64,000 nucleotides of DNA, from the NCBI RefSeq assembly GCF_009938015.1, contig NZ_AP021884.1, positions 2,405,501 through 2,469,500 of the forward strand. The letters run 5' to 3'. The position numbers were made by a program, and so were the translations under genes. The notes beneath the pieces are model-generated. The model had not been told where the DNA came from, did no database searches, and saw only the letters and a program-made list of their open reading frames with translations. How positions within the stretch are numbered: position 1 is the stretch's first letter; each line of letters begins with the position of its first letter. Of the stretch, positions 1 to 64,000 are shown in pieces. Origin of the DNA: Sulfuriferula plumbiphila (lineage in GTDB: Bacteria; Pseudomonadota; Gammaproteobacteria; Burkholderiales; Sulfuriferulaceae).

Positions 1-734
1 TGCGCCAGCGCCAAAGGTTTGGTCAGTTGCGCTCGATAGCCGTTCAGATCGCCAAGCCCGAGGGGACTCCCGCATGCCGCCAGATCCGCCGCAATCGCCC
101 GGGCCAGTTCGCCGCGATAGAAATCGTCCAGGCCGGTGCGGCTCAAATGGCGCAGGGTTGCAGCCATTTTCGGCTGGAAAAACAGGCTGCCTTCCGCTGG
201 CGCCTCTCCGTCCACCAGAAAACACTCGCGGAAGCCCGGCTGTGCTTCCAGCTCCGGCTGTTTTGCCCGAGTGCTGCGCATTTGACTGGCGGTGACGGGC
301 ACCCCGCGTTCCCCGTAGTGAATGGCGTCGGCGAACAGCCGGGACAAAGGCATGCGCCCGCCCCAGTGCTGCTTGCTCAACGCCAGCGCGCGCTCCCAGC
401 CCGACACCGTGCCCGCGACGGTATTGGCGGCCAAAGGCCCACGCACCGGAATGCTGTCCAACCCCTGGGCGTTATAAAACGATGGGGTCAGCCCTGCAGC
501 CGCCGCGCCGCAGGCATCGATGCCGACAGGGACCTGCCCCGGTTCATGGATAAGCCAAAAAGCGTCACCTCCGAGACCGGTCATGTGTGGATAAACCATC
601 GCAATCGTGGCGGCAGCGGCCACCATGGCCTCAATCGCGTCGCCGCCTTCCTCGAGTACATCGAGGGCCGCCCGCGACGCCAGGAAATGCGGTGCGACCG
701 CCATCGCACCGCCACACCTTAACGTATTGACCAT
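1..734 (-). CDS. Gamma-glutamyltransferase family protein, N-terminal part
   Basis: The minus strand is open from an ATG at 734 to the left edge, so the C-terminal half, including the self-processing Thr and the small subunit, is outside the window. The visible part has the family's opening pattern: a short lead, then PHFLASRAALDVLEEGGDAI, an Ala-rich helix, and HMTGLGGDAFWL, the glycine-rich segment of the large subunit. GGT enzymes hydrolyse or transfer gamma-glutamyl groups; family members without the glutathione residues can be cephalosporin acylases or other Ntn hydrolases, and the substrate cannot be fixed here. No signal peptide is obvious. It lies 51 bp downstream of an OFA-type transporter on the same strand and is probably co-transcribed. 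Confidence 0.8.
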   Translation of the reverse strand, partial: MVNTLRCGGAMAVAPHFLASRAALDVLEEGGDAIEAMVAAAATIAMVYPHMTGLGGDAFWLIHEPGQVPVGIDACGAAAAGLTPSFYNAQGLDSIPVRGPLAANTVAGTVSGWERALALSKQHWGGRMPLSRLFADAIHYGERGVPVTASQMRSTRAKQPELEAQPGFRECFLVDGEAPAEGSLFFQPKMAATLRHLSRTGLDDFYRGELARAIAADLAACGSPLGLGDLNGYRAQLTKPLALA

Positions 735-785
735 ATGATGTAATTACTCAAGGCATCTCCATAGCGAACCTCTGCACGCCAGCAT

Positions 786-2087
786 TCAAGCCAGCGCCGG
801 GGCGATTTCGATGCGTTCGGAAACCATCCGTTTGCGCCATGATTTGAGCACGAACAACGCAAGCAGAGCGGTAGCCACATCCATTACCGTGACAATGCCG
901 AAGATGGGCACCCAACTGTGCGTGCTTTCATGCAGCAAAGCGGCTACAGGGGCGCCGAGAATAGCGCCCACGCCCTGGGCCATGTACAAAAAGCCGTAGT
1001 TGGTCGTCGCGTTGCCGGTGCCGAAGATATCCGTCAAGGTGGAAGGAAACAGCGAGAAAATTTCACCCCATCCGAAGAACACAACACCGGACAGCAGGAC
1101 AAATGCCAGTGCATTGTCTCTAAAGGCAAGCATCATCACGATCGCCACGGCTTCCAGCAAAAACGCCACCGCCATGGTGTTTTCCCTGCCGATATGATCG
1201 GAAACCCAACCGAAAAACGGGCGTGTCAATCCGTTGGTAAATCGGTCAATCGACAACGCCAAAGGCAGCGCCGCCAGGCCGAACACCAGCACGTCGCTTA
1301 CCCCGAAATCCTTGGCGAACGCCCCCATCTGGGAGATGACCATCAGGCCGCCGGTGGACATCATGGTCATCATCACGAACAACAGCCAGAACACCGGTGT
1401 TTTCAGCATCTCGCCCGAGGTGAAATTGCGCGCGCCCTGAAAAACGGCTGTCCCGGAAGATATGACTGCATGTGGCGGCAGGCCGGATGGTTTCAGCGCA
1501 CGACGCAAACCCTGGGCGACGACCAATCCCACCAGACCGAGAGCGATGCCGAATACGGTTAAGGCGTGCGCATAGCCCGCGCTCTTGATCGTCGACGCAA
1601 TGGGGAAAGTCGTCAATATCGCACCGAAGCCATAGCCGGCTGCCACCAGACCTGTAGCAAGGCCACGCCTGTCGGGAAATAACTGCACCATCAATCCGAC
1701 AATGCCGACATAAATAATCCCCGTTCCGAATCCCCCCATTACCCCATAGGAAAGATATAACCCGGCCAAGTCATGGGCGGAAGCAGCCAGCACCCAACTG
1801 CCGCCGGTCAATAGTGCACCGACGGAAATCAATAACCGAGGCCCGAATTTTTGTATCAGGAATCCTTGCAGGGGTGAAAGCCAGGTCTGCAAAACGATAA
1901 AAATCGCAAACGTTGCCTGCACGCCAGCAAGACTGGCACCGAGTGAAGACTGCAAAGGCTTCACAAACAAGGTCCAGGCGTACTGAGAACTCGAAATGGA
2001 CATCATTGCAACAAGTCCGAAAATAAGCTGCCACCACCGGTTATGTGACCACTTGGACGCACTCTCTAAACCAGTCATTGTATTCAT
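786..2087 (-). CDS. OFA-family MFS transporter (oxalate/formate antiporter-like)
   Basis: A 433-residue major facilitator protein with about 12 hydrophobic segments. The first loop region (SSQYAWTLFVKPLQ) and the YLSYGVMGGFGTGIIYVG helix are characteristic of the oxalate:formate antiporter (OxlT/OFA) branch, which moves small carboxylates across the inner membrane. I start at the ATG at 2087, preceded by GAGGTG at good spacing, rather than at the GTG three codons upstream, which overlaps that ribosome-binding site. It precedes the gamma-glutamyltransferase gene, so the pair may import and process one compound; that is inference. Substrate specificity cannot be read from sequence alone. Confidence 0.8.
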   Translation of the reverse strand: MNTMTGLESASKWSHNRWWQLIFGLVAMMSISSSQYAWTLFVKPLQSSLGASLAGVQATFAIFIVLQTWLSPLQGFLIQKFGPRLLISVGALLTGGSWVLAASAHDLAGLYLSYGVMGGFGTGIIYVGIVGLMVQLFPDRRGLATGLVAAGYGFGAILTTFPIASTIKSAGYAHALTVFGIALGLVGLVVAQGLRRALKPSGLPPHAVISSGTAVFQGARNFTSGEMLKTPVFWLLFVMMTMMSTGGLMVISQMGAFAKDFGVSDVLVFGLAALPLALSIDRFTNGLTRPFFGWVSDHIGRENTMAVAFLLEAVAIVMMLAFRDNALAFVLLSGVVFFGWGEIFSLFPSTLTDIFGTGNATTNYGFLYMAQGVGAILGAPVAALLHESTHSWVPIFGIVTVMDVATALLALFVLKSWRKRMVSERIEIAPALA

Positions 2088-2096
2088 ACAATTCAC

Positions 2097-2842
2097 CTCA
2101 CTGAAATTGTCATACCTAACAATAGATAGGAACTTTCAGGAGGTATTGAGCAACATCCATGCTAGATATTAATCTTATTGTATTTCAATGAATTACACAA
2201 TAACCCCATATCAAATTGCGCATTTTCACCCAAACCCAACCCAGCATTGGTGCAGCGCATTCCGGAGTGGTGCACTTATCATTTGTTTTATTTTATCTAA
2301 ATATCATTAACATTTGACTGGATTTTTTGCGTTCAGCACCCTGCAATTAGCCGAAAAGCGCTTGCGCCAGGAACATATGCTTAGCTATAGTTTCTATGGC
2401 ATGCGTCTGATGCACGGGAGAGGTGCATGCAGATCCACAAGAAACAGCAAAGCCGTTTCAGAAAAACCAAACAGCGCTGGGTATATACACGGCTGCGGCA
2501 GCCAGGTCTTCCTCGCGAGGCACCCATGACTGATTGACCTCCCGTTAGCGCGACAGTGCGTACGGATTCACGGTGCGGACATATCTTTTTATGTTTGGCG
2601 TGGTATTTCAGTATTCACAAGGGGTGCAGACGTTTTTTCGTATGCACTGACGGACGGAAACCAGCCGCAGATGCGGCAAACCCGAGAAGACTAAAAATCG
2701 CAAGAGGAATCCCGGATATCACCAGTATCGGACATGAAATTTCTTTTGGTGAGCCCACGATGAACTCCTTCTATTGAGGCCCCCCCGCATCAAAAATCTC
2801 AAGCCATCTCAACATTGCGATAAATTCAACACTCTCTTGGCA
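2097..2842. other. Long stretch without a convincing gene
   Basis: About 745 bp separate the divergently placed MFS gene and the BON-domain gene's 3' end. The part nearest the transporter (2097-2330) is A+T-rich and should hold its promoter. Short open frames on the plus strand (2314-2529, 2556-2777, 2774-3001) have no recognisable domain and no convincing ribosome-binding site. I see no RNA gene or clear terminator. Confidence 0.5.
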
Positions 2843-3112
2843 TTAACCACGCACGCTCAGGTTATTCACCACATAGGAAACGCCCTGTATGTCTGCAGCC
2901 AGAGCTACAGCGAGCTGTTTCTGGGCGGCCTTGCTCACCCATCCAGTCAACTCAACGCCACCCGCAAATGTCTGCACATGGATGAATGCATGCTGCATTG
3001 ATTCATGCTGGACCAGAGCAGTTTGTATCTTGGCCGTGATGATTTGATCATCAACGGCCTTCAGTACCCGAATTTGCGAATCAAACGGCAGCGCGTGAAG
3101 TTGCATTTTCAT
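2843..3112 (-). CDS. Small BON-domain protein
   Basis: An 89-residue protein that is essentially one BON domain: an opening helix (DDQIITAKIQTALVQHESM), a beta pair with FAGGVELTGWV (the conserved 'G-x-V-x-L-x-G' core), and AAQKQLAVALAADIQGVSYV with the terminal Val-Asn-Asn-Leu motif. BON domains are found in OsmY-type and other envelope proteins and are thought to bind membranes. Here I see no clear signal peptide, so location is uncertain. It follows the EF-hand gene on the same strand but a terminator-like hairpin lies between them, so it is probably transcribed separately. Confidence 0.75.
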   Translation of the reverse strand: MKMQLHALPFDSQIRVLKAVDDQIITAKIQTALVQHESMQHAFIHVQTFAGGVELTGWVSKAAQKQLAVALAADIQGVSYVVNNLSVRG

Positions 3113-3284
3113 GGATCGATATCCCCAGTTTATTAAAACAGAACCGGTCAGTCACACACCAGCACTGCTATTTGACCATTGCATGGATCATGGCCGATCC
3201 AAGCGTGCGCTTCCCGGTAATTATCTTGCAGGAATTGGCAATCACAACAGTTCAGCCAGCCAACCATCCCGGATTTGCAAAACA

Positions 3285-3324
3285 ATCTAAAAATCAAGCC
3301 GCGCCTCGCGAAACGGCTTGATTA
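3285..3324 (-). terminator. Rho-independent terminator of the EF-hand gene
   Basis: On the minus strand a 10-bp stem (AATCAAGCCG paired with CGGCTTGATT, 3292-3323) is followed directly by a T run. The stem begins inside the stop codon of the EF-hand gene, so coding end and terminator are fused. Confidence 0.75.
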
Positions 3325-3630
3325 GTACTTCGGAGTACCTGTTGACGGCGCGCTTGTCGTCATTGCATTGGCAAGCTCTTGCGGACTCAATTTCCCGTCG
3401 TGGTTGGCGTCTGCTTCTTTGAACACTTGAGCCGTCATCCCCTGTGCCGAGGCTTCCTTAGGGCTGACAGAACCGTCATGATTGGTGTCAAACAGCGACA
3501 TGGCTGGGGCAACCTCAGATTTTGAGGCTGGCGCAGCGTGACTGGTACCTATCGCGCCCACAGCCAGTGCGGCCCCCAATACGCATGCTTGAATTGCTTT
3601 ATTTTGCAAATTTACAACACAGTAATTCAT
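3322..3630 (-). CDS. Secreted EF-hand calcium-binding protein
   Basis: A 102-residue protein with an N-terminal signal peptide (hydrophobic residues about 14-30, Ala-rich end near SHAAPA) and two EF-hand loops: DTNHDGSVSPKE and DANHDGKLSPQE, each with Asp/Asn ligands at positions 1, 3, 5 and the final Glu. It is therefore probably a periplasmic calcium sensor or buffer. Such small paired EF-hand proteins are common in Betaproteobacteria, mostly uncharacterised. It lies alone, with an A+T-rich upstream region (3631-3858) and an immediate terminator. Confidence 0.8.
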   Translation of the reverse strand: MNYCVVNLQNKAIQACVLGAALAVGAIGTSHAAPASKSEVAPAMSLFDTNHDGSVSPKEASAQGMTAQVFKEADANHDGKLSPQELANAMTTSAPSTGTPKY

Positions 3631-3858
3631 CCTGTATCTCCTTTACTCACACAGCAATATTGCTGTACAGACGTGATAAGCAATTGTTATGCCATATTAA
3701 ATTATCAATATAAAACATTACGTTACTTGTAAATAAAATGGAGAACACAGATTGTATGTCGCCTTCTGACAACACAAATCTGGCGATACCAGGCTAACTT
3801 ATTGAAAAATATTGGAATATATCTTGTCGCCGAACGGTGACGAAGGGAGGAACGGAAT

Positions 3859-5214
3859 TTATGACGATTTAAAAGCGGAGGCATCAAGCTGGTGTCTCTG
3901 CAGCAATTTATAGAACTCGGTACGGTTACGCTTGGACAATCGCGCCGCCTGCGTCACGTTGCCGGCAGTGATCTTCAGCACACGCACCAGGTAATCCCTT
4001 TCAAAGCGCTTACGCGCTTCTTCGAACGAAACCAGCTGCTCTTCTTCCTTATGCATGGCGTCGTACACCAGCACAGGCGAAATGAGCGGGGCCGTAGACA
4101 AGACAACACATTGCTCGACGATATTCATCAGTTGACGCACGTTGCCGGGCCAGGAGGCGCTCACCAGCATTTCCATCGCCTCGGGCGAGAATCCATTGAT
4201 GTTCTTCTGGTATTTCCTGGCAAGCAGCCCAAGAAAATGGTTTGCCAGCAAAGGAATATCCTCACGCCGCTGCGACAACGCCAGAATCGTTAACGCCACC
4301 ACGTTCAGCCGGTAATAGAGATCTTCGCGAAAGCCGCCTGTAGTAACTTCCGTCCTGAGATCGCGGTGCGTGGCGGAAATAATGCGCACATCCACCGGGA
4401 TGGTCTGCGCGGAACCCACCGGACGTATTTGCCTTTCCTGGAGCACCCGCAATAATTTGACCTGAAGCAGAAGCGGCATATCGCCGATTTCGTCGAGGAA
4501 CAGCGTGCCTCCCCCAGCCATCTGGAACAAACCCTGGTGATCGCGAACTGCGCCGGTAAAGGCTCCCTTGACGTGCCCGAACAGTTCCGACTCCAGCAAC
4601 TGTTCCGGTATCGCCGCGCAATTGACCGCCACAAAGGGTTGATGGGAGCGTTTTCCCGCATCATGAATGGCGTGGGCGAGCAATTCCTTGCCGGTGCCAC
4701 TTTCACCATGAATCAGCACACTTGCATCGCCTGCGGCGACGAGCTGGGCCTTGGTGAGAAGGTCCTCCATCGCGGCGCTTTGTGTGATGATGTCCGCACG
4801 CCACAGCGCTTGCGGCACCTCACTGTGAGGCGCAACACCGGGCGAAAGCCTGAGCGCCTGGGCGATCTGGGCCAACAAGGTCTTGCTGTCAAAAGGTTTG
4901 GCCAGATAGCCGAAAACCCCCCGCTGCGCGGCTGCAACCGCATCCGGAATCGTGCCATGCGCGGTCAGAATGATGACCGGCAAAGTGGGCGTGGTGCGAT
5001 GAATGTGCTCGAACAGCGCCATACCGTCCATGCCGCCCATCTGCATATCCGTGATGACCAGTTGTGGGCGCGACACGTCCAGATGATTGAGCGCTGCCTC
5101 CCCATTCTGCACCGCTTCAGTTTCATAGCCGGCAGCGCTCAGGCGGATCGAGAGCAGTTCAAGCAAATCGGCATCGTCATCGACAATCAGGATTTTTGGT
5201 CGGGATTCAGTCAT
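3859..5214 (-). CDS. glrR: Sigma-54-dependent response regulator GlrR/QseF
   Basis: A 451-residue NtrC-type activator: receiver domain (residues 1-120, ILIVDDDADLLELL, phospho-acceptor Asp in LVITDMQMGGMDG, Lys in YLAKPFD), AAA+ sigma-54 interaction domain (about 140-380, GESGTGKE Walker A, GAFTGA loop that contacts sigma-54, and FLDEIGDMPL Walker B), and a C-terminal Fis-type helix-turn-helix (NVTQAARLSKRNRTEFYKLL). Its position after a GlrK-like kinase and a QseG lipoprotein identifies the GlrK-QseG-GlrR (QseE-G-F) system. The start overlaps the qseG stop by 4 bp, indicating translational coupling. In enterobacteria the system controls envelope-stress and sRNA genes; its targets here are unknown. 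Confidence 0.9.
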   Translation of the reverse strand: MTESRPKILIVDDDADLLELLSIRLSAAGYETEAVQNGEAALNHLDVSRPQLVITDMQMGGMDGMALFEHIHRTTPTLPVIILTAHGTIPDAVAAAQRGVFGYLAKPFDSKTLLAQIAQALRLSPGVAPHSEVPQALWRADIITQSAAMEDLLTKAQLVAAGDASVLIHGESGTGKELLAHAIHDAGKRSHQPFVAVNCAAIPEQLLESELFGHVKGAFTGAVRDHQGLFQMAGGGTLFLDEIGDMPLLLQVKLLRVLQERQIRPVGSAQTIPVDVRIISATHRDLRTEVTTGGFREDLYYRLNVVALTILALSQRREDIPLLANHFLGLLARKYQKNINGFSPEAMEMLVSASWPGNVRQLMNIVEQCVVLSTAPLISPVLVYDAMHKEEEQLVSFEEARKRFERDYLVRVLKITAGNVTQAARLSKRNRTEFYKLLQRHQLDASAFKSS

Positions 5215-5792
5215 GGTTTTGCGCTAATTCCGTGCCTATCCCTGCGGATAAGGTTTTTTTCCATATTCTTGATGCCATCCACTTTCCCCTGCAATTGATC
5301 AGCACGTTTTTGCTCGTCTTTCAGTTTTTGCGACAGGTCCTCCACATTATTATTTGCGCGCTGTTGTTCTGCGATCAGCATCGCCATCATGCCTGCCAGA
5401 CCGCGCAAACCCGGGGATGCGGTTTTGGTTTCTTTCGTCAGCTCGTTGAGCAAACCGAGCGCTGCTGTCGTATCGTGGAAAGGCGCATTAGGAAGCACCA
5501 GAAGCAGCGCCACTCTCACACGGTTTACGTCGGTTCTGGCTTGCGCCAGACTCTGCCGCGCTTTGTCGTATTCTTTAACCAGCTCCGCCGCTGGCTGTTT
5601 ATGCAGATAATCGTAATACAGCATCAGTTCTTCTACCTGGCTGGTCACGATCAATGGTGGCGACCAGCCTGCAGCTGCCTTATGCGACGGACTCGCCGGC
5701 ATGTTTGAACAGGCGGCAAGGGATGCCAGCAGGATGGCTGGCAGAATCCAGAACCGCTGGCGTAAGTCACGCATGGATATCTTGCGGATCAC
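5211..5792 (-). CDS. qseG: QseG-like lipoprotein
   Basis: A 193-residue protein with a lipoprotein signal ending in the lipobox LAAC (Cys at residue 28), then a mainly helical region with heptad-like segments (RANNNVEDLSQKLKDEQKR) suggesting a coiled coil. In the GlrK/GlrR system the outer-membrane lipoprotein QseG interacts with the kinase; the identity here rests mostly on position between kinase and regulator plus the lipobox and helical character. It overlaps the kinase gene by 26 bp and the regulator by 4 bp, so all three form one operon. Confidence 0.75.
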   Translation of the reverse strand: MIRKISMRDLRQRFWILPAILLASLAACSNMPASPSHKAAAGWSPPLIVTSQVEELMLYYDYLHKQPAAELVKEYDKARQSLAQARTDVNRVRVALLLVLPNAPFHDTTAALGLLNELTKETKTASPGLRGLAGMMAMLIAEQQRANNNVEDLSQKLKDEQKRADQLQGKVDGIKNMEKNLIRRDRHGISAKP

Positions 5793-7275
5793 GGATGGGC
5801 AAAGTGAGACGAAAGTGGGCGCCAGCGCCGGCTTGTTTCACAAGCTCGATGTTGCCTCCATGCGCACGCGCATACTCCCGTGCAATGGACAATCCCAGGC
5901 CTGTTCCCTGGACATGCCTCTCAGGCGCCCTACGCCCCTGGTAAAAAGGCTCAAATACCTTGTCCCAGTCAGTCTCGTCGACGCCTGGGCCGGCATCCGT
6001 CACATCCAGCCAGGCCAGTTCGCCGACCTGGTTCGCCCATATTTTGATACACCCACCTGAAGGAGAAAACTTCACTGCATTCGACACGAGATTATCCACA
6101 ATAATGCTGACTTTTTGTTGGTCACACTCAATCATCAGCTCGGGGCAAGCCAGATCGACCTGCAAGCCTTTATTCATGATTGCGAGGTTCTGATCCTGCA
6201 ACACCGCGTTCACAACCCGCGCCAAGGACTCGCGGCGTTTTACAAGAGCGGTTTTTTCAGTCTGTAGCGCGCTGTAGTTAAGTAAATCCTCGATGCGTTT
6301 TTGCAATTGTATACTGTTGGTATACAGAATATTTGCTATCTGCCGCTGCTGCACGCTCAACTCGCCGGCCACACCTTCCGCCAGCAGATCGGCGCCTTCA
6401 CGAATTGCAGTGAGGGGGGTCTTGAGCTCGTGCGAAACATGCCGCAGAAACCGGGTCTTCTGCTCTTCCAGCTCCAGCAGGCGGCGGCGCATCCAGTCCA
6501 GCCGCTGACCAAGGTACCTTAAATCCTGCGGCCCAGCGACGCTCACCGCCTTGGAAAACTCACCCTGCCCCAGAGTCCGGATTGCGGCATCGATTTGTCG
6601 AATCGGACGCGCAATCAACACCGAAAAACCGAGTGCCAACAGCATCGCAAACGGGACCAAAGCAAGCAGTTGCCATACCACAACGGACCGGACATGCCCC
6701 GCCATATCCTGCATCGCATTCACCTCGCGTTCAATCAACGCATAGCCGCCAGACGAGAAAGTCCGTGCCGAATCCAGCAGCGGCACAAAGTCCCTCACTA
6801 TCTCTTGCAAGCCTTCTGGTGATCGGCGGGCAGCGGATACCTGCTGAAAAATGGCTGATTCAGATACTGTGAGCTTGTCCAGCACCCGCTTCTGGTCGGG
6901 GCGCAAAGAGGGCGAGGAGAGGCTCATGGCAGTGTTTCCGAATTTCGCGTGCGCCTGGAAATAACCCTCGAGCAAGGATGCGTCGCCCAGGATAAGCGCC
7001 TGTCGCACACTGCGTTCCATGGTGGTAATTTCATCCAGCAGGACGCGGCTGCCATGTGCAATTTGCGCTGCCTGATAGACTGCCTTGCGGCTCTGCCCAG
7101 CCAGTCGGTCAATGGATACGGCGCTATTGATGAGGGCGATGATAAGCGGCAGCGCCACCAGGGTAAATCCGATCAGAATCAGCTTCAGGAAAGATTTGGG
7201 ATTGTGTCGCAACAGCCCTTTGGAAGCGGGGACAGACCCATCATCCAGTTCCGGAAGCGGTGCGCTTGCGTTCAT
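5767..7275 (-). CDS. glrK: Sensor histidine kinase GlrK/QseE
   Basis: A membrane histidine kinase of about 502 residues: transmembrane helix near the N-terminus (KLILIGFTLVALPLIIALI), periplasmic helical sensor of about 150 residues, second membrane helix (WQLLALVPFAMLLALGFSVL), HAMP (RPIRQIDAAIRTLGQGEF), HisKA with the phospho-acceptor His in RHVSHELKTPLTAI, and HATPase_c with N box (IVDNLVSNAVKFS), DAGPGV and GTGLGLSIA boxes. It heads the glrK-qseG-glrR operon. I chose the ATG at 7275 because an AAAGGG-type site precedes it; ATG at 7302 is the alternative. The longer frame to 7380 starts within an intergenic-looking segment. Confidence 0.87.
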   Translation of the reverse strand: MNASAPLPELDDGSVPASKGLLRHNPKSFLKLILIGFTLVALPLIIALINSAVSIDRLAGQSRKAVYQAAQIAHGSRVLLDEITTMERSVRQALILGDASLLEGYFQAHAKFGNTAMSLSSPSLRPDQKRVLDKLTVSESAIFQQVSAARRSPEGLQEIVRDFVPLLDSARTFSSGGYALIEREVNAMQDMAGHVRSVVVWQLLALVPFAMLLALGFSVLIARPIRQIDAAIRTLGQGEFSKAVSVAGPQDLRYLGQRLDWMRRRLLELEEQKTRFLRHVSHELKTPLTAIREGADLLAEGVAGELSVQQRQIANILYTNSIQLQKRIEDLLNYSALQTEKTALVKRRESLARVVNAVLQDQNLAIMNKGLQVDLACPELMIECDQQKVSIIVDNLVSNAVKFSPSGGCIKIWANQVGELAWLDVTDAGPGVDETDWDKVFEPFYQGRRAPERHVQGTGLGLSIAREYARAHGGNIELVKQAGAGAHFRLTLPIRDPQDIHA

Positions 7276-7390
7276 TTCCTGAACCCTTTGCCTGGTTTGC
7301 ATGTGTCCAACATAACATAAAGCAGACGCCCGGCAAGGGGCCCAGCGTGGCCTGATGGGCAATGCGCCACGCCTTGCCAAACTAGTTTAT

Positions 7391-8206
7391 TCAGCGGAAT
7401 TTGGCCAGTTCCGGATCATCCACTTTCTGTTCAGGCAGCCCTGTCATCTCCGGCAATTCCGACAGCCTGGGCATACCGTTCTTGACCGTCACCTTGCCGC
7501 TTTTATCCTTCCATACGATACCCGGCGTACCGTTAAAGCCGAATTTTTGCATCAGCCCGGCATTCTTTTCCAGCTTTTTGGCAATCTCTGGATAAGCGCT
7601 GGCAGTGAATTTCGCGGGCGGATTTCTGCCCTTGCCGAAATTCTGTTCGTTGGCGCGGAACGCTGCGGTTGGGTTGGCCGAGGCAAGCATTTCTATCGCC
7701 TTGGGCAGGCTGCTCGGGGCGAGGTAGGCAACCGGCACCCAGCGCACTTGCAGGCCCGCTGCTTCATACGGCTGCAGCGCTTTCCAGGTCATGTGGCAGA
7801 ATGGACAGTTCGGATCGAAGAAAGCATACAGCGTGCTGCGGGGGGACTTGGCGCCTTCCACGATCATCGCGGTGTTTTCCAGTTCCTTGAATAGCGCTGC
7901 GAAATCCGGCTTCGGAATGTATTTCCCCGCATATTCTTGCGACAGGTTGGCGCCGCTCTCGTCAATCATCAAGCCAGCCAGCAGCGTTTTATTGTCAGGT
8001 GTGGTGAATACGATGGAATATTGCCCTTGCCTGGAAAGCACCCAACCCGTCATGCCGGATGCGGCGGGGAAAGATTTTTCCACCTTGACACCCTGGCCGA
8101 CGGCATTCTGAATCACCTTCGGGTAACCGGCTGCGAATGCGCTGGCGGATAGGCCAAGCACTACCCCGAACAGCACTGTTTGTTGCAAAGATAATTTCAA
8201 TTTCAT
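7391..8206 (-). CDS. dsbG: Thiol:disulfide interchange protein DsbG
   Basis: A 271-residue periplasmic protein: signal peptide (cleavage near SAFAAG), an N-terminal dimerisation region of about 100 residues, then a thioredoxin-fold catalytic domain with the active-site motif FDPNCPFCHMTW (CPFC) and the cis-Pro loop GFNGTPGIVWKD. The length and the separate dimerisation domain fit DsbC/DsbG isomerases; the motif context (sequence around HMTW) favours DsbG. These proteins repair or reduce disulfides in exported proteins and are recycled by DsbD. No dsbD lies nearby. It stands alone, 10 bp from no other same-strand gene, with about 115 bp to the kinase downstream. Confidence 0.85.
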   Translation of the reverse strand: MKLKLSLQQTVLFGVVLGLSASAFAAGYPKVIQNAVGQGVKVEKSFPAASGMTGWVLSRQGQYSIVFTTPDNKTLLAGLMIDESGANLSQEYAGKYIPKPDFAALFKELENTAMIVEGAKSPRSTLYAFFDPNCPFCHMTWKALQPYEAAGLQVRWVPVAYLAPSSLPKAIEMLASANPTAAFRANEQNFGKGRNPPAKFTASAYPEIAKKLEKNAGLMQKFGFNGTPGIVWKDKSGKVTVKNGMPRLSELPEMTGLPEQKVDDPELAKFR

Positions 8207-8505
8207 TCCTTTTTTGATTGGGGGGCACGCGATATTTCTGGTAGTTAGTTGCGAATGCTTTGAAAAGCGCTCTCCGATTAGGGCGGGTTAAAGTCATTTA
8301 GTTCATGATGCGAGCCTTTTGTGCACTATTTCAGATATGAGTGTCCGCAGTTGCTCACCCTTGATATAGCGACAGAGGGTAGATAGGATGCTGACATATT
8401 CAGTCACTTGGCATGACCATGGGAGCGATTCTCGCGGCATGCATATAGAAACGGACTGGTCTGGTTAATAACTGTTGGGCATGCCAAACATATTTCCATA
8501 TCCAG

Positions 8506-8907
8506 ATGACCTATCGGCTTCTCGCAGACTCGGTTCTGGTTCTTCATCTCCTGTTTATAGGATTCGTCATTTTCGGCGGCCTCATCGCGCATCGCTTTGC
8601 CTGGGTCGCGTCAATCCACATCCCGGCCGTCTGCTGGGGAATCTTCATTGAACTGACTGGAAAGCTGTGTCCACTCACTACGCTGGAAGTCGGGCTTCGC
8701 CGTGCTGCCGGTGATGCTGGCTACTCGGATAGCTTCATTGAACATTACCTCCTGCCCATCATCTATCCCACCGGGCTCACGAGAAGTATTCAATTCTGGT
8801 TGGCGGGTTTCGTAATACTCATCAACGTTGCAATATACGGGTGGTTTCTTTATCGACTGTGGGGTTCTCGATCAAATGCCAGCTCTCAAGACGCTCCATT
8901 TAAGTGA
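8506..8907 (+). CDS. DUF2784 family membrane protein
   Basis: A 133-residue protein with three or four transmembrane helices (about residues 4-25, 33-50, 100-122). The pattern LADSVLVLHLLFIGFVIFGG at the start, a conserved Trp-Gly-Ile-Phe-Ile-Glu-Leu-Thr-Gly segment with the following CPLT, and YPTGLTR are hallmarks of DUF2784. The function of the family is unknown. The 299-bp region before it (8207-8505) is intergenic and holds the divergent promoters of this gene and dsbG; no other feature is seen there. The gene converges on pgsA. Confidence 0.75.
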   Translation: MTYRLLADSVLVLHLLFIGFVIFGGLIAHRFAWVASIHIPAVCWGIFIELTGKLCPLTTLEVGLRRAAGDAGYSDSFIEHYLLPIIYPTGLTRSIQFWLAGFVILINVAIYGWFLYRLWGSRSNASSQDAPFK

Positions 8908-9007
8908 TTGTTCTGAAATGAACTATTTTGAGCGATTTTCGGCCTCGGCCTGATTACTCCGCTAACCAATCACCGCAGGTTCGGCTTATCCTGCCACTGT
9001 GCTTCTC

Positions 9008-9580
9008 TCACCGCCCATGCCTGATCACCTCTGGCACCGCCCGGCGCAGGTAGTAAGCCATCGACCACAGTGTGAGCACAGCGGCCAGCCAGATCAGCCA
9101 GGTACCGATTTGTCGGGTATCCAGACCGAGCAAAGGCTCATGGAACAGCAGCAGCAGGATGGCGGCCATTTGTGCCACGGTTTTGAGCTTGCCGATCATC
9201 GATACCGCCACGCTGCCGCGCGCGCCGATGCTGGCCATCCATTCGCGCAGGGCGGAGATGGTGATTTCGCGGCCGATGATGATGAGTGCGATGAGCGCAT
9301 CCACGCGCCCCAGTTTCACCAGCACGATGAGGGCGGCGGCGACCATCAGCTTGTCGGCCACCGGGTCGAGAAAGGCGCCGAATGCAGAGGTCTGGTTGAG
9401 AATGCGCGCCAGATAGCCGTCCAGCCAGTCGGTGAGGGCGGCGATACCGAACATGCCGGCGGCGGCAAGATTGACTTCGCGCGCGGTGAGCCAGCCGTCG
9501 GGCAGATAGAACACGGCAACGACCAGCGGAATCAGAATGATTCTGAGCCAGGTGAGCAGGTTAGGCAGGTTGAGCGGCAT
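9008..9580 (-). CDS. pgsA: CDP-diacylglycerol-glycerol-3-phosphate 3-phosphatidyltransferase
   Basis: A 190-residue inner-membrane enzyme that makes phosphatidylglycerol-phosphate, the committed step to phosphatidylglycerol and cardiolipin. The CDP-alcohol phosphotransferase signature is complete: DWLDGYLAR followed by eight residues and GAFLDPVADK, giving all the metal-binding aspartates. Several membrane helices surround it. Length matches the family. It lies 26 bp downstream of uvrC on the same strand; the uvrC-pgsA pairing is widespread in Proteobacteria, and both are probably on one transcript. Confidence 0.93.
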   Translation of the reverse strand: MPLNLPNLLTWLRIILIPLVVAVFYLPDGWLTAREVNLAAAGMFGIAALTDWLDGYLARILNQTSAFGAFLDPVADKLMVAAALIVLVKLGRVDALIALIIIGREITISALREWMASIGARGSVAVSMIGKLKTVAQMAAILLLLFHEPLLGLDTRQIGTWLIWLAAVLTLWSMAYYLRRAVPEVIRHGR

Positions 9581-9606
9581 GGCGTAAATTTTAGTGGGCT
9601 ATCTGG

Positions 9607-11412
9607 CTAGTGTAATTCACGGTATATCTTTTCGGCGAGTGCGCGGCTGATGCCTTCGATCCGGGCGATCTCTTCTACCCCGGCATTTTGCAGGCCGCGC
9701 AGGCCGCCGAAATTCTCCAGCAGTTTTTGCCGGCGTTTGGGGCCGATGCCGCCGATATCTTCCAGCGCCGAGTGGGTGCGCGCCTTGCCGCGCCGGGCGC
9801 GGTGGCCGGTGATGGCGAAACGGTGCGCCTCGTCGCGGATGTGCTGGATCAGGTGCAGGCCGGGGTGGTCGCCAGGCAGGCGCGTGGCGCGGCCATCGGT
9901 GGTGATGAGCTGCTCCATGCCGGCCTTGCGCTCGATGCCCTTGGCGACACCGATCAGCTCGATGTCGGTGATGCCGAGTTCTGCCATGACCTCGCTGGCG
10001 ATGTGGAGCTGGCCGGTGCCGCCGTCGATCAGGATCAGGTCGGGGCGCCTGGCCTCGGTCTGCTGGATTTTGGTGTAGCGCCGGGTGAGCGCATCGCGCA
10101 TGGCTGCGTAATCGTCGCCGGGGGTAATGCCGCTGATGTTGTAGCGCCGGTATTCGCCGTTTTGCATCGTGCCCTTGTCGTATACCACGCACGACGCCAC
10201 CGTCGCCTCGCCCATGGTATGGCTGATATCGAAGCACTCGATGCGTTGCAGACCGGGTAGCGCCAGCGCTTCCTGCAGCGCAGTGAGGCGTGCCTGTTGC
10301 GTGGCTTTTTGCGCAAGCTGGCGGGTAATCGCGATACGCGCGTTGCCCTGGGTCATGGCCAGCCAGCTGCGGCGTTCGCCGATGGGGTTGATCTGGATGC
10401 TGACTTTGCGCCCGGCCTGCTCGCTGAAAACTGCCGCGAAGGCATCCACGTCCACCGGCTCGGAGACAATAATCTGGGGAGGAATGGTGCGGTTGAGATA
10501 ATGCTGGGCGAGAAAAGCTTGCATGGCTTCTTCTGGCGCCACGTCCTGGGCATTTTGCGGGAACAGGGTCTTGTCACCCAGGTGCCGTCCACCACGTATC
10601 ATCAGCAGGTTAACGCAGAGCAGGCCGTGCTCGGCCACCACTGCCACTACATCCACATCCACGCTGCTGTGGCTGGAGACAAACTGCTTCTCGCGCACCG
10701 CGGTAAGGCTCTTGATCTGGTCACGGTATAGCGCCGCTTCTTCATAGCGCATGGCTGCCGCGGCATGCTGCATTTTTTCGGTAATCGCCTGCAACACCTC
10801 GTTTTCCTTGCCGTCCAGGAACAGCGCGGCGTTCTTCACGTCGGCGGCGTAGTCCTCGGCGCAGATCAAATCCACGCACGGTGCAGTACAACGCTTGATC
10901 TGGTGCAGCAGGCAGGGCCGCGAGCGATGGTTGAATACGCTGTCCTCACAGGTGCGCAGGCGGAACACCTTTTGCAGAATCTGGATGCTGTCGCGCACCG
11001 CATGGGAATTGGGAAAGGGGCCGAAGCACCGGTCCTGGCGCTGCGGCGTGCCGCGAAAATAGGCCAGGCGCGGGTAGCGGTGGCCACTGAGCATGAGGTA
11101 GGGATAGGACTTGTCGTCGCGGAACAGGATGTTGTAGCGCGGCGACAGCGCCTTGATCAAGTTGTTTTCCAGCACCAGCGCTTCGGATTCGGAGCGCGTG
11201 ACGGTGATCTCCACGCTGGCAATTTTCGCCACCATCAGACGGATGCGCGGGCTCTGGTCGTTCTTCTGGAAATACGATGCCACACGCTTTTTCAGGTCGC
11301 GCGCCTTGCCTACATAAAGCACTTCGCCACCCTGCCCCAGCATGCGATACACGCCGGGAAGGCTGGGCAGCGTGGCGAGGAATGCCTTGCTGTCGAAAAC
11401 CTCAGTCTTCAT
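9607..11412 (-). CDS. uvrC: Excinuclease ABC subunit C
   Basis: A 601-residue UvrC, the nuclease that cuts on both sides of a lesion in UvrABC repair. It has the N-terminal GIY-YIG domain (LPGVYRMLGQGGEVLYVGKA), the UvrB-binding UVR motif (AAAAMRYEEAALYRDQI), the RNase H-like endonuclease domain (ECFDISHTMGEATVASCV, with later catalytic Asp in LILIDGGTGQLH) and C-terminal helix-hairpin-helix repeats (IGGIGPKRRQKLL and IEGISRALAEKI). I start at the ATG at 11412 (MKTEVFD); the frame is open further upstream, but that part overlaps the tautomerase gene. The start overlaps the tautomerase stop by 11 bp. Confidence 0.95.
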   Translation of the reverse strand: MKTEVFDSKAFLATLPSLPGVYRMLGQGGEVLYVGKARDLKKRVASYFQKNDQSPRIRLMVAKIASVEITVTRSESEALVLENNLIKALSPRYNILFRDDKSYPYLMLSGHRYPRLAYFRGTPQRQDRCFGPFPNSHAVRDSIQILQKVFRLRTCEDSVFNHRSRPCLLHQIKRCTAPCVDLICAEDYAADVKNAALFLDGKENEVLQAITEKMQHAAAAMRYEEAALYRDQIKSLTAVREKQFVSSHSSVDVDVVAVVAEHGLLCVNLLMIRGGRHLGDKTLFPQNAQDVAPEEAMQAFLAQHYLNRTIPPQIIVSEPVDVDAFAAVFSEQAGRKVSIQINPIGERRSWLAMTQGNARIAITRQLAQKATQQARLTALQEALALPGLQRIECFDISHTMGEATVASCVVYDKGTMQNGEYRRYNISGITPGDDYAAMRDALTRRYTKIQQTEARRPDLILIDGGTGQLHIASEVMAELGITDIELIGVAKGIERKAGMEQLITTDGRATRLPGDHPGLHLIQHIRDEAHRFAITGHRARRGKARTHSALEDIGGIGPKRRQKLLENFGGLRGLQNAGVEEIARIEGISRALAEKIYRELH

Positions 11413-11587
11413 CCAGCAATTGGCCCGCGATTGCCCAGTTTTCTTCCGGCAGTTCATCGAAGGCGATGTAGGTATATGAAGCAGGCTTACCCGCCACACG
11501 TTCCAGCGTGTCGGTGATTTCTGCGGCGATTTTCTGCTTTTGTTCGCGGCTCAAACTGCCTGCGATGCGGATGTTCACGTAAGGCAT
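11402..11587 (-). CDS. 4-oxalocrotonate tautomerase family protein
   Basis: A 61-residue protein starting MPYVNIRI. After removal of the initiator Met the N-terminal Pro is the catalytic base of the tautomerase superfamily. The length and the following helix (SREQKQKIAAEITDTLERV) fit the 4-OT/PptA group of small oligomeric tautomerases; the physiological substrate is not known and many chromosomal copies are not part of aromatic degradation. It ends inside the start of uvrC and lies 3 bp downstream of the uracil-DNA glycosylase gene, so it belongs to this dense minus-strand run. Confidence 0.82.
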   Translation of the reverse strand: MPYVNIRIAGSLSREQKQKIAAEITDTLERVAGKPASYTYIAFDELPEENWAIAGQLLDED

Positions 11588-11590
11588 GGC

Positions 11591-12226
11591 TCATCTCTCC
11601 TTGTCAGCACGGATGCGCGCAAACACAGCGCGGAACATGTCCGGCGTCAGGCGGCGCGTCTGCGTATTGTAGCGGCTGCAATGGTAGCTGTCGTAAAGCG
11701 CGCGCCCGTCACCCAGCGCATGCACCGCGCCATGTCCGAAGGCATGGTATCTGGCTTTCAGCCCCAGCGCCATGAGCACGGCGGCATGTGCGACGCTACC
11801 CAATGCAAGGATGGCCAGATCCTTGGAGAGCGCGGCAATTTCATGCGCCAGATAATGATTGCACCGGCGAATCTCGGCGGTTTCCGGCTTGTTGGCCGGA
11901 GGCAGGCATTTGACTGCGTTGGTAATACGGCAGCCGTGCAGTTGCAACCCGTCGTCGGCGCTCACCGACGCGGGGCGGCTGGCGAAACCATAGGCGTGCA
12001 GGGTTTCGTAGAGCAATATCCCCGCGTGGTCGCCGGTAAACGGGCGGCCGCTACGGTTGGCGCCATGCATGCCGGGGGCGAGACCGACAATCAACAGCCA
12101 GGGCGCGGCATCGCCAAACGGTGCGACCGGGCGCGCGTGGTAGCCTGGATGCGCCACGCGTACCTGGTCGAGGAAAGCGGCGAGGCGCGGGCAGGTACGG
12201 CAGTTCAGATCAAAAGACGTCATCAA
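11591..12226 (-). CDS. Uracil-DNA glycosylase, family 5 (UDGb-like)
   Basis: A 211-residue DNA repair enzyme that removes uracil (and possibly other deaminated bases) from DNA. Motif 1 is GLAPGMHGANRSGRPFTGD, typical of family 5 (A in place of the catalytic Asp/Asn of other families), followed by TNAVKCLPPANKP; near the C-terminus YHCSRYNTQT supplies the motif-2 His-Cys/Ser segment. Cys residues at CRTCPRL and the later Cys residues fit the iron-sulfur cluster of the family. The start overlaps the stop of the CDF transporter gene by 4 bp. A second Met follows the first, so the start may be one codon later. Confidence 0.85.
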   Translation of the reverse strand: MMTSFDLNCRTCPRLAAFLDQVRVAHPGYHARPVAPFGDAAPWLLIVGLAPGMHGANRSGRPFTGDHAGILLYETLHAYGFASRPASVSADDGLQLHGCRITNAVKCLPPANKPETAEIRRCNHYLAHEIAALSKDLAILALGSVAHAAVLMALGLKARYHAFGHGAVHALGDGRALYDSYHCSRYNTQTRRLTPDMFRAVFARIRADKER

Positions 12227-13167
12227 TGGCGGTGCCGGGGGTAAAACGGGATGCCAACCTGTTCAGGTTGTGCGGCGGGCAATTCCGGCTGCAGGGTCAC
12301 ATGGTCGATATCAAAGCGCGTGTGCAGCATTTGCCGCGTGGTGTGGAGAATGTCCGGCCAGTCCTGCATGGCGGGGATTTCCAGATGCGCAGACAGCGCG
12401 ACCTTGCCCGAAGCCAGCGTCCAGATATGCAGGTCATGTACCGAAGTCACCCCGGCTGTCTGCGCCATGGCTCGCCCCACTTCGGGCAAATCGAGATTTT
12501 TCGGCACGCCTTCCATGAGGATGTGCAGCGCCTCTCTCAGCAGGCGGATGCTGGAAACCAGAATCAGCGCCACCACGAACAGCGACAGCAGCGCGTCAAT
12601 CGGCAGCCAGCCGGTGAAGTAGATCACCGCACCCGCCACCAGAGCCGCCACTGAGCCGAGCATGTCCCCCAGCACATGCAGCAGTGCAGCGCGCACGTTG
12701 AGGGTTTGTTCGCCGCGCGCCAGCTGATAGGCAACGAAGATATTCACCGCCAGCCCGATTGCGGCAATCACCATCACGGCGCCGCCCTGCACCGGCTGCG
12801 GTGCATTCAGGCGCGCAATGGCTTCCCACACAATGCCCACCATCAGCGCCAGCATGAGCACGCTGTTGATCAGTGCCGCCACCACTTCGGCGCGTACCAG
12901 GCCGTAGGAGTGCCGATACGACGCCGGACGCTGCGCCAGCCAGCCGGCAAACGCCGCCAGCCCCAGCGCCAGTGCGTCGATCAGCATATGCCCGGCATCG
13001 GAGATCAGGGCCAGCGAGCCTGCCCACCAGCCGCCGCCCGCCTCCACAGCGGCAAATCCCAGCGTCAGCCAGAAGGCGATGCCCACCCCAGCGTGACCAT
13101 GATGGTGATGGCTGTCCCCGTGATGAGCGTGGTCGTGATCCTGGTGCGTGTCTTCAGCCTTGGCCAC
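12223..13167 (-). CDS. Cation diffusion facilitator (Zn2+/Co2+ efflux) transporter
   Basis: A CDF transporter of about 314 residues that exports divalent metal ions by proton antiport. It has a His-rich N-terminus ([13 protein letters not shown]), six predicted helices, the helix-2 metal site [13 protein letters not shown] (His-Asp pair with four-residue spacing), a second one near [14 protein letters not shown], and a cytoplasmic domain with [12 protein letters not shown]. This is the ZitB/CzcD branch. I prefer the GTG at 13167, preceded by AGGAG at eight bases, over the ATG at 13209, which would overlap nagZ by 56 bp with a poor ribosome-binding site. Metal preference is not determined. Confidence 0.85.
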
Positions 13168-14230
13168 AAGTGTTGCTCCTGTCGGTTGCCCATAAATCGG
13201 CGCTGCCATGTCCTATACCGGCTATGGCGTGAACGGCAGAGGCGTAGCGTGATTGTTCACGTAATTCAGTCATGCCAAGTGGATGCGGTTTGCCATGCAG
13301 GCGTGCGATGCGGGCGATGCTGGTGGCAGGCATGCGCCAGTCGAGCCTGGCCAGCACTTCATCGGCGCCGGCACAGTTGTTGCACACCAGCGCCATGTCG
13401 CAGCCTGCATTGAGTGCGGCCGCCGCACGCGCGACAACATCGCCTGCCACGCTGGCGCCTTGCATGGAAAGATCGTCACTGAAAATCACCCCGTCAAAGC
13501 CCAGCTCGCCACGCAATATCTGTTTCAGCCAGAGCGGAGAAAACCCGGCCGGACGGCTGTCCACCGCGGGGTAGATGACATGGGCAGGCATCATGCCGGT
13601 CATGCCGTAGCCCGCCATCCGGCGAAACGGCACCAGATCAGCCTGCTCGATATCGGCATAACTGCGTTCGTCCACCGGAATTTCCCGATGCGAGTCCGCG
13701 CGCACGAAACCATGGCCGGGGAAATGCTTGCCGACGCTGCCCATGCCCGCGTCCTTGAGGCCGAGCATGAGCTGATGCGCGAGGTCGGCAACCGCATCCA
13801 CATCGCTGTGAAAGGCACGGTCGCCAATCACGCCGGATGCGCCGTAATCCAGATCCAGTACCGGCGTGAAACTCAGATCCACGCCGTGCGCGCGCAACTC
13901 GGCAGCCAGTACATAGCCGCATTCGTGCGCCAGCCGCCGCGCCTCGGCGGGATGCCGATCCCAGATCCGCCCCAGCTCGCGCATCGGCGGCAGCACCGTG
14001 AAGCCATCACGAAAGCGTTGCACGCGTCCGCCTTCGTGATCCACCGCGATGAGCAGATGCGGCGTGCGTAGCGCGTGGATTTCGGCCGTTAGCGCAACCA
14101 GTTGCGCGGGAGACTGATAATTGCGCGCAAACAGGATTACGCCGCCCACCAGAGGATGCGCAAGGCGGCGGCGGTCGTCGCCGGTAAGTGCCACGCCGGG
14201 CACGTCAAGCATGATGGGACCGAGGCTCAT
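13154..14230 (-). CDS. nagZ: Beta-N-acetylhexosaminidase
   Basis: A 358-residue glycoside hydrolase family 3 enzyme that removes GlcNAc from anhydromuropeptides during cytoplasmic recycling of peptidoglycan. Diagnostic segments are [54 protein letters not shown] (the loop with the catalytic His-Asp pair), and [11 protein letters not shown] with the nucleophile Asp. It has no signal peptide, as expected for NagZ. The start overlaps the acpS stop by 4 bp, and acpS-nagZ is a conserved pair in Betaproteobacteria. Confidence 0.93.
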
Positions 14231-14610
14231 GGTATGGTTTCCAGTATCACAAAGGCAATAACGTAATCGGATTCATCGCTGATGGAAAGATGCGCGCGCG
14301 CCACGCCCCGCGTTGCCAGCCAGGTTTGCAGATCAGGTGCAAACACCAGTTCGGGTTGCCCCAGTGGGGTATGGTGCACGCGAATATTGCATAGCGCCAC
14401 CGGACTGCGCAAGCCGGTACCGGCGGCTTTTGCCAGCGCCTCCTTGGCGGCGAAACGTTTGGCGAGAAAACGCGCGCCGTCGGACTTGCGCGTAAATTCC
14501 GCCCATTCTTCCGGTGCCAGAATACGCTGTGCCGCACGTTCGCCGTGGCGCGCCAATAGCCGCGCCATGCGCGCCACCGCCACCATATCTGTGCCTATGC
14601 CGTAAATCAT
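14227..14610 (-). CDS. acpS: Holo-[acyl-carrier-protein] synthase
   Basis: A 127-residue phosphopantetheinyl transferase that converts apo-ACP to holo-ACP for fatty-acid synthesis. It has [15 protein letters not shown] at the start (metal-binding Asp), [19 protein letters not shown] (the second metal Glu and the Lys-Glu-Ala motif), and HLSISDE near the end. Length matches AcpS exactly when the ATG at 14610 is used; the longer upstream frame lies inside the radical SAM gene and is not coding. The start codon overlaps the radical SAM stop by one base. Confidence 0.93.
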
Positions 14611-15413
14611 CAGACGCTGACTCTCACTGCCAGCCCACGCGCGCGGATTTTTTCCGCAAACGCTTCCAGCCAGTCTGCCGGCAATGCCGACAAACGCGGC
14701 GCTTCGGGTTGCTGTGAGGGTCGCGCCAGACCGTACAACAGCACACCTTGCACCGGCACGCCTGCGCTTACGATCCGTCGCACGAAATCCAGATAAGCCT
14801 GCTGTTCCAGCGCGGACGGCGGTGTGCCATCGATGACAAACAGGCAGGTTTGCAGCCAGGTGGCACACTGGCTGGCGACAGCTTGCAGGTTGGCAAACAC
14901 CCGCTCCGGGCTGAGTTTGGCGTGGTTGATGCGGCGCAACCCCTCACGCGTGGCACTGTCCAGCTTGAACCAGACTTCGCCATTGAGAGTGCGCATCTGG
15001 TGCAAACCGTCTTGCACATAGGCCTTGTCCATCAGGCTGCCGTTGGTGATGAGGATCAGCTTGATTTTACCCGTGAGACCAAAACGCGCCACGGCACGAC
15101 CAATCAATCCGATTACCTCGACAAAGGCTTTGGCACTGGTGGGCTCGCCATTGCCGGACAAGGCGATATCGTTAATGCGCCGTGCGCTCTCCGGCACGCG
15201 CGTCGCCATGAAGTCGCCATGCATCAGCTCGTGCAGAAAACTGGCCAGCTCGTGTTCGAGCAGCGATAAGTTGATTTCCGGCGCCGCACCGCGCGTGAGC
15301 CCGGGCACCTGGCAGTAAACGCAGCGCCAGTTGCAGGCATTGTTGGGATTGAGATTGATGCCAACGGATACACCACCCGCGCGTCGCGACACCACCGGAT
15401 AGACATAAGTCAT
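14610..15413 (-). CDS. Radical SAM protein
   Basis: A 267-residue radical SAM enzyme. The cluster-binding motif is ACNWRCVYCQV (CX3CX2C), preceded by SVGINLNPNNA, followed by the SAM-binding ALSGNGEPTSA segment and IKLILITNGSL. This resembles the MoaA/Wyosine/Cfr-like 'elongator' subgroup of stand-alone radical SAM proteins in Proteobacteria whose reaction is unknown. It begins the minus-strand run that continues into acpS and nagZ. I cannot assign a substrate. Confidence 0.8.
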   Translation of the reverse strand: MTYVYPVVSRRAGGVSVGINLNPNNACNWRCVYCQVPGLTRGAAPEINLSLLEHELASFLHELMHGDFMATRVPESARRINDIALSGNGEPTSAKAFVEVIGLIGRAVARFGLTGKIKLILITNGSLMDKAYVQDGLHQMRTLNGEVWFKLDSATREGLRRINHAKLSPERVFANLQAVASQCATWLQTCLFVIDGTPPSALEQQAYLDFVRRIVSAGVPVQGVLLYGLARPSQQPEAPRLSALPADWLEAFAEKIRARGLAVRVSV

Positions 15414-15480
15414 GCCAGCAGCGTCGCGCGAATGATCAGCGGAGGTAAGGGGCGTGTTCAGGGTATTCCACCATGACAGA

Positions 15481-15570
15481 TGGCGGAAGGTGTGAGATTC
15501 GAACTCACGGTGTCGTTGCCGACACGCCGGTTTTCAAGACCGGTGCATTCAACCGCTCTGCCAACCTTCC
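15481..15570 (-). tRNA. tRNA-Ser(UGA)
   Basis: On the minus strand: 7-bp acceptor stem GGAAGGT/ACCTTCC with encoded CCA, a D arm, anticodon loop CTTGAAA (anticodon UGA), a long variable arm typical of class II tRNAs (GTGTCG...CGACAC), and the T arm with GTTCGAATC. Length 90 nt. It lies 67 bp upstream of the radical SAM gene and is transcribed in the same direction. Confidence 0.95.
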
Positions 15571-15806
15571 TTGTTTGTGCCAGGCTCCTGGCGATGCGGC
15601 TCACATTTTAGCTGTGGCCGCACAGATTAGCCAGCGGGAATACTGGCTGCACATAACCAGCAAGATTTTGTTAAAGCGCCAGAATGTTTCGTCGAATAGG
15701 ATGTACGAGAATTACATTGCTATCATTTGCTTTGCAATAAATTTCCTACAATGGATTTACGTCGCGTAACCAGCAACCTCCTGCAGATAACGATACCAAG
15801 CATTAC

Positions 15807-16283
15807 ATGCGTTATTCTCACACTTTCATGATTCGCACTGCCCGCATCATGGCGCGCATATTGCTGTGTCTCTGCCTGCTGGGCGTGGCCAAAGCATGGG
15901 CAGTGATGATCATTGCGAATCCGCATGTATCTGCCACCACCCTGTCCCAAAACGCGCTACGCGCCATGTTCGCGGTGAAATTGCTGCAGTGGCCGGACAG
16001 CCAGCCGGTCAGGGTATTCGTGCTGCCCGACGACAATCCACTGCACCGGGCCTTCTGCAAGGAAGCGCTGGACGTTTACCCGTATCAATTGCGCCAGACC
16101 TGGGACCGGCTGGTCTATTCAGGTACAGGACAGGCGCCGACGGAGGTCGGTTCGGAACAGGAAATGCTCAAAAGGGTTGCCACTACCCCTGGCGCGTTGG
16201 GCTATGCGAGGAAGGTGAAACCGGGCGACCGGGTACGTATCCTTTCAGGAGATAATCCGGGCAGGATCAACTCGGCGGAATGA
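15807..16283 (+). CDS. Small PstS-like periplasmic substrate-binding protein
   Basis: A 158-residue exported protein (signal peptide about residues 12-33, ending near KAWA) resembling one lobe of the phosphate-binding PstS/PBP-like fold: IANPHVSATTLSQNALRAMF, a 'WPDSQPVRVFVLPDDNPLHRAF' style strand-loop with the last residues forming a ligand loop, YPYQLRQTWDRLVYSG, and a C-terminal GALGYARKV. Such short PBP-like proteins are usually encoded next to membrane sensors rather than ABC transporters. Here the stop overlaps the start of a beta-barrel gene by 4 bp, which is followed after 3 bp by a GGDEF-EAL sensor. A role as a ligand-presenting partner is inference. Confidence 0.7.
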   Translation: MRYSHTFMIRTARIMARILLCLCLLGVAKAWAVMIIANPHVSATTLSQNALRAMFAVKLLQWPDSQPVRVFVLPDDNPLHRAFCKEALDVYPYQLRQTWDRLVYSGTGQAPTEVGSEQEMLKRVATTPGALGYARKVKPGDRVRILSGDNPGRINSAE

Positions 16284-17488
16284 TTATGTACCGAGCCAAA
16301 ATCAAAATGCTGGCAGTCATGCTGACGCTCGCAGGCCATGGCATGAATGCAGGCGCCGACAGCCTGCCCGACGGTGTCCAGGTGCATGGTTTTGCCAGCC
16401 AGGCGGTTATCGGCACCAGCCACAACAACTTCTTCGGCGCTACTGAGAACAAGGCCAGCCTTGGTTTTACCGAGTTGGGCGCGAATATTTCCTGGCGCCT
16501 CAATCCCAGCCTGCAGCTGTCTGCCCAGGCCGTTTCGCGCCGCGCAGGTGAAACCGACAATGGCTCGCCGCGCCTCGACCATGCAACCCTGGACTATCTG
16601 GACTATACTATCCACGCTAGCGAGAATGCGCGCTACGGCGTGTATCTGGGCAAGATCAAAAACCCCTACGGCCTGTATAACGAAACCCGCGATGTCGCGT
16701 TCACCCGTCCCGGCATCCTGTTGCCGCAATCCATCTATCTGGATCGCGTACGCAACTTTGTATTATCTTCGCCGGGACTGGCAGTTTATGGCGACAAGAC
16801 GTTGGCTATCGGCAACCTCAGCTATCAATTCGGTGTTATCAGACCAGACACATCTGATAGGGAAACCGAAGGCACCTTCCTGGGGATGGACAGGCCAGGG
16901 ACAATTAAAAGTGATGCTTCCTATATCGGACGGATTCTTCTGGAACCAGGCAATGGTCATTTCAAACTGGCATTGACCGGTGTCAGCATGCGCGCGCATT
17001 ACCAGCCGGAGGTGTCAGATACCCTGCACGCCGGAAATATTCACTTTGACGCCTGGGTATTCTCCGGACAATACAATGCAGAAAACTGGGTGTTCACTAG
17101 CGAATACGCGCAAAACCGTATTAACGCCCAGAATTTTGGCGCCTTTTTCCCGAATCACTCTGCAACCGGCAGCAGTTACTATGTTCAGGGAACTTATCAG
17201 CTCACACCAGGCTGGTCAGCCCTGGCACGCTATGACGTCACCTACAGGGATAAAAACGACAAGGATGGCCAGGCATTCAGTGCAATGACCGGCGTGCCTC
17301 CCTATAGCCGATTTGCCAAAGACCTGGCCGCCGGCCTGAGCTACAGGCTCGGCAATAACTGGCTGCTGCGTGGTGAATTTCATCACGTGGATGGTACCGC
17401 CTGGTTACCCTACAGTGACAACCCCAATCCAGCTGTCACCACGCGACACTGGAATATGTGGTTATTTCAGGCGGCTTACCGCTTCTAG
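16280..17488 (+). CDS. Outer-membrane beta-barrel (porin-like) protein
   Basis: A 402-residue exported protein with a signal peptide (hydrophobic stretch about residues 9-24), then alternating amphipathic strands rich in Tyr, Gly and Asn, and a C-terminal strand ending in aromatic Phe (WLFQAAYRF), the usual BAM recognition end. Segments such as HGFASQAVIGTSHNNFFG and YGVYLGKIKNPYGLYNETRD resemble the DcaP-like or unnamed porin groups. It lies between a PBP-like protein and a membrane c-di-GMP enzyme with 4-bp overlap and 3-bp spacing, so all three form an operon. No specific substrate can be given. Confidence 0.72.
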   Translation: MIMYRAKIKMLAVMLTLAGHGMNAGADSLPDGVQVHGFASQAVIGTSHNNFFGATENKASLGFTELGANISWRLNPSLQLSAQAVSRRAGETDNGSPRLDHATLDYLDYTIHASENARYGVYLGKIKNPYGLYNETRDVAFTRPGILLPQSIYLDRVRNFVLSSPGLAVYGDKTLAIGNLSYQFGVIRPDTSDRETEGTFLGMDRPGTIKSDASYIGRILLEPGNGHFKLALTGVSMRAHYQPEVSDTLHAGNIHFDAWVFSGQYNAENWVFTSEYAQNRINAQNFGAFFPNHSATGSSYYVQGTYQLTPGWSALARYDVTYRDKNDKDGQAFSAMTGVPPYSRFAKDLAAGLSYRLGNNWLLRGEFHHVDGTAWLPYSDNPNPAVTTRHWNMWLFQAAYRF

Positions 17489-17713
17489 CCGATGGTCACC
17501 CGATCCGCCAGACTCAGGCGTTTTTTCAGCCTAAAGTGGAAAATCATTGTGCCGCTCAGCCTGGTGCTGCTGGCGGTGAATGCGTCGCTGTCATACATTA
17601 ATTACAGCAGTCAGCGTGCTGAATTTGACAGCGTGCGCAATGCAAGTGAAACGCAAAGCCGGCGTTTCGCCGCTGAAGTCGTCACCCAGCTGGGTGCACA
17701 GCTGGAAACCTCA

Positions 17714-18893
17714 GGATGCTCTGAACAACCCCATCCACCGCGCAGCGGCAGGCGGCGCTGCTTTAAATTTCAAATCAGCCACGCGAAATGCTTAATAAGC
17801 GCCTATTCCCGCGCTGTTTTTAGAGTTTTTAGCCCCGTTCAGGCCGCTTTCCTGATTTCCAGGCGCACTCATCCCGGTAGTGCCCTCAGTTTGTGCCGCG
17901 CCATCCACAGATTGGATAGCGCAAACAGGGTGATGAGCTGGGCCGTATTCTTCTTCAATCCTTTGTAGCGCACCTTGGCGAATCCGAACTGGCGCTTGAT
18001 CACCCGGAACGGGTGCTCTACCTTGGCGCGGATACCCGCCTTGAGTTTCTCCAACTGGTCGATCAATGCATCAATGGGTTTGTCCTTGTCCAGCGCCCGG
18101 CGCTTGCCCGGGCGCATGGCGATGTGCCAGTTGATACTCGCTTTGGCGTCCGGGCGTTTGGCGGCACCCTGGTAACCGGCATCGCCATACACTTCTGTTT
18201 CCTCGCCATGCAACAGCCCATTGGCTTCGATCACGTCATGCACATGGCCAGCCGTGCCGCGCACGGTATGCACCAGTCCGGAATCGGCATCCGCACCAAT
18301 GTGGGCTTTCATGCCGAAGTACCATTGATTGCCTTTTTTGCTGGAATGCATTTCGGGGTCGCGGGTCTTGTCTTTGTTCTTGGTCGAGGTGGGCGCCGGG
18401 ATCAGGGTGGCGTCCACCACGCTGCCGACTTTGAGCAGCAGGCCTTGCTGGATCAGCAGCTGATTGACGGTGGCGAGAATCTGTTCGGCCAGCTGGTGGT
18501 GCTCGAGCCGGTGGCGAAAGCGCAGGATGGTGCTCTCGTCAGGCAGGCGGGCATAGTCTTCGAGTTGGGCAAATTCGCGGTACAGCGGGATGTCGAAGAA
18601 GGCTTCTTCCATGCCCGGATCGGACAGGCTGAACCATTGCTGCATGAAGTGGATGCGCAGCATGGTTTCGAGCGGGAACGGCGGACGCCCGTTGTTGCCT
18701 TGGGGGTAGTGCGGGGCAATCAGCTTGACCAGCGCTGCCCACGGTACGACGTGTTCCATCTGCTCGAGAAATTCACGCTTGCGCGTGCGCTTGAGACTGA
18801 GGTCTAGATTCAGGGTGGTTTGTTTCATGGGCTTAATATTGCCACAATGGACTCGGGTGCGGGGCGCAGAAGTGGGGGTTTTGCAGAGTTTCC
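17714..18893. mobile_element. Complete IS5-family insertion sequence, 1180 bp
   Basis: Both ends are visible. The terminal repeats, read inward, are GGATGCTCTGAACAACCCCA at 17714 and GGAAACTCTGCAAAACCCCC at 18893, imperfect but sharing CTCTG and AACCCC in register. The 4 bp flanking each side are identical (CTCA at 17710-17713 and 18894-18897), a target duplication of the size used by IS5 elements. One transposase gene fills the minus strand. Because both repeats and the duplication are intact, the insertion looks recent and the element potentially active. Confidence 0.93.
17869..18828 (-). CDS. IS5-family transposase
   Basis: A 319-residue DDE transposase: N-terminal DUF772-type region (YPQGNNGRPPFPLETMLRI, FFDIPLYREFAQLE, LPDESTILRFRHRLE), then the catalytic domain with first Asp in VVDATLIPAPTST, second in EVYGDAGYQGA, and Glu in KVEHPFRVIKRQFGFAKVRY. 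Length and motif spacing match the IS5 subgroup. The reading frame is uninterrupted, supporting an intact transposase. It is transcribed opposite to the host gene it interrupts. Confidence 0.93.
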   Translation of the reverse strand: MKQTTLNLDLSLKRTRKREFLEQMEHVVPWAALVKLIAPHYPQGNNGRPPFPLETMLRIHFMQQWFSLSDPGMEEAFFDIPLYREFAQLEDYARLPDESTILRFRHRLEHHQLAEQILATVNQLLIQQGLLLKVGSVVDATLIPAPTSTKNKDKTRDPEMHSSKKGNQWYFGMKAHIGADADSGLVHTVRGTAGHVHDVIEANGLLHGEETEVYGDAGYQGAAKRPDAKASINWHIAMRPGKRRALDKDKPIDALIDQLEKLKAGIRAKVEHPFRVIKRQFGFAKVRYKGLKKNTAQLITLFALSNLWMARHKLRALPG

Positions 18894-21712
18894 CTCAGCC
18901 AATCTGATTCCCAATCTGAGCGACGTCCACAGCGCGATTGCCAGCGGCGATGGAGCGGCCCTGCAACACTACTATCAGGGCTATTGGAGCGCCCTCCACC
19001 TCAACAGCGGACTGGAACAGGTGCTGTTCTTCAAACCCGATGGGCAATTGTTCGCCCGCTGGAAAGAGGACACCATGCATGTGAACGAGCCCGCCCTGTC
19101 TGCCCTGGCCAGGCATGTCATTGTTGAGGAACAACCACAACGCCTGCTGGCATGTGCAGCGACCTGTCTTTACTATTACATCGTACCCGTGCTCGACAAT
19201 GGGCGTTCCGTCGCCGCCGTCGCCGTCGCCGCGTCGCTGGCTGATGCAGTACTGTCATTCCAGCACATGACCGGTGCTGACATGGCTCTGGCCATTCTGG
19301 CACCCAACAACACTGGCGACTCGACCAGCGATTTCAACCAACCCCAGGTGCCTGCGCTCAGGCGCCGGGTGCTGGCCGTGTCCGGCGGCCAGCAGAGTAT
19401 CGCCATACTGCAGGACATCCCGTTGGGCAATATCATTGCCGACCATCGCATCAACGTATCGTATCAAAATCGCCATTACGAAATTTTACCTGTGCCGGTG
19501 CCTATCGGTGCCAGCATCGGCAGTCCCTCCATGCTGGTGATTTTTGACCGCACCCGCAATCTGCAGCATTTGCACGCGGTGGCATGGAAAAGCGCGGGCG
19601 TCGGCATCCTCGGCCTGTGCATCTCCGAGCTGATGCTGATGGTACTGCTGTGGGTTCCAATGCGCCGCCTCAAGCGCACGGCAGAAGCCCTGCCGCTGCT
19701 TGGCCGGGGCGAGTTCGAGACAGTACGTGCCCGGCTGGAAAAAACCAGTCGCATAGATACAATCCGTGACGAACTCGACACGCTCGACGCCAGCGCGCTG
19801 GATCTGGCTGACCGGCTGGAAGACCTGCAGGAAAAAAACCGCTCGCACAGCAATGAGCTCGACAATCTGGTACGGCAACTCGCGCGCGAGCGCGATTTTG
19901 TTTCCGGACTACTGGATACAGCGCAAATGCTGATCATCACCCAGGACAGCCAGGGCCGTATCCTGATGGCGAATGCCTACATGCTGGCGTTGACCGGCTT
20001 CGACTACCGGGAACTGCGTGGCGCAAAACTGACAGATTATTTCAGCCTGCCACAGCAAGCTGCGGACACGGGCCGTGAACTGGCTGCGTTGCTGCATTCG
20101 GACGGCGCCAGTTTGCGCCAGGAAACAGCGCTGCGCTGCAAGAGTGGCGAATCGCGCGATGTGGTATGGATACACTCGTCGCTCGGCGCAGAAAATCCTG
20201 ATGACGCGGCCATTTTATCGGTAGGCCTGGACATCACCGAACTGCACCGGGTTGAAAAACAGGCAAGCTACCTGACCGAATACGACGCACTGACGGGTCT
20301 GTACAACCGTCACCGCTTCCAGGAAGCACTCCAGGGAATCCTGTCGCACACCGATGCACAATCCAGTGGAGCGCTGATCTATCTTGATCTGGATGAGTTC
20401 AAGTCGCTCAACGACACGACCGGGCACGATGCAGCGGATCAGGTTTTACACGCGGTAGCGAGCCAGTTGCAGGGCTTGCTTCCCGCACCCGCATTGATTG
20501 GCAGGCTGGGCGGCGATGATTTTGGCGTATTCTTCAGCCACCTTGACGCGCCGCACGCAATGCAGTTGGCACGCCACATCCAGCACAGTTTATCCACGAT
20601 TACCCTGGCAGAAATCCCTCTCAGCCACAAGGTTTCGGCGTGTATTGGTATCGCCCTGTTTCCCGAACACGGCACAGTTGCCCAGGAGCTGTTGGCCAAT
20701 GCCGATCTGGCGCTGTTCCGCGCCAAGGAGAGCGGTCGTGGCAACTTGCATCTGTATGCTCCGGACGAAGGCCTGATGGAGCGTGTGCTCAATCGTGTGT
20801 ACTGGGTGGACAAAATCGAGCAGGCGCTGGCAGACGACCAGTTCGAGCTGTATTTCCAGCCCATACTGGCACTATCCAGCAATAATGTGAGCCATTATGA
20901 AGCGCTGGTACGCATGCGCAACCCCACCGGCGACCTGTATATGCCGGCAGAGTTTATCAGCGTGGCCGAAACCACCGGTCTGATCCGTGGCATTGACCGC
21001 CTGGTACTGCACAAGGCGATAGGCGCGCTGGCTGAACTGCAGCGCAAGACACCCAATATCAAACTATCGGTCAACCTCTCCGGGCGCAGTTTCAGCAACC
21101 CGCGCTGGCTGGAATTGCTGCAGACCGAGCTGGCTGGTTCACAGATCAACCCGGCGGGTCTTATCTTTGAAATCACCGAAACTGCCGCCGTGGAAGACAT
21201 GGCATCTGCACGTGCGCTAATGGAAAAAGTCATTGCCCTGGGTTGCGCATTCAGCCTGGATGATTTTGGCGTGGGCTTTGCCTCGTTCGATTATCTCAAA
21301 CAGCTCCCTGTCGAGTATGTCAAAATTGACGGCTCGTTCATCCGCAATCTCGCCACCAGTACAGACGATCAGATGTTCGTCAAGGCCCTGGTGCAAGCGG
21401 CGCACGGCTTCGGCAAAAAGACTGTGGCCGAATTTGTCGAGAACGCAGAGATTGTCCAGATGTTGCGCGATTACGGTGTGGATTTCGCCCAAGGCTACCA
21501 CATTGGCAGACCGGATCCTGTTTTCGGGTGGGTCGCCTGATGCTACGGTGACGGCTGTCAGCATCCCGACATCAGTGTCCGGGTTTCGCCTCATTCCTTA
21601 ACCCGCCTGGCACCAGGTGCCCTGCATTCAAGCCTTTGCCAGCCTTTCCGGCAACTCATTTGCTGGCACATATCGTGCTGAATTCCGGCAAACAATCCCT
21701 TACCCGCATGCG

Positions 21713-23287
21713 ATGAGCCCGTTCACAAAAATACTCCAAAAATGGCTGCCAGGGTCACGCCGGGAACGTTCGCCCTTCGCGACCCTGCACAGCACCCGGC
21801 GCTGGGTGGAACAACTGCAGTTTCATCATGAGTATGAAGCGCATCAAATGGTGGTGGATGCACTCAATCAGTTCAACCTGTCAACTGTTGTGCTGGACGA
21901 ACGCAGACTCCACATCCTGGCCATGCTGCGCCACGCTGGCGGCGCGCTGCAGGAGGGTATGGTGATGCAGTATCTGAAAAATCAGACCGCCTTCCGCTAC
22001 GCCGGCAAATCGCTGTGGCAGGAAATCTTTGTTTTTTACTGGCAGCTGGCACTGGCTTACCAGAGTTTTGTCAAGGCTGCCACGCGCAACCAGCCCGCGC
22101 TGGACCAGCAGCTACCCGCCATTACGCTGCTCGCGTTGCACTATCAGGGCAAGCTGATCCAGTGGCGCTACATGCGCTATGAGACCCCCACGTCAGATGC
22201 CTGGCGCAATGTGCACGCGCTCTACGCCATTGCCGAATGCAATGGCTTTGCCGAGCGGCGCCTGATGTTAAGCGACAACGTCGAAGCCAGTTGCACCCAT
22301 TTGTATGCCCACATCCTGCTGCTCAACCTGATTAATCCACTCGGGCTATGCCCCTGGAAAATCGAATTGACTGCGCATTGGATCCATAGCTGGTGCCGGC
22401 AACTGCAACCGGCTACGCTGTTCGACCCGCAATCGCACACCCACTGGCTCGATTTGGCCGGTTGCGAACCGCTGCACCGCATCGGCGACCGCCCGGTGGA
22501 AGGCAACGCGCTACGCTACTGGTCTCTGCAAAGCGTGCTGACTGCGCTTGAAATTACCCGCACACAATTGATCAACCCACCCGCAAGTCCGCTCGACGCC
22601 ATCAAGAATGAGGCCGATGTACCCGGGCTGCTGGATGACATCCGCGCCATTCTCAAGCGCGGTGGCCCGCAGCGTCACACACCGCGCCAGCAGCAAAACA
22701 TGTCGGCCCTCCTGGTATGCGGCTTCGAACATGTGCTGCACACCCTGAGCGGGGCAGCCGGCAGCAAGCGCACTGCGCCACTTGAGCCATGGATCATGCA
22801 GGACGAAGGCAATGACGGCTCTGGCCTGACCCACTATGGCACCCCCGTCAGCATCCCCGACCACGGCGCACTGATCGGTCTGCGCACCGAGGTAAAAGCG
22901 CACCCATGGGTGCTCGCTGCGGTACGCTGGATTGATCAGCAACCAGGCCATCCGGTCAAGCTGGGCGCAGAACGGCTCGGTACCGCGCCCAGAGTGGTTG
23001 CCTTGCATGGCGTCGGCCACCTGATGTCGGAAAGCATTTTCTGCCTGGTCAATCCGCCCGCAGACTGCATGCCGACGCCAGGTATTTTTCTGCCCGCACA
23101 GGATGCGCGCAGATTCAGCAGCGCACTAGTGGTCGGCGACATGAGCATCGCGGCCACGCAGCTTTATGACATGCTGGACGGGGACTATATTTATCGTGTC
23201 CGCATTACCCATGAGCAGGACCGCAGCCACGATTGGCTGCTGCTGAAATTCAACATCCTGACGCGGCGCCATGTCGGGATGGTTTAG
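21713..23287 (+). CDS. Large cytoplasmic protein of unknown function
   Basis: A protein of about 524 residues, taking the ATG at 21713 (MSPFTKILQKW); the frame is open 96 bp further upstream but that part looks non-coding. No signal peptide or membrane helix. The N-terminal 300 residues look helical with many Trp, His and Tyr (WQEIFVFYWQLALAYQSF), and the C-terminal 130 residues look like a beta-rich domain (VKLGAERLGTAPRVVALHGV, then WLLLKFNILTRRH). It follows the GGDEF-EAL gene by 172 bp on the same strand. A PilZ-like c-di-GMP receptor domain at the C-terminus is possible but the RxxxR motif is not evident, so I leave the function open. Confidence 0.6.
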   Translation: MSPFTKILQKWLPGSRRERSPFATLHSTRRWVEQLQFHHEYEAHQMVVDALNQFNLSTVVLDERRLHILAMLRHAGGALQEGMVMQYLKNQTAFRYAGKSLWQEIFVFYWQLALAYQSFVKAATRNQPALDQQLPAITLLALHYQGKLIQWRYMRYETPTSDAWRNVHALYAIAECNGFAERRLMLSDNVEASCTHLYAHILLLNLINPLGLCPWKIELTAHWIHSWCRQLQPATLFDPQSHTHWLDLAGCEPLHRIGDRPVEGNALRYWSLQSVLTALEITRTQLINPPASPLDAIKNEADVPGLLDDIRAILKRGGPQRHTPRQQQNMSALLVCGFEHVLHTLSGAAGSKRTAPLEPWIMQDEGNDGSGLTHYGTPVSIPDHGALIGLRTEVKAHPWVLAAVRWIDQQPGHPVKLGAERLGTAPRVVALHGVGHLMSESIFCLVNPPADCMPTPGIFLPAQDARRFSSALVVGDMSIAATQLYDMLDGDYIYRVRITHEQDRSHDWLLLKFNILTRRHVGMV

Positions 23288-23329
23288 GGCTTGCCGTAAA
23301 TAGTTTATGGGCAAGCTCCAACTACCCTG

Positions 23330-23869
23330 CTAGCGATTCCTGCGCTCAATATCCCCGATATGAAAGCCAAACCCGCCATTGCGGCGGTCGGCAAAATACA
23401 GCCGCAAGGTTTGCTCGATGGTGCGAAACGCGATTTGATCCCAGGGAATCTCGTCCTCGCGGAATAGCGCCACTTCCAGGCTCTCCGGACCGGGCGCGAA
23501 ATCCAGATCGAGCAAACGCGCGCGGAACATCAGGTACACCTGACTGATATAAGGCAGGTTGTAGAGCGTGAACAGCTGTTCGATCTCGACGCGCGCGCCC
23601 GCCTCTTCCATGGTCTCGCGCAAGGCCCCCTGCTGGGTGGTCTCGTTGTTCTCCATGAATCCGGCGGGCAACGTCCACAGTCCGTACTGCGGCTCGATGG
23701 CACGCCTGCACAACAGCACTTTGTCTTCCCACTCGGGCAGGCAGCCCACCACCATTTTCGGATTCTGATAATGAACCGTGTTGCACTGGAGACACACATG
23801 GCGCAGGCGGTTGTCGCCGTCGGGTATGGTGTGGATCACACCACTGCCGCATTCACTGCAAAAATTCAT
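23330..23869 (-). CDS. Nudix hydrolase with N-terminal zinc ribbon
   Basis: A 179-residue protein. The N-terminus has a four-Cys zinc ribbon (FCSECGSG and VCLQCNTVHYQNP) and then a Nudix domain with a complete box: G-F-M-E-N-N-E, seven residues, R-E-T-M-E-E-A-G-A. Nudix enzymes split nucleoside diphosphates linked to another moiety; the ribbon-plus-Nudix layout resembles NudC-like or ADP-ribose pyrophosphatase-like proteins, and the conserved PKMVVGCLPEWEDKVLLCRR segment is common in this group. Substrate is not determined. It converges on the unknown gene at 21713-23287; a weak hairpin (GCTTGCC/GGGCAAGC, 23289-23311) lies between them. Confidence 0.85.
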   Translation of the reverse strand: MNFCSECGSGVIHTIPDGDNRLRHVCLQCNTVHYQNPKMVVGCLPEWEDKVLLCRRAIEPQYGLWTLPAGFMENNETTQQGALRETMEEAGARVEIEQLFTLYNLPYISQVYLMFRARLLDLDFAPGPESLEVALFREDEIPWDQIAFRTIEQTLRLYFADRRNGGFGFHIGDIERRNR

Positions 23870-23926
23870 GATGGCTTCCCAAAAAATATCCTATGAACTT
23901 AACAAAAATCACCCGCGGCGGCTAGC

Positions 23927-24877
23927 TTGGTTTTATGCAGGAACCTGTTATCGTTATACCTGTCCGAAAAAACAACCCATACATGGCGCCACGCTCCCTT
24001 CGTGCACGCAGACTACTACGCCATCCGCCAGCTCTCGCCGTATCGCGGCATGTTGTTTGTCGTCGCTATCGAATGCGCGCTGGCGCACAGCACCAACGGA
24101 CACAGCTGGCAGGTGCATTGCAAAAACCCGTTCAGCCGCTATTGGCCGTCCGGCGAATGGATCGAGGGCGAAGGCGGCATGCTCAATAATTGCCAGCACG
24201 CAGCAGCCATTATTGCCGCACTTGAAAACCATCCGCCGCTGCCCTTCGTCCCCCAGGACACGCTGGAACTCTGGCTGCTGGACAAAGCCCGCAGCCTGCC
24301 GCTGGCCCTGCTCAAAACCCAGCGCGCGCATGCCGCGCCCGGGAAAGTCGGCGACCCGACCTGGTACCCGTTTGTGTTGACCGATACGCGCTTTACCGCC
24401 CATTGTCTGGCCGACGCCGACGCCAAACGCGACCCGCGTGCCTGGCCGGTGAAACACCGCGACGTGCTGGCGCGCCAGATCAACGACGCGGCACGTCCGC
24501 TGCCAGCCGCACAGTGGTTTCGCCGTAACCCGGACGGCGGCGGTGCAGGCCTGGATGCCGGCTTGCGACTCGATCCGGCATGGATCGGGCGCCAGCTGGC
24601 TGCCGCCGCTTTCCCCGAACTGCCGGTATGCGAGTGCTGGTCGCAGCCCACCCAGCGCGAACTGGTGCGCGAATACCACCACTGGATCGCCAGCCTGCTG
24701 CTCACACAGCCGGGGCTATCGCCCGCCACCCGGCTGCGGCTTGAGGACGCTGCGCTGCAAAATCCGGAACAATTGCTCGAGGTATACCGCGTGTTACCTG
24801 AAATCACCAACCCGGCCCGTCTGCACGCCGCGCTGATCGCCGCCCGATTAACCCAAGCCGCCTCCTTCTCTGTTTAG
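23927..24877 (+). CDS. Unknown protein preceding a MoxR ATPase
   Basis: About 316 residues, with an uncertain start: the TTG at 23927 opens the frame, but the clearly protein-like part begins around HAPFVHADYYAIRQLSPYRG, and the ATG at 24050 is a downstream alternative. No membrane helix or recognised domain. It is rich in Trp, Pro and Ala, with paired hydrophobic helices in the C-terminal third (HHWIASLLLTQPGLSPATRL). It ends 8 bp before the MoxR gene, so it is the first gene of a three-gene unit with MoxR and a DUF2201/VWA protein and is probably a functional partner of them. I do not recognise the family. Confidence 0.6.
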   Translation: MVLCRNLLSLYLSEKTTHTWRHAPFVHADYYAIRQLSPYRGMLFVVAIECALAHSTNGHSWQVHCKNPFSRYWPSGEWIEGEGGMLNNCQHAAAIIAALENHPPLPFVPQDTLELWLLDKARSLPLALLKTQRAHAAPGKVGDPTWYPFVLTDTRFTAHCLADADAKRDPRAWPVKHRDVLARQINDAARPLPAAQWFRRNPDGGGAGLDAGLRLDPAWIGRQLAAAAFPELPVCECWSQPTQRELVREYHHWIASLLLTQPGLSPATRLRLEDAALQNPEQLLEVYRVLPEITNPARLHAALIAARLTQAASFSV

Positions 24878-24885
24878 GACACGCC

Positions 24886-25944
24886 ATGCGCCCAGCCCAC
24901 ATTCTCACCATTCTCGACCGCGAATTCGCGAGTGCCCGGCATCACACCCCGGTCATGCTGTGGGGGCCGCCCGGGGTAGGAAAATCACAAATGGTGGCGC
25001 ACATCGCCGCATGCCACAGCGTGCCGCTGATTGATATCCGGCTGTCACAAATGGAACCCACCGACCTGCGCGGCATCCCGTTTCGCAGCGGCGACCTGGT
25101 CGAGTGGTCCATCCCCGCCATGCTGCCGGATGCGGGCCGCCACGGCGCAGCGGGGATATTGTTTCTGGACGAAATCACCTCGGCGCCGCCCAGTGTGTCT
25201 GCCGCCGCCTACCAGCTCATCCTCGACCGGCGCCTGGGCGACTACCGCGTGCCGGAAGGCTGGGCCATCTTCGCCGCCGGCAACCGCCAGGGCGACCGCG
25301 GCGTGACCTATGCCATGCCCGCGCCGCTGGCCAACCGCTTTACCCACTACGAAGTCGAGGCCCATCTGGATGACTGGGTGACCTGGGCGCACAGCGCAGG
25401 CATGGACGAGCGTCTGATCGGCTTTCTGCGCTTTCGCCCGGACCTGCTGTTCAGCTTTAACCCGGCGCACAATCCGGTCGCCTTTCCCAGCCCGCGCTCG
25501 TGGGAGTATGCCCAGCGTGCGCTGCAAAAATTCCGCGACACACCCGACCTGATGCTGGATGCGCTGCAGGCCTGCGTGGGACAAGCCGCCGCGGTGGAGT
25601 TCAAAACCTTCATCGACAACATGACGCGCCTGCCCGACATCGAAGCCATCCTCGCCGGGCAGGCCGCCGACGTACCGGAAGGCATCGACCTGCAATACGG
25701 CGTCGCGGCCGCGCTGGTGCGGCGTGCCGTGCTGGCGCGCGAAACCATGGAAGCCAATCGCGTGTTCGGCAATATTCTCGACTATGCGCGGCGCTTCCCG
25801 CAGCGCGAAATGGGCGTGATGCTGGTCACCGACATGCACCGCTCGATCGGCAAACCGCTGTTTGCGGTGCCGGAATTCGAGGACTGGGCGAACACCATCA
25901 CCGACCTGATGCTCTACGACCTGCAATGGTCACCGATGCGCTAA
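24886..25944 (+). CDS. MoxR-type AAA+ ATPase
   Basis: A 352-residue AAA+ ATPase: Walker A in MLWGPPGVGKSQMVAHIAA, Walker B in ILFLDEITSAPPSV, sensor 1 in WAIFAAGNRQGDRGVT, an arginine-containing APLANRF motif, and a C-terminal lid. MoxR proteins act with VWA-domain partners as chaperones that load metals or remodel complexes. Here the partner is the DUF2201/VWA gene 143 bp downstream, and the unknown gene upstream completes the unit. The target of this triad is not indicated by neighbours. Confidence 0.85.
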   Translation: MRPAHILTILDREFASARHHTPVMLWGPPGVGKSQMVAHIAACHSVPLIDIRLSQMEPTDLRGIPFRSGDLVEWSIPAMLPDAGRHGAAGILFLDEITSAPPSVSAAAYQLILDRRLGDYRVPEGWAIFAAGNRQGDRGVTYAMPAPLANRFTHYEVEAHLDDWVTWAHSAGMDERLIGFLRFRPDLLFSFNPAHNPVAFPSPRSWEYAQRALQKFRDTPDLMLDALQACVGQAAAVEFKTFIDNMTRLPDIEAILAGQAADVPEGIDLQYGVAAALVRRAVLARETMEANRVFGNILDYARRFPQREMGVMLVTDMHRSIGKPLFAVPEFEDWANTITDLMLYDLQWSPMR

Positions 25945-25963
25945 ATTTGAAATAACATTTGAA

Positions 25964-26059
25964 CCACGGAGCACGGGGAAGACAAAAGGCAAAAATCAAA
26001 CCTGGTGAGGTGTCTTAAATTTTGCCTTTTGCCTTTTGCCTTCCCCGTGCTCTCCGTGG
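25964..26059. repeat. Long imperfect inverted repeat between MoxR and VWA genes
   Basis: Left arm from CCACGGAGCACGGGGAA (25964) plus an AAAAGGCAAAA stretch; right arm ending CTCTCCGTGG (26059) with a tandem TTTTGCC motif and TTCCCCGTG. The transcript would fold into a stem of about 30 bp. The same outer motif, CCACGGAG/CTCCGTGG, ends another inverted repeat at 27422-27536, suggesting a dispersed intergenic repeat family in this genome. Confidence 0.75.
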
Positions 26060-26087
26060 CTAACGACTTTATTCCAGGGGCAACCCC

Positions 26088-27404
26088 ATGCACGCTCCCG
26101 ACGAAATCGCCACCAAGCTCTCCGCCGCACGCACCCGGCTGATTCTTGAACGACCATTCCTGGGCGCACTGGTGATGCACCTGCCATTACAAGCGGTAGA
26201 CGCCACAACCTGCGACAGTGTCGCCACTGATGCGCGCGCACTCTACTACCATCCAGCTTACATCGAGCGCCTGTCGCTGGCGCAGACCCAGTTTGTCCTC
26301 GCCCACGAGGCACTGCATTGCGCCTTGGGTCACTTCGCGCGCCGTTCGCACCGCGTGATACAACGCTGGAATATCGCCTGCGACCACGCGGTCAATTTGC
26401 TGTTACTGGGTGAAGGCCTGCGTCCCCCGCCCAATATCCTCGCCAATGACGAATACAGGGGGCTGTGCGCCGAAGAAATCTATCCGCTGATTCCCGAACA
26501 CAGCAGCGAGCAGACTCTGGACAAACACCTGTTCGACCAGACCGGGAACGATAGCGGCCAGCATCACAATGATCAGACCCAACAGGGAGCTGCAGACAGC
26601 GCAGATGATAGTCAGGGTGAAGGCGACGACCCGTCCGGGGAAGGCGGCGGCAAACAAACCCAGGACACGCCCCCGCCCTCTCCCGGCGGCGACAGCGGCA
26701 ATACCGGACAACCCCGGCCGCGCGCACAACCCAGCCCGCATGGCCGCCCCGGCATGGACGACATCACCCCTGCCCAGCGTGAAGAACTGGCCCGGCAATG
26801 GCGCGGCCATCTGGCCTCTGCCGCGCAGCAGGCGCGCATGGCCGGGCGCCTGGGCGCATCCTGGCTGCGCCTGGTGGACGAGCTCATCGCCCCCAGGCTG
26901 CCCTGGCGCATGCTGCTGGCGCGTTACCTGATGAATTCGGCGCGCGAGGACTACAGCTTCCAGCGCGTGTCGCGGCGCGAAGGCGCAGCACTGTTGCCCA
27001 GCCTGTACAGCCGTCGCATCCAGCTCATTGCCGTGCTCGACACCAGCGGCTCGATTGCCGATACGGAGATGCACGAATTCGCTGCCGAGATCGATGCATT
27101 AAAGAGCCAGGTCAACGCCCAGGTGACCCTGCATGCCTGCGACGAGCGCCTGGCCGAGACTGGCCCGTGGCACTTCGATCCATGGGAGGCCGTCACCTTG
27201 CCGGCAGGCTTCGCGGGCGGTGGCGGGACTGATTTTCGTCCGGCGTTTGAATGGATTGCCACCGCGCAACTGCACCCCGACTTGCTGGTGTATTTCACCG
27301 ACGCCGAAGGTGAATTCCCCGAATACGCACCCGACTACCCGGTGCTGTGGCTGGTCAAGGGCAAAGCACCGGTGCCCTGGGGTGAGCGGGTACAATTGAA
27401 CTGA
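26088..27404 (+). CDS. DUF2201 metallopeptidase-like and VWA-like protein
   Basis: A 438-residue protein in three parts: an N-terminal DUF2201 domain (residues 1-150) with a zincin-like HEALHCALGHF helix after RLSLAQTQFVL; a low-complexity acidic and Pro/Gly-rich linker (about 155-230, many Gln, Asp, Gly); and a C-terminal VWA-like domain with the metal-site start AVLDTSGSIADTEMHEF and the later GGGGTDFRPAF. It lies in the same direction as MoxR and is its likely VWA partner. The HExxH-type helix suggests a zinc site, but whether it cleaves anything is unknown for this family. Confidence 0.83.
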   Translation: MHAPDEIATKLSAARTRLILERPFLGALVMHLPLQAVDATTCDSVATDARALYYHPAYIERLSLAQTQFVLAHEALHCALGHFARRSHRVIQRWNIACDHAVNLLLLGEGLRPPPNILANDEYRGLCAEEIYPLIPEHSSEQTLDKHLFDQTGNDSGQHHNDQTQQGAADSADDSQGEGDDPSGEGGGKQTQDTPPPSPGGDSGNTGQPRPRAQPSPHGRPGMDDITPAQREELARQWRGHLASAAQQARMAGRLGASWLRLVDELIAPRLPWRMLLARYLMNSAREDYSFQRVSRREGAALLPSLYSRRIQLIAVLDTSGSIADTEMHEFAAEIDALKSQVNAQVTLHACDERLAETGPWHFDPWEAVTLPAGFAGGGGTDFRPAFEWIATAQLHPDLLVYFTDAEGEFPEYAPDYPVLWLVKGKAPVPWGERVQLN

Positions 27405-27421
27405 TTTACCCACCCAATTCG

Positions 27422-27536
27422 TTTGCCACGGAGGTCACAGAGCGCACCGGGAAAGCCGGAATTAAACCATGCAATCTTGTTGGATTAGGCTGATTACCCT
27501 GGTTTTCCCCTGTGTACTCCGCGACCTCCGTGGCAA
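27422..27536. repeat. Long imperfect inverted repeat upstream of purT
   Basis: Left arm TTTGCCACGGAGGTCACAGAG (27422 on) and right arm CTCCGCGACCTCCGTGGCAA (to 27536) pair almost fully, continuing inward with CCGGGAAAGCC opposite GGTTTTCCCC. The centre is A+T-richer. It shares the CCACGGAG end with the repeat at 25964-26059. It ends 26 bp before the purT start and would lie in the purT leader. Confidence 0.75.
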
Positions 27537-27561
27537 AAAATTTTTTCTGAAAGCCCATACC

Positions 27562-28761
27562 ATGAAACTCGGCACTCCGCTCTCCCCCTCCGCCACCCGC
27601 GTCATGTTCCTCGGCAGCGGTGAACTCGGCAAGGAGGTCATCATCGCCCTGCAACGCCTGGGCGTGGAAACCATCGCTGTGGACCGCTACGCCAACGCCC
27701 CCGGCCACCAGGTAGCGCATCGGTCGCATGTGATCGACATGACCGATAGCGCCGCTTTGCGCGCGCTGGTGGAGCAGGAGCGCCCGCACCTGATCGTGCC
27801 GGAAATTGAAGCCATCGCCACCGGCGCGCTGGTGGAAATCGAACGCAGCGGGCTGTGTGAAGTCATCCCCACCGCCCGTGCCGCCCAGCTCACCTTGAAC
27901 CGCGAAGGTATCCGCCATCTGGCTGCCGAAGCATTGGGTTTACCCACTTCCCCCTATTGCTTTGCCAACAGCCTGGCTGAATTGCAGGCGGCGATTGACG
28001 GCGGCATCGGCTATCCGTGCGTGGTCAAGCCAGTGATGTCGTCTTCCGGCAAAGGCCAAAGCAAGCTGGACAGCCCGGCTGACGTGGCCAGCGCGTGGGA
28101 GGTTGCGGCCAGTGGCGGGCGCGTGGATCAGGGGCGGGTGATAGTTGAGGGCTTCGTTGATTTCGACTACGAAATCACCCTGCTCACGGTGCGTGCGCTG
28201 GGCGCATCGGGCCAGGTTGAAACTTATTTCTGCGAGCCGATCGGACACTTGCAGGTGAAGGGCGACTACGTCGAATCCTGGCAACCGCAGGCGATGTCTC
28301 CGGCAGCCCGGGCGGCAGCGCAGGCGATCGCCCAAAAAGTCACCGACAACCTCGGCGGACGCGGAATTTTTGGTGTGGAGCTGTTCGTCAAAGGCGATCA
28401 GGTGTGGTTCTCGGAAGTGTCGCCGCGCCCGCACGACACCGGCATGGTGACGATGTGCAGCCAGTATCAAAGCGAATTCGAGTTGCATGCCCGCGCCATC
28501 CTCGGCCTGCCGGTGGACACCCGCCTGCGCGAGGCAGGTGCTTCCGCAGTGATTTATGGCGGCATGCAAGCCAGCGGCATCGCGTTTGACGGCGTTGCCG
28601 AGGCACTCGCCGTACCGCGTTCCGATATACGCCTGTTCGGCAAACCCGAGGCATTTTCGCGGCGTCGCATGGGGGTGGCGCTGGCCTGCGCCGGCGCCAC
28701 CGACAGCGCGCGTGATCGCGCCAGGCTTGCTGCCAGCCGGATCAGGCCGGTGGCAGCGTAG
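27562..28761 (+). CDS. purT: Formate-dependent phosphoribosylglycinamide formyltransferase
   Basis: A 399-residue ATP-grasp enzyme that formylates GAR using formate and ATP in purine synthesis. It starts [20 protein letters not shown], has the [12 protein letters not shown] segment, the ATP-grasp lid [30 protein letters not shown], and the metal-binding [20 protein letters not shown] with PHDTGMVT. The start is the ATG at 27562; the frame extends upstream only through the inverted repeat. It ends before a strong bidirectional terminator shared with rhlE. Confidence 0.95.
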
Positions 28762-28822
28762 CCCTTTCGATCAGCAAGCGGAACGCATATGGCGTAGAAA
28801 AAAATGCCTGGATCAGATTTGA

Positions 28823-28863
28823 GCCCGACAAAAAAGGCGCATCCAGCGCCTTTTTTGTCGGGC
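28823..28863. terminator. Bidirectional terminator between purT and rhlE
   Basis: A near-perfect 18-bp stem: GCCCGACAAAAAAGGCGC pairs with GCGCCTTTTTTGTCGGGC around a 5-nt loop (ATCCA). A/T runs inside the stem supply a U tract on either strand, so it can stop both the plus-strand purT and the minus-strand rhlE transcripts. Confidence 0.9.
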
Positions 28864-28900
28864 TTATCCGGGGTGAATCGCCCGGATCAATTCCGCCCGA

Positions 28901-30310
28901 TCAGCTCCAGGAGCGATTACCGTTGCTGCGGTTACCGCCGCCATTGCCCTGACCATCGCGGCGCGCACCGGAGGCGGGACGCGCAGCGCCATCACGGCGG
29001 CCGCCGCCGTTGCCGCTATTGTTGCCCCAGCTGTTGCCGTTGCTGTTACCTGCACCGCCATTACCATTAGCGCTGTTGCCATAACCTGAAGTGCGACGCT
29101 GTTCCCCCTGGCCGGAAGGGCGGCCACGGCCTGCACCCGGACGGCCGCCAGGGGCAGCGCTACGCGGCTTCAGCTTGGGCTCAAGACCGACGATGACTTC
29201 AGCCGGAATCTGCTGGCCGGTGAAGCGTTCGATGCGCTTCAATTGCATGGAATCACGCGGGCTGGCCAGCGATATGGCAATACCCGAAGCACCGGCACGA
29301 CCGGTGCGGCCGATACGGTGCACGTAATCTTCCGGGTTTTTCGGCAGGTCGTAGTTGATGACATGGGTGATGCCGGGCACGTCCAGGCCGCGCGCGGCGA
29401 CGTCGGTGGCCACCAGCAGGCGGATATTGCCCTGGCGCATCTGGGTGATGGTGCGGTTGCGCGCGCTCTGGTGCATATCGCCGTGCAGCGCGGCGACCTT
29501 GTGACCCTGTGCCTGCAGGTCGTCGGCCAGGGTATCGGCGTCGCGCTTGGTCGCGGTGAAGATGAGCGCCTGGTTGATGTCCACGTCATTGATGAGGTGG
29601 GTCAGCACGCGATTCTTGTGGGAAAGGTCGTCCACATAGTGCATGTGCTGGGTGATGTTCTCATGACGTGCCTGCTGGTGGGCGATTTCGATGCGCTTCG
29701 GGGTTTTCAGCAACTGCTGGGCGAGGCGCGCGATGTTGCCTTCAAAGGTGGCGGAGAACATCACCGTCTGGCGGCTCGCGGGCGTGGCATTGGCGATCCG
29801 TTCCACGTCATCGAAGAAACCCATGTCCAGCATGCGGTCCGCTTCGTCCAGAATCAGCATTTCCAGGCGCGAAAAATCAATGCGGCCGCGCTCGATGTGG
29901 TCAATCAGGCGACCCGGGGTTGCCACCAGCACTTCAAATGGCTGCGACAGCATTTTGTTCTGTATCGGATACGGCATGCCACCCAGAATGCTGACCACTT
30001 TCACGCGGCGCAGGTGCTTGCTGTATTTTTCCGCAGCGGCGGTGACTTGCAGCGCCAGTTCGCGGGTCGGGGTCAATACCAGGATGCGCGGGCCGCGGCC
30101 GGCAACCGCACTGGGCTGGGACAGTTTTTCCAGCGCGGGCAGCATGAAGGCAGCCGTTTTGCCGGTGCCGGTCTGAGCCGAGGCAAGCAGATCTTCGCCA
30201 GCCAGAATAAGCGGAATGGCTTGTTCCTGAATCGGGGTGGCCTGGGTATAGCCCGAATCAACAAGCGCTTTTATGAGAGATTCATTGAGACCGAGGGTTT
30301 CGAAAGACAC
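28901..30310 (-). CDS. rhlE: DEAD-box RNA helicase RhlE
   Basis: A 469-residue ATP-dependent RNA helicase: Q motif (FETLGLNESL and TPIQEQAIP), ASAQTGTGKTAAF, PTRELALQ, LILDEADRMLDMGF, MFSATFEG, ARGLDVPGI, HRIGRTGRAG. After the core comes a long C-terminal tail (about residues 395-469) of Gly, Asn, Arg and Ser, as in RhlE-type helicases acting in ribosome assembly and RNA decay. I start at a GTG at 30310 with AAGGA upstream, because the coding pattern begins at VSFETLG; the more upstream ATG gives an odd leader. Confidence 0.93.
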   Translation of the reverse strand: MSFETLGLNESLIKALVDSGYTQATPIQEQAIPLILAGEDLLASAQTGTGKTAAFMLPALEKLSQPSAVAGRGPRILVLTPTRELALQVTAAAEKYSKHLRRVKVVSILGGMPYPIQNKMLSQPFEVLVATPGRLIDHIERGRIDFSRLEMLILDEADRMLDMGFFDDVERIANATPASRQTVMFSATFEGNIARLAQQLLKTPKRIEIAHQQARHENITQHMHYVDDLSHKNRVLTHLINDVDINQALIFTATKRDADTLADDLQAQGHKVAALHGDMHQSARNRTITQMRQGNIRLLVATDVAARGLDVPGITHVINYDLPKNPEDYVHRIGRTGRAGASGIAISLASPRDSMQLKRIERFTGQQIPAEVIVGLEPKLKPRSAAPGGRPGAGRGRPSGQGEQRRTSGYGNSANGNGGAGNSNGNSWGNNSGNGGGRRDGAARPASGARRDGQGNGGGNRSNGNRSWS

Positions 30311-30542
30311 GAAATTTTTCCTTAAAAAAAGCAAATAGCAAGCCAACGGGGATAGGCTAGCTACAGCCATCCACTGCCGGCGCGTAACATCGTCGCTAAC
30401 CGGGTGGCGCTGCGCTTTCAGAAAAAACCGTGCTGAAACGCGATGAGGTCAGGGATCGATGGCGTGTTGTGAAACACGCGCCCAAGCCTTGATCGGAACA
30501 GTGAAGATCAGGGCGGTTGGGAGAATTAGATTATACTGAAAT

Positions 30543-30571
30543 TCTGAAAATACACAATGTCATGATATAAT
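30543..30571 (+). promoter_or_regulatory. Candidate sigma-70 promoter for typA
   Basis: A perfect -10 box TATAAT lies at 30566-30571 in an A+T-rich stretch; the -35 position (30543-30548, TCTGAA) with a 17-bp spacer is weak. The predicted start leaves a leader of about 20 nt to the typA ATG. The rest of 30311-30598 shows no gene. Confidence 0.45.
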
Positions 30572-30598
30572 TTTTCGTTTGCAAAACCGGAAACGAAC

Positions 30599-32410
30599 AT
30601 GTCCCGCGCGCTCAGAAATATCGCTATCATCGCCCACGTTGACCACGGCAAGACTACGCTGGTTGACAAACTGTTACAACAAGCTGGCACTTTTGCCGCC
30701 CACCAGGCTGTCACCGAGCGTGTCATGGACAGCAACGATCTGGAAAAAGAGCGCGGCATCACCATTCTGGCCAAAAATGCCTCGGTCGAGTACAAAGGCA
30801 ACCGTATCAATATTGTGGATACCCCCGGTCACGCCGACTTCGGCGGCGAGGTCGAGCGTGTGCTGTCCATGGTAGATGGCGTGTTGCTGCTGGTGGACGC
30901 AGTGGAAGGGCCCATGCCGCAAACCCGTTTCGTTACCAAAAAAGCGCTGGCACTGGGCCTGAAGCCCATTGTGGTGATCAACAAGATTGACCGCCCGGGC
31001 GCCCGGCCCGACTGGGTGGTGAACGCCACTTTTGATCTGTTCGACAAACTCGGCGCGACTGAGGAGCAAATGGATTTCCCGGTGGTCTACGCTTCCGCGC
31101 TGAATGGCTACGCCACGCTGGATATGAAACAGCCGAGCGACAACATGAGCGCGCTGTTCGAAACCGTTTTGGCCAACGTGCCGTCGCCCGCCGGCGATCC
31201 GGACGCGCCGCTGCAACTGCAACTGTCTGCGCTCGACTACTCCAACTTCGTCGGCCGCATCGGTGTCGGCCGCATCAGCAACGGCCGCATCAAACCTGGG
31301 CAATCCGTAGTCGTGATGGCCGGGCCGGACGCCACGCCGAAGACCGGCCGCATCAATCAGGTGCTGGGCTTCCAGGGCCTGGAACGGGTACTGCTGGACG
31401 AAGCCCAGGCCGGCGATATCGTGCTCATCAACGGCATCGAGGACATCGGCATTGGCGTGACCATCTGTGACCGGGAAAATCCGCAAGCGCTGCCCATGCT
31501 GAAAGTGGACGAGCCCACCCTGACCATGAACTTCCAGGTCAACACTTCGCCGCTGGCCGGCACCGAGGGCAAGTTCGTCACCAGCCGCCAGATCCGCGAC
31601 CGCCTGAACAAGGAGTTGCTCACCAACGTCGCGCTGAAGGTGGAAGAAACCGGCGACGCCGATGTGTTCCTGGTATCCGGCCGCGGCGAGTTGCACCTCA
31701 CCATCCTGCTCGAAAGCATGCGCCGGGAAGGCTTCGAAATGGCCGTTTCCAAGCCGCGCGTGGTGTTCAAGGAAATCAACGGCGAGAAATGCGAGCCTTA
31801 TGAAGCGCTCACCGTAGACGTGGAAGACAGCAGCCAGGGCGCGATCATGGAAGAACTCGGCCGGCGGCGCGGCGACCTGCAGGACATGCAGTCCGACGGC
31901 CACGGCCGCGTGCGCCTGGAATACCGCATCCCGGCGCGCGGCCTGATCGGCTTCCAGTCCGAGTTCATGACCCTCACCCGCGGCACCGGCATCATGGCCC
32001 ACGTGTTCGATGACTACGGCCCGATGAAGGCCGACATGCCCGGCCGTCGCAATGGCGTGCTCATCTCCCAGGACCAGGGCGAGGCGGTTGCCTATGCCTT
32101 GTGGAAACTGGAAGACCGCGGCCGCATGTTCGTCGCCCCCGGTGACAAGCTGTATGAGGGCATCATTATCGGCATTCACAGCCGCGACAACGACCTGGTG
32201 GTTAACCCCATCAAGGGCAAGCAGCTCACCAACGTGCGCGCCTCCGGCACCGACGAAGCCGTGCGCCTGACGCCGCCGGTCAAGCTCACGCTGGAATCCG
32301 CAGTGGAATTCATCGACGACGACGAACTGGTGGAAATCACCCCCCAGTCCGTCCGCATCCGCAAACGCTTCCTCACCGAGAACGAGCGCAAGCGCAACCG
32401 CGCTGCGTAA
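30599..32410 (+). CDS. typA: Translational GTPase TypA/BipA
   Basis: A 603-residue ribosome-associated GTPase involved in ribosome assembly and stress adaptation. It opens with the G1 motif [16 protein letters not shown], then the EKERGITI switch [13 protein letters not shown] (G3) and [14 protein letters not shown] (G4), followed by domain II, EF-G-like domains III and V, and the TypA-specific C-terminal domain ([20 protein letters not shown]). Length matches TypA. It is a single-gene unit closed by a terminator. Confidence 0.96.
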
Positions 32411-32424
32411 GCTCGGGCAATATC

Positions 32425-32456
32425 AAAAAACCCCGGTCACGAGCCGGGGTTTTTTA
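32425..32456 (+). terminator. Rho-independent terminator after typA
   Basis: Stem AAAAAACCCCGG/CCGGGGTTTTTT with a short loop (TCACGAG), ending in a T run at 32450-32455. It begins 15 bp after the typA stop codon. Confidence 0.9.
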
Positions 32457-32526
32457 TTGCGTGGCCACTCCTATAAAATAGCGTAATTCATTCAATCGCC
32501 AACCCTGTGACAGCCGACTATAAAAA

Positions 32527-33057
32527 ATGGCCATTAAAACCACCCTCAAAATGGGCGACCCGCGCCTGTTGCAGCCAGCAGCATCCGTCAGCGCCTTCGA
32601 CACACCTGAATTACACGCGCTGATTGCGGATTTGCGTGACACCATGGCGGCGCTCAACGGCGCGGGACTGGCTGCGCCCCAGATCGGTGTCGGCTTGCAA
32701 GTCGTCATTTTTGGCGTGCACAGCACACCCCGCTATCCGGACGCCGAGCCGGTGCCCGATACGGTACTGGTCAACCCGGCGCTGACCGCCATCGGCACAG
32801 ACATGGATGAGGCTTGGGAGGGTTGCCTGTCGGTGCCGGGCATGCGCGGGCTGGTGCCACGCCACACGCACCTGCATTATCGCGGGTTTGACCAGTTCGG
32901 GGCAGTCATTGACCGCACCGTGTCCGGCTTTCATGCGCGCGTGGTGCAGCACGAGGTGGATCATCTGCTGGGCATACTCTATCCGATGCGGATCCGCGAC
33001 CTGCGCAATTTCGGCTTTACCGAGGTGCTGTTTCCGGAGCAAACCAGCGTGGAATAA
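32527..33057 (+). CDS. def: Peptide deformylase
   Basis: A 176-residue metalloenzyme that removes the formyl group from nascent protein N-termini. All three motifs are present: [23 protein letters not shown] (metal Cys) and [11 protein letters not shown] (HExxH metal site). The length is normal for a type I PDF. It is not linked to fmt as in many bacteria; it stands alone after typA and converges on glnD with only 3 bp between stops. Confidence 0.94.
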
Positions 33058-33060
33058 ATC

Positions 33061-35646
33061 TCAGGTTTTCAACACCGCAAGCAAATCGGTTTCCAGCTGC
33101 ATCAGTGATTTCTGCCTGGTCAACACCGCCCCCTGGATCATGAAAGTATCTTCCGCGCGTTCACCCAGGGTGGTGATTTTGGCGGCATTGATGCGCACAT
33201 GGTGCTGATGCAGCACCTGCGCGATGGCCGAGAGCAGGCCCGGACGGTCGCCCGCGACTATGCCCAGCATATGAAATGCGCCCTTTTCATCCGGACGCAG
33301 GGTAATTTCCGGGGTGATGGGAAAATGCCTGAGGTGGCGGCTGATCCGCCCGTGGCCAGACGGCTGGAGCACGCTCCGGGCATGCAGCACCAGCATCAGC
33401 TCGTGTTCGATATAGCTTAGAAAATCCCGGTAAGGCACTTTGCGTTGCGCCTCGTCCATTACCATAAAGCTGTCCAGCGCATGACCGTTGCGCGTGGTAT
33501 GAATTTTCGCATCCAGAATGGTGTAGTTGAGGCGCTCGAAAAATCCGCAGATGCGCGCGAACAATTCCTCCCGGTCCGGCGCGTAGATCATGACCTGAAC
33601 GCCTTCGCCTATTGGGCTCAGGCGGGCCCGCACCAGCGCTTTGGCACTGGCTGTGCTGTGCCACAGGAGACGCGTATGCCAGGCTATTTCCTGGGCCTCG
33701 TGACGCAGGAAATAGCTGTCATCAAGATTACCCCACAGGATGTCCTGGGCATCGGCCTCCAGCCCATACAAACGCAAAATACGCTGCGCCTCTGCCTTGA
33801 CCGCTGCGATGCCGCCGGGCTGCGGGCTATCGCTACCCAACACGCGCCGCGTAGCGTAGAACAGGTCTTCCAGGAGCTTGCCTTTCCAGGCATTCCACAC
33901 CTTGGGACTGGTACCGCGAATGTCGCACACCGTCAGCAGATAGAGCGCAATCAGATGCCGCTCATCCGGCACCCGGCCGGCAAACCCGGCAATCACGTCG
34001 GCATCGGACAAATCCTGCTTCTGCGCCGTGGCCGACATGGACAGATGCTGTGACACCAGCCAGCCGACCAGTTCCACATCTTGCGCCGTCAGACCGTGCT
34101 GGCGGCAAAAGCGCCGCGCATCCACGGCCCCCAGGGTGGAGTGGTCGCCGCCGCGCCCTTTGGCGATGTCGTGAAACAGTGCCGCCAGATACAGCACCTC
34201 GGGGCGCTCGAAACCGCTGATCAGGCGGCTGGCCAGCGGGTATTCGTGCGCCAGCTCGGGGACGTTGAGGCGGCGCATGTTGCGCAGTACAGTGAGAATG
34301 TGTTCATCCACCGTGTAGATGTGAAACAGGTCGTGCTGCATCTGCCCGACCACGCGCCCGAACGCCGGGATATAACGCCCCAGCACGCCGTAGCGATTCA
34401 TGCTGCGCAACGCCCAGGTCAGCCCGCGCGGCTCGCGCAGGATGGCCATGAAGCGCGCACGGTTGGCCGGGTCGCGCCGGAACACCGGGTTGATGCGCTC
34501 ACGTGCCCGCCACAGGGCGCGCAAAGTGCCTGCCGTCATGCCCTGCAATTCCGGGCGGCGCTGCAGCAGATGGAAACATTCCAGTATGGTGCCGGGTTCG
34601 CGCTCGAATACGCGCTCGTCCACCGCTTCCAGCAAATTGCCACGCACCTGGAAACGCGCGTTCAATGCCGTGGGCGGCAGCTCGGCCAAGGCAGCAAACA
34701 CCCGCGCGCGCAAGCCGGGGATGAGAATATCGCGCATCTGCGCGACGATCTTGGCGCTGCGATAATAGCGTTGCATGAGCAGTTCGCTGGCACGCCGCGT
34801 GGCCGTCGCCGAAATGCCGTATTGCGCAGCCAGCGCATTCTGATAATCAAACAGCAGACGATCTTCGCGCCGTCCGGCAAGATAATGCAGACGGAAACGC
34901 AGGCCAAACAGGAAACGTTCCAGCGCCTGGATCTGGCGCATTTCACCTGCGTTCAACAAGCCCGCTTCGGCCAGATCACTCCAACGCCGTCCGATACCCG
35001 CCGCCTGCGCCAGCCACAGCAGGTTGTGCAGGTCACGCAGCCCGCCCGGGCTTTCCTTGAGATTGGGCTCCAGACTGTAGGCGCTGTCGTTGAAGCGTGC
35101 ATGGCGCTGGTCCTGTTCCAGCAGCTTGGCTTCAAAAAACACATGAGGGTCGAGCTCGGCACGGAACATCTGCTCAAAATGCCGGTACAGACTGCGCTCG
35201 CCGCATAGATAGCGCGCCTCCAGCAGATTGGTCTGCACCGTCACGTCGCGGCGCGCTTCCTCCAGGCACTCCGCTACGGTACGCACGCTGTGCCCAACTT
35301 CCAGGCCAATGTCCCAGAACAGGCCGACGAGATGCTCGATTGCCGTTTGGGTAGCCGCATCGGGATTGGCCTGCAGCAGGATTAGCACATCCACATCGGA
35401 ATGCGGAAACAGCTCGCCCCGCCCATAGCCGCCCACCGCCACCAGAGATGCCGTTGCGGGTAGCCGTACCGCAGTCCATAGCGACTGCAGCACCTCATCC
35501 ACCAGGCGCCGGTAGCGCATCAGCAAAGACCGTGTCGCTACTTTGCCGTCAAAGGCATGCCTGATTGCGTCGCGTCCGTTGCCCAGCGTTTCGCGCCAGC
35601 CACGCGGGTCAAGGCTGTCCACGCGCTGCGGCGAACTGGCTGTCAT
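33061..35646 (-). CDS. glnD: Bifunctional [PII] uridylyltransferase/uridylyl-removing enzyme
   Basis: An 861-residue nitrogen sensor that uridylylates PII (GlnB/GlnK) when glutamine is low and removes UMP when it is high. It has the nucleotidyltransferase motif VGGYGRGELFPHSDVDVLIL, the HD domain (LFHDIAKGRGGDHSTLG, followed by a HLSMSATAQKQD segment), and two C-terminal ACT domains (VMIYAPDREELFARICGFF; LGIVAGDRPGLLSAIAQVL), which bind glutamine. It begins 12 bp downstream of map on the same strand, so the two are probably co-transcribed. Confidence 0.95.
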   Translation of the reverse strand: MTASSPQRVDSLDPRGWRETLGNGRDAIRHAFDGKVATRSLLMRYRRLVDEVLQSLWTAVRLPATASLVAVGGYGRGELFPHSDVDVLILLQANPDAATQTAIEHLVGLFWDIGLEVGHSVRTVAECLEEARRDVTVQTNLLEARYLCGERSLYRHFEQMFRAELDPHVFFEAKLLEQDQRHARFNDSAYSLEPNLKESPGGLRDLHNLLWLAQAAGIGRRWSDLAEAGLLNAGEMRQIQALERFLFGLRFRLHYLAGRREDRLLFDYQNALAAQYGISATATRRASELLMQRYYRSAKIVAQMRDILIPGLRARVFAALAELPPTALNARFQVRGNLLEAVDERVFEREPGTILECFHLLQRRPELQGMTAGTLRALWRARERINPVFRRDPANRARFMAILREPRGLTWALRSMNRYGVLGRYIPAFGRVVGQMQHDLFHIYTVDEHILTVLRNMRRLNVPELAHEYPLASRLISGFERPEVLYLAALFHDIAKGRGGDHSTLGAVDARRFCRQHGLTAQDVELVGWLVSQHLSMSATAQKQDLSDADVIAGFAGRVPDERHLIALYLLTVCDIRGTSPKVWNAWKGKLLEDLFYATRRVLGSDSPQPGGIAAVKAEAQRILRLYGLEADAQDILWGNLDDSYFLRHEAQEIAWHTRLLWHSTASAKALVRARLSPIGEGVQVMIYAPDREELFARICGFFERLNYTILDAKIHTTRNGHALDSFMVMDEAQRKVPYRDFLSYIEHELMLVLHARSVLQPSGHGRISRHLRHFPITPEITLRPDEKGAFHMLGIVAGDRPGLLSAIAQVLHQHHVRINAAKITTLGERAEDTFMIQGAVLTRQKSLMQLETDLLAVLKT

Positions 35647-35658
35647 GAAGGTGGAGAA

Positions 35659-36468
35659 TCAGGCGGCCTGGGTCAGGAAAGCCGGAACCGGCGGCGTACC
35701 GGCAGAGACAGTGAGCACCTCGTAACCGGTCCCGGTGACCAGCACGGTATGCTCCCATTGCGCCGACAGGCTGTGATCCTTGGTGACAATCGTCCAGCCG
35801 TCGTTCATCTGGCGGATGTCGCGTCGACCGGCATTGATCATCGGTTCGATGGTGAAAGTCATTCCCGCTACCAGTTTCAGCCCGCTGCCAGGGCGGCCGT
35901 AATGCAATACCTGCGGTTCTTCGTGGAATCCGCGGCCGATGCCGTGCCCGCAAAATTCGCGCACCACGCTGCAACCTTGGGATTCGGCGAATTTCTGGAT
36001 GGCGTGGCCGATATCACCCAGGTGGACACCGGGACGCACCATGGCGATGCCATGCCACATCGCCTGGTAGGTAATCTCGCACAGGCGGCGCGCCTGGATG
36101 GATGGCTCACCCACATAAAACATGCGGCTGGTATCGCCGTGCCAGCCGTCCTTGATGACAGTCACGTCGATATTGACGATATCGCCCGCCTTGAGCTGCT
36201 TGTCGCCGGGTACGCCGTGACACACCTGATGGTTGACCGATGTACAAATCGAGCGCGGATACGGCGCATGACCTGGCGGCGCGTAATTGAGCGGCGCCGG
36301 GATGGTGCCCTGCACGTTCACCATGTAATCGTGGCATAACTGATCCAGTTCGCCGGTGGTCACACCGGGCTTGACGAACGGCGTGATGTAATCCAGAACT
36401 TCGGCAGCCAGACGGCCTGCAACCTGCATTTTTTCGACGTCGGCGGAGGATTTAATGCTTACGGACAT
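35659..36468 (-). CDS. map: Methionine aminopeptidase, type I
   Basis: A 269-residue metallopeptidase that removes the N-terminal Met. It has the segment SICTSVNHQVCHGVPGDK, the metal ligands Asp in DIVNIDVTVIKDGWHGDTSR, His in REFCGHGIGRGFHEEPQ, and Glu in MTFTIEPMIN and in QWEHTVLVT. The start is the ATG at 36468 (MSVSIKSSADVEKM); the frame extends upstream without coding character. map-glnD is a frequent betaproteobacterial arrangement. About 125 bp upstream the tRNA cluster begins in the opposite direction. Confidence 0.94.
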   Translation of the reverse strand: MSVSIKSSADVEKMQVAGRLAAEVLDYITPFVKPGVTTGELDQLCHDYMVNVQGTIPAPLNYAPPGHAPYPRSICTSVNHQVCHGVPGDKQLKAGDIVNIDVTVIKDGWHGDTSRMFYVGEPSIQARRLCEITYQAMWHGIAMVRPGVHLGDIGHAIQKFAESQGCSVVREFCGHGIGRGFHEEPQVLHYGRPGSGLKLVAGMTFTIEPMINAGRRDIRQMNDGWTIVTKDHSLSAQWEHTVLVTGTGYEVLTVSAGTPPVPAFLTQAA

Positions 36469-36549
36469 ATGCGCTTGATAGAACGAAAAAAAACAGTATT
36501 GAGCATAGTAGATTGCCCATGCCCGGTCAATCCACGCCTGCAATAGCGC

Positions 36550-36577
36550 TTGACAAAAAAACCCCCGCCATTACAAT
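36550..36577 (+). promoter_or_regulatory. Strong sigma-70 promoter of the tRNA cluster
   Basis: A consensus -35 TTGACA (36550-36555), a 16-bp spacer and a near-consensus -10 TACAAT (36572-36577), followed 15 bp later by the 5' end of tRNA-Gly. The G+C-rich stretch after the -10 resembles a stringent-type discriminator. Confidence 0.85.
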
Positions 36578-36592
36578 GCGCATCTCGTTGAC

Positions 36593-36668
<76 letters not shown>

Positions 36669-36675
36669 GAACACC

Positions 36676-36702
36676 GGGGAAAGCTTCTTGCTTTCCCCTT
36701 TT
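36676..36702 (+). terminator. Terminator-like hairpin between tRNA-Gly and tRNA-Cys
   Basis: A perfect 9-bp stem GGGGAAAGC/GCTTTCCCC with loop TTCTT followed by TTTT. This looks like an intrinsic terminator placed inside the tRNA cluster; it may attenuate read-through to tRNA-Cys and tRNA-Leu, or serve as a processing stem. I see no strong second promoter before tRNA-Cys. Confidence 0.65.
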
Positions 36703-36760
36703 AATTTCAGCCGGACGTGGTGTCCGACTGATTTCAGCGCTGGTTTCATCAAGCACCCCT

Positions 36761-36834
36761 GGCGGGGTGGCAGAGTGGTTATGCAGCGGCCTGCAAAGCC
36801 GTGGACGCCGGTTCGATTCCGACCCCCGCCTCCA
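36761..36834 (+). tRNA. tRNA-Cys(GCA)
   Basis: A 74-nt cloverleaf: acceptor GGCGGGG/CCCCGCC with encoded CCA, anticodon loop CTGCAAA (anticodon GCA), T arm GTTCGATTC. It lies 92 bp after tRNA-Gly and only 4 bp before the tRNA-Leu relic. Confidence 0.96.
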
Positions 36835-36838
36835 TTCC

Positions 36839-36879
36839 GCCCGGATGGTGGAACAGGTAGACACAAGGGACTTAAAATC
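36839..36879 (+). pseudogene. 5' half of an intron-less tRNA-Leu(UAA)
   Basis: From the acceptor strand GCCCGGA through the D arm to the anticodon loop: AAGGGACTTAAAATC reads through the U34/A35 position with no intron and then diverges (TGTTTT...), so the 3' half with variable arm, T arm and acceptor is missing. It occupies the normal third place of a Gly-Cys-Leu cluster. The 21 bases GGTAGACACAAGGGACTTAAA are shared with the complete tRNA-Leu downstream except where the intron begins. It cannot form a tRNA and appears to be the remains of the original gene. Confidence 0.85.
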
Positions 36880-37037
36880 TGTTTTGTCAAGTATTTTTCT
36901 CTCGTGCCACCAGGGCGGAAGGTCAGTAGTGACAATGGTTTGTGAACATCCAAGGCGTAGCTTCGCGGCTCGGCTTGATGGTCAGGAGCCAACCAGGAGC
37001 CAGTAGAGAGAGTGTAGGCTCCTGAGCATCATGTAAT

Positions 37038-37348
37038 GCCCGAGTGGTGAAATCGGTAGACACAAGGGACTTAAACAATTTGAGCCTTCGGGTGGAAACG
37101 CCCGAAGTGAAGCCCGTCAAAGTCGGCGAAAGCCCTGGATGCTACGGCATCCGAGCCAACGCCGAGCCAAGCCCAGGCCCAACGCTTGGGAAGGTGTAGA
37201 GAGCAGACGGCGGGCACCTACGGCCGCAAGGCTATGGTGAAGGCGTGCTCCAGACCACGAACAGCGCATGCGCTGGCGGCGAAAGCCGAAGTGGTAAGAA
37301 AATCCCTCGCCGTAAGGCGTGCCGGTTCGATTCCGGCCTCGGGCACCA
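37038..37348 (+). tRNA. tRNA-Leu(UAA) with group I intron
   Basis: 5' exon 37038-37072 (acceptor GCCCGAG, D arm, anticodon stem AGGGA, loop CTT up to U34) and 3' exon 37299-37348 (AAAATCCCT, variable arm, T arm GTTCGATTC, acceptor CTCGGGC, discriminator A, encoded CCA). Joined, they form an 85-nt class II tRNA with anticodon UAA. The two exons pair correctly in acceptor and anticodon stems, so the gene should be functional after splicing. It differs from the upstream relic in acceptor and D-arm bases, so it is not a simple duplication of it. Confidence 0.93.
37073..37298 (+). ncRNA. Group I intron (IC3-like) in tRNA-Leu(UAA)
   Basis: 226 nt, inserted after U34 as in cyanobacterial and plastid tRNA-Leu(UAA) introns. 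The 5' end AAACAATTTGAGCC nearly matches the Anabaena intron start; the last base is G. Core elements are visible: P (GTCGGCGAAAGCC, near 37122), Q (CGCCGAGCCAAG, near 37160) pairing as P4, R (GGTGTAGAGAGCAGACGG, 37193-37210) and S (AAGGCGTGCTCC, 37240-37251) pairing as P7 (GAGCA/TGCTC). The R-to-S block is also very like the Azoarcus tRNA-Ile intron. No homing endonuclease is encoded. Self-splicing is predicted, not shown. Confidence 0.93.
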
Positions 37349-37350
37349 AT

Positions 37351-37530
37351 TCAAGCCGCTTCCTTCGGGGAGGCGCGAAAGAGATTCAAGGCAAGGCGGC
37401 GCAGGAAGGAGAAGTTCTGGGCGGCATTGCGCAAACGGATCGGGCTGGCATCTTCGCCGAAGGTCACATCGAGACACCAGTGCAATCCGTTCTCGATGCC
37501 CCAGTGGGTTCGCACTTCGGGGAGCGGCTT
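37351..37530 (-). pseudogene. C-terminal remnant of an ISAs1-family transposase
   Basis: On the minus strand one frame reads [20 protein letters not shown], then [20 protein letters not shown] and ALNLFRAS to a stop at 37351, the characteristic end of ISAs1-type DDE transposases (the HWGIEN motif with its Glu). About 55 residues remain; the N-terminal part and the right IS end are missing. One side sits two bases after the tRNA-Leu CCA and the other abuts the last ICE gene, so the IS was cut at both sides by rearrangement or by ICE insertion. Confidence 0.83.
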
Positions 37531-37782
37531 TCAGTTTTCTACAGGCTCTTTGTGCTTTAGCCGGATAGCCGTGGGTTTCTTGAACCCTCGATCTCCCGCC
37601 ATGAACGCCTCAAGCATATGCGGGATCAGCGTCGCCGCATCGACCGCCTCGCCGTAGGCCTGTGCATGCAGCGCGGCGTAGCGGTCGAGGTCAGCCTTGA
37701 GGCTGGTCGGGCACGTAAAGGTCAGCTTGATGCTCTCGGTCTTGGGCAGCGGCCCCAGCCGCAGCTTGCGCGTAGTGCTCAT
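37531..37782 (-). CDS. DUF2274 family protein
   Basis: An 83-residue protein (MSTTRKLRLGPLPKTESIKL ...) of the DUF2274 family, which is regularly encoded directly after trbI in Tn4371-type ICEs. It has a beta strand followed by a helical part (LKADLDRYAALHAQAYGE), compatible with a ribbon-helix-helix DNA-binding or accessory protein; its role in transfer is unknown. The start overlaps the trbI stop by 4 bp. It is the last gene of the transfer operon and marks the left limit of recognisable ICE sequence. Confidence 0.82.
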   Translation of the reverse strand: MSTTRKLRLGPLPKTESIKLTFTCPTSLKADLDRYAALHAQAYGEAVDAATLIPHMLEAFMAGDRGFKKPTAIRLKHKEPVEN

Positions 37783-39071
37783 CGCGAAGTCCCCCGATTG
37801 AAGAACAGTGGCTGATAGGGCCGCAGCACCAGATCCCGATTGACGATGATGCGCACGGGCAGGCCCGGCCGCTCCGTCAACGTCGGCTGGATGTTGAGAT
37901 TGCGCCGGGTCATCTCCTGTCCGACCTGGTTCACGCTGTCCTGAAGGCTGTCGCGCCCGGCGATGACGATCCGATTGCCATCCTGGCGGCTCTCCGGCGC
38001 AGCCAACTCGGCGCCGACGCCCAGCAGCGTCGTCAGCGCCGCGCCGGCAAAGATGCGGTCCCAATGCCAATCGACGCCATCCTCCAAACCGGCGTAGCCG
38101 GCCGGGTCGGTGCCGGCCAAGTTGTCCAGCGTCAGTGATGAAGTGTCGGGTAGGATGATCCGATTCCACACCACCTGCACCCGGCTCTGCCCGTAGCTCA
38201 CCTGGCTGTTGTAGCGGCCGAGGATGCGCGAGCCTTGCGGGATCAGCAGAAACTTGCCGGTAGCCGTGTCGTAAATCGGTTCCGTCACCGTGGCGATCAC
38301 GTCGCCCGGCAGATCGGACTTGATGCCCGTGACCAGCGCGCCAGCGATCACCGTCCCGGCCATCACCTGGTAAGGTGAAGCCGGCATTTTCAGGTTCCCG
38401 GAATTACGGGTTTCCGTAGTTCCGGCTTTCAGGAACGCCTCTTTCTGGTCCTGCCGGTTCTGCACAGCGGTCGGATCGGCCGGTTGGGCCGCCGTCGAGG
38501 CCGGCCCGGCAGCCATCGGATCGAAGCCCGCAAGGCCCGATGCGGGACTGGCCGTGGCCACCTGCGTTGGCGCGACAGCGGCGCGCTGGTTGCTGGAACG
38601 GAAGAACACCGATGCCCCTGCGGCCGCTTCCGCTTCCTTGCGCTGTGCGTCGTGCTCGGCATTAGCCGGAGCGTGGCCGGGCGGGGTGTAGCTGGGTGTT
38701 ACCGGCTGCTGCGACTTCACGATGGCTGGCCCCAAGTCGCCCGGCAGCGGCGGCCCCAGTTCGGGTACTTGGGGAGGCAAAGCCCGCGGCAGCTTGGAGT
38801 AATCGGTTGGAAGCTGGTCCAGTCCTTCCGAGCGCGAAACGCGATCCACGTTGTAAAGCTCGGCCTGTTCGCTTGCACTGCGCTTGCGCGGTTGCAGCGA
38901 CCACATGGTTGCGCCCAACACAGCTACGGCGAGGCTACCGGCCAGAACCATCAATGTGCGCCGGTTCAAGCGCGTCACCGGACGCGGCTGGGCGCGCAGC
39001 GCCACGTTCTCTGGCGCGACCTTCGGGGCGGCGTCGGGAACAGGCATATCAAGGACATCGTTCTGGCTCAT
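37779..39071 (-). CDS. trbI: Mating-pair formation protein TrbI (VirB10-like)
   Basis: A 430-residue inner-membrane protein that spans the periplasm and joins the inner- and outer-membrane parts of the type IV secretion channel. It has a cytoplasmic N-terminus, one membrane helix (LMVLAGSLAVAVLGATMWSL, near residue 40), a Pro-rich periplasmic linker, and the C-terminal TrbI/VirB10 barrel with YQVMAGTVIAGALVTGIKSD and FLLIPQGSRILGRYNSQVSY. It starts 2 bp after trbG and overlaps DUF2274. Confidence 0.93.
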   Translation of the reverse strand: MSQNDVLDMPVPDAAPKVAPENVALRAQPRPVTRLNRRTLMVLAGSLAVAVLGATMWSLQPRKRSASEQAELYNVDRVSRSEGLDQLPTDYSKLPRALPPQVPELGPPLPGDLGPAIVKSQQPVTPSYTPPGHAPANAEHDAQRKEAEAAAGASVFFRSSNQRAAVAPTQVATASPASGLAGFDPMAAGPASTAAQPADPTAVQNRQDQKEAFLKAGTTETRNSGNLKMPASPYQVMAGTVIAGALVTGIKSDLPGDVIATVTEPIYDTATGKFLLIPQGSRILGRYNSQVSYGQSRVQVVWNRIILPDTSSLTLDNLAGTDPAGYAGLEDGVDWHWDRIFAGAALTTLLGVGAELAAPESRQDGNRIVIAGRDSLQDSVNQVGQEMTRRNLNIQPTLTERPGLPVRIIVNRDLVLRPYQPLFFNRGTSR

Positions 39072-39073
39072 GG

Positions 39074-40099
39074 TCAGTTCCCCCGTGCTCCGACTGCGAC
39101 CCCATCGGTGCGCTCAATGCGCACCACTTCGCCCCCATCGCTTCCCTTTCCACCGCCCAAGCGCAGTTCGGCCGCGCCGAACAGCCGATCCACGATGTAG
39201 TACGGCGAGCGGAAACGGTAGTTCACCAGTTGTCCGTCGCCCTGAGCACCGATCACGAACAGCGGCGGCAGCTCGCCCTGGGCGATGCCCGGCGGGAACT
39301 GGATGTAGACCTTCTCGCCATCGTCGAAGGCGCGCAGCGGCTTCCACGGCGCATTGCTGCCGCTGATCGCGTAGCGGAAGCGAATCTTTTCCAACGACAG
39401 GCCGGTATCGACCGGTGCGGTCGCCTGCGCAGCCTGTGCCTGGCGCTGCAAGGCCAGCATCCGATCTTTCGGGTATTCCCACGACACCGAAGCCATCCAG
39501 GCGCGTTCCGTCGAGGTCAGCTCGATCAGGTACGTGCGCCGACTGGTGGTGATGACCAGATTGGTCTTGAGGCCCGAGCGGATAGGCTTGACCAGCACGC
39601 TGACGCGCAACGCATCACCGGCGCCGCTGGAGGTGTCACCGACAATCCAGCGCACGGTATCGCCGGCGGCAACCGTTACGAGTTCCTCGCCGGGTTGGAG
39701 AGAGATCACCGTTACCCGTCCCGGCGCCGCATAGACCTGATACAGCGCGCCATCGGTAAAGGGCCAGACCTGGATGGCGTTGACGTAGCCCTCGCGCGTG
39801 GGCGCGATGCGCGCCTCGGCGTTGGCACGCGAGACCCGCAGCTTTTCATCGGCGGGCTCAGGTGCAGTCTTGACCTCGATGCTCTCCGGCAATGGTTTCA
39901 TCTGCGCCGGCATCGGCAGCACCTTCGGCACCTCCACCACTTCAACCGGCTTGGGCGGTTCGGGCAGTGGCTGGGCCTGCACCGGCTCATCAAGCGAGAT
40001 GGCTGGCGGCGGCGTGCCCTTCGTGGCGCAGCCCAGTAGCGACAGTGCAGAGGCTGCAAGCATCAACACGAAAGCGTAAAAGCGGAAAGACTGGTTCAT
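39074..40099 (-). CDS. trbG: Mating-pair formation lipoprotein TrbG (VirB9-like)
   Basis: A 341-residue outer-membrane channel component. The N-terminus has a lipoprotein signal with LLGC as lipobox, followed by a Pro-rich linker (PVQAQPLPEPPKPVEVVEVP) and the VirB9/CagX domain: EGYVNAIQVWPFTDGALYQV, LVITTSRRTYLIEL, and the C-terminal GAQGDGQLVNYRFRSPYYIV. I use the ATG at 40099, which overlaps the trbF stop by 4 bp; the upstream extension lies inside trbF. Confidence 0.92.
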   Translation of the reverse strand: MNQSFRFYAFVLMLAASALSLLGCATKGTPPPAISLDEPVQAQPLPEPPKPVEVVEVPKVLPMPAQMKPLPESIEVKTAPEPADEKLRVSRANAEARIAPTREGYVNAIQVWPFTDGALYQVYAAPGRVTVISLQPGEELVTVAAGDTVRWIVGDTSSGAGDALRVSVLVKPIRSGLKTNLVITTSRRTYLIELTSTERAWMASVSWEYPKDRMLALQRQAQAAQATAPVDTGLSLEKIRFRYAISGSNAPWKPLRAFDDGEKVYIQFPPGIAQGELPPLFVIGAQGDGQLVNYRFRSPYYIVDRLFGAAELRLGGGKGSDGGEVVRIERTDGVAVGARGN

Positions 40100-40800
40100 G
40101 GCTTGGCTCCTTCGGTGGCATCGAGTTCGCGGCTCCACGACAGTCCGTTGACGTAGATGCCCAATGGGTTCTTGCGCAACCGCTGCTCGGTGCGCGGGGT
40201 TTGCAGGACGGTGGAAATCACGGCGTTCCAGCGCTCGGTGCCGACCGGCGCTCCGTTGACGAAGCGCTGCTCGGTCCAGCGCACGTTGAAAGACGCGTCG
40301 CTGGCGCGCACGACGCTGGTGATCTGCACCGTGACCGACTCCTTGCCGACGCGGACAAACGGGTCATGGGTGCTCGCGTACTCGTTGAGCACGCCCGCGC
40401 CGCGATCGGTGGTGTAGTCGTAGGCATCGAGCCAGTTCTGCCGCACGACGATGGGGTCGATGGACAGCGAACGAACCAGCACGACGAAGTGCGCCAGGTG
40501 ATAGGCGATCTGCGCATCGTTCGGTCGGTACGGTGTGGCGGCTTCGCCGACCGCCCGAACTTGGCCGGCCTGATCCACCTCCACCACGTAGGGCGTGACG
40601 ATGGACTGCGCCGAACGCCAGACCAGACCGCCGGCCATCAGCAACGCGAGCGACAAACAGCCGAAAGCCATCAGCCGCCAGTTCTTGGCCTGCACGCGGG
40701 CCGAGCCGATGCGCTCGTCCCACAGCTGCGCGGCGGATTGGTAGGGAGTGGCAGGCTGCGGCGTATCGGCATAGCGCACCTGCGGTCGTTTGAATCGCAT
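40096..40800 (-). CDS. trbF: Mating-pair formation protein TrbF (VirB8-like)
   Basis: A 234-residue bitopic inner-membrane protein: cytoplasmic N-terminus, one helix (LMAFGCLSLALLMAGGLVW), and a periplasmic NTF2-like VirB8/TrbF domain (YHLAHFVVLVRSLSIDPIVV, NVRWTEQRFVNG, NPLGIYVNGLSWSREL near the end). It acts as a nucleation factor for the secretion channel. It follows trbL by 24 bp and overlaps trbG. Confidence 0.92.
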   Translation of the reverse strand: MRFKRPQVRYADTPQPATPYQSAAQLWDERIGSARVQAKNWRLMAFGCLSLALLMAGGLVWRSAQSIVTPYVVEVDQAGQVRAVGEAATPYRPNDAQIAYHLAHFVVLVRSLSIDPIVVRQNWLDAYDYTTDRGAGVLNEYASTHDPFVRVGKESVTVQITSVVRASDASFNVRWTEQRFVNGAPVGTERWNAVISTVLQTPRTEQRLRKNPLGIYVNGLSWSRELDATEGAKP

Positions 40801-40824
40801 GGTTTGTTCTCCTTATGAATCGCT

Positions 40825-42204
40825 TCAATCGTCGGAACTGTGCAAACTCGGGCCGCTGCTCGAACCACCGCCATCGCCTCCGCGCAACGTGTGGGCGGCC
40901 GTCGTGGCTGCATGGCTGATCTGCTGGCGGCGGTGCAGGCGTTTGGCCCAGGCGGGCTGCGCCTGTTGCTGCGGGTCCGCAGCGCCGGAACTGGCTTCGC
41001 TGGCACTGGATTGGCCTGACGTGGCGGCGCCTCCAGATGCCGGCCCTGCCTCGTCGGAACGGAAAGCAGATGCCGCGCGCTCCTTGAGCGAGCGCATCCC
41101 GGCGGCGGCCTTTTGGCCAACGGCCTGCGCGCCGGTCTTGGCAACGTTGCCCACGCCGGCAGCGGCACCCTTGAGGCCACCGCCCGCTGCTGCGGAACCG
41201 GCTTGATAGGCCGAGCGCGCGCTGCCTGCGGTCGAGGCCGCAGCACGCGCACCGCTGGCGGCCATCTTGGCGGCGGCGGGTGCCATGCGCGCCCCGGCCA
41301 CCACCGCGCTACCCACGCCAGTCGCGGCAGCACCGAGCGCGACAGCCGTACCGGCTGCGCCCATCGCTGCACCAGCCATCGTACCCGCGCCAAGCTGCGG
41401 AGCACCGGACACCAGGCCGGTAGCGATGCCGGGACCGAAGATGCCGAGTGCTAGCATGGCGAGCGAGGCCAGCATCACCACCAGCGCGTGATCGACGGAC
41501 GGTTCACTGGGCGTGACCTGGAACTCCGCGAACAGCCCCGTTCCAATGCCCACGATCACAGCCAGCACCAGCACCTTGATGCCCGAGGACACCACGTTGC
41601 CGAGCACCTTTTCGGCAAGGAAGGCGGTTTTGTTCCAGAGCGCGAACGGCACCAGTACGAAGCCGGCGAGCGTGGTCAGCTTGAACTCGATCAGCGTGAC
41701 GAAGAGCTGCACCGCCAGCACGAAGAAGCTGATGATGACGATCAACCAGGCGAGGAACATCACCACGACGGGCGCGATGTTGATGAACACCTCCGGGAAA
41801 CCGGCCATCTCGCTGATCTGTTGCAGGATGGGCGCAGCGGCATCGATGCCGGTCTTGGCGAGGCGCCCCGGCTGCAGGAAGGTCGCCATGCTCATGGTCG
41901 AACCGGAAGCCGTCAGGCCCAGGCCGGCGAACGATCGGAACACGATGCTCGCCAGCCAGTTGAAGTTGCCGATGATGTAGGCGAAGGCGCCGACGTAGAG
42001 CACCTTGCGCAGGAGCTTGGCCATCACGTCTTCGCCCTGGCCGGTGGCGTGGCCCAGCGCCCAGTAGAGGCCGGCCAGGGTCATGTCGATCGCCACCAGC
42101 GTCGCGGTCAGGAAAGCGACTTCACCGTGCAGCAGGCCGAACCCCGAATCGATGTACGTGGAGAAGACATTGAGGAAACGGTCGATGACGGAGACGTCGT
42201 TCAT
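40825..42204 (-). CDS. trbL: Mating-pair formation protein TrbL (VirB6-like)
   Basis: A 459-residue polytopic membrane protein. The first 270 residues carry at least six hydrophobic segments (for example LYWALGHATGQGEDV between two of them, FVLVPFALWNK, IFGPGIATGLVSGAP), and the last 190 residues are an Ala/Gly/Ser-rich, probably disordered tail, as usual for TrbL. It forms part of the inner-membrane pore of the transfer channel. It lies 11 bp after trbJ and 24 bp before trbF. Confidence 0.9.
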   Translation of the reverse strand: MNDVSVIDRFLNVFSTYIDSGFGLLHGEVAFLTATLVAIDMTLAGLYWALGHATGQGEDVMAKLLRKVLYVGAFAYIIGNFNWLASIVFRSFAGLGLTASGSTMSMATFLQPGRLAKTGIDAAAPILQQISEMAGFPEVFINIAPVVVMFLAWLIVIISFFVLAVQLFVTLIEFKLTTLAGFVLVPFALWNKTAFLAEKVLGNVVSSGIKVLVLAVIVGIGTGLFAEFQVTPSEPSVDHALVVMLASLAMLALGIFGPGIATGLVSGAPQLGAGTMAGAAMGAAGTAVALGAAATGVGSAVVAGARMAPAAAKMAASGARAAASTAGSARSAYQAGSAAAGGGLKGAAAGVGNVAKTGAQAVGQKAAAGMRSLKERAASAFRSDEAGPASGGAATSGQSSASEASSGAADPQQQAQPAWAKRLHRRQQISHAATTAAHTLRGGDGGGSSSGPSLHSSDD

Positions 42205-42215
42205 GGCCGCATCCG

Positions 42216-42944
42216 TCAGTTGCCGTAGAAGTTCACAGATTGCGGCGTGTACGCCGTGCCACTGCCGATGAAGCGGCGCGTCACCTCGCGTCCACGCTCA
42301 ACAGCGGCGGCTTGCCGAGCCAGTTCCAACGAAGCCGCACGGCCTTGCGTGAGCTGGAGCTGCTGGGTCTGGATGGACTGCTTGGCTTGCAGGGCCAGGA
42401 GCTGATTGGTGGCCTGCATGGCCTGCAAGGCGCCGGTGGCCGATTGGCTCTGGTCGACCAGATCGGCCAGCACGCCCTCATCCTGGTTCAGGTTCTGCGA
42501 TACCTGCGCCTGCATGCGCATGGCGGTCTGCAAGCCCTGCAGCGTGTTTTGCCAGCGCTGGTGCGCATCCTGGAACATCTGGTTGCCGCTCACGCTGGCG
42601 GCATACTGCTCCGGGTAGAGTTGCGCGAATTGCTGGTCCATGTTCTGGATGTCGAAGGCCAGCCCACGTGCTTGGGAGATCAGTTGCCGCGTCGTGTCGA
42701 GGTTGGCCCGCAGGCGATTGACCACGTTGAAAGGCAGGCTTGCGAGGTTGCGAGCCTCGTTCATCAAGGACTGCGCTTCGTTCTGAAGCTGCTTGATCTG
42801 GTTGTTGATCTGCTCCAGCGTGTGTGCGGCAGTCAGGATGTTCTGGGCCAGATTCGTGGGGTCGACGACGACCCATTGCGCTTGTGCGATGGGTACGGCG
42901 CCAATCAAGGCAGCAACAGCAACGGCAAGAAGACGTTTTTTCAT
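42216..42944 (-). CDS. trbJ: Mating-pair formation protein TrbJ (VirB5-like)
   Basis: A 242-residue exported protein starting MKKRLLAVAVAALIGAVPIA with signal-peptide cleavage near AQAQ. The mature part is helical and Gln-rich with long coiled-coil-like segments (ALQAMQATNQLLALQAKQSI), typical of TrbJ/VirB5, a minor pilus-tip or adhesin component. I use the ATG at 42944, which overlaps the trbE stop by 4 bp; the upstream 75 bp of open frame lie inside trbE. Confidence 0.9.
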   Translation of the reverse strand: MKKRLLAVAVAALIGAVPIAQAQWVVVDPTNLAQNILTAAHTLEQINNQIKQLQNEAQSLMNEARNLASLPFNVVNRLRANLDTTRQLISQARGLAFDIQNMDQQFAQLYPEQYAASVSGNQMFQDAHQRWQNTLQGLQTAMRMQAQVSQNLNQDEGVLADLVDQSQSATGALQAMQATNQLLALQAKQSIQTQQLQLTQGRAASLELARQAAAVERGREVTRRFIGSGTAYTPQSVNFYGN

Positions 42945-45391
42945 GGTGAAACCTCCAGAGGTTGGGAAGCAAGGAAGGACGCGGCCGAGGGAACGGACGG
43001 CAACAGGTCGGCCGCCCAATCGAGGCCACGATGGCGCAGCCAGGCACCGGCGAATCCCGGTGTTCCGGCATCGCGCAGCACGTTGTCGATAGCGCGTTGG
43101 TCCTGAGGCGTCGAGGCGCCCGCAAAGGCGAGCGTGACCGGCCCGAGGTCAAGATCGAACAGGCGGTTGCCCAGCCGCGACTGGTAGTAGTAGTCGCGCT
43201 TGGGCTGGGCGGTGGCGACGATCTCGATTTGCCGGCTGTTCAGCCCGAAGCCCTCGTAGATCGTGCGGATCTGCGGTTCAGTGGCCTGCGGGTTGGGCAG
43301 GAAGATGCGACTCGCGCAGCTCTCAATGATCGCGGGCGCGATGGTCGAGTCCTTGATGTCGGCCAGTGACTGCGTGGCAAAGATGACGCTGACGTTCTTC
43401 TTGCGCAGCGTCTTGAGCCATTGGCGAATGCGCGCCGCGAACACCGGGTCGTCAAGGAACAGCCAGGCTTCATCGAGGATCAGCAGCGTCGGCGCGCCGT
43501 CGAAACGCTCATCGAAGCGTGCGAACAGATAGCCCAGCACGGCCAATACAGCGGCCTTGCTGTGCATCAGTTCCTCCATCTCGAAGCCCTGAACGTCGCC
43601 CACGCCCAGCCGGTCGCTGTCGGCATCCAGCAGCTTGCCGTGCGCGCCGCCGAGCACGTAGGGCGCGAGCGCTTGGCGCAGCACGTTGGATTGCAGCAGC
43701 ACCGACAGGCCGGTGAGCGTGCGTTGCTCCACGGGGGCCCCCGCGAGACTGCCGAGTGCCGACCAGATGGCCACCTTCTCATCGGGACCGATGGCAATGC
43801 CCTCGTGCCGCAGGCGGCCTTCGACCCACTCGGCCGCCCAGGTGCGATAACCTTCCCGATCGATGCGGGCGAGTGGCTGGAAAGCGATCGCACCATCGCC
43901 CCCCAGGTCGTAGTGCTCGCCGCCCAGGCCGAGAATGGTGGCGCGCATCGAACGCCCCATGTCGAAGGCGAAGATGCGTGAGCCGGGATAGCGGCGGAAC
44001 TGCATCGCCAGCGTGGCGAGCAGAACCGACTTGCCCATCCCGGTCGGGCCAGCCACCAGCGTATGCCCCACGTCGCCGATGTGCGTCACCAGCCGGAACG
44101 GCGTCGCGCCCTCGGTGCGCGTGACGATCAGCGGCGGGCCATCGAGGTGATCGTTCTTTTCCGGTCCGGCCCACACCGCCGATACCGGCATCAGGTGCGC
44201 GAGATTCAGCGTCGAGACGATGGGCTGGCGAACATTGGCATAGGCATTGCCCGGCACCGACGACAGCCAGGCCTCCACGGCGTTCAGCGTCTCCGGGATG
44301 GTCACGAAGCCACGCCCCTGAATGACGCGCTCCACCATGCGCAGCTTCTCGTCGGCCGTATTGGCGTCGGCATCCAGTACGGTCACTGTCGCAGTGACGT
44401 AGCCGAAGGCAACCTGATCGCTGCCCAGCTCCTGCAAGGCCGCATCCGCGTCGGCAGACTTGTTGCTGGCATCGGTATCGACCAGCGGGCTTTCCTGTTG
44501 GAATATGGTTTCGCGCAGCAGCGCGAGGACGTTCTTGCGCTTGGCGAACCATTGCCGGCGCAGGCGGCCCAGTTCCTTCTCGGCCTCGGCCTTGTCCATG
44601 CACAGGAAGCGTGTGCTCCAGCGGTAGGCGAAACCGAGCCGGTTGAGGTCGTCCAGAATCCCCGGCCAGGTCGAGGTCGGAAAGCCGCGTATCGTCACAA
44701 CGCGCAGGTGCTGGTCGCCCAGCATGGGCGCGAGACCGCCGACCAGCGGCGCATCAGCAAGCAGCGCATCAAGGTGGAACGGCACTTCCGGCACCAACAC
44801 CGAATAGCGCCGCGCTGAGACGGTCGCGTGCAGGTAGGTCAGCGTTGCTCCGTCGTCCAGCCAAACGATCTCCGGCATCACGCCGTCGAGCAGGTCATAG
44901 ATGCGGTCGGTTTCCGCGACGAAGGCCGACAGGCGTTCGCGCCAGTCCACGCCCTGCGTGGGCGTGTTCTCGTAGAGCATCTTGGCTGCGCGGGCGCGGG
45001 ACTCCTCGGGCGGCAGGAATTGCAGAGTGAGGTGATAGCCGCTCTCGAAGTGGTTCCCCGATTCCTCGAAGGTCGCGCGTCGCTCCTCGTCCACCAGCCA
45101 GGACAACGGCTCCGGGAAATCCGAATGCGGATAGTCCGCTGCGGGCCGGCGTTCGGCTTCGACGAACAGCGCCCAGCCAGTGCCGATCCGGCGCAGTGCG
45201 TTGTTCAGCCGTGCCGTGGTGGCAATCAGCTCGCCTTGGGTTGCACTGTCCAGGTCCGGCCCACGAAAGCGCGCCGTGCGCTGGAAACTGCCGTCTTTGT
45301 TGAGCACCACGCCCGGCGCGACCAGCCCGGCCCAAGGCAGCCAGTCGGCGAGCAAGGCTGGGCGCTGGCGGTATTCGGCGAAGTTCATCAT
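42941..45391 (-). CDS. trbE: Conjugal transfer ATPase TrbE (VirB4-like)
   Basis: An 816-residue ATPase that energises pilus assembly and substrate transfer. It starts MMNFAEYRQRPALLADWLPW (two adjacent ATGs at 45391 and 45388), has the CagE/TrbE N-terminal domain and a RecA-like C-terminal domain with Walker A VAGPTGMGKSVLLATLAMQF and Walker B LLILDEAWLFLDDP, and a conserved FATQSLADI segment. The longer open frame upstream overlaps trbD and is not coding. It follows trbD by 10 bp. Confidence 0.95.
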   Translation of the reverse strand: MMNFAEYRQRPALLADWLPWAGLVAPGVVLNKDGSFQRTARFRGPDLDSATQGELIATTARLNNALRRIGTGWALFVEAERRPAADYPHSDFPEPLSWLVDEERRATFEESGNHFESGYHLTLQFLPPEESRARAAKMLYENTPTQGVDWRERLSAFVAETDRIYDLLDGVMPEIVWLDDGATLTYLHATVSARRYSVLVPEVPFHLDALLADAPLVGGLAPMLGDQHLRVVTIRGFPTSTWPGILDDLNRLGFAYRWSTRFLCMDKAEAEKELGRLRRQWFAKRKNVLALLRETIFQQESPLVDTDASNKSADADAALQELGSDQVAFGYVTATVTVLDADANTADEKLRMVERVIQGRGFVTIPETLNAVEAWLSSVPGNAYANVRQPIVSTLNLAHLMPVSAVWAGPEKNDHLDGPPLIVTRTEGATPFRLVTHIGDVGHTLVAGPTGMGKSVLLATLAMQFRRYPGSRIFAFDMGRSMRATILGLGGEHYDLGGDGAIAFQPLARIDREGYRTWAAEWVEGRLRHEGIAIGPDEKVAIWSALGSLAGAPVEQRTLTGLSVLLQSNVLRQALAPYVLGGAHGKLLDADSDRLGVGDVQGFEMEELMHSKAAVLAVLGYLFARFDERFDGAPTLLILDEAWLFLDDPVFAARIRQWLKTLRKKNVSVIFATQSLADIKDSTIAPAIIESCASRIFLPNPQATEPQIRTIYEGFGLNSRQIEIVATAQPKRDYYYQSRLGNRLFDLDLGPVTLAFAGASTPQDQRAIDNVLRDAGTPGFAGAWLRHRGLDWAADLLPSVPSAASFLASQPLEVSP

Positions 45392-45401
45392 GGCTCGGTC
45401 C

Positions 45402-45671
45402 TCACACGTCCAGCAGCGGCTTGTGCTTGATGTGGCGGGCGAACACCTGCATGAACTGCGCGTCGACGCGGGCTCCCCACATCGCCAGCGAGTGGCCAAC
45501 GATCCAGAGCACCATGCCCGGAATCCACAGTTGCAGGCCCAGGCCCACGGCGGCGGCCAGCGTGCCGTTGGCGATCGCCACGGTGCGCGGCGCACCGCCC
45601 AGCAGGATCGGCTCGGTCAGCGAGCGATGCAGCGGAATCTCAAAGCCCGGCAGGTCGTTGGCCGTGCTCAT
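45402..45671 (-). CDS. trbD: Mating-pair formation protein TrbD (VirB3-like)
   Basis: An 89-residue membrane protein (MSTANDLPGFEIPLHRSLTE) with two adjacent hydrophobic segments (about residues 32-62), typical of TrbD/VirB3, which docks onto the TrbE ATPase. The start overlaps the trbC stop by 4 bp. The frame is open far upstream, but only the 89 residues match the family. Confidence 0.9.
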   Translation of the reverse strand: MSTANDLPGFEIPLHRSLTEPILLGGAPRTVAIANGTLAAAVGLGLQLWIPGMVLWIVGHSLAMWGARVDAQFMQVFARHIKHKPLLDV

Positions 45672-46045
45672 ACGACGGCCCCGCCGGAGAAGCTGAAGAA
45701 CGACAGGAAGAACGAGGATGCGGCAAAGGCTATGGACAGGCCGAAGACGATCTGGATCAGCTTGCGGAAGCCACCCGATGTGTCGCCGAAGGCCAGTGCC
45801 AGGCCGGTGGAAATGATGATGATCACCGCGATGATGCGTGCGACCGGCCCTTGGATGGAGTCGAGGATGGATTGCAGCGGCCCTTCCCAAGGCATCGAGG
45901 AGCCGGCTGCTTTCGCCGTGCCAACCGTCATCAGCATCGCAGCAGCCAGCAGCAGGCCGTGATGGGCGGGCTCGGCAAGGCGGCGCAAGCGAGCGAGGAT
46001 CGAAACCGGATTTACGGAAAAGCGGAAAGTATGGGCGTGCGTCAT
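45668..46045 (-). CDS. trbC: Conjugative pilin TrbC (VirB2-like)
   Basis: A 125-residue pilin precursor: long N-terminal signal region (to about residue 47, AKAAGSS), then two hydrophobic helices separated by a short polar turn (RIIAVIIIISTGLALAFGDT, and KLIQIVFGLSIAFAASSFF). Members of this family are trimmed and often cyclised by the TraF peptidase, which is also encoded in this ICE. Overlaps trbB and trbD by 4 bp each. Confidence 0.92.
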   Translation of the reverse strand: MTHAHTFRFSVNPVSILARLRRLAEPAHHGLLLAAAMLMTVGTAKAAGSSMPWEGPLQSILDSIQGPVARIIAVIIIISTGLALAFGDTSGGFRKLIQIVFGLSIAFAASSFFLSFFSFSGGAVV

Positions 46046-47082
46046 GGCAGTTCTCCAGAGTGGTTGAGGGACGGGGAAGGAACGACGGAAGAAGGCGGCA
46101 GCAGCTCTGGAAACGGGGTTTCCAGAACGTCCGCCAAGCGATAGCCCGTGCCGTCGAAGCCGGCGACACGGGCGATGGTTTCGATGCGGCGCTTGTGGCC
46201 ACGGCCCACGATGAACACGACGACGTTCACCGCCTCGGCGATCAGTGCGCGCGGCGGATTCACCGCGACTTCAAGAACCAACTGTTCCAGGCGCAGCAGT
46301 GCGCCCAGCGCGGAGCCGGCATGAATGGTGGCGATGCCACCGGGGTGACCTGTGCCCCACACCTTGATGAGATCCAGCGCTTCGCCGCCGCGTACCTCGC
46401 CGACCACAACGCGGTCGGGGCGCAGCCGCATCGTGGCGCGCACCAGCTCAGTCATGGACACGACGCCCGCGCGTGTGCGCAACGGCACATGGTCGCGGGC
46501 GGCGCATTGCAGCTCGATGGTGTCTTCGAGCACCAGCACGCGGTCGCCGGTGACGGCGATCTCGGCGAGCAAGGCATTCGCCAACGTCGTTTTGCCAGTG
46601 CTGGTGCCGCCGGCGATCAGGATGTTCTGCCGCTCGCGCACGGCATGGCGCAGGAACTCGGCCTGTGGGGCAGACAGGATGCCGTCGGTCACGTAGCGAT
46701 CCAGGCCGATGATGTTCACGGCGCGCTTGCGCAGCGCGAAGGCAGGCCCCGGTGCGGCGGGCGGCAGGATGCCCTCGAAGCGCTCGCCCGTCTCGGGCAA
46801 CTCGGCGGTCAGAAGCGGTTGACCGCGATGGACCTCCGCGCCAACGTGTGCAGCGACCAGACGGATGATGCGTTCGCCGTCTTCTTCAGACAGTTCCACG
46901 CCCAGCGGTGCGCGGCCGGACGACAGGCGATCCTCCCACAGTGACCGGTCGGGGTTGAGCATGATTTCCACCACGTCCGGGTCTTCCAGCGCGGCGGCGA
47001 TCACTGGCCCCATGGCCGTGCGCAGCATGCGGATGCGTCGGTCGAGCGACGTGGCGGCGAAGGACTCGGGTTGCGCGCTCAT
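46042..47082 (-). CDS. trbB: Conjugal transfer ATPase TrbB (VirB11-like)
   Basis: A 346-residue hexameric traffic ATPase of the PulE/VirB11 family: N-terminal domain with DPDVVEIMLNPDRSLW, Walker A ILIAGGTSTGKTTLANALLA, Asp box VLEDTIELQC, Walker B-like RPDRVVVGEVRGGEALDLI, His box WGTGHPGGIATIHAGSA. It works with TrbE and TraG at the base of the channel. It overlaps the copG-like gene and trbC by 4 bp each. Confidence 0.95.
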   Translation of the reverse strand: MSAQPESFAATSLDRRIRMLRTAMGPVIAAALEDPDVVEIMLNPDRSLWEDRLSSGRAPLGVELSEEDGERIIRLVAAHVGAEVHRGQPLLTAELPETGERFEGILPPAAPGPAFALRKRAVNIIGLDRYVTDGILSAPQAEFLRHAVRERQNILIAGGTSTGKTTLANALLAEIAVTGDRVLVLEDTIELQCAARDHVPLRTRAGVVSMTELVRATMRLRPDRVVVGEVRGGEALDLIKVWGTGHPGGIATIHAGSALGALLRLEQLVLEVAVNPPRALIAEAVNVVVFIVGRGHKRRIETIARVAGFDGTGYRLADVLETPFPELLPPSSVVPSPSLNHSGELP

Positions 47083-47543
47083 GAGGCACGCTCCTGGGCT
47101 TCGGCCAATGCCGCCGCTTCGTCCAGCCGCGCAGAGTCGGGTTGAAGTTCCTCCACCACGTCGCGCACAAGACTGCGCCCACGCAATAGGTGACGGCCGA
47201 GCTGTTCGACGAACTGCTCGAATCGCGCCTTGCCTTGGGCGCGGGCCGCTTCCTGGTGGGCTTCAGGCACCGGCGTGCTGACGGTCAGGAAGTAGCGAAC
47301 GAATAGCGCCAGCGTCTCGATCTCGATGTTCTGGTCGCGCTCCAGCCGCTCGAACTGGCGTGACAGCCGATCAAGCCGCTTGGCGATGGCCGCCTCGCGC
47401 TGATCGCCCGCATCGGGCGACAACCAGGACGCCAGTGCCGCCGCGACGATGGACGACTTGGACACACCTTTCTTGGCGGCCAGCTCGTCCAGACGTTTCG
47501 CGTGCTCGGGTGGAATGAACAGGTTGAGGCGGTATTGGCTCAT
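47079..47543 (-). CDS. CopG-type ribbon-helix-helix regulator
   Basis: A 154-residue protein with an N-terminal RHH domain (YRLNLFIPPEHAKRLDELAA and KKGVSKSSIVAAALASWL), the usual CopG DNA-binding fold, and a helical C-terminal extension (DRLSRQFERLERDQNIEIET) probably for oligomerisation. Its place between traG and trbB is conserved in Tn4371-type ICEs, where it is thought to regulate transfer genes. Overlaps both neighbours by 4 bp. Confidence 0.85.
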   Translation of the reverse strand: MSQYRLNLFIPPEHAKRLDELAAKKGVSKSSIVAAALASWLSPDAGDQREAAIAKRLDRLSRQFERLERDQNIEIETLALFVRYFLTVSTPVPEAHQEAARAQGKARFEQFVEQLGRHLLRGRSLVRDVVEELQPDSARLDEAAALAEAQERAS

Positions 47544-49525
47544 AGCTGGAGTCCGTCGTCGGGGTCGAGGGATGCCAGCCGGGCCGTGCGCTGCATGGCC
47601 GGGTCGAGCTGGCGGGGAAGCGGCAGCGGCAAATCGTCGTCATCGAGCAGTGCCAGGTCGTTGCTCGCTGGCTCCTGTTTTGGGTGGTACTCGGCGACCT
47701 CGGACAGCTCTGGCTGACGCCGTGGCCCGCCGTCATCGGCGGTGGCCGTGTCGCTGCCGGTCAGGCCCACAGCGGCGGGGACTGCCATGCCGCTCCAGTC
47801 GTCGGCGCGTGTCGGCGGTGCATCGGCATAGCGCCCGGCTGCGTGCGCGGGCGGCGGCAGTACGCGCCGCTTGAAGTTCACGTCCGCGAAGTAGCGCAGC
47901 TTCTTCGCCTTGATCGGTGCCATGCTGGACACCATCACCACGGCCTCGTCGGGCGGGAGCTGCATGACCTCACCAGGTGTAAGCAGTGGCCGCGCCGTTT
48001 CCTGCCGCGACACCATCAGGTGCCCCAGCCACGGCGCGAGCCGGTGCCCAGCATAGTTGCGCTGCGCGCGCAACTCCGTGGCCGTGCCCAGAGTCTCGGA
48101 AATGCGCTTGGCTGTTCGTTCGTCGTTGGTGGCGAACGTCACCCGGACATGACAGTTGTCGAGGATCGAATGGTTCTGACCGTAGGCTTTGTCGATCTGG
48201 TTGAGCGACTGCGCGATGAGGAAGCTGCGAATCCCGTAGCCGGCCATGAACGCCAGCGCCGTCTCGAAGAAGTCGAGTCGGCCAAGTGCCGGGAACTCGT
48301 CGAGCATCAACAGCAGTTTGTGGCGACGCGCGATGCCATCCGAGCCATCCAACGATTCAGTGAGCCTCCGACCGATCTGGTTGAGGATCAAGCGCACCAA
48401 CGGCTTGGTACGGCTGATGTCGGACGGCGGCACGACCAGGTACAGCGATACCGGATGCTCTGCCGAAATCAAGTCGGCGATGCGCCAGTCGCAGCGCGAC
48501 GTGACTTCGGCCACTGTGGGGTCGCGGTATAGGCCGAGGAACGACATGGCCGTGGACAGCACACCCGAACGCTCGTTGTCGCTCTTGTTGAGCACTTCGC
48601 GCGCGGCCGAGGCGACGACGGGATGCGGGGCATCACCCAGGTGCCGCGTCGTCATCATCCGGTGCAGCGTCAACTCGAATGGGCATGCCGGGTCGGACAA
48701 AAAGTTGGCGACGCCGCGCAGCGTCTTGTCTTCGCCGGCATAGAGCACATGCAGGATGGCGCCGACCAGCAGCGCGTGCGAAGTTTTCTCCCAGTGGTTG
48801 CGACGCTCCAGCGCACCTTCCGGGTCCACCAGGATGTCGGCGATATTCTGCACGTCGCGCACCTCATGCGCGCCGCGCCGCACCTCCAGCAGCGGGTTGT
48901 AGGCCGCTGAATTCGTATCGGTGGGGTTGAACAGCAGGCAGTGCGAGAAGCGCGAGCGCCAACCGGCGGTGATGGACCAGTTCTCGCCCTTGATGTCGTG
49001 GATCACGGTGGACGCGGGCCAGGAGAGCAGCGTTGGCACCACCAGGCCGACGCCCTTGCCCGAGCGCGTCGGTGCGAAGGTCAGGACGTGTTCGGGGCCT
49101 TCGTGACGCAGGTATTGCCCGTCATGCAGGCCGAGGAAGACGCCGGCCGGTTGGGTCAGTCCTGCCTTGCGGATGTCACTGGTTTCGGCCCAGCGCGCCG
49201 AACCATAGGTCGTGACCAGCTTCGACTGCCGCGAACGCCACACCGACATGGTGATGGCGACGACGACGGCGATCAACCCGCTGCCGCCAGCGATCGCGCC
49301 GCCGATGTCGAAGACGTTGGGCGCGTAGGCATCGAAGAAGAACCACCACTCGAACAGCCGCCAAGGGTGATACACCGGCGTGCCGAAGAAATCAAACCAA
49401 GGCGAGCCAAGACGTAGTTGGTAGCCCAAGGCGGCGGCTGTCCATTGCGTGGCACCCCACACGCCGGCGATCACGATGCTGAATACAGCAACGATCTGCC
49501 CGAACAGCACACCTTGACCTTGCAT
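47540..49525 (-). CDS. traG: Conjugal transfer coupling protein TraG (VirD4-like)
   Basis: A 661-residue type IV coupling protein that brings the relaxase-DNA complex to the channel. Two N-terminal membrane helices (LFGQIVAVFSIVIAGVWGAT; AIAGGSGLIAVVVAITMSVW), Walker A TFAPTRSGKGVGLVVPTLLS, Walker B region LLLMLDEFPALGRLDFFE, and YGIRSFLIAQSLNQIDKAYG. I start at the ATG at 49525, which has GGGAGG upstream. It is the first gene of the traG-copG-trbB...trbI-DUF2274 transfer operon. Confidence 0.95.
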   Translation of the reverse strand: MQGQGVLFGQIVAVFSIVIAGVWGATQWTAAALGYQLRLGSPWFDFFGTPVYHPWRLFEWWFFFDAYAPNVFDIGGAIAGGSGLIAVVVAITMSVWRSRQSKLVTTYGSARWAETSDIRKAGLTQPAGVFLGLHDGQYLRHEGPEHVLTFAPTRSGKGVGLVVPTLLSWPASTVIHDIKGENWSITAGWRSRFSHCLLFNPTDTNSAAYNPLLEVRRGAHEVRDVQNIADILVDPEGALERRNHWEKTSHALLVGAILHVLYAGEDKTLRGVANFLSDPACPFELTLHRMMTTRHLGDAPHPVVASAAREVLNKSDNERSGVLSTAMSFLGLYRDPTVAEVTSRCDWRIADLISAEHPVSLYLVVPPSDISRTKPLVRLILNQIGRRLTESLDGSDGIARRHKLLLMLDEFPALGRLDFFETALAFMAGYGIRSFLIAQSLNQIDKAYGQNHSILDNCHVRVTFATNDERTAKRISETLGTATELRAQRNYAGHRLAPWLGHLMVSRQETARPLLTPGEVMQLPPDEAVVMVSSMAPIKAKKLRYFADVNFKRRVLPPPAHAAGRYADAPPTRADDWSGMAVPAAVGLTGSDTATADDGGPRRQPELSEVAEYHPKQEPASNDLALLDDDDLPLPLPRQLDPAMQRTARLASLDPDDGLQL

Positions 49526-49555
49526 CCTGGCCTCCCGATTTCTCCTGCGCGGCAA

Positions 49556-49575
49556 GCGGCACGAAAACGTGCCGC
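49556..49575. promoter_or_regulatory. Palindrome upstream of traG
   Basis: GCGGCACG-AAAA-CGTGCCGC, a perfect 8-bp inverted repeat about 30 bp upstream of the traG start, in the leader or promoter of the transfer operon. Nearly the same arms (GCGGCACGC/GCGTGCCGC, 60974-61005) occur upstream of the relaxase gene. It could be an operator or a leader hairpin. Confidence 0.5.
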
Positions 49576-49670
49576 ATTCGGGAGATTCGGGGCTTGATCA
49601 CGGTCGGTCAAAGACCGTTATCGGGACAAAGATGCTTGATAAAACATCAATTCATGTAGCGGCGAAGCGA

Positions 49671-49704
49671 ATAAAAACGCCGCAAGCGACGGCGCGTTGC
49701 GGCG
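49671..49704 (-). terminator. Rho-independent terminator after eexN
   Basis: On the minus strand CGCCGCAA/TTGCGGCG (49678-49704) forms a stem followed by TTTTTATT. It separates the cargo transcript ending in eexN from the transfer operon starting at traG. Confidence 0.78.
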
Positions 49705-49746
49705 TATCGAGCAGATAAATGCGGTTTTGTTGCAAGTCGTCCCAGA

Positions 49747-50022
49747 TCAGAACTTGGGCGGCTCCTTCGGCGGCGTGTAGGGTGTTTTGCCATCGCCGAG
49801 AAAGCGCCGATTCGTCGCTTCGGCTACTCGGTTGCAGAGTTCATCACCGAGCTTTGTTCGATCTGTCTTGCATTGCTGGCGCAGTGCCTTCAACCGTTCG
49901 GGATTGGCGGCGAGCGATTCAACGGATTCGATTGGTGCAGAGCTGTTGCTTGTCGCGGTCGGTTCGGGCTTGCCACAGGCAACCAACGTTGTAGTAAGCA
50001 GAAACGGGATGATCTTCTTCAT
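49747..50022 (-). CDS. eexN: EexN-family entry-exclusion lipoprotein
   Basis: A 91-residue lipoprotein: signal MKKIIPFLLTTTLVAC with lipobox LVAC, then a short mature part with two further Cys residues (RQQCKTDRTKLGDELCNRV) and ATNRRFLGDG, the pattern of the EexN family found in conjugative elements. Entry-exclusion proteins stop redundant transfer into a cell that already holds the element. The start overlaps the LysR stop by 4 bp, so it is carried on the cargo transcript rather than the transfer operon. Confidence 0.8.
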   Translation of the reverse strand: MKKIIPFLLTTTLVACGKPEPTATSNSSAPIESVESLAANPERLKALRQQCKTDRTKLGDELCNRVAEATNRRFLGDGKTPYTPPKEPPKF

Positions 50023-50963
50023 GGCTCGATTTCCTCTGGTGGATCAGTTCGTTCAAGTGCAGCTGAGGTCTTTCCTCTTGGGGGATCAATGGCAAGGACT
50101 CGTTTGATGAAACGAGCCAAGGCATCTGACGGCTCGCTATCCGCACGCAACAGGTAAGTCGTGAGCATGTGCGAACGACCAGCCAGCGGTCGGGCCACCA
50201 CGCTGGGTTCACGGCTGGCGGCAATCTGCGAAGCGCCCGCCAACCCGAGCGCAAAACCTGCCGACACCAGGGTCATCATCAGATCGAAGGACGCGACTCG
50301 TTCGGCGATCAACGGCTCCATACTTGATTGACGCAAAGCGCGATCAATTTGGCGAGCGTGTCCTTCGCATGTATGCGCATCGCCGAGTGCCAAGGGATAG
50401 CGCAACACCTCGTCCAGCGGTACACGCTTGTAGGCGAGCAATGGGTGACGTGCCGGAACCGCCACCATCAATGGATCGTGCCAAATGGGTTCAGCAACAA
50501 GTCCATCACCGGCTTCATCCAACTGAGCAAACCCTACGTCGTAGAGATCGTCGTGCAGCCCCTTGATCTGCTGGGACAAGGGAACCTCGGTTAGGCGAAT
50601 CTCGATCTCAGGCTCTTCCTGCCGGCAAAGTGCCAAGAGGGCTGAGAAGCAGGTCGGCGTGATGCCGTCAGACAAGGCAATGCGCAATTGGCCATGGAAG
50701 CCGTTGGCGGCGGCTTTTACGCTGTCCCGAGCCTGCTGCAAGGAGGCGAAGACGCGAGGCACGTGTTCCAAGAACATCCGGCCCGCGCGCGTGAGTCGGG
50801 TACTGCGGGTGGTGCGAGCAAATAGCTGAACACCCAGGTCTTCTTCCAGTTCTTTGATGGCGCGTGAAAGCGGCGACTGTTCGATATGTAAGCGCTCGGC
50901 CGCCCGGGCGAAGTGGAGTTCTTCGGCCACTGCCAAGAAGCAGCGTAAGTGCCTCAACTCCAT
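50019..50963 (-). CDS. LysR-family transcriptional regulator
   Basis: A 314-residue regulator: N-terminal winged helix-turn-helix (LRCFLAVAEELHFARAAERL, then HIEQSPLSRAIKELEEDLG) and a C-terminal substrate-binding-like effector domain (LRIALSDGITPTCFSALLAL). LysR proteins usually control an adjacent gene; here it is downstream of the aminotransferase gene (24 bp) and upstream of eexN (overlap), so it is probably part of the same transcript. Its ligand is unknown. LysR genes at this point of Tn4371-type ICEs are common. Confidence 0.87.
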   Translation of the reverse strand: MELRHLRCFLAVAEELHFARAAERLHIEQSPLSRAIKELEEDLGVQLFARTTRSTRLTRAGRMFLEHVPRVFASLQQARDSVKAAANGFHGQLRIALSDGITPTCFSALLALCRQEEPEIEIRLTEVPLSQQIKGLHDDLYDVGFAQLDEAGDGLVAEPIWHDPLMVAVPARHPLLAYKRVPLDEVLRYPLALGDAHTCEGHARQIDRALRQSSMEPLIAERVASFDLMMTLVSAGFALGLAGASQIAASREPSVVARPLAGRSHMLTTYLLRADSEPSDALARFIKRVLAIDPPRGKTSAALERTDPPEEIEP

Positions 50964-50987
50964 AAAAGCATCCCTTGTCCTTTCAGC

Positions 50988-52160
50988 TCACTGCAGAAGA
51001 CGCCGGACACGGACGGCGATTTCGTCGATCTGAGCTTCATCGCAGATCAGCGGGGGTAGTAGCCGAATCGTCCTCTCGCGGGTGACGGTGATGAGCAGCC
51101 GTTCCTGCTCCAGAGCCTTGCGTACCAGATCACCGCAGGCCCGGTCCAACTCAATGCCGACCATCAATCCCTGTCCGCGGATGGCAACGACTCCGGGGAC
51201 GCCGGACAACGCCTTGCGTAGCCCCAGCAGCAGTTGCCGGCCTAGCACGGCGGCCCGGTCGGGCAGACCCTCCCGCTCGATTGCGTCGATGACGGTGCAG
51301 CCGACCCGACAGGCCAACGGGTTGCCGCCGAAGGTGGAGCCGTGGGTGCCTGGCGAGAACAACTCGGCCGCACGACCACGCGCCAGGCAGGCTCCGATTG
51401 GGAAACCGTTGCCCAAGCCCTTCGCCAGAGTGACAACATCTGGCAGGATGCCGGCCTGCTGGTAGCAGAACCACGTGCCAGTGCGCCCCATGCCGGTCTG
51501 AATCTCGTCGGCCATCAGCAGCCAGTCGTGCTCATCACACAAATGGCGTACCGCCCGCAGGTACTCGGGCGATGCCACATGTACGCCACCTTCGCCCTGG
51601 ATGGGTTCGAGTAGCACTGCCGCGATGCCTGGCACGTGCTCTGCAGCTTGTCGGATGGCATATAGGTCGTTGTAGGGCACCCGCACGAAGCCGGGCATCA
51701 GCGGCTCGAAGCCGCGATGCACGGCTGAGTTGCCCGTAGCCGCCAGGGTGGCGAAGGTGCGGCCGTGAAAGCTGTTTTGCATTACCAGCACTTGCGGCGG
51801 CGCTACCTGCTTGCGGTTGGCGTGCAGCCAGGCCAGCTTGAGTGCGGTTTCGTTGGCTTCCGCACCCGAGTTGCAGAAGAAGGCGCGCTCCATGCCAGCC
51901 AAGGCGGACAGGCGTTCGCCCAGGCGGTCTTGCCAAGCGATGCCGAACATATTGGACGTGTGCAAAAGCAGCGTGGCCTGTTCGGCGATTGCTGCTGCGA
52001 CATCGGGATGGGCGTGTCCGAGGTTGGTCACGGCCACCCCGGCGATGGCATCAAGGTACTCCGTGCCTTGGGCGTCCCAGAGGCGAGCACCTTGTCCGCG
52101 AACGAACGAAACTGGCTGGCGGGCATAGACGTGCATCAGGTGGGCGTGAGGTGTGAGCAT
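50988..52160 (-). CDS. Class III PLP-dependent aminotransferase (ArgD-like)
   Basis: A 390-residue aminotransferase of the acetylornithine/succinylornithine group: [20 protein letters not shown] near the start, [17 protein letters not shown] (phosphate-binding loop), [28 protein letters not shown] (Asp contacting the PLP ring), and [19 protein letters not shown] with the Schiff-base Lys. The transferred group cannot be settled; acetylornithine, GABA or another omega-amino acid are possible. It is encoded in a B6-related cassette with PLP-binding and kinase-like proteins, which may serve it with cofactor. It lies 26 bp after the 78-aa gene. Confidence 0.87.
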
Positions 52161-52186
52161 GAGCTAGAGATTCCAGGGAAGTGGGC

Positions 52187-52423
52187 TTACATATCAAGGG
52201 GCGCAGGCTTGAACAGCGGCTCGCTGCTCAAGAGCCGCACGCCGTCGGATGTGCTTTCGACCAGACGCCTTTCGTCATAGGCGACCAGCAATTCCAACTG
52301 GTAGCCGTTCCGCTTCAAGCAGTCGGCGATTTCCTTGATGGCTTCACGCGACGATGGCGTACTGGACTCGAAGTGCCCAAGCAGCCGGTCGCGGTTGTGG
52401 ATGATGAGGCGGTAGGTATTCAT
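52187..52423 (-). CDS. Small protein of unknown function in PLP cassette
   Basis: A 78-residue protein ([20 protein letters not shown] ...). It looks like a single alpha/beta unit: a strand, a helix with [18 protein letters not shown], then a strand and [15 protein letters not shown]. No known motif, no signal peptide. Its start overlaps the stop of the kinase-like gene by 4 bp, so it is translationally coupled and likely functions with it. I do not recognise the family. The longer open frame upstream lies inside the kinase gene. Confidence 0.7.
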
Positions 52424-53316
52424 GTGCGGCTTTCCAGAGATGATCCGGTTGATGTAGCCAGCAGCAGCTCGGCGCATTGCGCCTGCCGGGTTAGCCGCAA
52501 TGCTGACGTGACCTGATCGCAAGCCAAAGACGCAGCCTTGAACACCGAGGCACCCGTCAGCAGGGTGCCCGTGAGCGCAGCGCTGAACAAGTCGCCCGAG
52601 CCTTTGAGCAAAGCGTCGATGCGAGGATGATTCAAGACCTCCTGCCGGTTGCGGGTCACGACCGCCACCAGCATTTGATTGGCGGGCCAAGCCGCAGGAG
52701 CGGCACTGGTGACGATCACCCATTGCGTTCGACCGACCAGCAGGGTTCGTGCGGCGGCGATGACACTTTCGGGGTTCGTCGCCGTCAGGCCGGTCAGCCG
52801 TTGCAGCTCGAAGCCGTTGGGCGTCAGCCCGTCGGCCAGCGGCAGCAGATGGCGGTGGTAGGCGTCGGCGATGCCCGGACTGACGTATTCCCCGTGGTCA
52901 TGGTCGCCCAGCACGGGATCAACTACGACTTGCAAGCCAGGCTGCGCTTCGATGGCTTGGCCGATCCAGCGACCCAACGCCTGCGCCTGTTCCGGGCTGC
53001 CGAGATAGCCGGTGAGGATAGCCCGAAGCCGGCCCAGCGCACCGCGCGCAGTCAGGTCGCGTAGATAGCCCTCGAACCACGCGGTGGGCAAGGTGCCACC
53101 GTGGATTGTCGGATAGTGTGGCGTGTTGCTGAGAATCACCGTAGGAACGGCCGCGACGATCAGTCCCTGCGCTTGCAGCGTGGGCATGGCCACGTTGTTG
53201 CCGACCCGGCCATAGACGACCTGCGACTGGACGGAAACCACATCGATGGGCAGCGGTTGTAGCGACGGCACAGGATCAATGGGAACGGCGGTAGCAGCTT
53301 CAATTGGTCGCATCAA
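52420..53316 (-). CDS. Pyridoxal kinase-like protein (PdxK/PdxY family)
   Basis: A 298-residue ribokinase-fold protein of the pyridoxal/pyridoxine kinase family: [89 protein letters not shown], and [15 protein letters not shown], where the GSGD holds the catalytic Asp. It would phosphorylate pyridoxal or a related B6 vitamer to supply PLP. It overlaps yggS (53313-53316) and the 78-aa gene by 4 bp. First of two Met codons taken as start. Confidence 0.87.
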
Positions 53317-54128
53317 TCCGTTTTCCCCTCTCCAGCCGACGGCCAGTAGTAAACATCCGGCGTGGCTCGTGCACCGAAGATGGCCTGCCCGACGCGCACG
53401 ACAGTTGCCCCCTCTTCGATAGCGATTTCGTAATCGCCGGACATGCCCATCGACAGTTCATCCAGGTCGATTCCATCCGGGGCTTCCTGACGCAGTCGAT
53501 CGCGCAGTTCGCGCAGCAGCACGAAGCAGCGGCGCACGCGCGCAGCCTCGACCGACAGCAGAGCCAGTGTCATGAGGCCGCGCACACGTAGCGCCGAAAA
53601 TGCCGGTAGCTCGCGTATGAAAGCGGCCACCTCGTCCGGCGGAAGGCCGTACTTGCTGGCCTCCCCCGATGTGTTGACCTGCACGAACACATCCAGCCCG
53701 CGGCCTTCGGCTTGCAGGCGCCGCTCCAGCGCCTCGGCCACGCGCAGGCTATCCAGCGCCTGAAACTCGGCGGCGAAGTGCGCCACCAACTTGGCCTTGT
53801 TGGTCTGCAAATGGCCAATCACCGACCAACGCAGATCGGTCAGGTCAGTCATCCCCTCCCATTTTCGGTATGCCTCCTGCGGCTTGTTCTCGCCGAGCAG
53901 GCGGCAGCCCGCAGCGTAAGCCAGGCGCAGGCTCGCTTCGGACTTGGTCTTGCTGACGGGCAGCAGACGCACGCCGCCCGGATCGCGGCCGCCCCGCTGG
54001 CACGCCGCCGCAATGCGCGCATGAACTGCTGCCATGTTGCGACGGAAGTCCTCCACCGACTCGGCCTGGGGCCAGCGTCCATGCTGGTCGTGCATGGTGG
54101 ATGTTTCCAGGGGTATGCCAATGTTCAC
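53313..54128 (-). CDS. YggS-family PLP-binding protein (PLP homeostasis)
   Basis: A 271-residue alanine-racemase-like barrel protein of the YggS/PROSC group: [19 protein letters not shown] with the PLP Lys, [56 protein letters not shown], and the phosphate site [20 protein letters not shown]. These proteins carry PLP and buffer its concentration; no catalytic activity is known. It is the first gene of the minus-strand B6 cassette, divergent from mocR across a 106-bp region with a direct-repeat operator. About 25 residues longer at the N-terminus than usual; the ATG at 54095 is an alternative start. Confidence 0.9.
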
Positions 54129-54192
54129 GTGTAAGCCTCGCTATCGGAAAGCCCATCGCACTCAAGGTGGTGCAGGCGTCGTCGAATTAATG

Positions 54193-54232
54193 TATAATTG
54201 TCCTAGGTCAAACTTTAACATGTCCTAGATCA
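54193..54232. promoter_or_regulatory. Divergent promoter and MocR direct-repeat operator
   Basis: Two direct repeats, TGTCCTAGGTCA (54199-54210) and TGTCCTAGATCA (54221-54232), start 22 bp apart, that is two helical turns, just before the mocR ATG. A TATAAT box lies at 54193-54198 on the plus strand. Tandem direct repeats of this spacing are the typical target of MocR/PdxR dimers. The second repeat ends 2 bp before the mocR start codon, so binding should also repress mocR. Confidence 0.75.
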
Positions 54233-54234
54233 TT

Positions 54235-55599
54235 ATGGGAATTGTCGGAAAGACTGCGGCCGAGATCTTCGACAGCATCCGAACGCTGACGCAGACGGGC
54301 GCATTGACGCCGGGCCAGGAACTGCCCACGGTGCGCGATCTGGCCGCCACGCTGAGCGTCAACCGCAATACGGTGTCGATGGCCTACAAGCGCTTGGTGA
54401 CGGCCGGGGTCGCGGTTACGCAAGGTCGATTAGGCACGGTCATTCGTGAGCAGCCCGGCCCCGGTGAGCAAGAAGGCTCGCTGCCCGGCTCGCCGTTGGT
54501 CGACCTAGGCGGCGGCAATCCGAATCCAGTCTGGCTGCCCGACATGGGCGCAGCCCTGGTGCGGAAGCCGTATCGCCCGCGCCTGTATGGCGAGGCCACG
54601 GTGGCCCCGGAGCTAGAAGCCTCAGCGAGGCAATGGTTGACTGGCGATTGCCCAGATCGCTTCGAGATCAACTTGACGAATGGAGCAGTGGATGCTGTTG
54701 AGCGTTTGCTGGGGGCATATCTGGTGGCAGGTGATAAGGTAGCCGTAGAAGACCCATGTTTCGTCAGCAATATCAACACGCTGCGCATTGCCGGGCTGCA
54801 AACCGTAGGGGTGGCCGTCGATGCGCATGGCATGCGTGCCGAGGCGCTGGAACAGGCGCTGGCGCAGGGCGCGCAGGCGGTTATCGTGACGCCGCGCGCG
54901 CACAACCCGACCGGATGCAGCTTGAGTGCGGCGCGCGCGCGCAAGCTGCGCGCGGTGCTGGCGCACTATCCGCACGTGCTGGTCATCGCCGACGACCATT
55001 TCTCGTTGCTGGCCGTAACCGACTACTTCGATGTGATTCCACCCATGGCCCAACGGTGGGCGTTGATCCGGTCGGTGTCCAAGATGCTCGGCCCCGACCT
55101 GCGCTTGGCCTTCGTTGCCAGCGATGAACAGACCTCCCAGCGGCTGCGCCTACGCCTGGCGCCCGGCACGAACTGGGTCAGTCATCTATTGCAGGATGTA
55201 GTCGGCGCCTGCCTGTCTTCGCCGGAAGTCTCCGCACAGATCGTCCAAGCTCGCGCGGACTATGCGCGGCGTCGAGACAGCCTGACGATGGCCCTGGCCA
55301 GGCAAGGCATCTCCGTCACCACGCCTGCCGAGGGCCTGAACCTGTGGCTGCCGTTGCCGGCGAACAGCCAGGCGGCGGTACTGGAGCTAGCCCGTCATGG
55401 CTGGCTGGTGCGCGGCGGTGAATCTTTCGGTGTACAGGGGCAGGCGCACGGGCTGCGCATCACAGTTTCATCCATCGACGAGGCAGGCGCGGAAGCGTTT
55501 GCGCGCGTGCTCGGCCATGTGCTGGGCCAGGGATATGGGATGTCATCGTGTAGTAAAGCTTCGCGCGTGGCTGCTCATTCAACCAAATTCATCCAATAG
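54235..55599 (+). CDS. MocR-family transcriptional regulator (GntR wHTH plus aminotransferase fold)
   Basis: A 454-residue chimeric regulator: an N-terminal GntR winged helix (residues 1-70, LPTVRDLAATLSVNRNTVSM) and a C-terminal fold-type I aminotransferase domain with PHNPTGCSLS-like TPRAHNPTGCSLSAARA and SVSKMLGPDLRLAFVAS, containing the PLP Lys. PdxR-type members sense PLP and control B6 synthesis or salvage genes. It faces the yggS-kinase-aminotransferase cassette across the operator described, so that cassette is its probable target. The glutamine amidotransferase gene follows after 11 bp. Confidence 0.88.
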   Translation: MGIVGKTAAEIFDSIRTLTQTGALTPGQELPTVRDLAATLSVNRNTVSMAYKRLVTAGVAVTQGRLGTVIREQPGPGEQEGSLPGSPLVDLGGGNPNPVWLPDMGAALVRKPYRPRLYGEATVAPELEASARQWLTGDCPDRFEINLTNGAVDAVERLLGAYLVAGDKVAVEDPCFVSNINTLRIAGLQTVGVAVDAHGMRAEALEQALAQGAQAVIVTPRAHNPTGCSLSAARARKLRAVLAHYPHVLVIADDHFSLLAVTDYFDVIPPMAQRWALIRSVSKMLGPDLRLAFVASDEQTSQRLRLRLAPGTNWVSHLLQDVVGACLSSPEVSAQIVQARADYARRRDSLTMALARQGISVTTPAEGLNLWLPLPANSQAAVLELARHGWLVRGGESFGVQGQAHGLRITVSSIDEAGAEAFARVLGHVLGQGYGMSSCSKASRVAAHSTKFIQ

Positions 55600-55610
55600 A
55601 AAGGGAAATC

Positions 55611-56360
55611 ATGAGAGTACATTTCGTGGTGCATGAATCGTTCGAGGCACCAGGTGCATATGAAGCATGGGTCCGTGATCGTGGATACGAGGCAACGTAT
55701 TCTCGCGTCTATGCGCATGAACCGCTGCCGCAGTCCATCGAGAACATCGATCTGCTGGTGATCATGGGCGGCCCCCAATCGCCATCAACGACCCGAGAGG
55801 AATGTCCGCATTTCGATGCTGCGTCGGAATGTGCTTTGATTGCCGAATTCGTCGCCGCTCGAAAGGCCGTCGTTGGTGTGTGCTTGGGAGCGCAGTTGAT
55901 GGGCAAGGCCCTGGGCGCCCGCCATGAGCACAGCCCGGAAAAGGAAATCGGAAAGTTCCCGATCAAATTGACGACTGAAGGGAAGGCTCACGTCAAGTTC
56001 GCCCACTTCGGCGACACCGTGGACGTTGGGCATTGGCACAGCGACATGCCGGGGCTGACCGCAAATGCGAAAATCATTGCGTACAGCGAGGGATGCCCTC
56101 GCCAGATCATTGAGTATGGTGAACTCGCATATGGATTCCAGTGCCACATGGAGTTCACGCTTGACGTTATCGAACTTCTGATTGCCGCAGCCGAACGTGA
56201 ACTGGCAACGCTGACTAACCATCGTTTTGTGCAGCAGCCAGATGCCTTGCGCGACAACGACTATGACGTCATGAACCAGAATCTGTTTGGTTTTCTCGAC
56301 AAACTCATGGTGGCTTATGCCGCGAACTGCGGTGTCACCCTTAACGAGCCGAACGCCTGA
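55611..56360 (+). CDS. Class I glutamine amidotransferase-like protein
   Basis: A 249-residue GATase1-type protein: LLVIMGGPQSPSTTRE, the nucleophile elbow VVGVCLGAQLMGKALGA with Cys, and FQCHMEFTLDVIE with the catalytic His-x-Glu. It stands alone without a synthetase partner domain, like GMP-synthase-type or gamma-glutamyl hydrolase-like amidotransferases of unknown substrate. An AAGGGAAATC-type ribosome-binding site precedes the ATG. It lies 11 bp after mocR and is presumably regulated with it; a link to B6 metabolism (PdxT-like) is not supported by sequence, as the PdxT motifs are absent. Confidence 0.83.
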   Translation: MRVHFVVHESFEAPGAYEAWVRDRGYEATYSRVYAHEPLPQSIENIDLLVIMGGPQSPSTTREECPHFDAASECALIAEFVAARKAVVGVCLGAQLMGKALGARHEHSPEKEIGKFPIKLTTEGKAHVKFAHFGDTVDVGHWHSDMPGLTANAKIIAYSEGCPRQIIEYGELAYGFQCHMEFTLDVIELLIAAAERELATLTNHRFVQQPDALRDNDYDVMNQNLFGFLDKLMVAYAANCGVTLNEPNA

Positions 56361-56390
56361 TCGAATCCGAAAGCGATCTTATAGACCACT

Positions 56391-56420
56391 TGTGAACCGC
56401 CCCGGCCGGGGCGGTTCACA
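56391..56420. terminator. Perfect 30-bp palindrome between convergent genes
   Basis: TGTGAACCGCCCCGG followed directly by its complement CCGGGGCGGTTCACA. It lies between the stops of the amidotransferase gene (plus) and the AhpD-like gene (minus), so it probably acts as a bidirectional terminator, although no T run follows. Confidence 0.6.
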
Positions 56421-56448
56421 CCCGCTGGCGGGTAAAGCTCGTCCTGTC

Positions 56449-56985
56449 TTACTTCAGCGCGACCTTGGGAAAGTCGACCGGAACGTCAAACGCGACATTG
56501 ACGTAGTTGGTGAAGAGATTCAGCGCGACGTGGGCCATGATTTCGACGATTTGCTCATCGCCAAATCCGGCATCGCGTAGGCGGGTGACATCGGCTTTGT
56601 TGACGTGGGCACGCTGTTCGACCACCTTCAGCACGAAGGTCAGCGCCGCGGCGGTCTTGGCGTCGCCGGATTGGCCCGCTTGTGCGGCAGCCATCTCGGT
56701 GGCGGTTGAGCCGGCATTTTGGCCGAGCACGGTGTGGGCGGCCAGACAGTATTCGCAACGATTCCGGTTGGCGATTGCGACCGCGATCTGTTCACCAAGT
56801 TTGGCACCCAAGGTGCCCTTGTCCAACGCGCAGAAGGAACCCCACATGCTCTTGAGCGCGGCGGGCGAGTTTACGACGGCGCGGAACATGTTGGGCACGG
56901 TGCCAAATGCCTGCTGGATTTCCGCCAGCACGGCGGCGCGATCCGGAGTGGTTTGAGTGGATTCGATCAGATTGACGTGGCTCAT
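56449..56985 (-). CDS. AhpD-like carboxymuconolactone decarboxylase-family protein
   Basis: A 178-residue helical protein with the peroxidase-type active site RNRCEYCLAAHTVLG (CxxC-x3-H), preceded by LGEQIAVAIAN. This is the AhpD/CMD fold, in which the two Cys and the His reduce hydroperoxides or act as disulfide reductants; a decarboxylase role is unlikely. The ATG at 56985 is used (MSHVNLIES); the frame continues upstream through the thioredoxin-like gene's intergenic space. It is the third gene of a minus-strand redox unit with a protoglobin and a thioredoxin-like protein. Confidence 0.83.
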   Translation of the reverse strand: MSHVNLIESTQTTPDRAAVLAEIQQAFGTVPNMFRAVVNSPAALKSMWGSFCALDKGTLGAKLGEQIAVAIANRNRCEYCLAAHTVLGQNAGSTATEMAAAQAGQSGDAKTAAALTFVLKVVEQRAHVNKADVTRLRDAGFGDEQIVEIMAHVALNLFTNYVNVAFDVPVDFPKVALK

Positions 56986-57038
56986 GGGTGTTTCCTTTAT
57001 TTGATGGGAATGTGTGTCAGTCGAGCGGGAGTTTTCAT

Positions 57039-57260
57039 TCACAGCACATGCTCGATCGGGGAGTGGTCTTCGAGGCGCATGACCTTGCCGTTGATCACCA
57101 GCGACGGCAGCCGCGCGACGCCAGCGGCAACTGCCTCGCCAGCCCGGCGGTTGTCCGCGCCGAGGTTGATGATCTCGACGTTTAGTCCGGGTGCCGAGGC
57201 GAAGCTATCGGCGATGGACAAACAATTGGCGCAGCCGTCGTGGTAGAGAATCGCCGGCAT
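57039..57260 (-). CDS. Small thioredoxin/glutaredoxin-like protein
   Basis: A 73-residue single-domain protein (MPAILYHDGCANCLSIADS ...) with a CANC redox motif after the first strand and a cis-Pro-like VARLPSLVINGKVM. It resembles the shortest thioredoxin-fold or glutaredoxin-like proteins, and probably reduces or passes electrons to the adjacent AhpD-like protein. It starts one base after the protoglobin stop; the ATG at 57260 fits the fold better than upstream starts. Confidence 0.75.
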   Translation of the reverse strand: MPAILYHDGCANCLSIADSFASAPGLNVEIINLGADNRRAGEAVAAGVARLPSLVINGKVMRLEDHSPIEHVL

Positions 57261-57261
57261 C

Positions 57262-57927
57262 TCAGAACTCACCATCCTTGATGTACGGTTGACTCCACAA
57301 GATGCTCTGCATCAGCACCGCCTTCACCCATGCTGTATGCATCTTCTCGACATCGGCCGCCGATGCGTCCTTTTTGGCAAGGAATGGTTTGAGCGTGGTG
57401 GTGACGGGAATGGTCAGCGCTGGGATATAGCGGAAGTTCACCTGGGCGACGCTCGGGACGCGGTCGGTCTTGTTCTTCTTCAGACGATTGTGGCGCAGGC
57501 CGATCTCGTACTGCCAATCCAGCCATTTCTGGTCGTAGTTGGCGTCGGCGGTGTCGAGAACCCACAACGCGAAGCGCTTGCGCACGGCTTCCAGGTATGC
57601 ACCGTCGGGCCTGCCAGTCTTCGCATCACTGAAAAAATGGACCAATTCGGGCGTCGAGGCGACGAAGCCGTACCAAACATCGAGGATGGCGTCGGTCTGG
57701 TCGGCTAGGATGGCCTTGCTCTGGCGCAGCGCCTTGATGTCCTCTTCAGTGAATAGCAACGTCGTCTGCAGCGCCTTGAGGTCCGTCATCGTGTATGGCG
57801 CCTTGGACAACGTCCGCTGACCATAGGCGTAACCGGGAGCACTTGTACCGGGTTGTTGCTGCGCGTGGCTAACTGAGCAAACGCACGCCAATGCGATGGC
57901 GAAAAAGGTGGGTATGTGTGGCTTCAT
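57262..57927 (-). CDS. Exported protoglobin-domain protein
   Basis: A 221-residue protein with an N-terminal signal peptide (FFAIALACVCSVSHAQ) followed by a globin-like helical domain of the protoglobin/globin-coupled-sensor type: LLFTEEDIKALRQSKAILAD, AILDVWYGFVASTPELVHFF, and WLDWQYEIGLRHNRL, where the His is the expected proximal heme ligand. There is no attached signalling domain. A secreted heme protein that binds O2, NO or H2S-type ligands is a reasonable inference. It heads the redox cassette and is divergent from an AraC regulator across a 128-bp A+T-rich region with two TACAAT motifs (58011 and 58020). Confidence 0.8.
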   Translation of the reverse strand: MKPHIPTFFAIALACVCSVSHAQQQPGTSAPGYAYGQRTLSKAPYTMTDLKALQTTLLFTEEDIKALRQSKAILADQTDAILDVWYGFVASTPELVHFFSDAKTGRPDGAYLEAVRKRFALWVLDTADANYDQKWLDWQYEIGLRHNRLKKNKTDRVPSVAQVNFRYIPALTIPVTTTLKPFLAKKDASAADVEKMHTAWVKAVLMQSILWSQPYIKDGEF

Positions 57928-58055
57928 ATGACTCTCCAAGGTTGGGTTGGGATCGTCGATCCGCTGTGATCGACGGCTTGAAGTTTGGTCGAAAAATCTG
58001 AATTATTGGATACAATATGTACAATAAAGATACCAATTAGTTCGAATGAGCGCAT

Positions 58056-58919
58056 ATGAAAGATAGCCTTCCGGTTGATCGTCTATCCGGCATCCTCGAA
58101 CGCTTCCGCGTGCAGGCGCAGTTGCATCATTCCGGCGCGCTGTGCGGACTCAACCACTTCGACGCTTGCGAAGGACACGGTTACTTGCACGTGTTGCGCC
58201 GCGGTCAGCTAAAAGTGAGCCATCCGGGTGCGCGCGATGTGCCCAAATCGATGCACCTCAAAGAACCGACGCTGTTGCTGTATCCGCGCCCGATGACGCA
58301 TCGCTTCCACAACCCTCCGTTGGAGGGTTCCGACTTCACCTGCGCGCGCCTGGTCTTCGATGGAGGAGAACGCAACCCGCTGGCGCGGGCGCTACCGTCT
58401 TTGATCGTTTTGCCGTTGGCGCGGATATCCGGTTTGCACTCGACGCTGGAGTTGTTGTTCGCTGAAACCGACCGCGTGCGCTGCGGCCAGCGACTGCTGG
58501 CCGATCGGCTGTTTGAGGTAGTCGTTCTCCAGTTGCTGCGCTGGTTGCTCGACAATCCACAGGAGGCAGGTGTGCAGCCCGGACTCATCACCGGGTTGTC
58601 GGACCCGCGCCTGGCCCGTGCACTGGTAGCGATGCACGACAGCCCCGGCGAACCGTGGACGCTGGAGCGCATGGCCGAATGCGCCAGCATGTCGCGCACT
58701 TCGTTTGCCACTACGTTTCGCGAGGTAGTGGGGCAGCCTCCGGGGGACTATCTGACCGACTGGCGTATCGCGCTGGCGCAAAGCCGGCTGCGCGAGGGGC
58801 GACCGATCAAGCTGTTAGCGGAAGAGCTCGGTTATGCGAATGCTTCGGCGCTATCGCGTGCGTTTGCGGCTAGGATGGGGATGTCACCTCGTGATTGGTT
58901 GGCGAAGACACATTCTTAA
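58056..58919 (+). CDS. AraC-family transcriptional regulator
   Basis: A 287-residue regulator: N-terminal cupin-type sensor (residues 1-170, LHHSGALCGLNHFDACEGHG and LYPRPMTHRFHNPP with metal- or ligand-binding His residues) and the C-terminal double helix-turn-helix (WTLERMAECASMSRTSFATT; IKLLAEELGYANASALSRAF). Cupin_6 AraC proteins often respond to aldehydes or oxidants. Its divergent neighbour is the protoglobin-thioredoxin-AhpD unit, its likely target. The stop codon lies 12 bp from the relaxase stop (convergent). Confidence 0.87.
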   Translation: MKDSLPVDRLSGILERFRVQAQLHHSGALCGLNHFDACEGHGYLHVLRRGQLKVSHPGARDVPKSMHLKEPTLLLYPRPMTHRFHNPPLEGSDFTCARLVFDGGERNPLARALPSLIVLPLARISGLHSTLELLFAETDRVRCGQRLLADRLFEVVVLQLLRWLLDNPQEAGVQPGLITGLSDPRLARALVAMHDSPGEPWTLERMAECASMSRTSFATTFREVVGQPPGDYLTDWRIALAQSRLREGRPIKLLAEELGYANASALSRAFAARMGMSPRDWLAKTHS

Positions 58920-58931
58920 AACCGGGCAAAT

Positions 58932-60890
58932 TCAGATCAGTGATGGTCCGCGTTGCCGCTCAAAGTCCCAAGACACGCCACTGCCGCGAACCGTCGCTGC
59001 GAGTTGGCGCCCCAAGCGTTGTTCGATCACCGGCCTCCATGGAATCAGACTGAATCCCATGCCGTCATCAAGCATAGCGTAGCGCCCGCTAGCAAGCGTG
59101 ACGCTGCGCCGGTAGATACCGCTCACGCGCTGCCCGTCGGAAACCGGCCGGTGCTGCAGGCCGGTTTCCGCTTCTATGTCCTGCGTGGCCTTCGTTAACT
59201 CGCGGTTGCGCAGCGTCGTCAGCAAGTCGCGCGCGAGGACGACGCGCTGCCCCCGCCGCTCGGCCAGCCCCTGTTCGGTCAGGAAATCGGCGCGCTGTTG
59301 CAGTGCGTCCTTGACCTCGCTGCCAAAGCCCAGATCACCCAGCCTCTTGCCGCCGCCGATCAACTGCTGGTCGAGCCAGGTGGCGCCGATCACGCGGGTT
59401 TGCCGCTCGATGGGCAGGTGTGATTTCAGCGCCACCGCCACGCCGCCGTCGAGGCGCTGAGCATCGTACTGGCGGCCTCGCTCGGGCAGGCTCTCAGGCA
59501 CACGCCAGACGCCTTCGGCCATGCGCTCCACGATGCCGATGCGGCGCAGGGCTTCCAGCCGCCGTACATGTGCCGCCACCACTTCGTGTGGGTCGCGGTC
59601 CGGCATGGCCTTTCCCTGCACGATGGCCAAGTGATGATCGGTGCGGTACACACCATCGACGGCCAACGCCGCGATGTTTTTGTCAGCCGCGCGCACGTCG
59701 GTCGAGCCTTTCACCTCCACCACGGCACCAGTTGGGTATTGCTCCAATTCCGATCGCGGCGGTAGTGCAACGTAGTGCGCCTTACCATCGGTCCCGTCGA
59801 TGACGAGGTAGCCCTTGTCGTACAGCTCGTTGGCCAGCCCCTTGCCGGCGACGCGACCAACAATGGCACGGCTTTCCTCGCCGGCCTGGAACACGGCCAG
59901 CTCGCGCTGCTTGCCGCTCATGGCGCGATGCATGGTGCGGATGATGTCCCCGCGCTCACCCATGGCCCGCAGAGTAGGCTCGGCCTCGGCACGGATGGCC
60001 CATACGCCGGGTTGCTGCTCGGTCGCCAGCCCCATGCGCTGCAAGCGCTGCAGACGGCCGATCAGCATTTGCCGCTGGCGTTGCAGCCGGGGTTCGGCCA
60101 ACGTTTCCGTCCGCACCAGGCCATCTGCGGCCTCGCGCTGCAAGGTGCGATCCAGTCCCGTCCACCGCTCCTGATCGACTTCGCGCTGCATGGCGCGCTG
60201 GATGTCCAACTCGGTGCGCAGCCCCAGCCAATCGGTCGCCAGTTCAGCGGCCCGGCGGCGCATCCCCTCGGCGACGTAGTCGCGGGAAATGATGAGGTCT
60301 TTTCCGGTGTCGTCCTTGCCGCGCAGGACGATGTGGGTATGCGGGTTGTCGGTATTCCAGTGATCCACTGCCACCCAGTTCAGCCGTGTGCCCAGGTCGG
60401 CCTCCATGCGCGCCATCAGGTGGCGGGTATACGTGCGCAGGTCGTCGAGCTCTTCGGCATCCTCTGGCGATACGATGAAGCGAAACTGGTGCCGATCCTC
60501 GCGTCCGCGTTCCTCGAAAGCGGCGGTGTCCACCGCGTCGGTTGTCGGGCCGTAGGCATGGCCCGACCCGCCCTGGCGATCAACCCCTTCGCGCTCGATG
60601 TAGCGCAGGTGCGCGGCGGTTGAACGCGGCCCAGCCTTGGCTAGATTGATCAGCCGCGCCTTGATCGTCACGCGACGGGCGTTTGGCGTGAGCGAGACCC
60701 CGGCGAAGCGGGCCGCGACATGGCCGCGCCCCAGCCGGGAACCCGGCCGCTGGCCGACTTTGCCGACCGTCTTGCCGAGCTTGGCGCCAGCCTTGCTGGT
60801 CTGGCGCAGCACCTTGTTGATGAAGGCATCGCCGCGCCGTTTCGGCGCACCAGGCCGCGCCCGGAAACGATCGTCGTCTTGATTGCTCAT
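58932..60890 (-). CDS. Relaxase (VirD2/TraI-type with DUF3363)
   Basis: A 652-residue mobilisation protein that nicks oriT and leads the strand into the recipient. The N-terminal catalytic domain has motif III WVAVDHWNTDNPHTHIVLRG (metal-binding His triad), and HLRYIEREGVDRQG upstream of it; the rest is the DUF3363 region that is typical of Tn4371-type ICE relaxases, ending with YAMLDDGMGFSLIPW. I use the ATG at 60890 (MSNQDDDRF); the frame is open upstream through the intergenic region. The catalytic Tyr is not pinpointed. Confidence 0.9.
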   Translation of the reverse strand: MSNQDDDRFRARPGAPKRRGDAFINKVLRQTSKAGAKLGKTVGKVGQRPGSRLGRGHVAARFAGVSLTPNARRVTIKARLINLAKAGPRSTAAHLRYIEREGVDRQGGSGHAYGPTTDAVDTAAFEERGREDRHQFRFIVSPEDAEELDDLRTYTRHLMARMEADLGTRLNWVAVDHWNTDNPHTHIVLRGKDDTGKDLIISRDYVAEGMRRRAAELATDWLGLRTELDIQRAMQREVDQERWTGLDRTLQREAADGLVRTETLAEPRLQRQRQMLIGRLQRLQRMGLATEQQPGVWAIRAEAEPTLRAMGERGDIIRTMHRAMSGKQRELAVFQAGEESRAIVGRVAGKGLANELYDKGYLVIDGTDGKAHYVALPPRSELEQYPTGAVVEVKGSTDVRAADKNIAALAVDGVYRTDHHLAIVQGKAMPDRDPHEVVAAHVRRLEALRRIGIVERMAEGVWRVPESLPERGRQYDAQRLDGGVAVALKSHLPIERQTRVIGATWLDQQLIGGGKRLGDLGFGSEVKDALQQRADFLTEQGLAERRGQRVVLARDLLTTLRNRELTKATQDIEAETGLQHRPVSDGQRVSGIYRRSVTLASGRYAMLDDGMGFSLIPWRPVIEQRLGRQLAATVRGSGVSWDFERQRGPSLI

Positions 60891-61324
60891 GTGGTGTCTC
60901 CATCCAAGATCGGCGCAGTCCAGCGAGCGAAGCACGCGCCTTCGCCAATGCCGGTGCGGCATTGCGCACTCTCGCGGCACGCCGCTGCCCCTTGGCGCGT
61001 GCCGCGCCACCCCCATGTGCAGACAAGGTTTTCAAGCGGCCGGGTGCCGCAACCTTTTATCTTGCCTTCCGCCTTTGCCCCTCGCTTTCGCTCTGGGCGT
61101 CGGCGGCCCGGTGGCGCTGTGCTGCTTGCAGCCAGCCCGCCGGCGAACGCGGCCACGGCGACCGGCCGGGCGCGTTCGAGGCAAGACGCCTGCGCGTGGG
61201 AAGAGGGCTCCGGATGCTGAGCGAAGAGCGGTGCGAATGCACGCGCACGGCCCGCGCAACGACACGGCAACGGCCAGCGACGACACGCCCAATGGCACGA
61301 TGAAGCGCAGCGAATCGGTAGCCA
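60891..61324. other. Gene-free stretch upstream of the relaxase; candidate oriT region
   Basis: 434 bp between traF and the relaxase gene with no convincing gene; open frames here (minus 61032-61562, 60887-61270, 61057-61362) are Arg/Pro-rich and lack domains, though a short frame starting MATDSLRFIV has a hydrophobic opening. It contains an inverted repeat GCGGCACGC/GCGTGCCGC (60974-61005) about 85 bp upstream of the relaxase start. Relaxase-proximal intergenic DNA with inverted repeats is where oriT is usually found, but I cannot identify a nic site. Confidence 0.5.
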
Positions 61325-61936
61325 TCATGGGCACGTTTCCAGCCAGACCGGATGCGCAACACCGATCACGGTGGATGCAGCAATCGGCCCAAAGTACCGG
61401 CTGTCGAACGACGCCGGGTTGGTCGTGCTCAATAGGAACAATTCGCCGGAATGAAGCTGCCGACACTGCTTCCAGAATGGCAGCGATCGGCCCATGCGAT
61501 CGGCAGGCAAGACAGCGGCCACCAGCACGCCGTCGATGAGCACGCTGCGACCTACGATGCACACTCGCTGCGGCGCCACCGCGCCTACGCGCTTGAGCAG
61601 CGGCACACGCGCCGGCAGGTAGCCGCGCTGCGCTGCCAGCACGGCAGCGTCAGCCGGAAGCTGGGCCAACACGATGCTGCCCACGGACAACGGATGTTGC
61701 AGCGAGTCGGCCCAGCGCTGGACCGGATCGACGCGATACCAGCCAACCGCCACGCTGTCGGACGGGTTGTAGATCAGGCGCGGCAGCGGCCGCATGTGGT
61801 CAGGAAGGAAGGACACCCAGGCCAGCGCAGCGAGGCCACAGGCGGACAGGCCCGCCAGCGCGAGGCGAGCACGCAAGTGTGAGCGAGGGTGCGGCGCCGT
61901 TCCCGTGGTGTTGGCGGACGTAGAAACTGTCGTCAT
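61325..61936 (-). CDS. traF: Conjugative transfer signal peptidase TraF (S26 family)
   Basis: A 203-residue membrane-anchored serine peptidase: N-terminal helix (LALAGLSACGLAALAWVSFL), the catalytic Ser in YNPSDSVAVGWYRVD, the Lys in RVPLLKRVGAVAPQRVCI, and the S26C C-terminal box ASFDSRYFGPIAASTVIGVA. TraF of the RP4/Tn4371 type processes the TrbC pilin, leading to its cyclisation. The start overlaps the DUF2840 stop by 4 bp. Confidence 0.92.
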   Translation of the reverse strand: MTTVSTSANTTGTAPHPRSHLRARLALAGLSACGLAALAWVSFLPDHMRPLPRLIYNPSDSVAVGWYRVDPVQRWADSLQHPLSVGSIVLAQLPADAAVLAAQRGYLPARVPLLKRVGAVAPQRVCIVGRSVLIDGVLVAAVLPADRMGRSLPFWKQCRQLHSGELFLLSTTNPASFDSRYFGPIAASTVIGVAHPVWLETCP

Positions 61937-62466
61937 GGGAACGTCCTCCCGGCTAGCCAGGCGGCGTGCCGTGCAGCGGTGTATTCGGGCAGCGCCAGGC
62001 GCGCAGCGAGACGGTTGCCTAGCGTGCGCCAGTACGCCGGCGACACATCGATGGCAGCGATGCCCAGCGCCTCGATGGCGTCGATCCGTGCCAGCACGGC
62101 GCGCACGGCTGGCTCGCCCTCAGCGTGCAGCAACAGGCGTGCGCCCGGCAGCACACCGGGGATGCGCTGCGCCGCGTCCAGCGGCGTGCAGGCCTGCATC
62201 ACCATGAGCTGCCAGCGGATCGTGCCGTAGTCGTTGGCGTGCCAACGGATGCGGCAGAACAGCGCGCCGGGCGGGAAGATCGCGACGCGCCGCCAGTGGT
62301 CGAGCCGGGCGGTGCGCGCCGGTTCGCCGAAGCGCAGATAGATGTCGATGCGCTGCTCAACGTAGGCGAGCGAAACGCGGGTCAGCGACGCAGTGCCGGT
62401 CTGGCTGGCGAGCACCGCGAGCGATGGCGGCGGCGCAACTGTGGACGCCGGAGCGGATGTGTTCAT
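61933..62466 (-). CDS. DUF2840 family protein
   Basis: A 177-residue protein (MNTSAPASTVAPPPS ...). After a low-complexity start, the DUF2840 core is visible: LTRVSLAYVEQRIDIYLRFG, FPPGALFCRIRWHANDYGTI, and LARIDAIEALGIAAIDVSPA. The family is confined to this kind of ICE, lying between the partition genes and traF, and its function is unknown. Overlaps the RHH gene and traF by 4 bp each, so parA through traF form one unit. Confidence 0.87.
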   Translation of the reverse strand: MNTSAPASTVAPPPSLAVLASQTGTASLTRVSLAYVEQRIDIYLRFGEPARTARLDHWRRVAIFPPGALFCRIRWHANDYGTIRWQLMVMQACTPLDAAQRIPGVLPGARLLLHAEGEPAVRAVLARIDAIEALGIAAIDVSPAYWRTLGNRLAARLALPEYTAARHAAWLAGRTFP

Positions 62467-62735
62467 GGACGGTTCTCCAGGCAGTTTTCTGGAAACTCGC
62501 GCTCCAGCAATGCGCGCAGCAGTTCGGCGACAGTCACGCCTTGCGTGAAGGCCGACACCTTGATGCGCGCACGCATCGCAGGCGTGATGTCGAGGGTCAG
62601 ACGTGCGGTGTAGAGGTCGCCTTTCTGCAAGGCGTCGGCTTCGCCCTGGCGAACCCATGCCTCTGCGTGCGGATTCGCTGGCGGCCGTACACCGATGCCG
62701 ACGCGCTTGCCGCGCGTAGATCGTTCTGTGGTCAT
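62463..62735 (-). CDS. Ribbon-helix-helix partition-associated protein
   Basis: A 90-residue protein (MTTERSTRGKRVGIGVRPPA ...) with a basic N-terminus and a C-terminal RHH-type region: DLYTARLTLDITPAMRARIK then SAFTQGVTVAELLRALLERE. In Tn4371-type ICEs this gene follows parA and is taken as the ParB-like or ParG-like DNA-binding partner. Start chosen at the ATG overlapping the parA stop by 4 bp. Confidence 0.8.
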   Translation of the reverse strand: MTTERSTRGKRVGIGVRPPANPHAEAWVRQGEADALQKGDLYTARLTLDITPAMRARIKVSAFTQGVTVAELLRALLEREFPENCLENRP

Positions 62736-63370
62736 GTCGGCCACCGCAGCAGTTCATCGACCAGCGCGGCGATCTCGCGCGTGGCGGCACTGTCAGGCGC
62801 TGTTTCGCGGGCCAACCGACCAGCGGCCACGCTGTCGGCGAAGACGATGCGTTGGTGCACTTCCGAACGCAGCGCGGGCAGCGGCTGGTCGGCGAGCGTC
62901 TGGCGCGCTTCACGGCCGATGATGGTCGTGCTGACGCGCCGATTGATGGCGAAGGCTGCGCGCAGCGTTGGCCGAAACACCTGCGCCTCGCGGATCAGCG
63001 CCACCATCTCGGCAGATGCCCACAGATCGTAGGGACTGGGCTGCACCGGGATCAGCACGCGCTCGGCCGCCAGTAGCGCGGAGCGCGCCAAGGCGGCGAT
63101 GCGCGGCGGGCCGTCGATGACGACGTGATCGGCCCTGCGCGCCAGCTCGGGCGCTTCCTGGTGCAGTGTTTCGCGAGCGAGGCCTACGGCGCTGAACAAG
63201 CGCGGCAAGCCCTGTTGGGCGCGCCGCTGCGTCCAGTCCAGCGCCGAGCCTTGTGGGTCGGCGTCGAGCAGAACGACTTGCTGGCCGCGCATGGCCAGCT
63301 CGCCCGCGATGTGCGTGGCGAGCGTGGTCTTGCCGACGCCGCCTTTCTGATTGAGCAAGGCGATGATCAT
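62732..63370 (-). CDS. parA: ParA-family partition ATPase
   Basis: A 212-residue ATPase for segregation: deviant Walker A IALLNQKGGVGKTTLATHIA at the start, LLDADPQGSALDW (Walker A'), DHVVIDGPPRI (Walker B) and the short family length of the plasmid/ICE 'small ParA' type. I use the ATG at 63370, which begins the conserved motif; a longer frame runs 81 bp upstream across the putative operator and DnaA box. It is the first gene after the replication region, followed by the RHH protein. Confidence 0.92.
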   Translation of the reverse strand: MIIALLNQKGGVGKTTLATHIAGELAMRGQQVVLLDADPQGSALDWTQRRAQQGLPRLFSAVGLARETLHQEAPELARRADHVVIDGPPRIAALARSALLAAERVLIPVQPSPYDLWASAEMVALIREAQVFRPTLRAAFAINRRVSTTIIGREARQTLADQPLPALRSEVHQRIVFADSVAAGRLARETAPDSAATREIAALVDELLRWPT

Positions 63371-63430
63371 GGCCCGGTCCTCCTTGCTGGAAAACCGGGT
63401 CTTCTTGGCCGAGCGAAACGCTGCGCGTCG

Positions 63431-63460
63431 CGCCGTTTGGTATTTATCCACCGAAACGGC
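63431..63460. promoter_or_regulatory. Inverted repeat with DnaA-box-like site upstream of parA
   Basis: Arms CGCCGTTTGG and CCGAAACGGCG flank TATTTATCCA; the centre contains TTATCCACC (63444-63452), one base from the DnaA-box consensus. About 60 bp upstream of parA, between it and the iterons. It could be a ParA-type operator, part of the replication origin, or both. Confidence 0.55.
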
Positions 63461-63547
63461 GCGCTTCTGTTATTAGTTAAAGAATTTAAGTTAGGGAAGT
63501 TAGAGGGGATGGAAACCCGCGCCGCTATTGGGTTTTCGGTGGTTTCG

Positions 63548-63612
63548 CACGCCTGATAGCACGATAGGGACACGCCCGATAGCACGATACCCGGCACGCC
63601 TGATAGCACGAG
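63548..63612. repeat. Three iteron-like direct repeats (candidate oriV)
   Basis: CACGCCTGATAGCACGAT at 63548, CACGCCCGATAGCACGAT at 63571, CACGCCTGATAGCACGAG at 63595: 18-bp units with one to two mismatches and periods of 23 and 24 bp (about two helical turns). They lie between repA and parA, beside a DnaA-box-like site and an A+T-rich stretch (63470-63505). This is the layout of an iteron-controlled origin for the RepA encoded next to it. Confidence 0.75.
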
Positions 63613-63635
63613 GCCATTCACAGCTTCTCCCCGAG

Positions 63636-64000
63636 TTATCCCCGTGCCGTCCGCAGCACGGGCCGAAAGGTCAGCAGTTCGGCCCCGTCGTCCGGCATCC
63701 GCTCGATGCCCAGGACGTATCCCGGCATCGACTGCCGCGCCACCAGCGTGCGCAGGTCGCAGGCAAAGTCGTAAGGCTTGGCCGTGCTGCCCGACTTGCG
63801 ATGCAGGTGCTTGAAGTCGAACTGCCAGCCACCCGGTTGCTTGCCACCGTGCTTGCGCACCAATCGGTACAGCCAGCGCTCGATACCACCCGTGAGCTTG
63901 AAATAGGCCGGATCGATGGTCAGCACCAGCGCCGCGTCCAGCACTCCCGCGTAGAACCAGTCCGGCAGGATCAGCTCGATGCCCAGCGGCGTGCCGCGGG
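63636..64000 (-). CDS. repA: Replication initiator RepA, C-terminal part
   Basis: The minus-strand frame runs from the right edge to a stop at 63636; about 121 C-terminal residues are visible: LGIELILPDWFYAGVLDAAL, then VLTIDPAYFKLTGGIERWLY, LVRKHGGKQPGGWQFDFKHL, and GIERMPDDGAELLTFRPVL. The 'DWFY ... YFxLTGGxERWLYRL' block is diagnostic of the RepA/RPA replication-initiator family of ICEs and IncP-like plasmids. The N-terminal part is outside the window. Adjacent iterons are its expected binding sites; autonomous replication of excised ICEs would help them persist. Confidence 0.88.
   Translation of the reverse strand, partial: RGTPLGIELILPDWFYAGVLDAALVLTIDPAYFKLTGGIERWLYRLVRKHGGKQPGGWQFDFKHLHRKSGSTAKPYDFACDLRTLVARQSMPGYVLGIERMPDDGAELLTFRPVLRTARG

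Follow-up and report, generated by a model that had tools for sequence, protein, structure and literature searches.

Organisation of the locus

The window analysed is a 64,000-nucleotide stretch of the Sulfuriferula plumbiphila genome (RefSeq GCF_009938015.1, contig NZ_AP021884.1, positions 2,405,501 to 2,469,500; the genome is designated G000). A native row of tRNA genes is found on the plus strand, beginning with tRNA-Gly(GCC) (36593..36668; Rfam 72.2 bits) and tRNA-Cys(GCA) (36761..36834; Rfam 61 bits), both also identified by ARAGORN. These are followed by the 5′ half of a tRNA-Leu(UAA) gene (36839..36879, plus strand), which is broken after the anticodon loop and was recognised from a direct repeat. 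The matching 3′ half lies outside the window, 46 kb away, at G000:C1:2488653-2488708 and is followed by frames read as rimP, nusA and infB, names that were not checked by a search. When the halves are joined at the shared 9-bp core CTTAAAATC they give a perfect tRNA-Leu(taa). The core is present at 36871..36879 (plus strand, attL) and is repeated 46,282 bp away (G000:C1:2488653); within the intervening DNA the 9-mer occurs only at the two ends.

The DNA between the two halves is an integrated conjugative element (ICE) of 46 kb. Inside its left arm (36880..37037) the motif AGGAGCC is found at 36984 and 36995, with an inverted copy at 37017; these are possible integrase arm sites, a function that is inferred. 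A second, complete tRNA-Leu(UAA) gene lies 158 bp inside the left core and in the same orientation as the broken one, and consists of a 5′ exon (37038..37072), a 226-nt intron (37073..37298) and a 3′ exon with CCA (37299..37348), all on the plus strand. The ICE genes that follow are all on the minus strand, and encode a DUF2274 protein (37531..37782; PF10038), which is the first gene inside the element, TrbI/VirB10 (37779..39071; PF03743), TrbG/VirB9 (CagX) (39074..40138; PF03524), TrbF/VirB8 (40096..40800; PF04335), TrbL/VirB6 (40825..42204; PF04610), a TrbE/VirB4-like ATPase (42941..45595; PF03135 and PF19044), a TraG/VirD4 coupling protein (47540..49555; PF02534) and a relaxase-like DUF3363 protein (58932..61016), in which DUF3363 is over its cut-off while the Relaxase domain (PF03432) scored 21.5 bits, under its cut-off of 24.6. 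A tyrosine integrase (PF00589, PF13356) lies beside the right end, outside the window (G000:C1:2487275-2488477, minus strand). The cargo at 50019-56360 includes a class III aminotransferase, a pyridoxal-kinase-like protein (Phos_pyr_kin), an alanine-racemase-N protein and a GntR/aminotransferase regulator, perhaps a vitamin B6-related set.

The intron-bearing gene is the only complete tRNA-Leu(UAA) found in the genome. ARAGORN, run on all 42 tRNA matches of the genome, gave the leucine anticodons CAA, UAG, CAG and GAG but no UAA, and the only place matching the tRNA-Leu(UAA) anticodon arm with under 2 mismatches is the broken copy. A search for promoters and terminators near the gene revealed no sigma-70-like promoter and no terminator-like match.

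The group I intron

The observation of an intron in this gene, made in the initial annotation, is confirmed. ARAGORN with introns allowed finds tRNA-Leu(taa) at 37038-37348, with the intron inserted between U34 and A35, so that the core CTTAAAATC is interrupted, and ending in G, and the joined exons fold as a standard tRNA-Leu; without introns allowed, the gene is missed. Rfam at the gathering threshold finds no intron. Below that threshold the group I model RF00028 aligns at 37063-37253 with 37.3 bits (E = 1.1e-7 in 1.1 kb and 8.3e-8 in the whole genome, where it is the only match up to E = 10). As the gathering score is 50, the outcome that the initial annotation had set in advance as counting against a group I intron, a covariance-model score below threshold, is formally observed. 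The cut-off is, however, a curated threshold and not a biochemical feature, and it is strict: among 14 control genomes RF00028 gave a match at E ≤ 0.01 in 5 and passed the cut-off in 2.

The fold was therefore tested on an alignment of 48 introns from ICEs, other genomes and two plasmids. The helices, which include P3 at 37112-37118/37209-37215 and P7 at 37199-37205/37246-37251, were drawn on the window's intron, which favours the drawn structure in the control with displaced partners. They pair in 92.1% of cells, and 43 of 60 pairs have a change on both sides; none of 500 shuffles reached this, and sliding the partner by 1-3 columns lowered pairing to 30-42%. In the conserved core with the P3/P7 pseudoknot, P4-P6 and P8, pairing was 96.1% for P3, 97.2% for P4 and 100% for P7, where 3 of 6 pairs have changes on both sides. 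The single-sequence fold of the gene has a z-score of -4.6, with a minimum-energy structure that is not the group I core throughout. The bulged A and G-C pair in P7, the U-G pair at the 5′ splice site and the terminal G, which are features of group I introns, are all present in the window's UAA intron. Neither splicing of the transcript at 37072/37299 nor self-splicing with guanosine was assayed. Of the introns collected, 63 of 63 spliced genes fold as tRNA-Leu (50 UAA and 13 CAA; the partial copies at loci L155, L158, L163 and L331 were left out; L numbers denote retrieved loci and G numbers genomes).

Intron-bearing tRNA-Leu genes in the order and in other replicons

At least 27 of 399 genomes of the order, S. 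plumbiphila included, hold an intron-bearing tRNA-Leu. In some (G302 and G171) the gene appears to lie right beside a tRNA-Gly/tRNA-Cys pair, as in a native tRNA cluster, and in G328 (L158 6331-6871) a tRNA-Leu(UAA) has a predicted intron of 455 nt, about twice the usual length. Only 4 of the 27 genomes (G000, G350, G352 and G193) show a broken tRNA-Leu half within 330 nt upstream of the intron-bearing gene; elsewhere the intron exists without this ICE and is thus probably older than its use here. In these 27 genomes the S. plumbiphila integrase has full-length relatives in G352 and twice in G350 (Variovorax sp. Root473), a partial one in G164 and broken pieces on another contig of G352. In G352 and in the first ICE of Variovorax sp. 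Root473 the same left end, TGTTTTGTCAAG, follows a tRNA-Leu(UAA) half broken at the same base, and the 3′ half lies beside the integrase. The second ICE of Root473, with a 68% identical integrase, splits tRNA-Leu(CAA) and carries an intron-bearing tRNA-Leu(CAA). Each of the two elements of this strain has a replacement of its own type, and with up to 2 mismatches no intact copy of either native gene was found. Group I introns are also found in tRNA-Leu(CAA) at L133, L145, L148, L322-L328 and L343-L345, where the pair at the 5′ splice site would be C-G instead of the usual U-G.

BLAST searches with the gene were made against plasmids, phages and E. coli genomes. Of 72,556 plasmid records, 1287 match the gene, most at about 68% identity, in Escherichia, Klebsiella, Salmonella, Acinetobacter and others. 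The one such record inspected (LR890662.1; L089 4001-4277) has it, unannotated, beside aac(3)-IId, and it folds as tRNA-Leu(UAA) after splicing; it looks like a hitchhiker of one widespread region. A conjugative plasmid of Bradyrhizobium sp. ISRA443 (NZ_CP094524.1; L090 4001-4284) has an intron-bearing tRNA-Leu(UAA) about 750 bp from trbI, the same neighbourhood as in the ICE. The record of an uncultured 595-kb phage (LR756511.1, 409169-409953) matches both ends of the gene at 76% over 785 bp and perhaps encodes an intron-bearing tRNA-Leu with a longer intron. A pattern search of viral contigs gave 30 stretches, which were not examined further.

Insertion sites and replacement genes of related elements

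A scan of GTDB contigs with four aligned integrases was used to select the best 80 of 215 integrase relatives. The DNA before each integrase shows the loop of tRNA-Leu(UAA) in 22, the loop of tRNA-Leu(CAA) in 9, a degraded site in 1 (L212) and a run of A before a GC-rich hairpin (terminator type) in 48, of which 46 were assigned by motif and two (L225 and L252) by reading. The terminator-type site is like, but not identical to, the published Tn4371 repeat TTTTTCAT; whether it represents Tn4371 proper was not tested. The intron-bearing gene was found in 19 of 22, 5 of 9, 0 of 1 and 7 of 46 genomes searched for the UAA, CAA, degraded and terminator types, respectively. L267 was not searched and L268 shares its genome with L253, giving 46 terminator-type genomes; a partial match in the genome of L247 was not counted, and the genome of L209 was counted from the survey of the order. 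An intron-bearing tRNA-Leu is thus present in 24 of 31 genomes with tRNA-Leu-type integrases against 7 of 46 with terminator-type ones (Fisher p = 5.6e-8, not corrected for kinship). The intron-bearing gene of a genome need not lie in the element that was found; in the case of L252, one of the 7 terminator-type genomes, it is that of a neighbouring CAA-type element. At this locus (L252 and L325; Bordetella ansorpii, G435:C9) a terminator-type ICE appears, by reading, to have inserted exactly at the left end of the CAA-type element, such that two ICEs stand in tandem.

Of 33 intron-bearing copies inspected, 27 have a broken tRNA-Leu half 166-206 nt upstream in the same orientation, and in 27 of 27 the anticodon agrees (20 UAA, 7 CAA). 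The six without a readable half are L196, L214, L225, L252 and second copies in the genomes of L271 and L235. Kinship among the elements means that these counts are not independent. UAA-type elements in other genera carry the gene at 85-97% identity. Joining the left and right ends of 30 elements restored a tRNA-Leu of the expected anticodon in all 30; L196 and L214 could not be joined. Judged by equal lengths, both ends lie on one contig in L200, L202, L203, L204, L208, L210, L213, L226 and L271, nearly so in L231 (lengths differ by 100), and in G000, G352 and both ICEs of Root473. In about 11 of the 30 joins the ends lie on different contigs and their pairing is assumed. AGGAGCC pairs 11 bp apart are found in both arms of the S. 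plumbiphila ICE, with similar motifs in part of the relatives and none in others such as G352 and L197.

RF00028 finds no intron in the genomes of L195, L201, L206, L212, L217, L221, L230 and L237. In L217, L221, L230 and L237 (two Rhizobiales isolates or assemblies, an alphaproteobacterial MAG and an unplaced proteobacterial MAG), however, a complete tRNA-Leu(CAA) without an intron starts 152-166 nt after the broken half. The loop of this gene reads TTCAAAA where the half reads CTCAAAA, and its anticodon stem differs. A replacement gene is therefore present there too, and again its DNA lacks the core. The UAA-type L195, L201 and L206 are metagenome assemblies whose left end may be missing and L212 has a degraded site; these four are unexplained. 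In the integrase tree (quick search, SH-aLRT) the tRNA-Leu types stand on one side of a branch with support 100 and the terminator type on the other. The fewest changes of site are 4 in all, hence 3 between UAA and CAA, one of which rests on the long branch of L265. The tRNA carried agrees with the site in the elements on both sides of these changes.

Discussion

The interpretation given in the initial annotation is partly supported. A group I intron is present at the position used in cyanobacteria and plastids, as had been proposed, and it was horizontally acquired, since it is cargo of an ICE. The suggestion that such introns are exceptional in this order, known betaproteobacterial tRNA introns being mostly in other tRNAs, is not supported by the survey of 399 genomes. 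The broken native gene, with its 5′ half 199 bp upstream and its 3′ half 46 kb away, had been missed. The proposed likeness of the 5′ end to the Anabaena intron and of the R-S core to the Azoarcus tRNA-Ile intron was not tested with those sequences.

The best explanation, in which we have fairly good confidence, is that a Tn4371-like ICE recombines at the anticodon loop (CTTAAAATC) of the host's single tRNA-Leu(UAA) gene, splits it, and provides a complete gene that replaces the lost tRNA. In this view, the group I intron interrupts the replacement gene exactly within the recombination core, such that the spliced RNA has the anticodon loop needed for translation but the DNA lacks the sequence used by the integrase, and the ICE would not recombine with its own replacement gene; excision would restore the native gene. 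The anticodon loop cannot change freely in the RNA, so splicing would be an apt way to keep the RNA and lose the DNA site. The sequences themselves demonstrate the split host gene, the absence of any other complete tRNA-Leu(UAA) among those found, the replacement gene in the matching orientation, its recurrence with a matching anticodon, the restoration of tRNA-Leu at the joined ends, the restriction of the core to the two ends of this ICE and the group I fold. Splicing in the cell is inferred, as are transcription from the promoter of the native row reading through attL, given that no promoter of the gene's own was recognised, the role of the AGGAGCC pairs as arm sites, which might explain the fixed distance, and the retention of the intron because an uninterrupted replacement would be a target. 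Replacement of the tRNA gene is well supported and very likely, whereas masking as the reason for the intron is only more likely than not; expression and loss of integrase activity were not examined. Counting against the reading are that only 4 of the 27 intron-bearing genomes of the order show a broken half within 330 nt upstream, that four elements do without an intron, that six of 33 copies lack a readable half, that L195, L201, L206 and L212 showed no intron at all, and that in the CAA genes the pair at the 5′ splice site would be C-G instead of U-G.

The main alternative is replacement without masking, in which the ICE carries a spare tRNA-Leu because it breaks that of the host, and an ancestor took the gene from a host that already had the intron, which does nothing for the ICE. 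The frequency of intron-bearing tRNA-Leu genes in the order, most of them not beside a broken half and some beside a tRNA-Gly/tRNA-Cys pair, is consistent with this, as are the four elements that use an intronless gene. Yet every one of the 27 replacement genes beside a half has the intron at the core, in both isoacceptors and in the alphaproteobacterial elements L231 and L265, and the four intronless genes have a changed loop and stem. An intronless replacement with an intact core, the finding that would have told against masking, was thus not seen in any replacement gene read here, and we consider this alternative unlikely.

That the intron-bearing gene is dead cargo or a relic, neither spliced nor used, with UUA read in some other way, is suggested by the RF00028 score below its cut-off, the lack of a promoter match and the untested splicing. 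It is very unlikely given that all the spliced genes fold as tRNA-Leu, that the core covaries and that no other tRNA-Leu(UAA) was found. Also very unlikely is that this is the host's own gene with a recently arrived mobile intron and that the broken half and the ICE are unrelated neighbours. Native-looking intron-bearing genes do exist in relatives, but here the native gene is identified by its two halves, the intron-bearing gene lies inside the att cores and recurs there in many genera, and no open reading frame of a homing endonuclease fits within 226 nt; this reading is already contradicted.

The element has the trb mating genes, coupling protein, relaxase-like protein and tyrosine integrase bounded by short repeats of a Tn4371-family ICE. 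The core CTTAAAATC is the reverse complement of GATTTTAAG, the published 9-bp att repeat of ICEKKS102Tn4677; this ICE and ICEbphKF708 (Tn4371 family) are similar in size (near 46-62 kb), have trb genes, a relaxase and an integrase, and tRNA-Leu is given as the main target (PMC11448139, PMC6563109, PMC9960961). Homology of the integrase and core genes to Tn4371 itself was not tested, and the sequences of the named elements were not examined for the gene. The word intron does not occur in these three papers and no replacement tRNA was seen mentioned; PMC9960961 places the site at the 3′ end of tRNA-Leu, while here it is the anticodon loop. PMC8627217 adds only that related genes are shared with Tn4371. 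Literature searches showed no report of an ICE with an intron-bearing replacement tRNA, although they were confined to open-licence papers, which is weak evidence of absence, and it is not excluded that the gene was noted in the 2012 description of ICEKKS102Tn4677. The cyanobacterial and plastid tRNA-Leu(UAA) intron occupies the same gene and insertion point (PMC4033280, PMC4476775), but is a vertically kept intron of the host's own gene, whereas here it is ICE cargo with a sister form in tRNA-Leu(CAA); common descent was not tested, as no tree with cyanobacterial introns was made. A tRNA-Leu(UAA) group I intron has been published from a gammaproteobacterium. Islands and ICEs that restore a tRNA gene by carrying its 3′ end also integrate without loss of tRNA function, but here the native gene stays broken and a different complete gene takes over.

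The proposal that split or intron-bearing tRNA genes resist integration was made for archaea (Randau and Soll 2008, cited in PMC4033280; related model in PMC3293823; reviewed in PMC8371274, which also notes that intron-bearing tRNA genes can serve as sites in Thaumarchaeota). There it is a proposed host defence with protein-spliced introns, while here the mobile element itself carries the shielded gene, with a group I intron. If the masking reading is correct, a family of conjugative elements uses a self-splicing intron as a mask at the DNA level and can carry a working copy of the tRNA gene it destroys in a form that its own integrase cannot recognise, because the anticodon loop exists only in the spliced RNA. 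The tRNA carried has changed together with the target (UAA or CAA), and some lineages would reach the same end by altering the loop instead.

Bacterial tRNA introns have no agreed use. Here one sits at the very bases where an element recombines, in a gene that replaces the one the element breaks, and this recurs in many genera with matching anticodons. This gives a group I intron a plausible job, offers a bacterial case in which the proposal that tRNA interruptions shield genes from integrases can be tested directly, and explains how an element can use the most constrained part of a tRNA gene as its site. It would also mean that the reading of UUA, and in Variovorax sp. Root473 perhaps of UUG as well, depends on a ribozyme carried by a mobile element.
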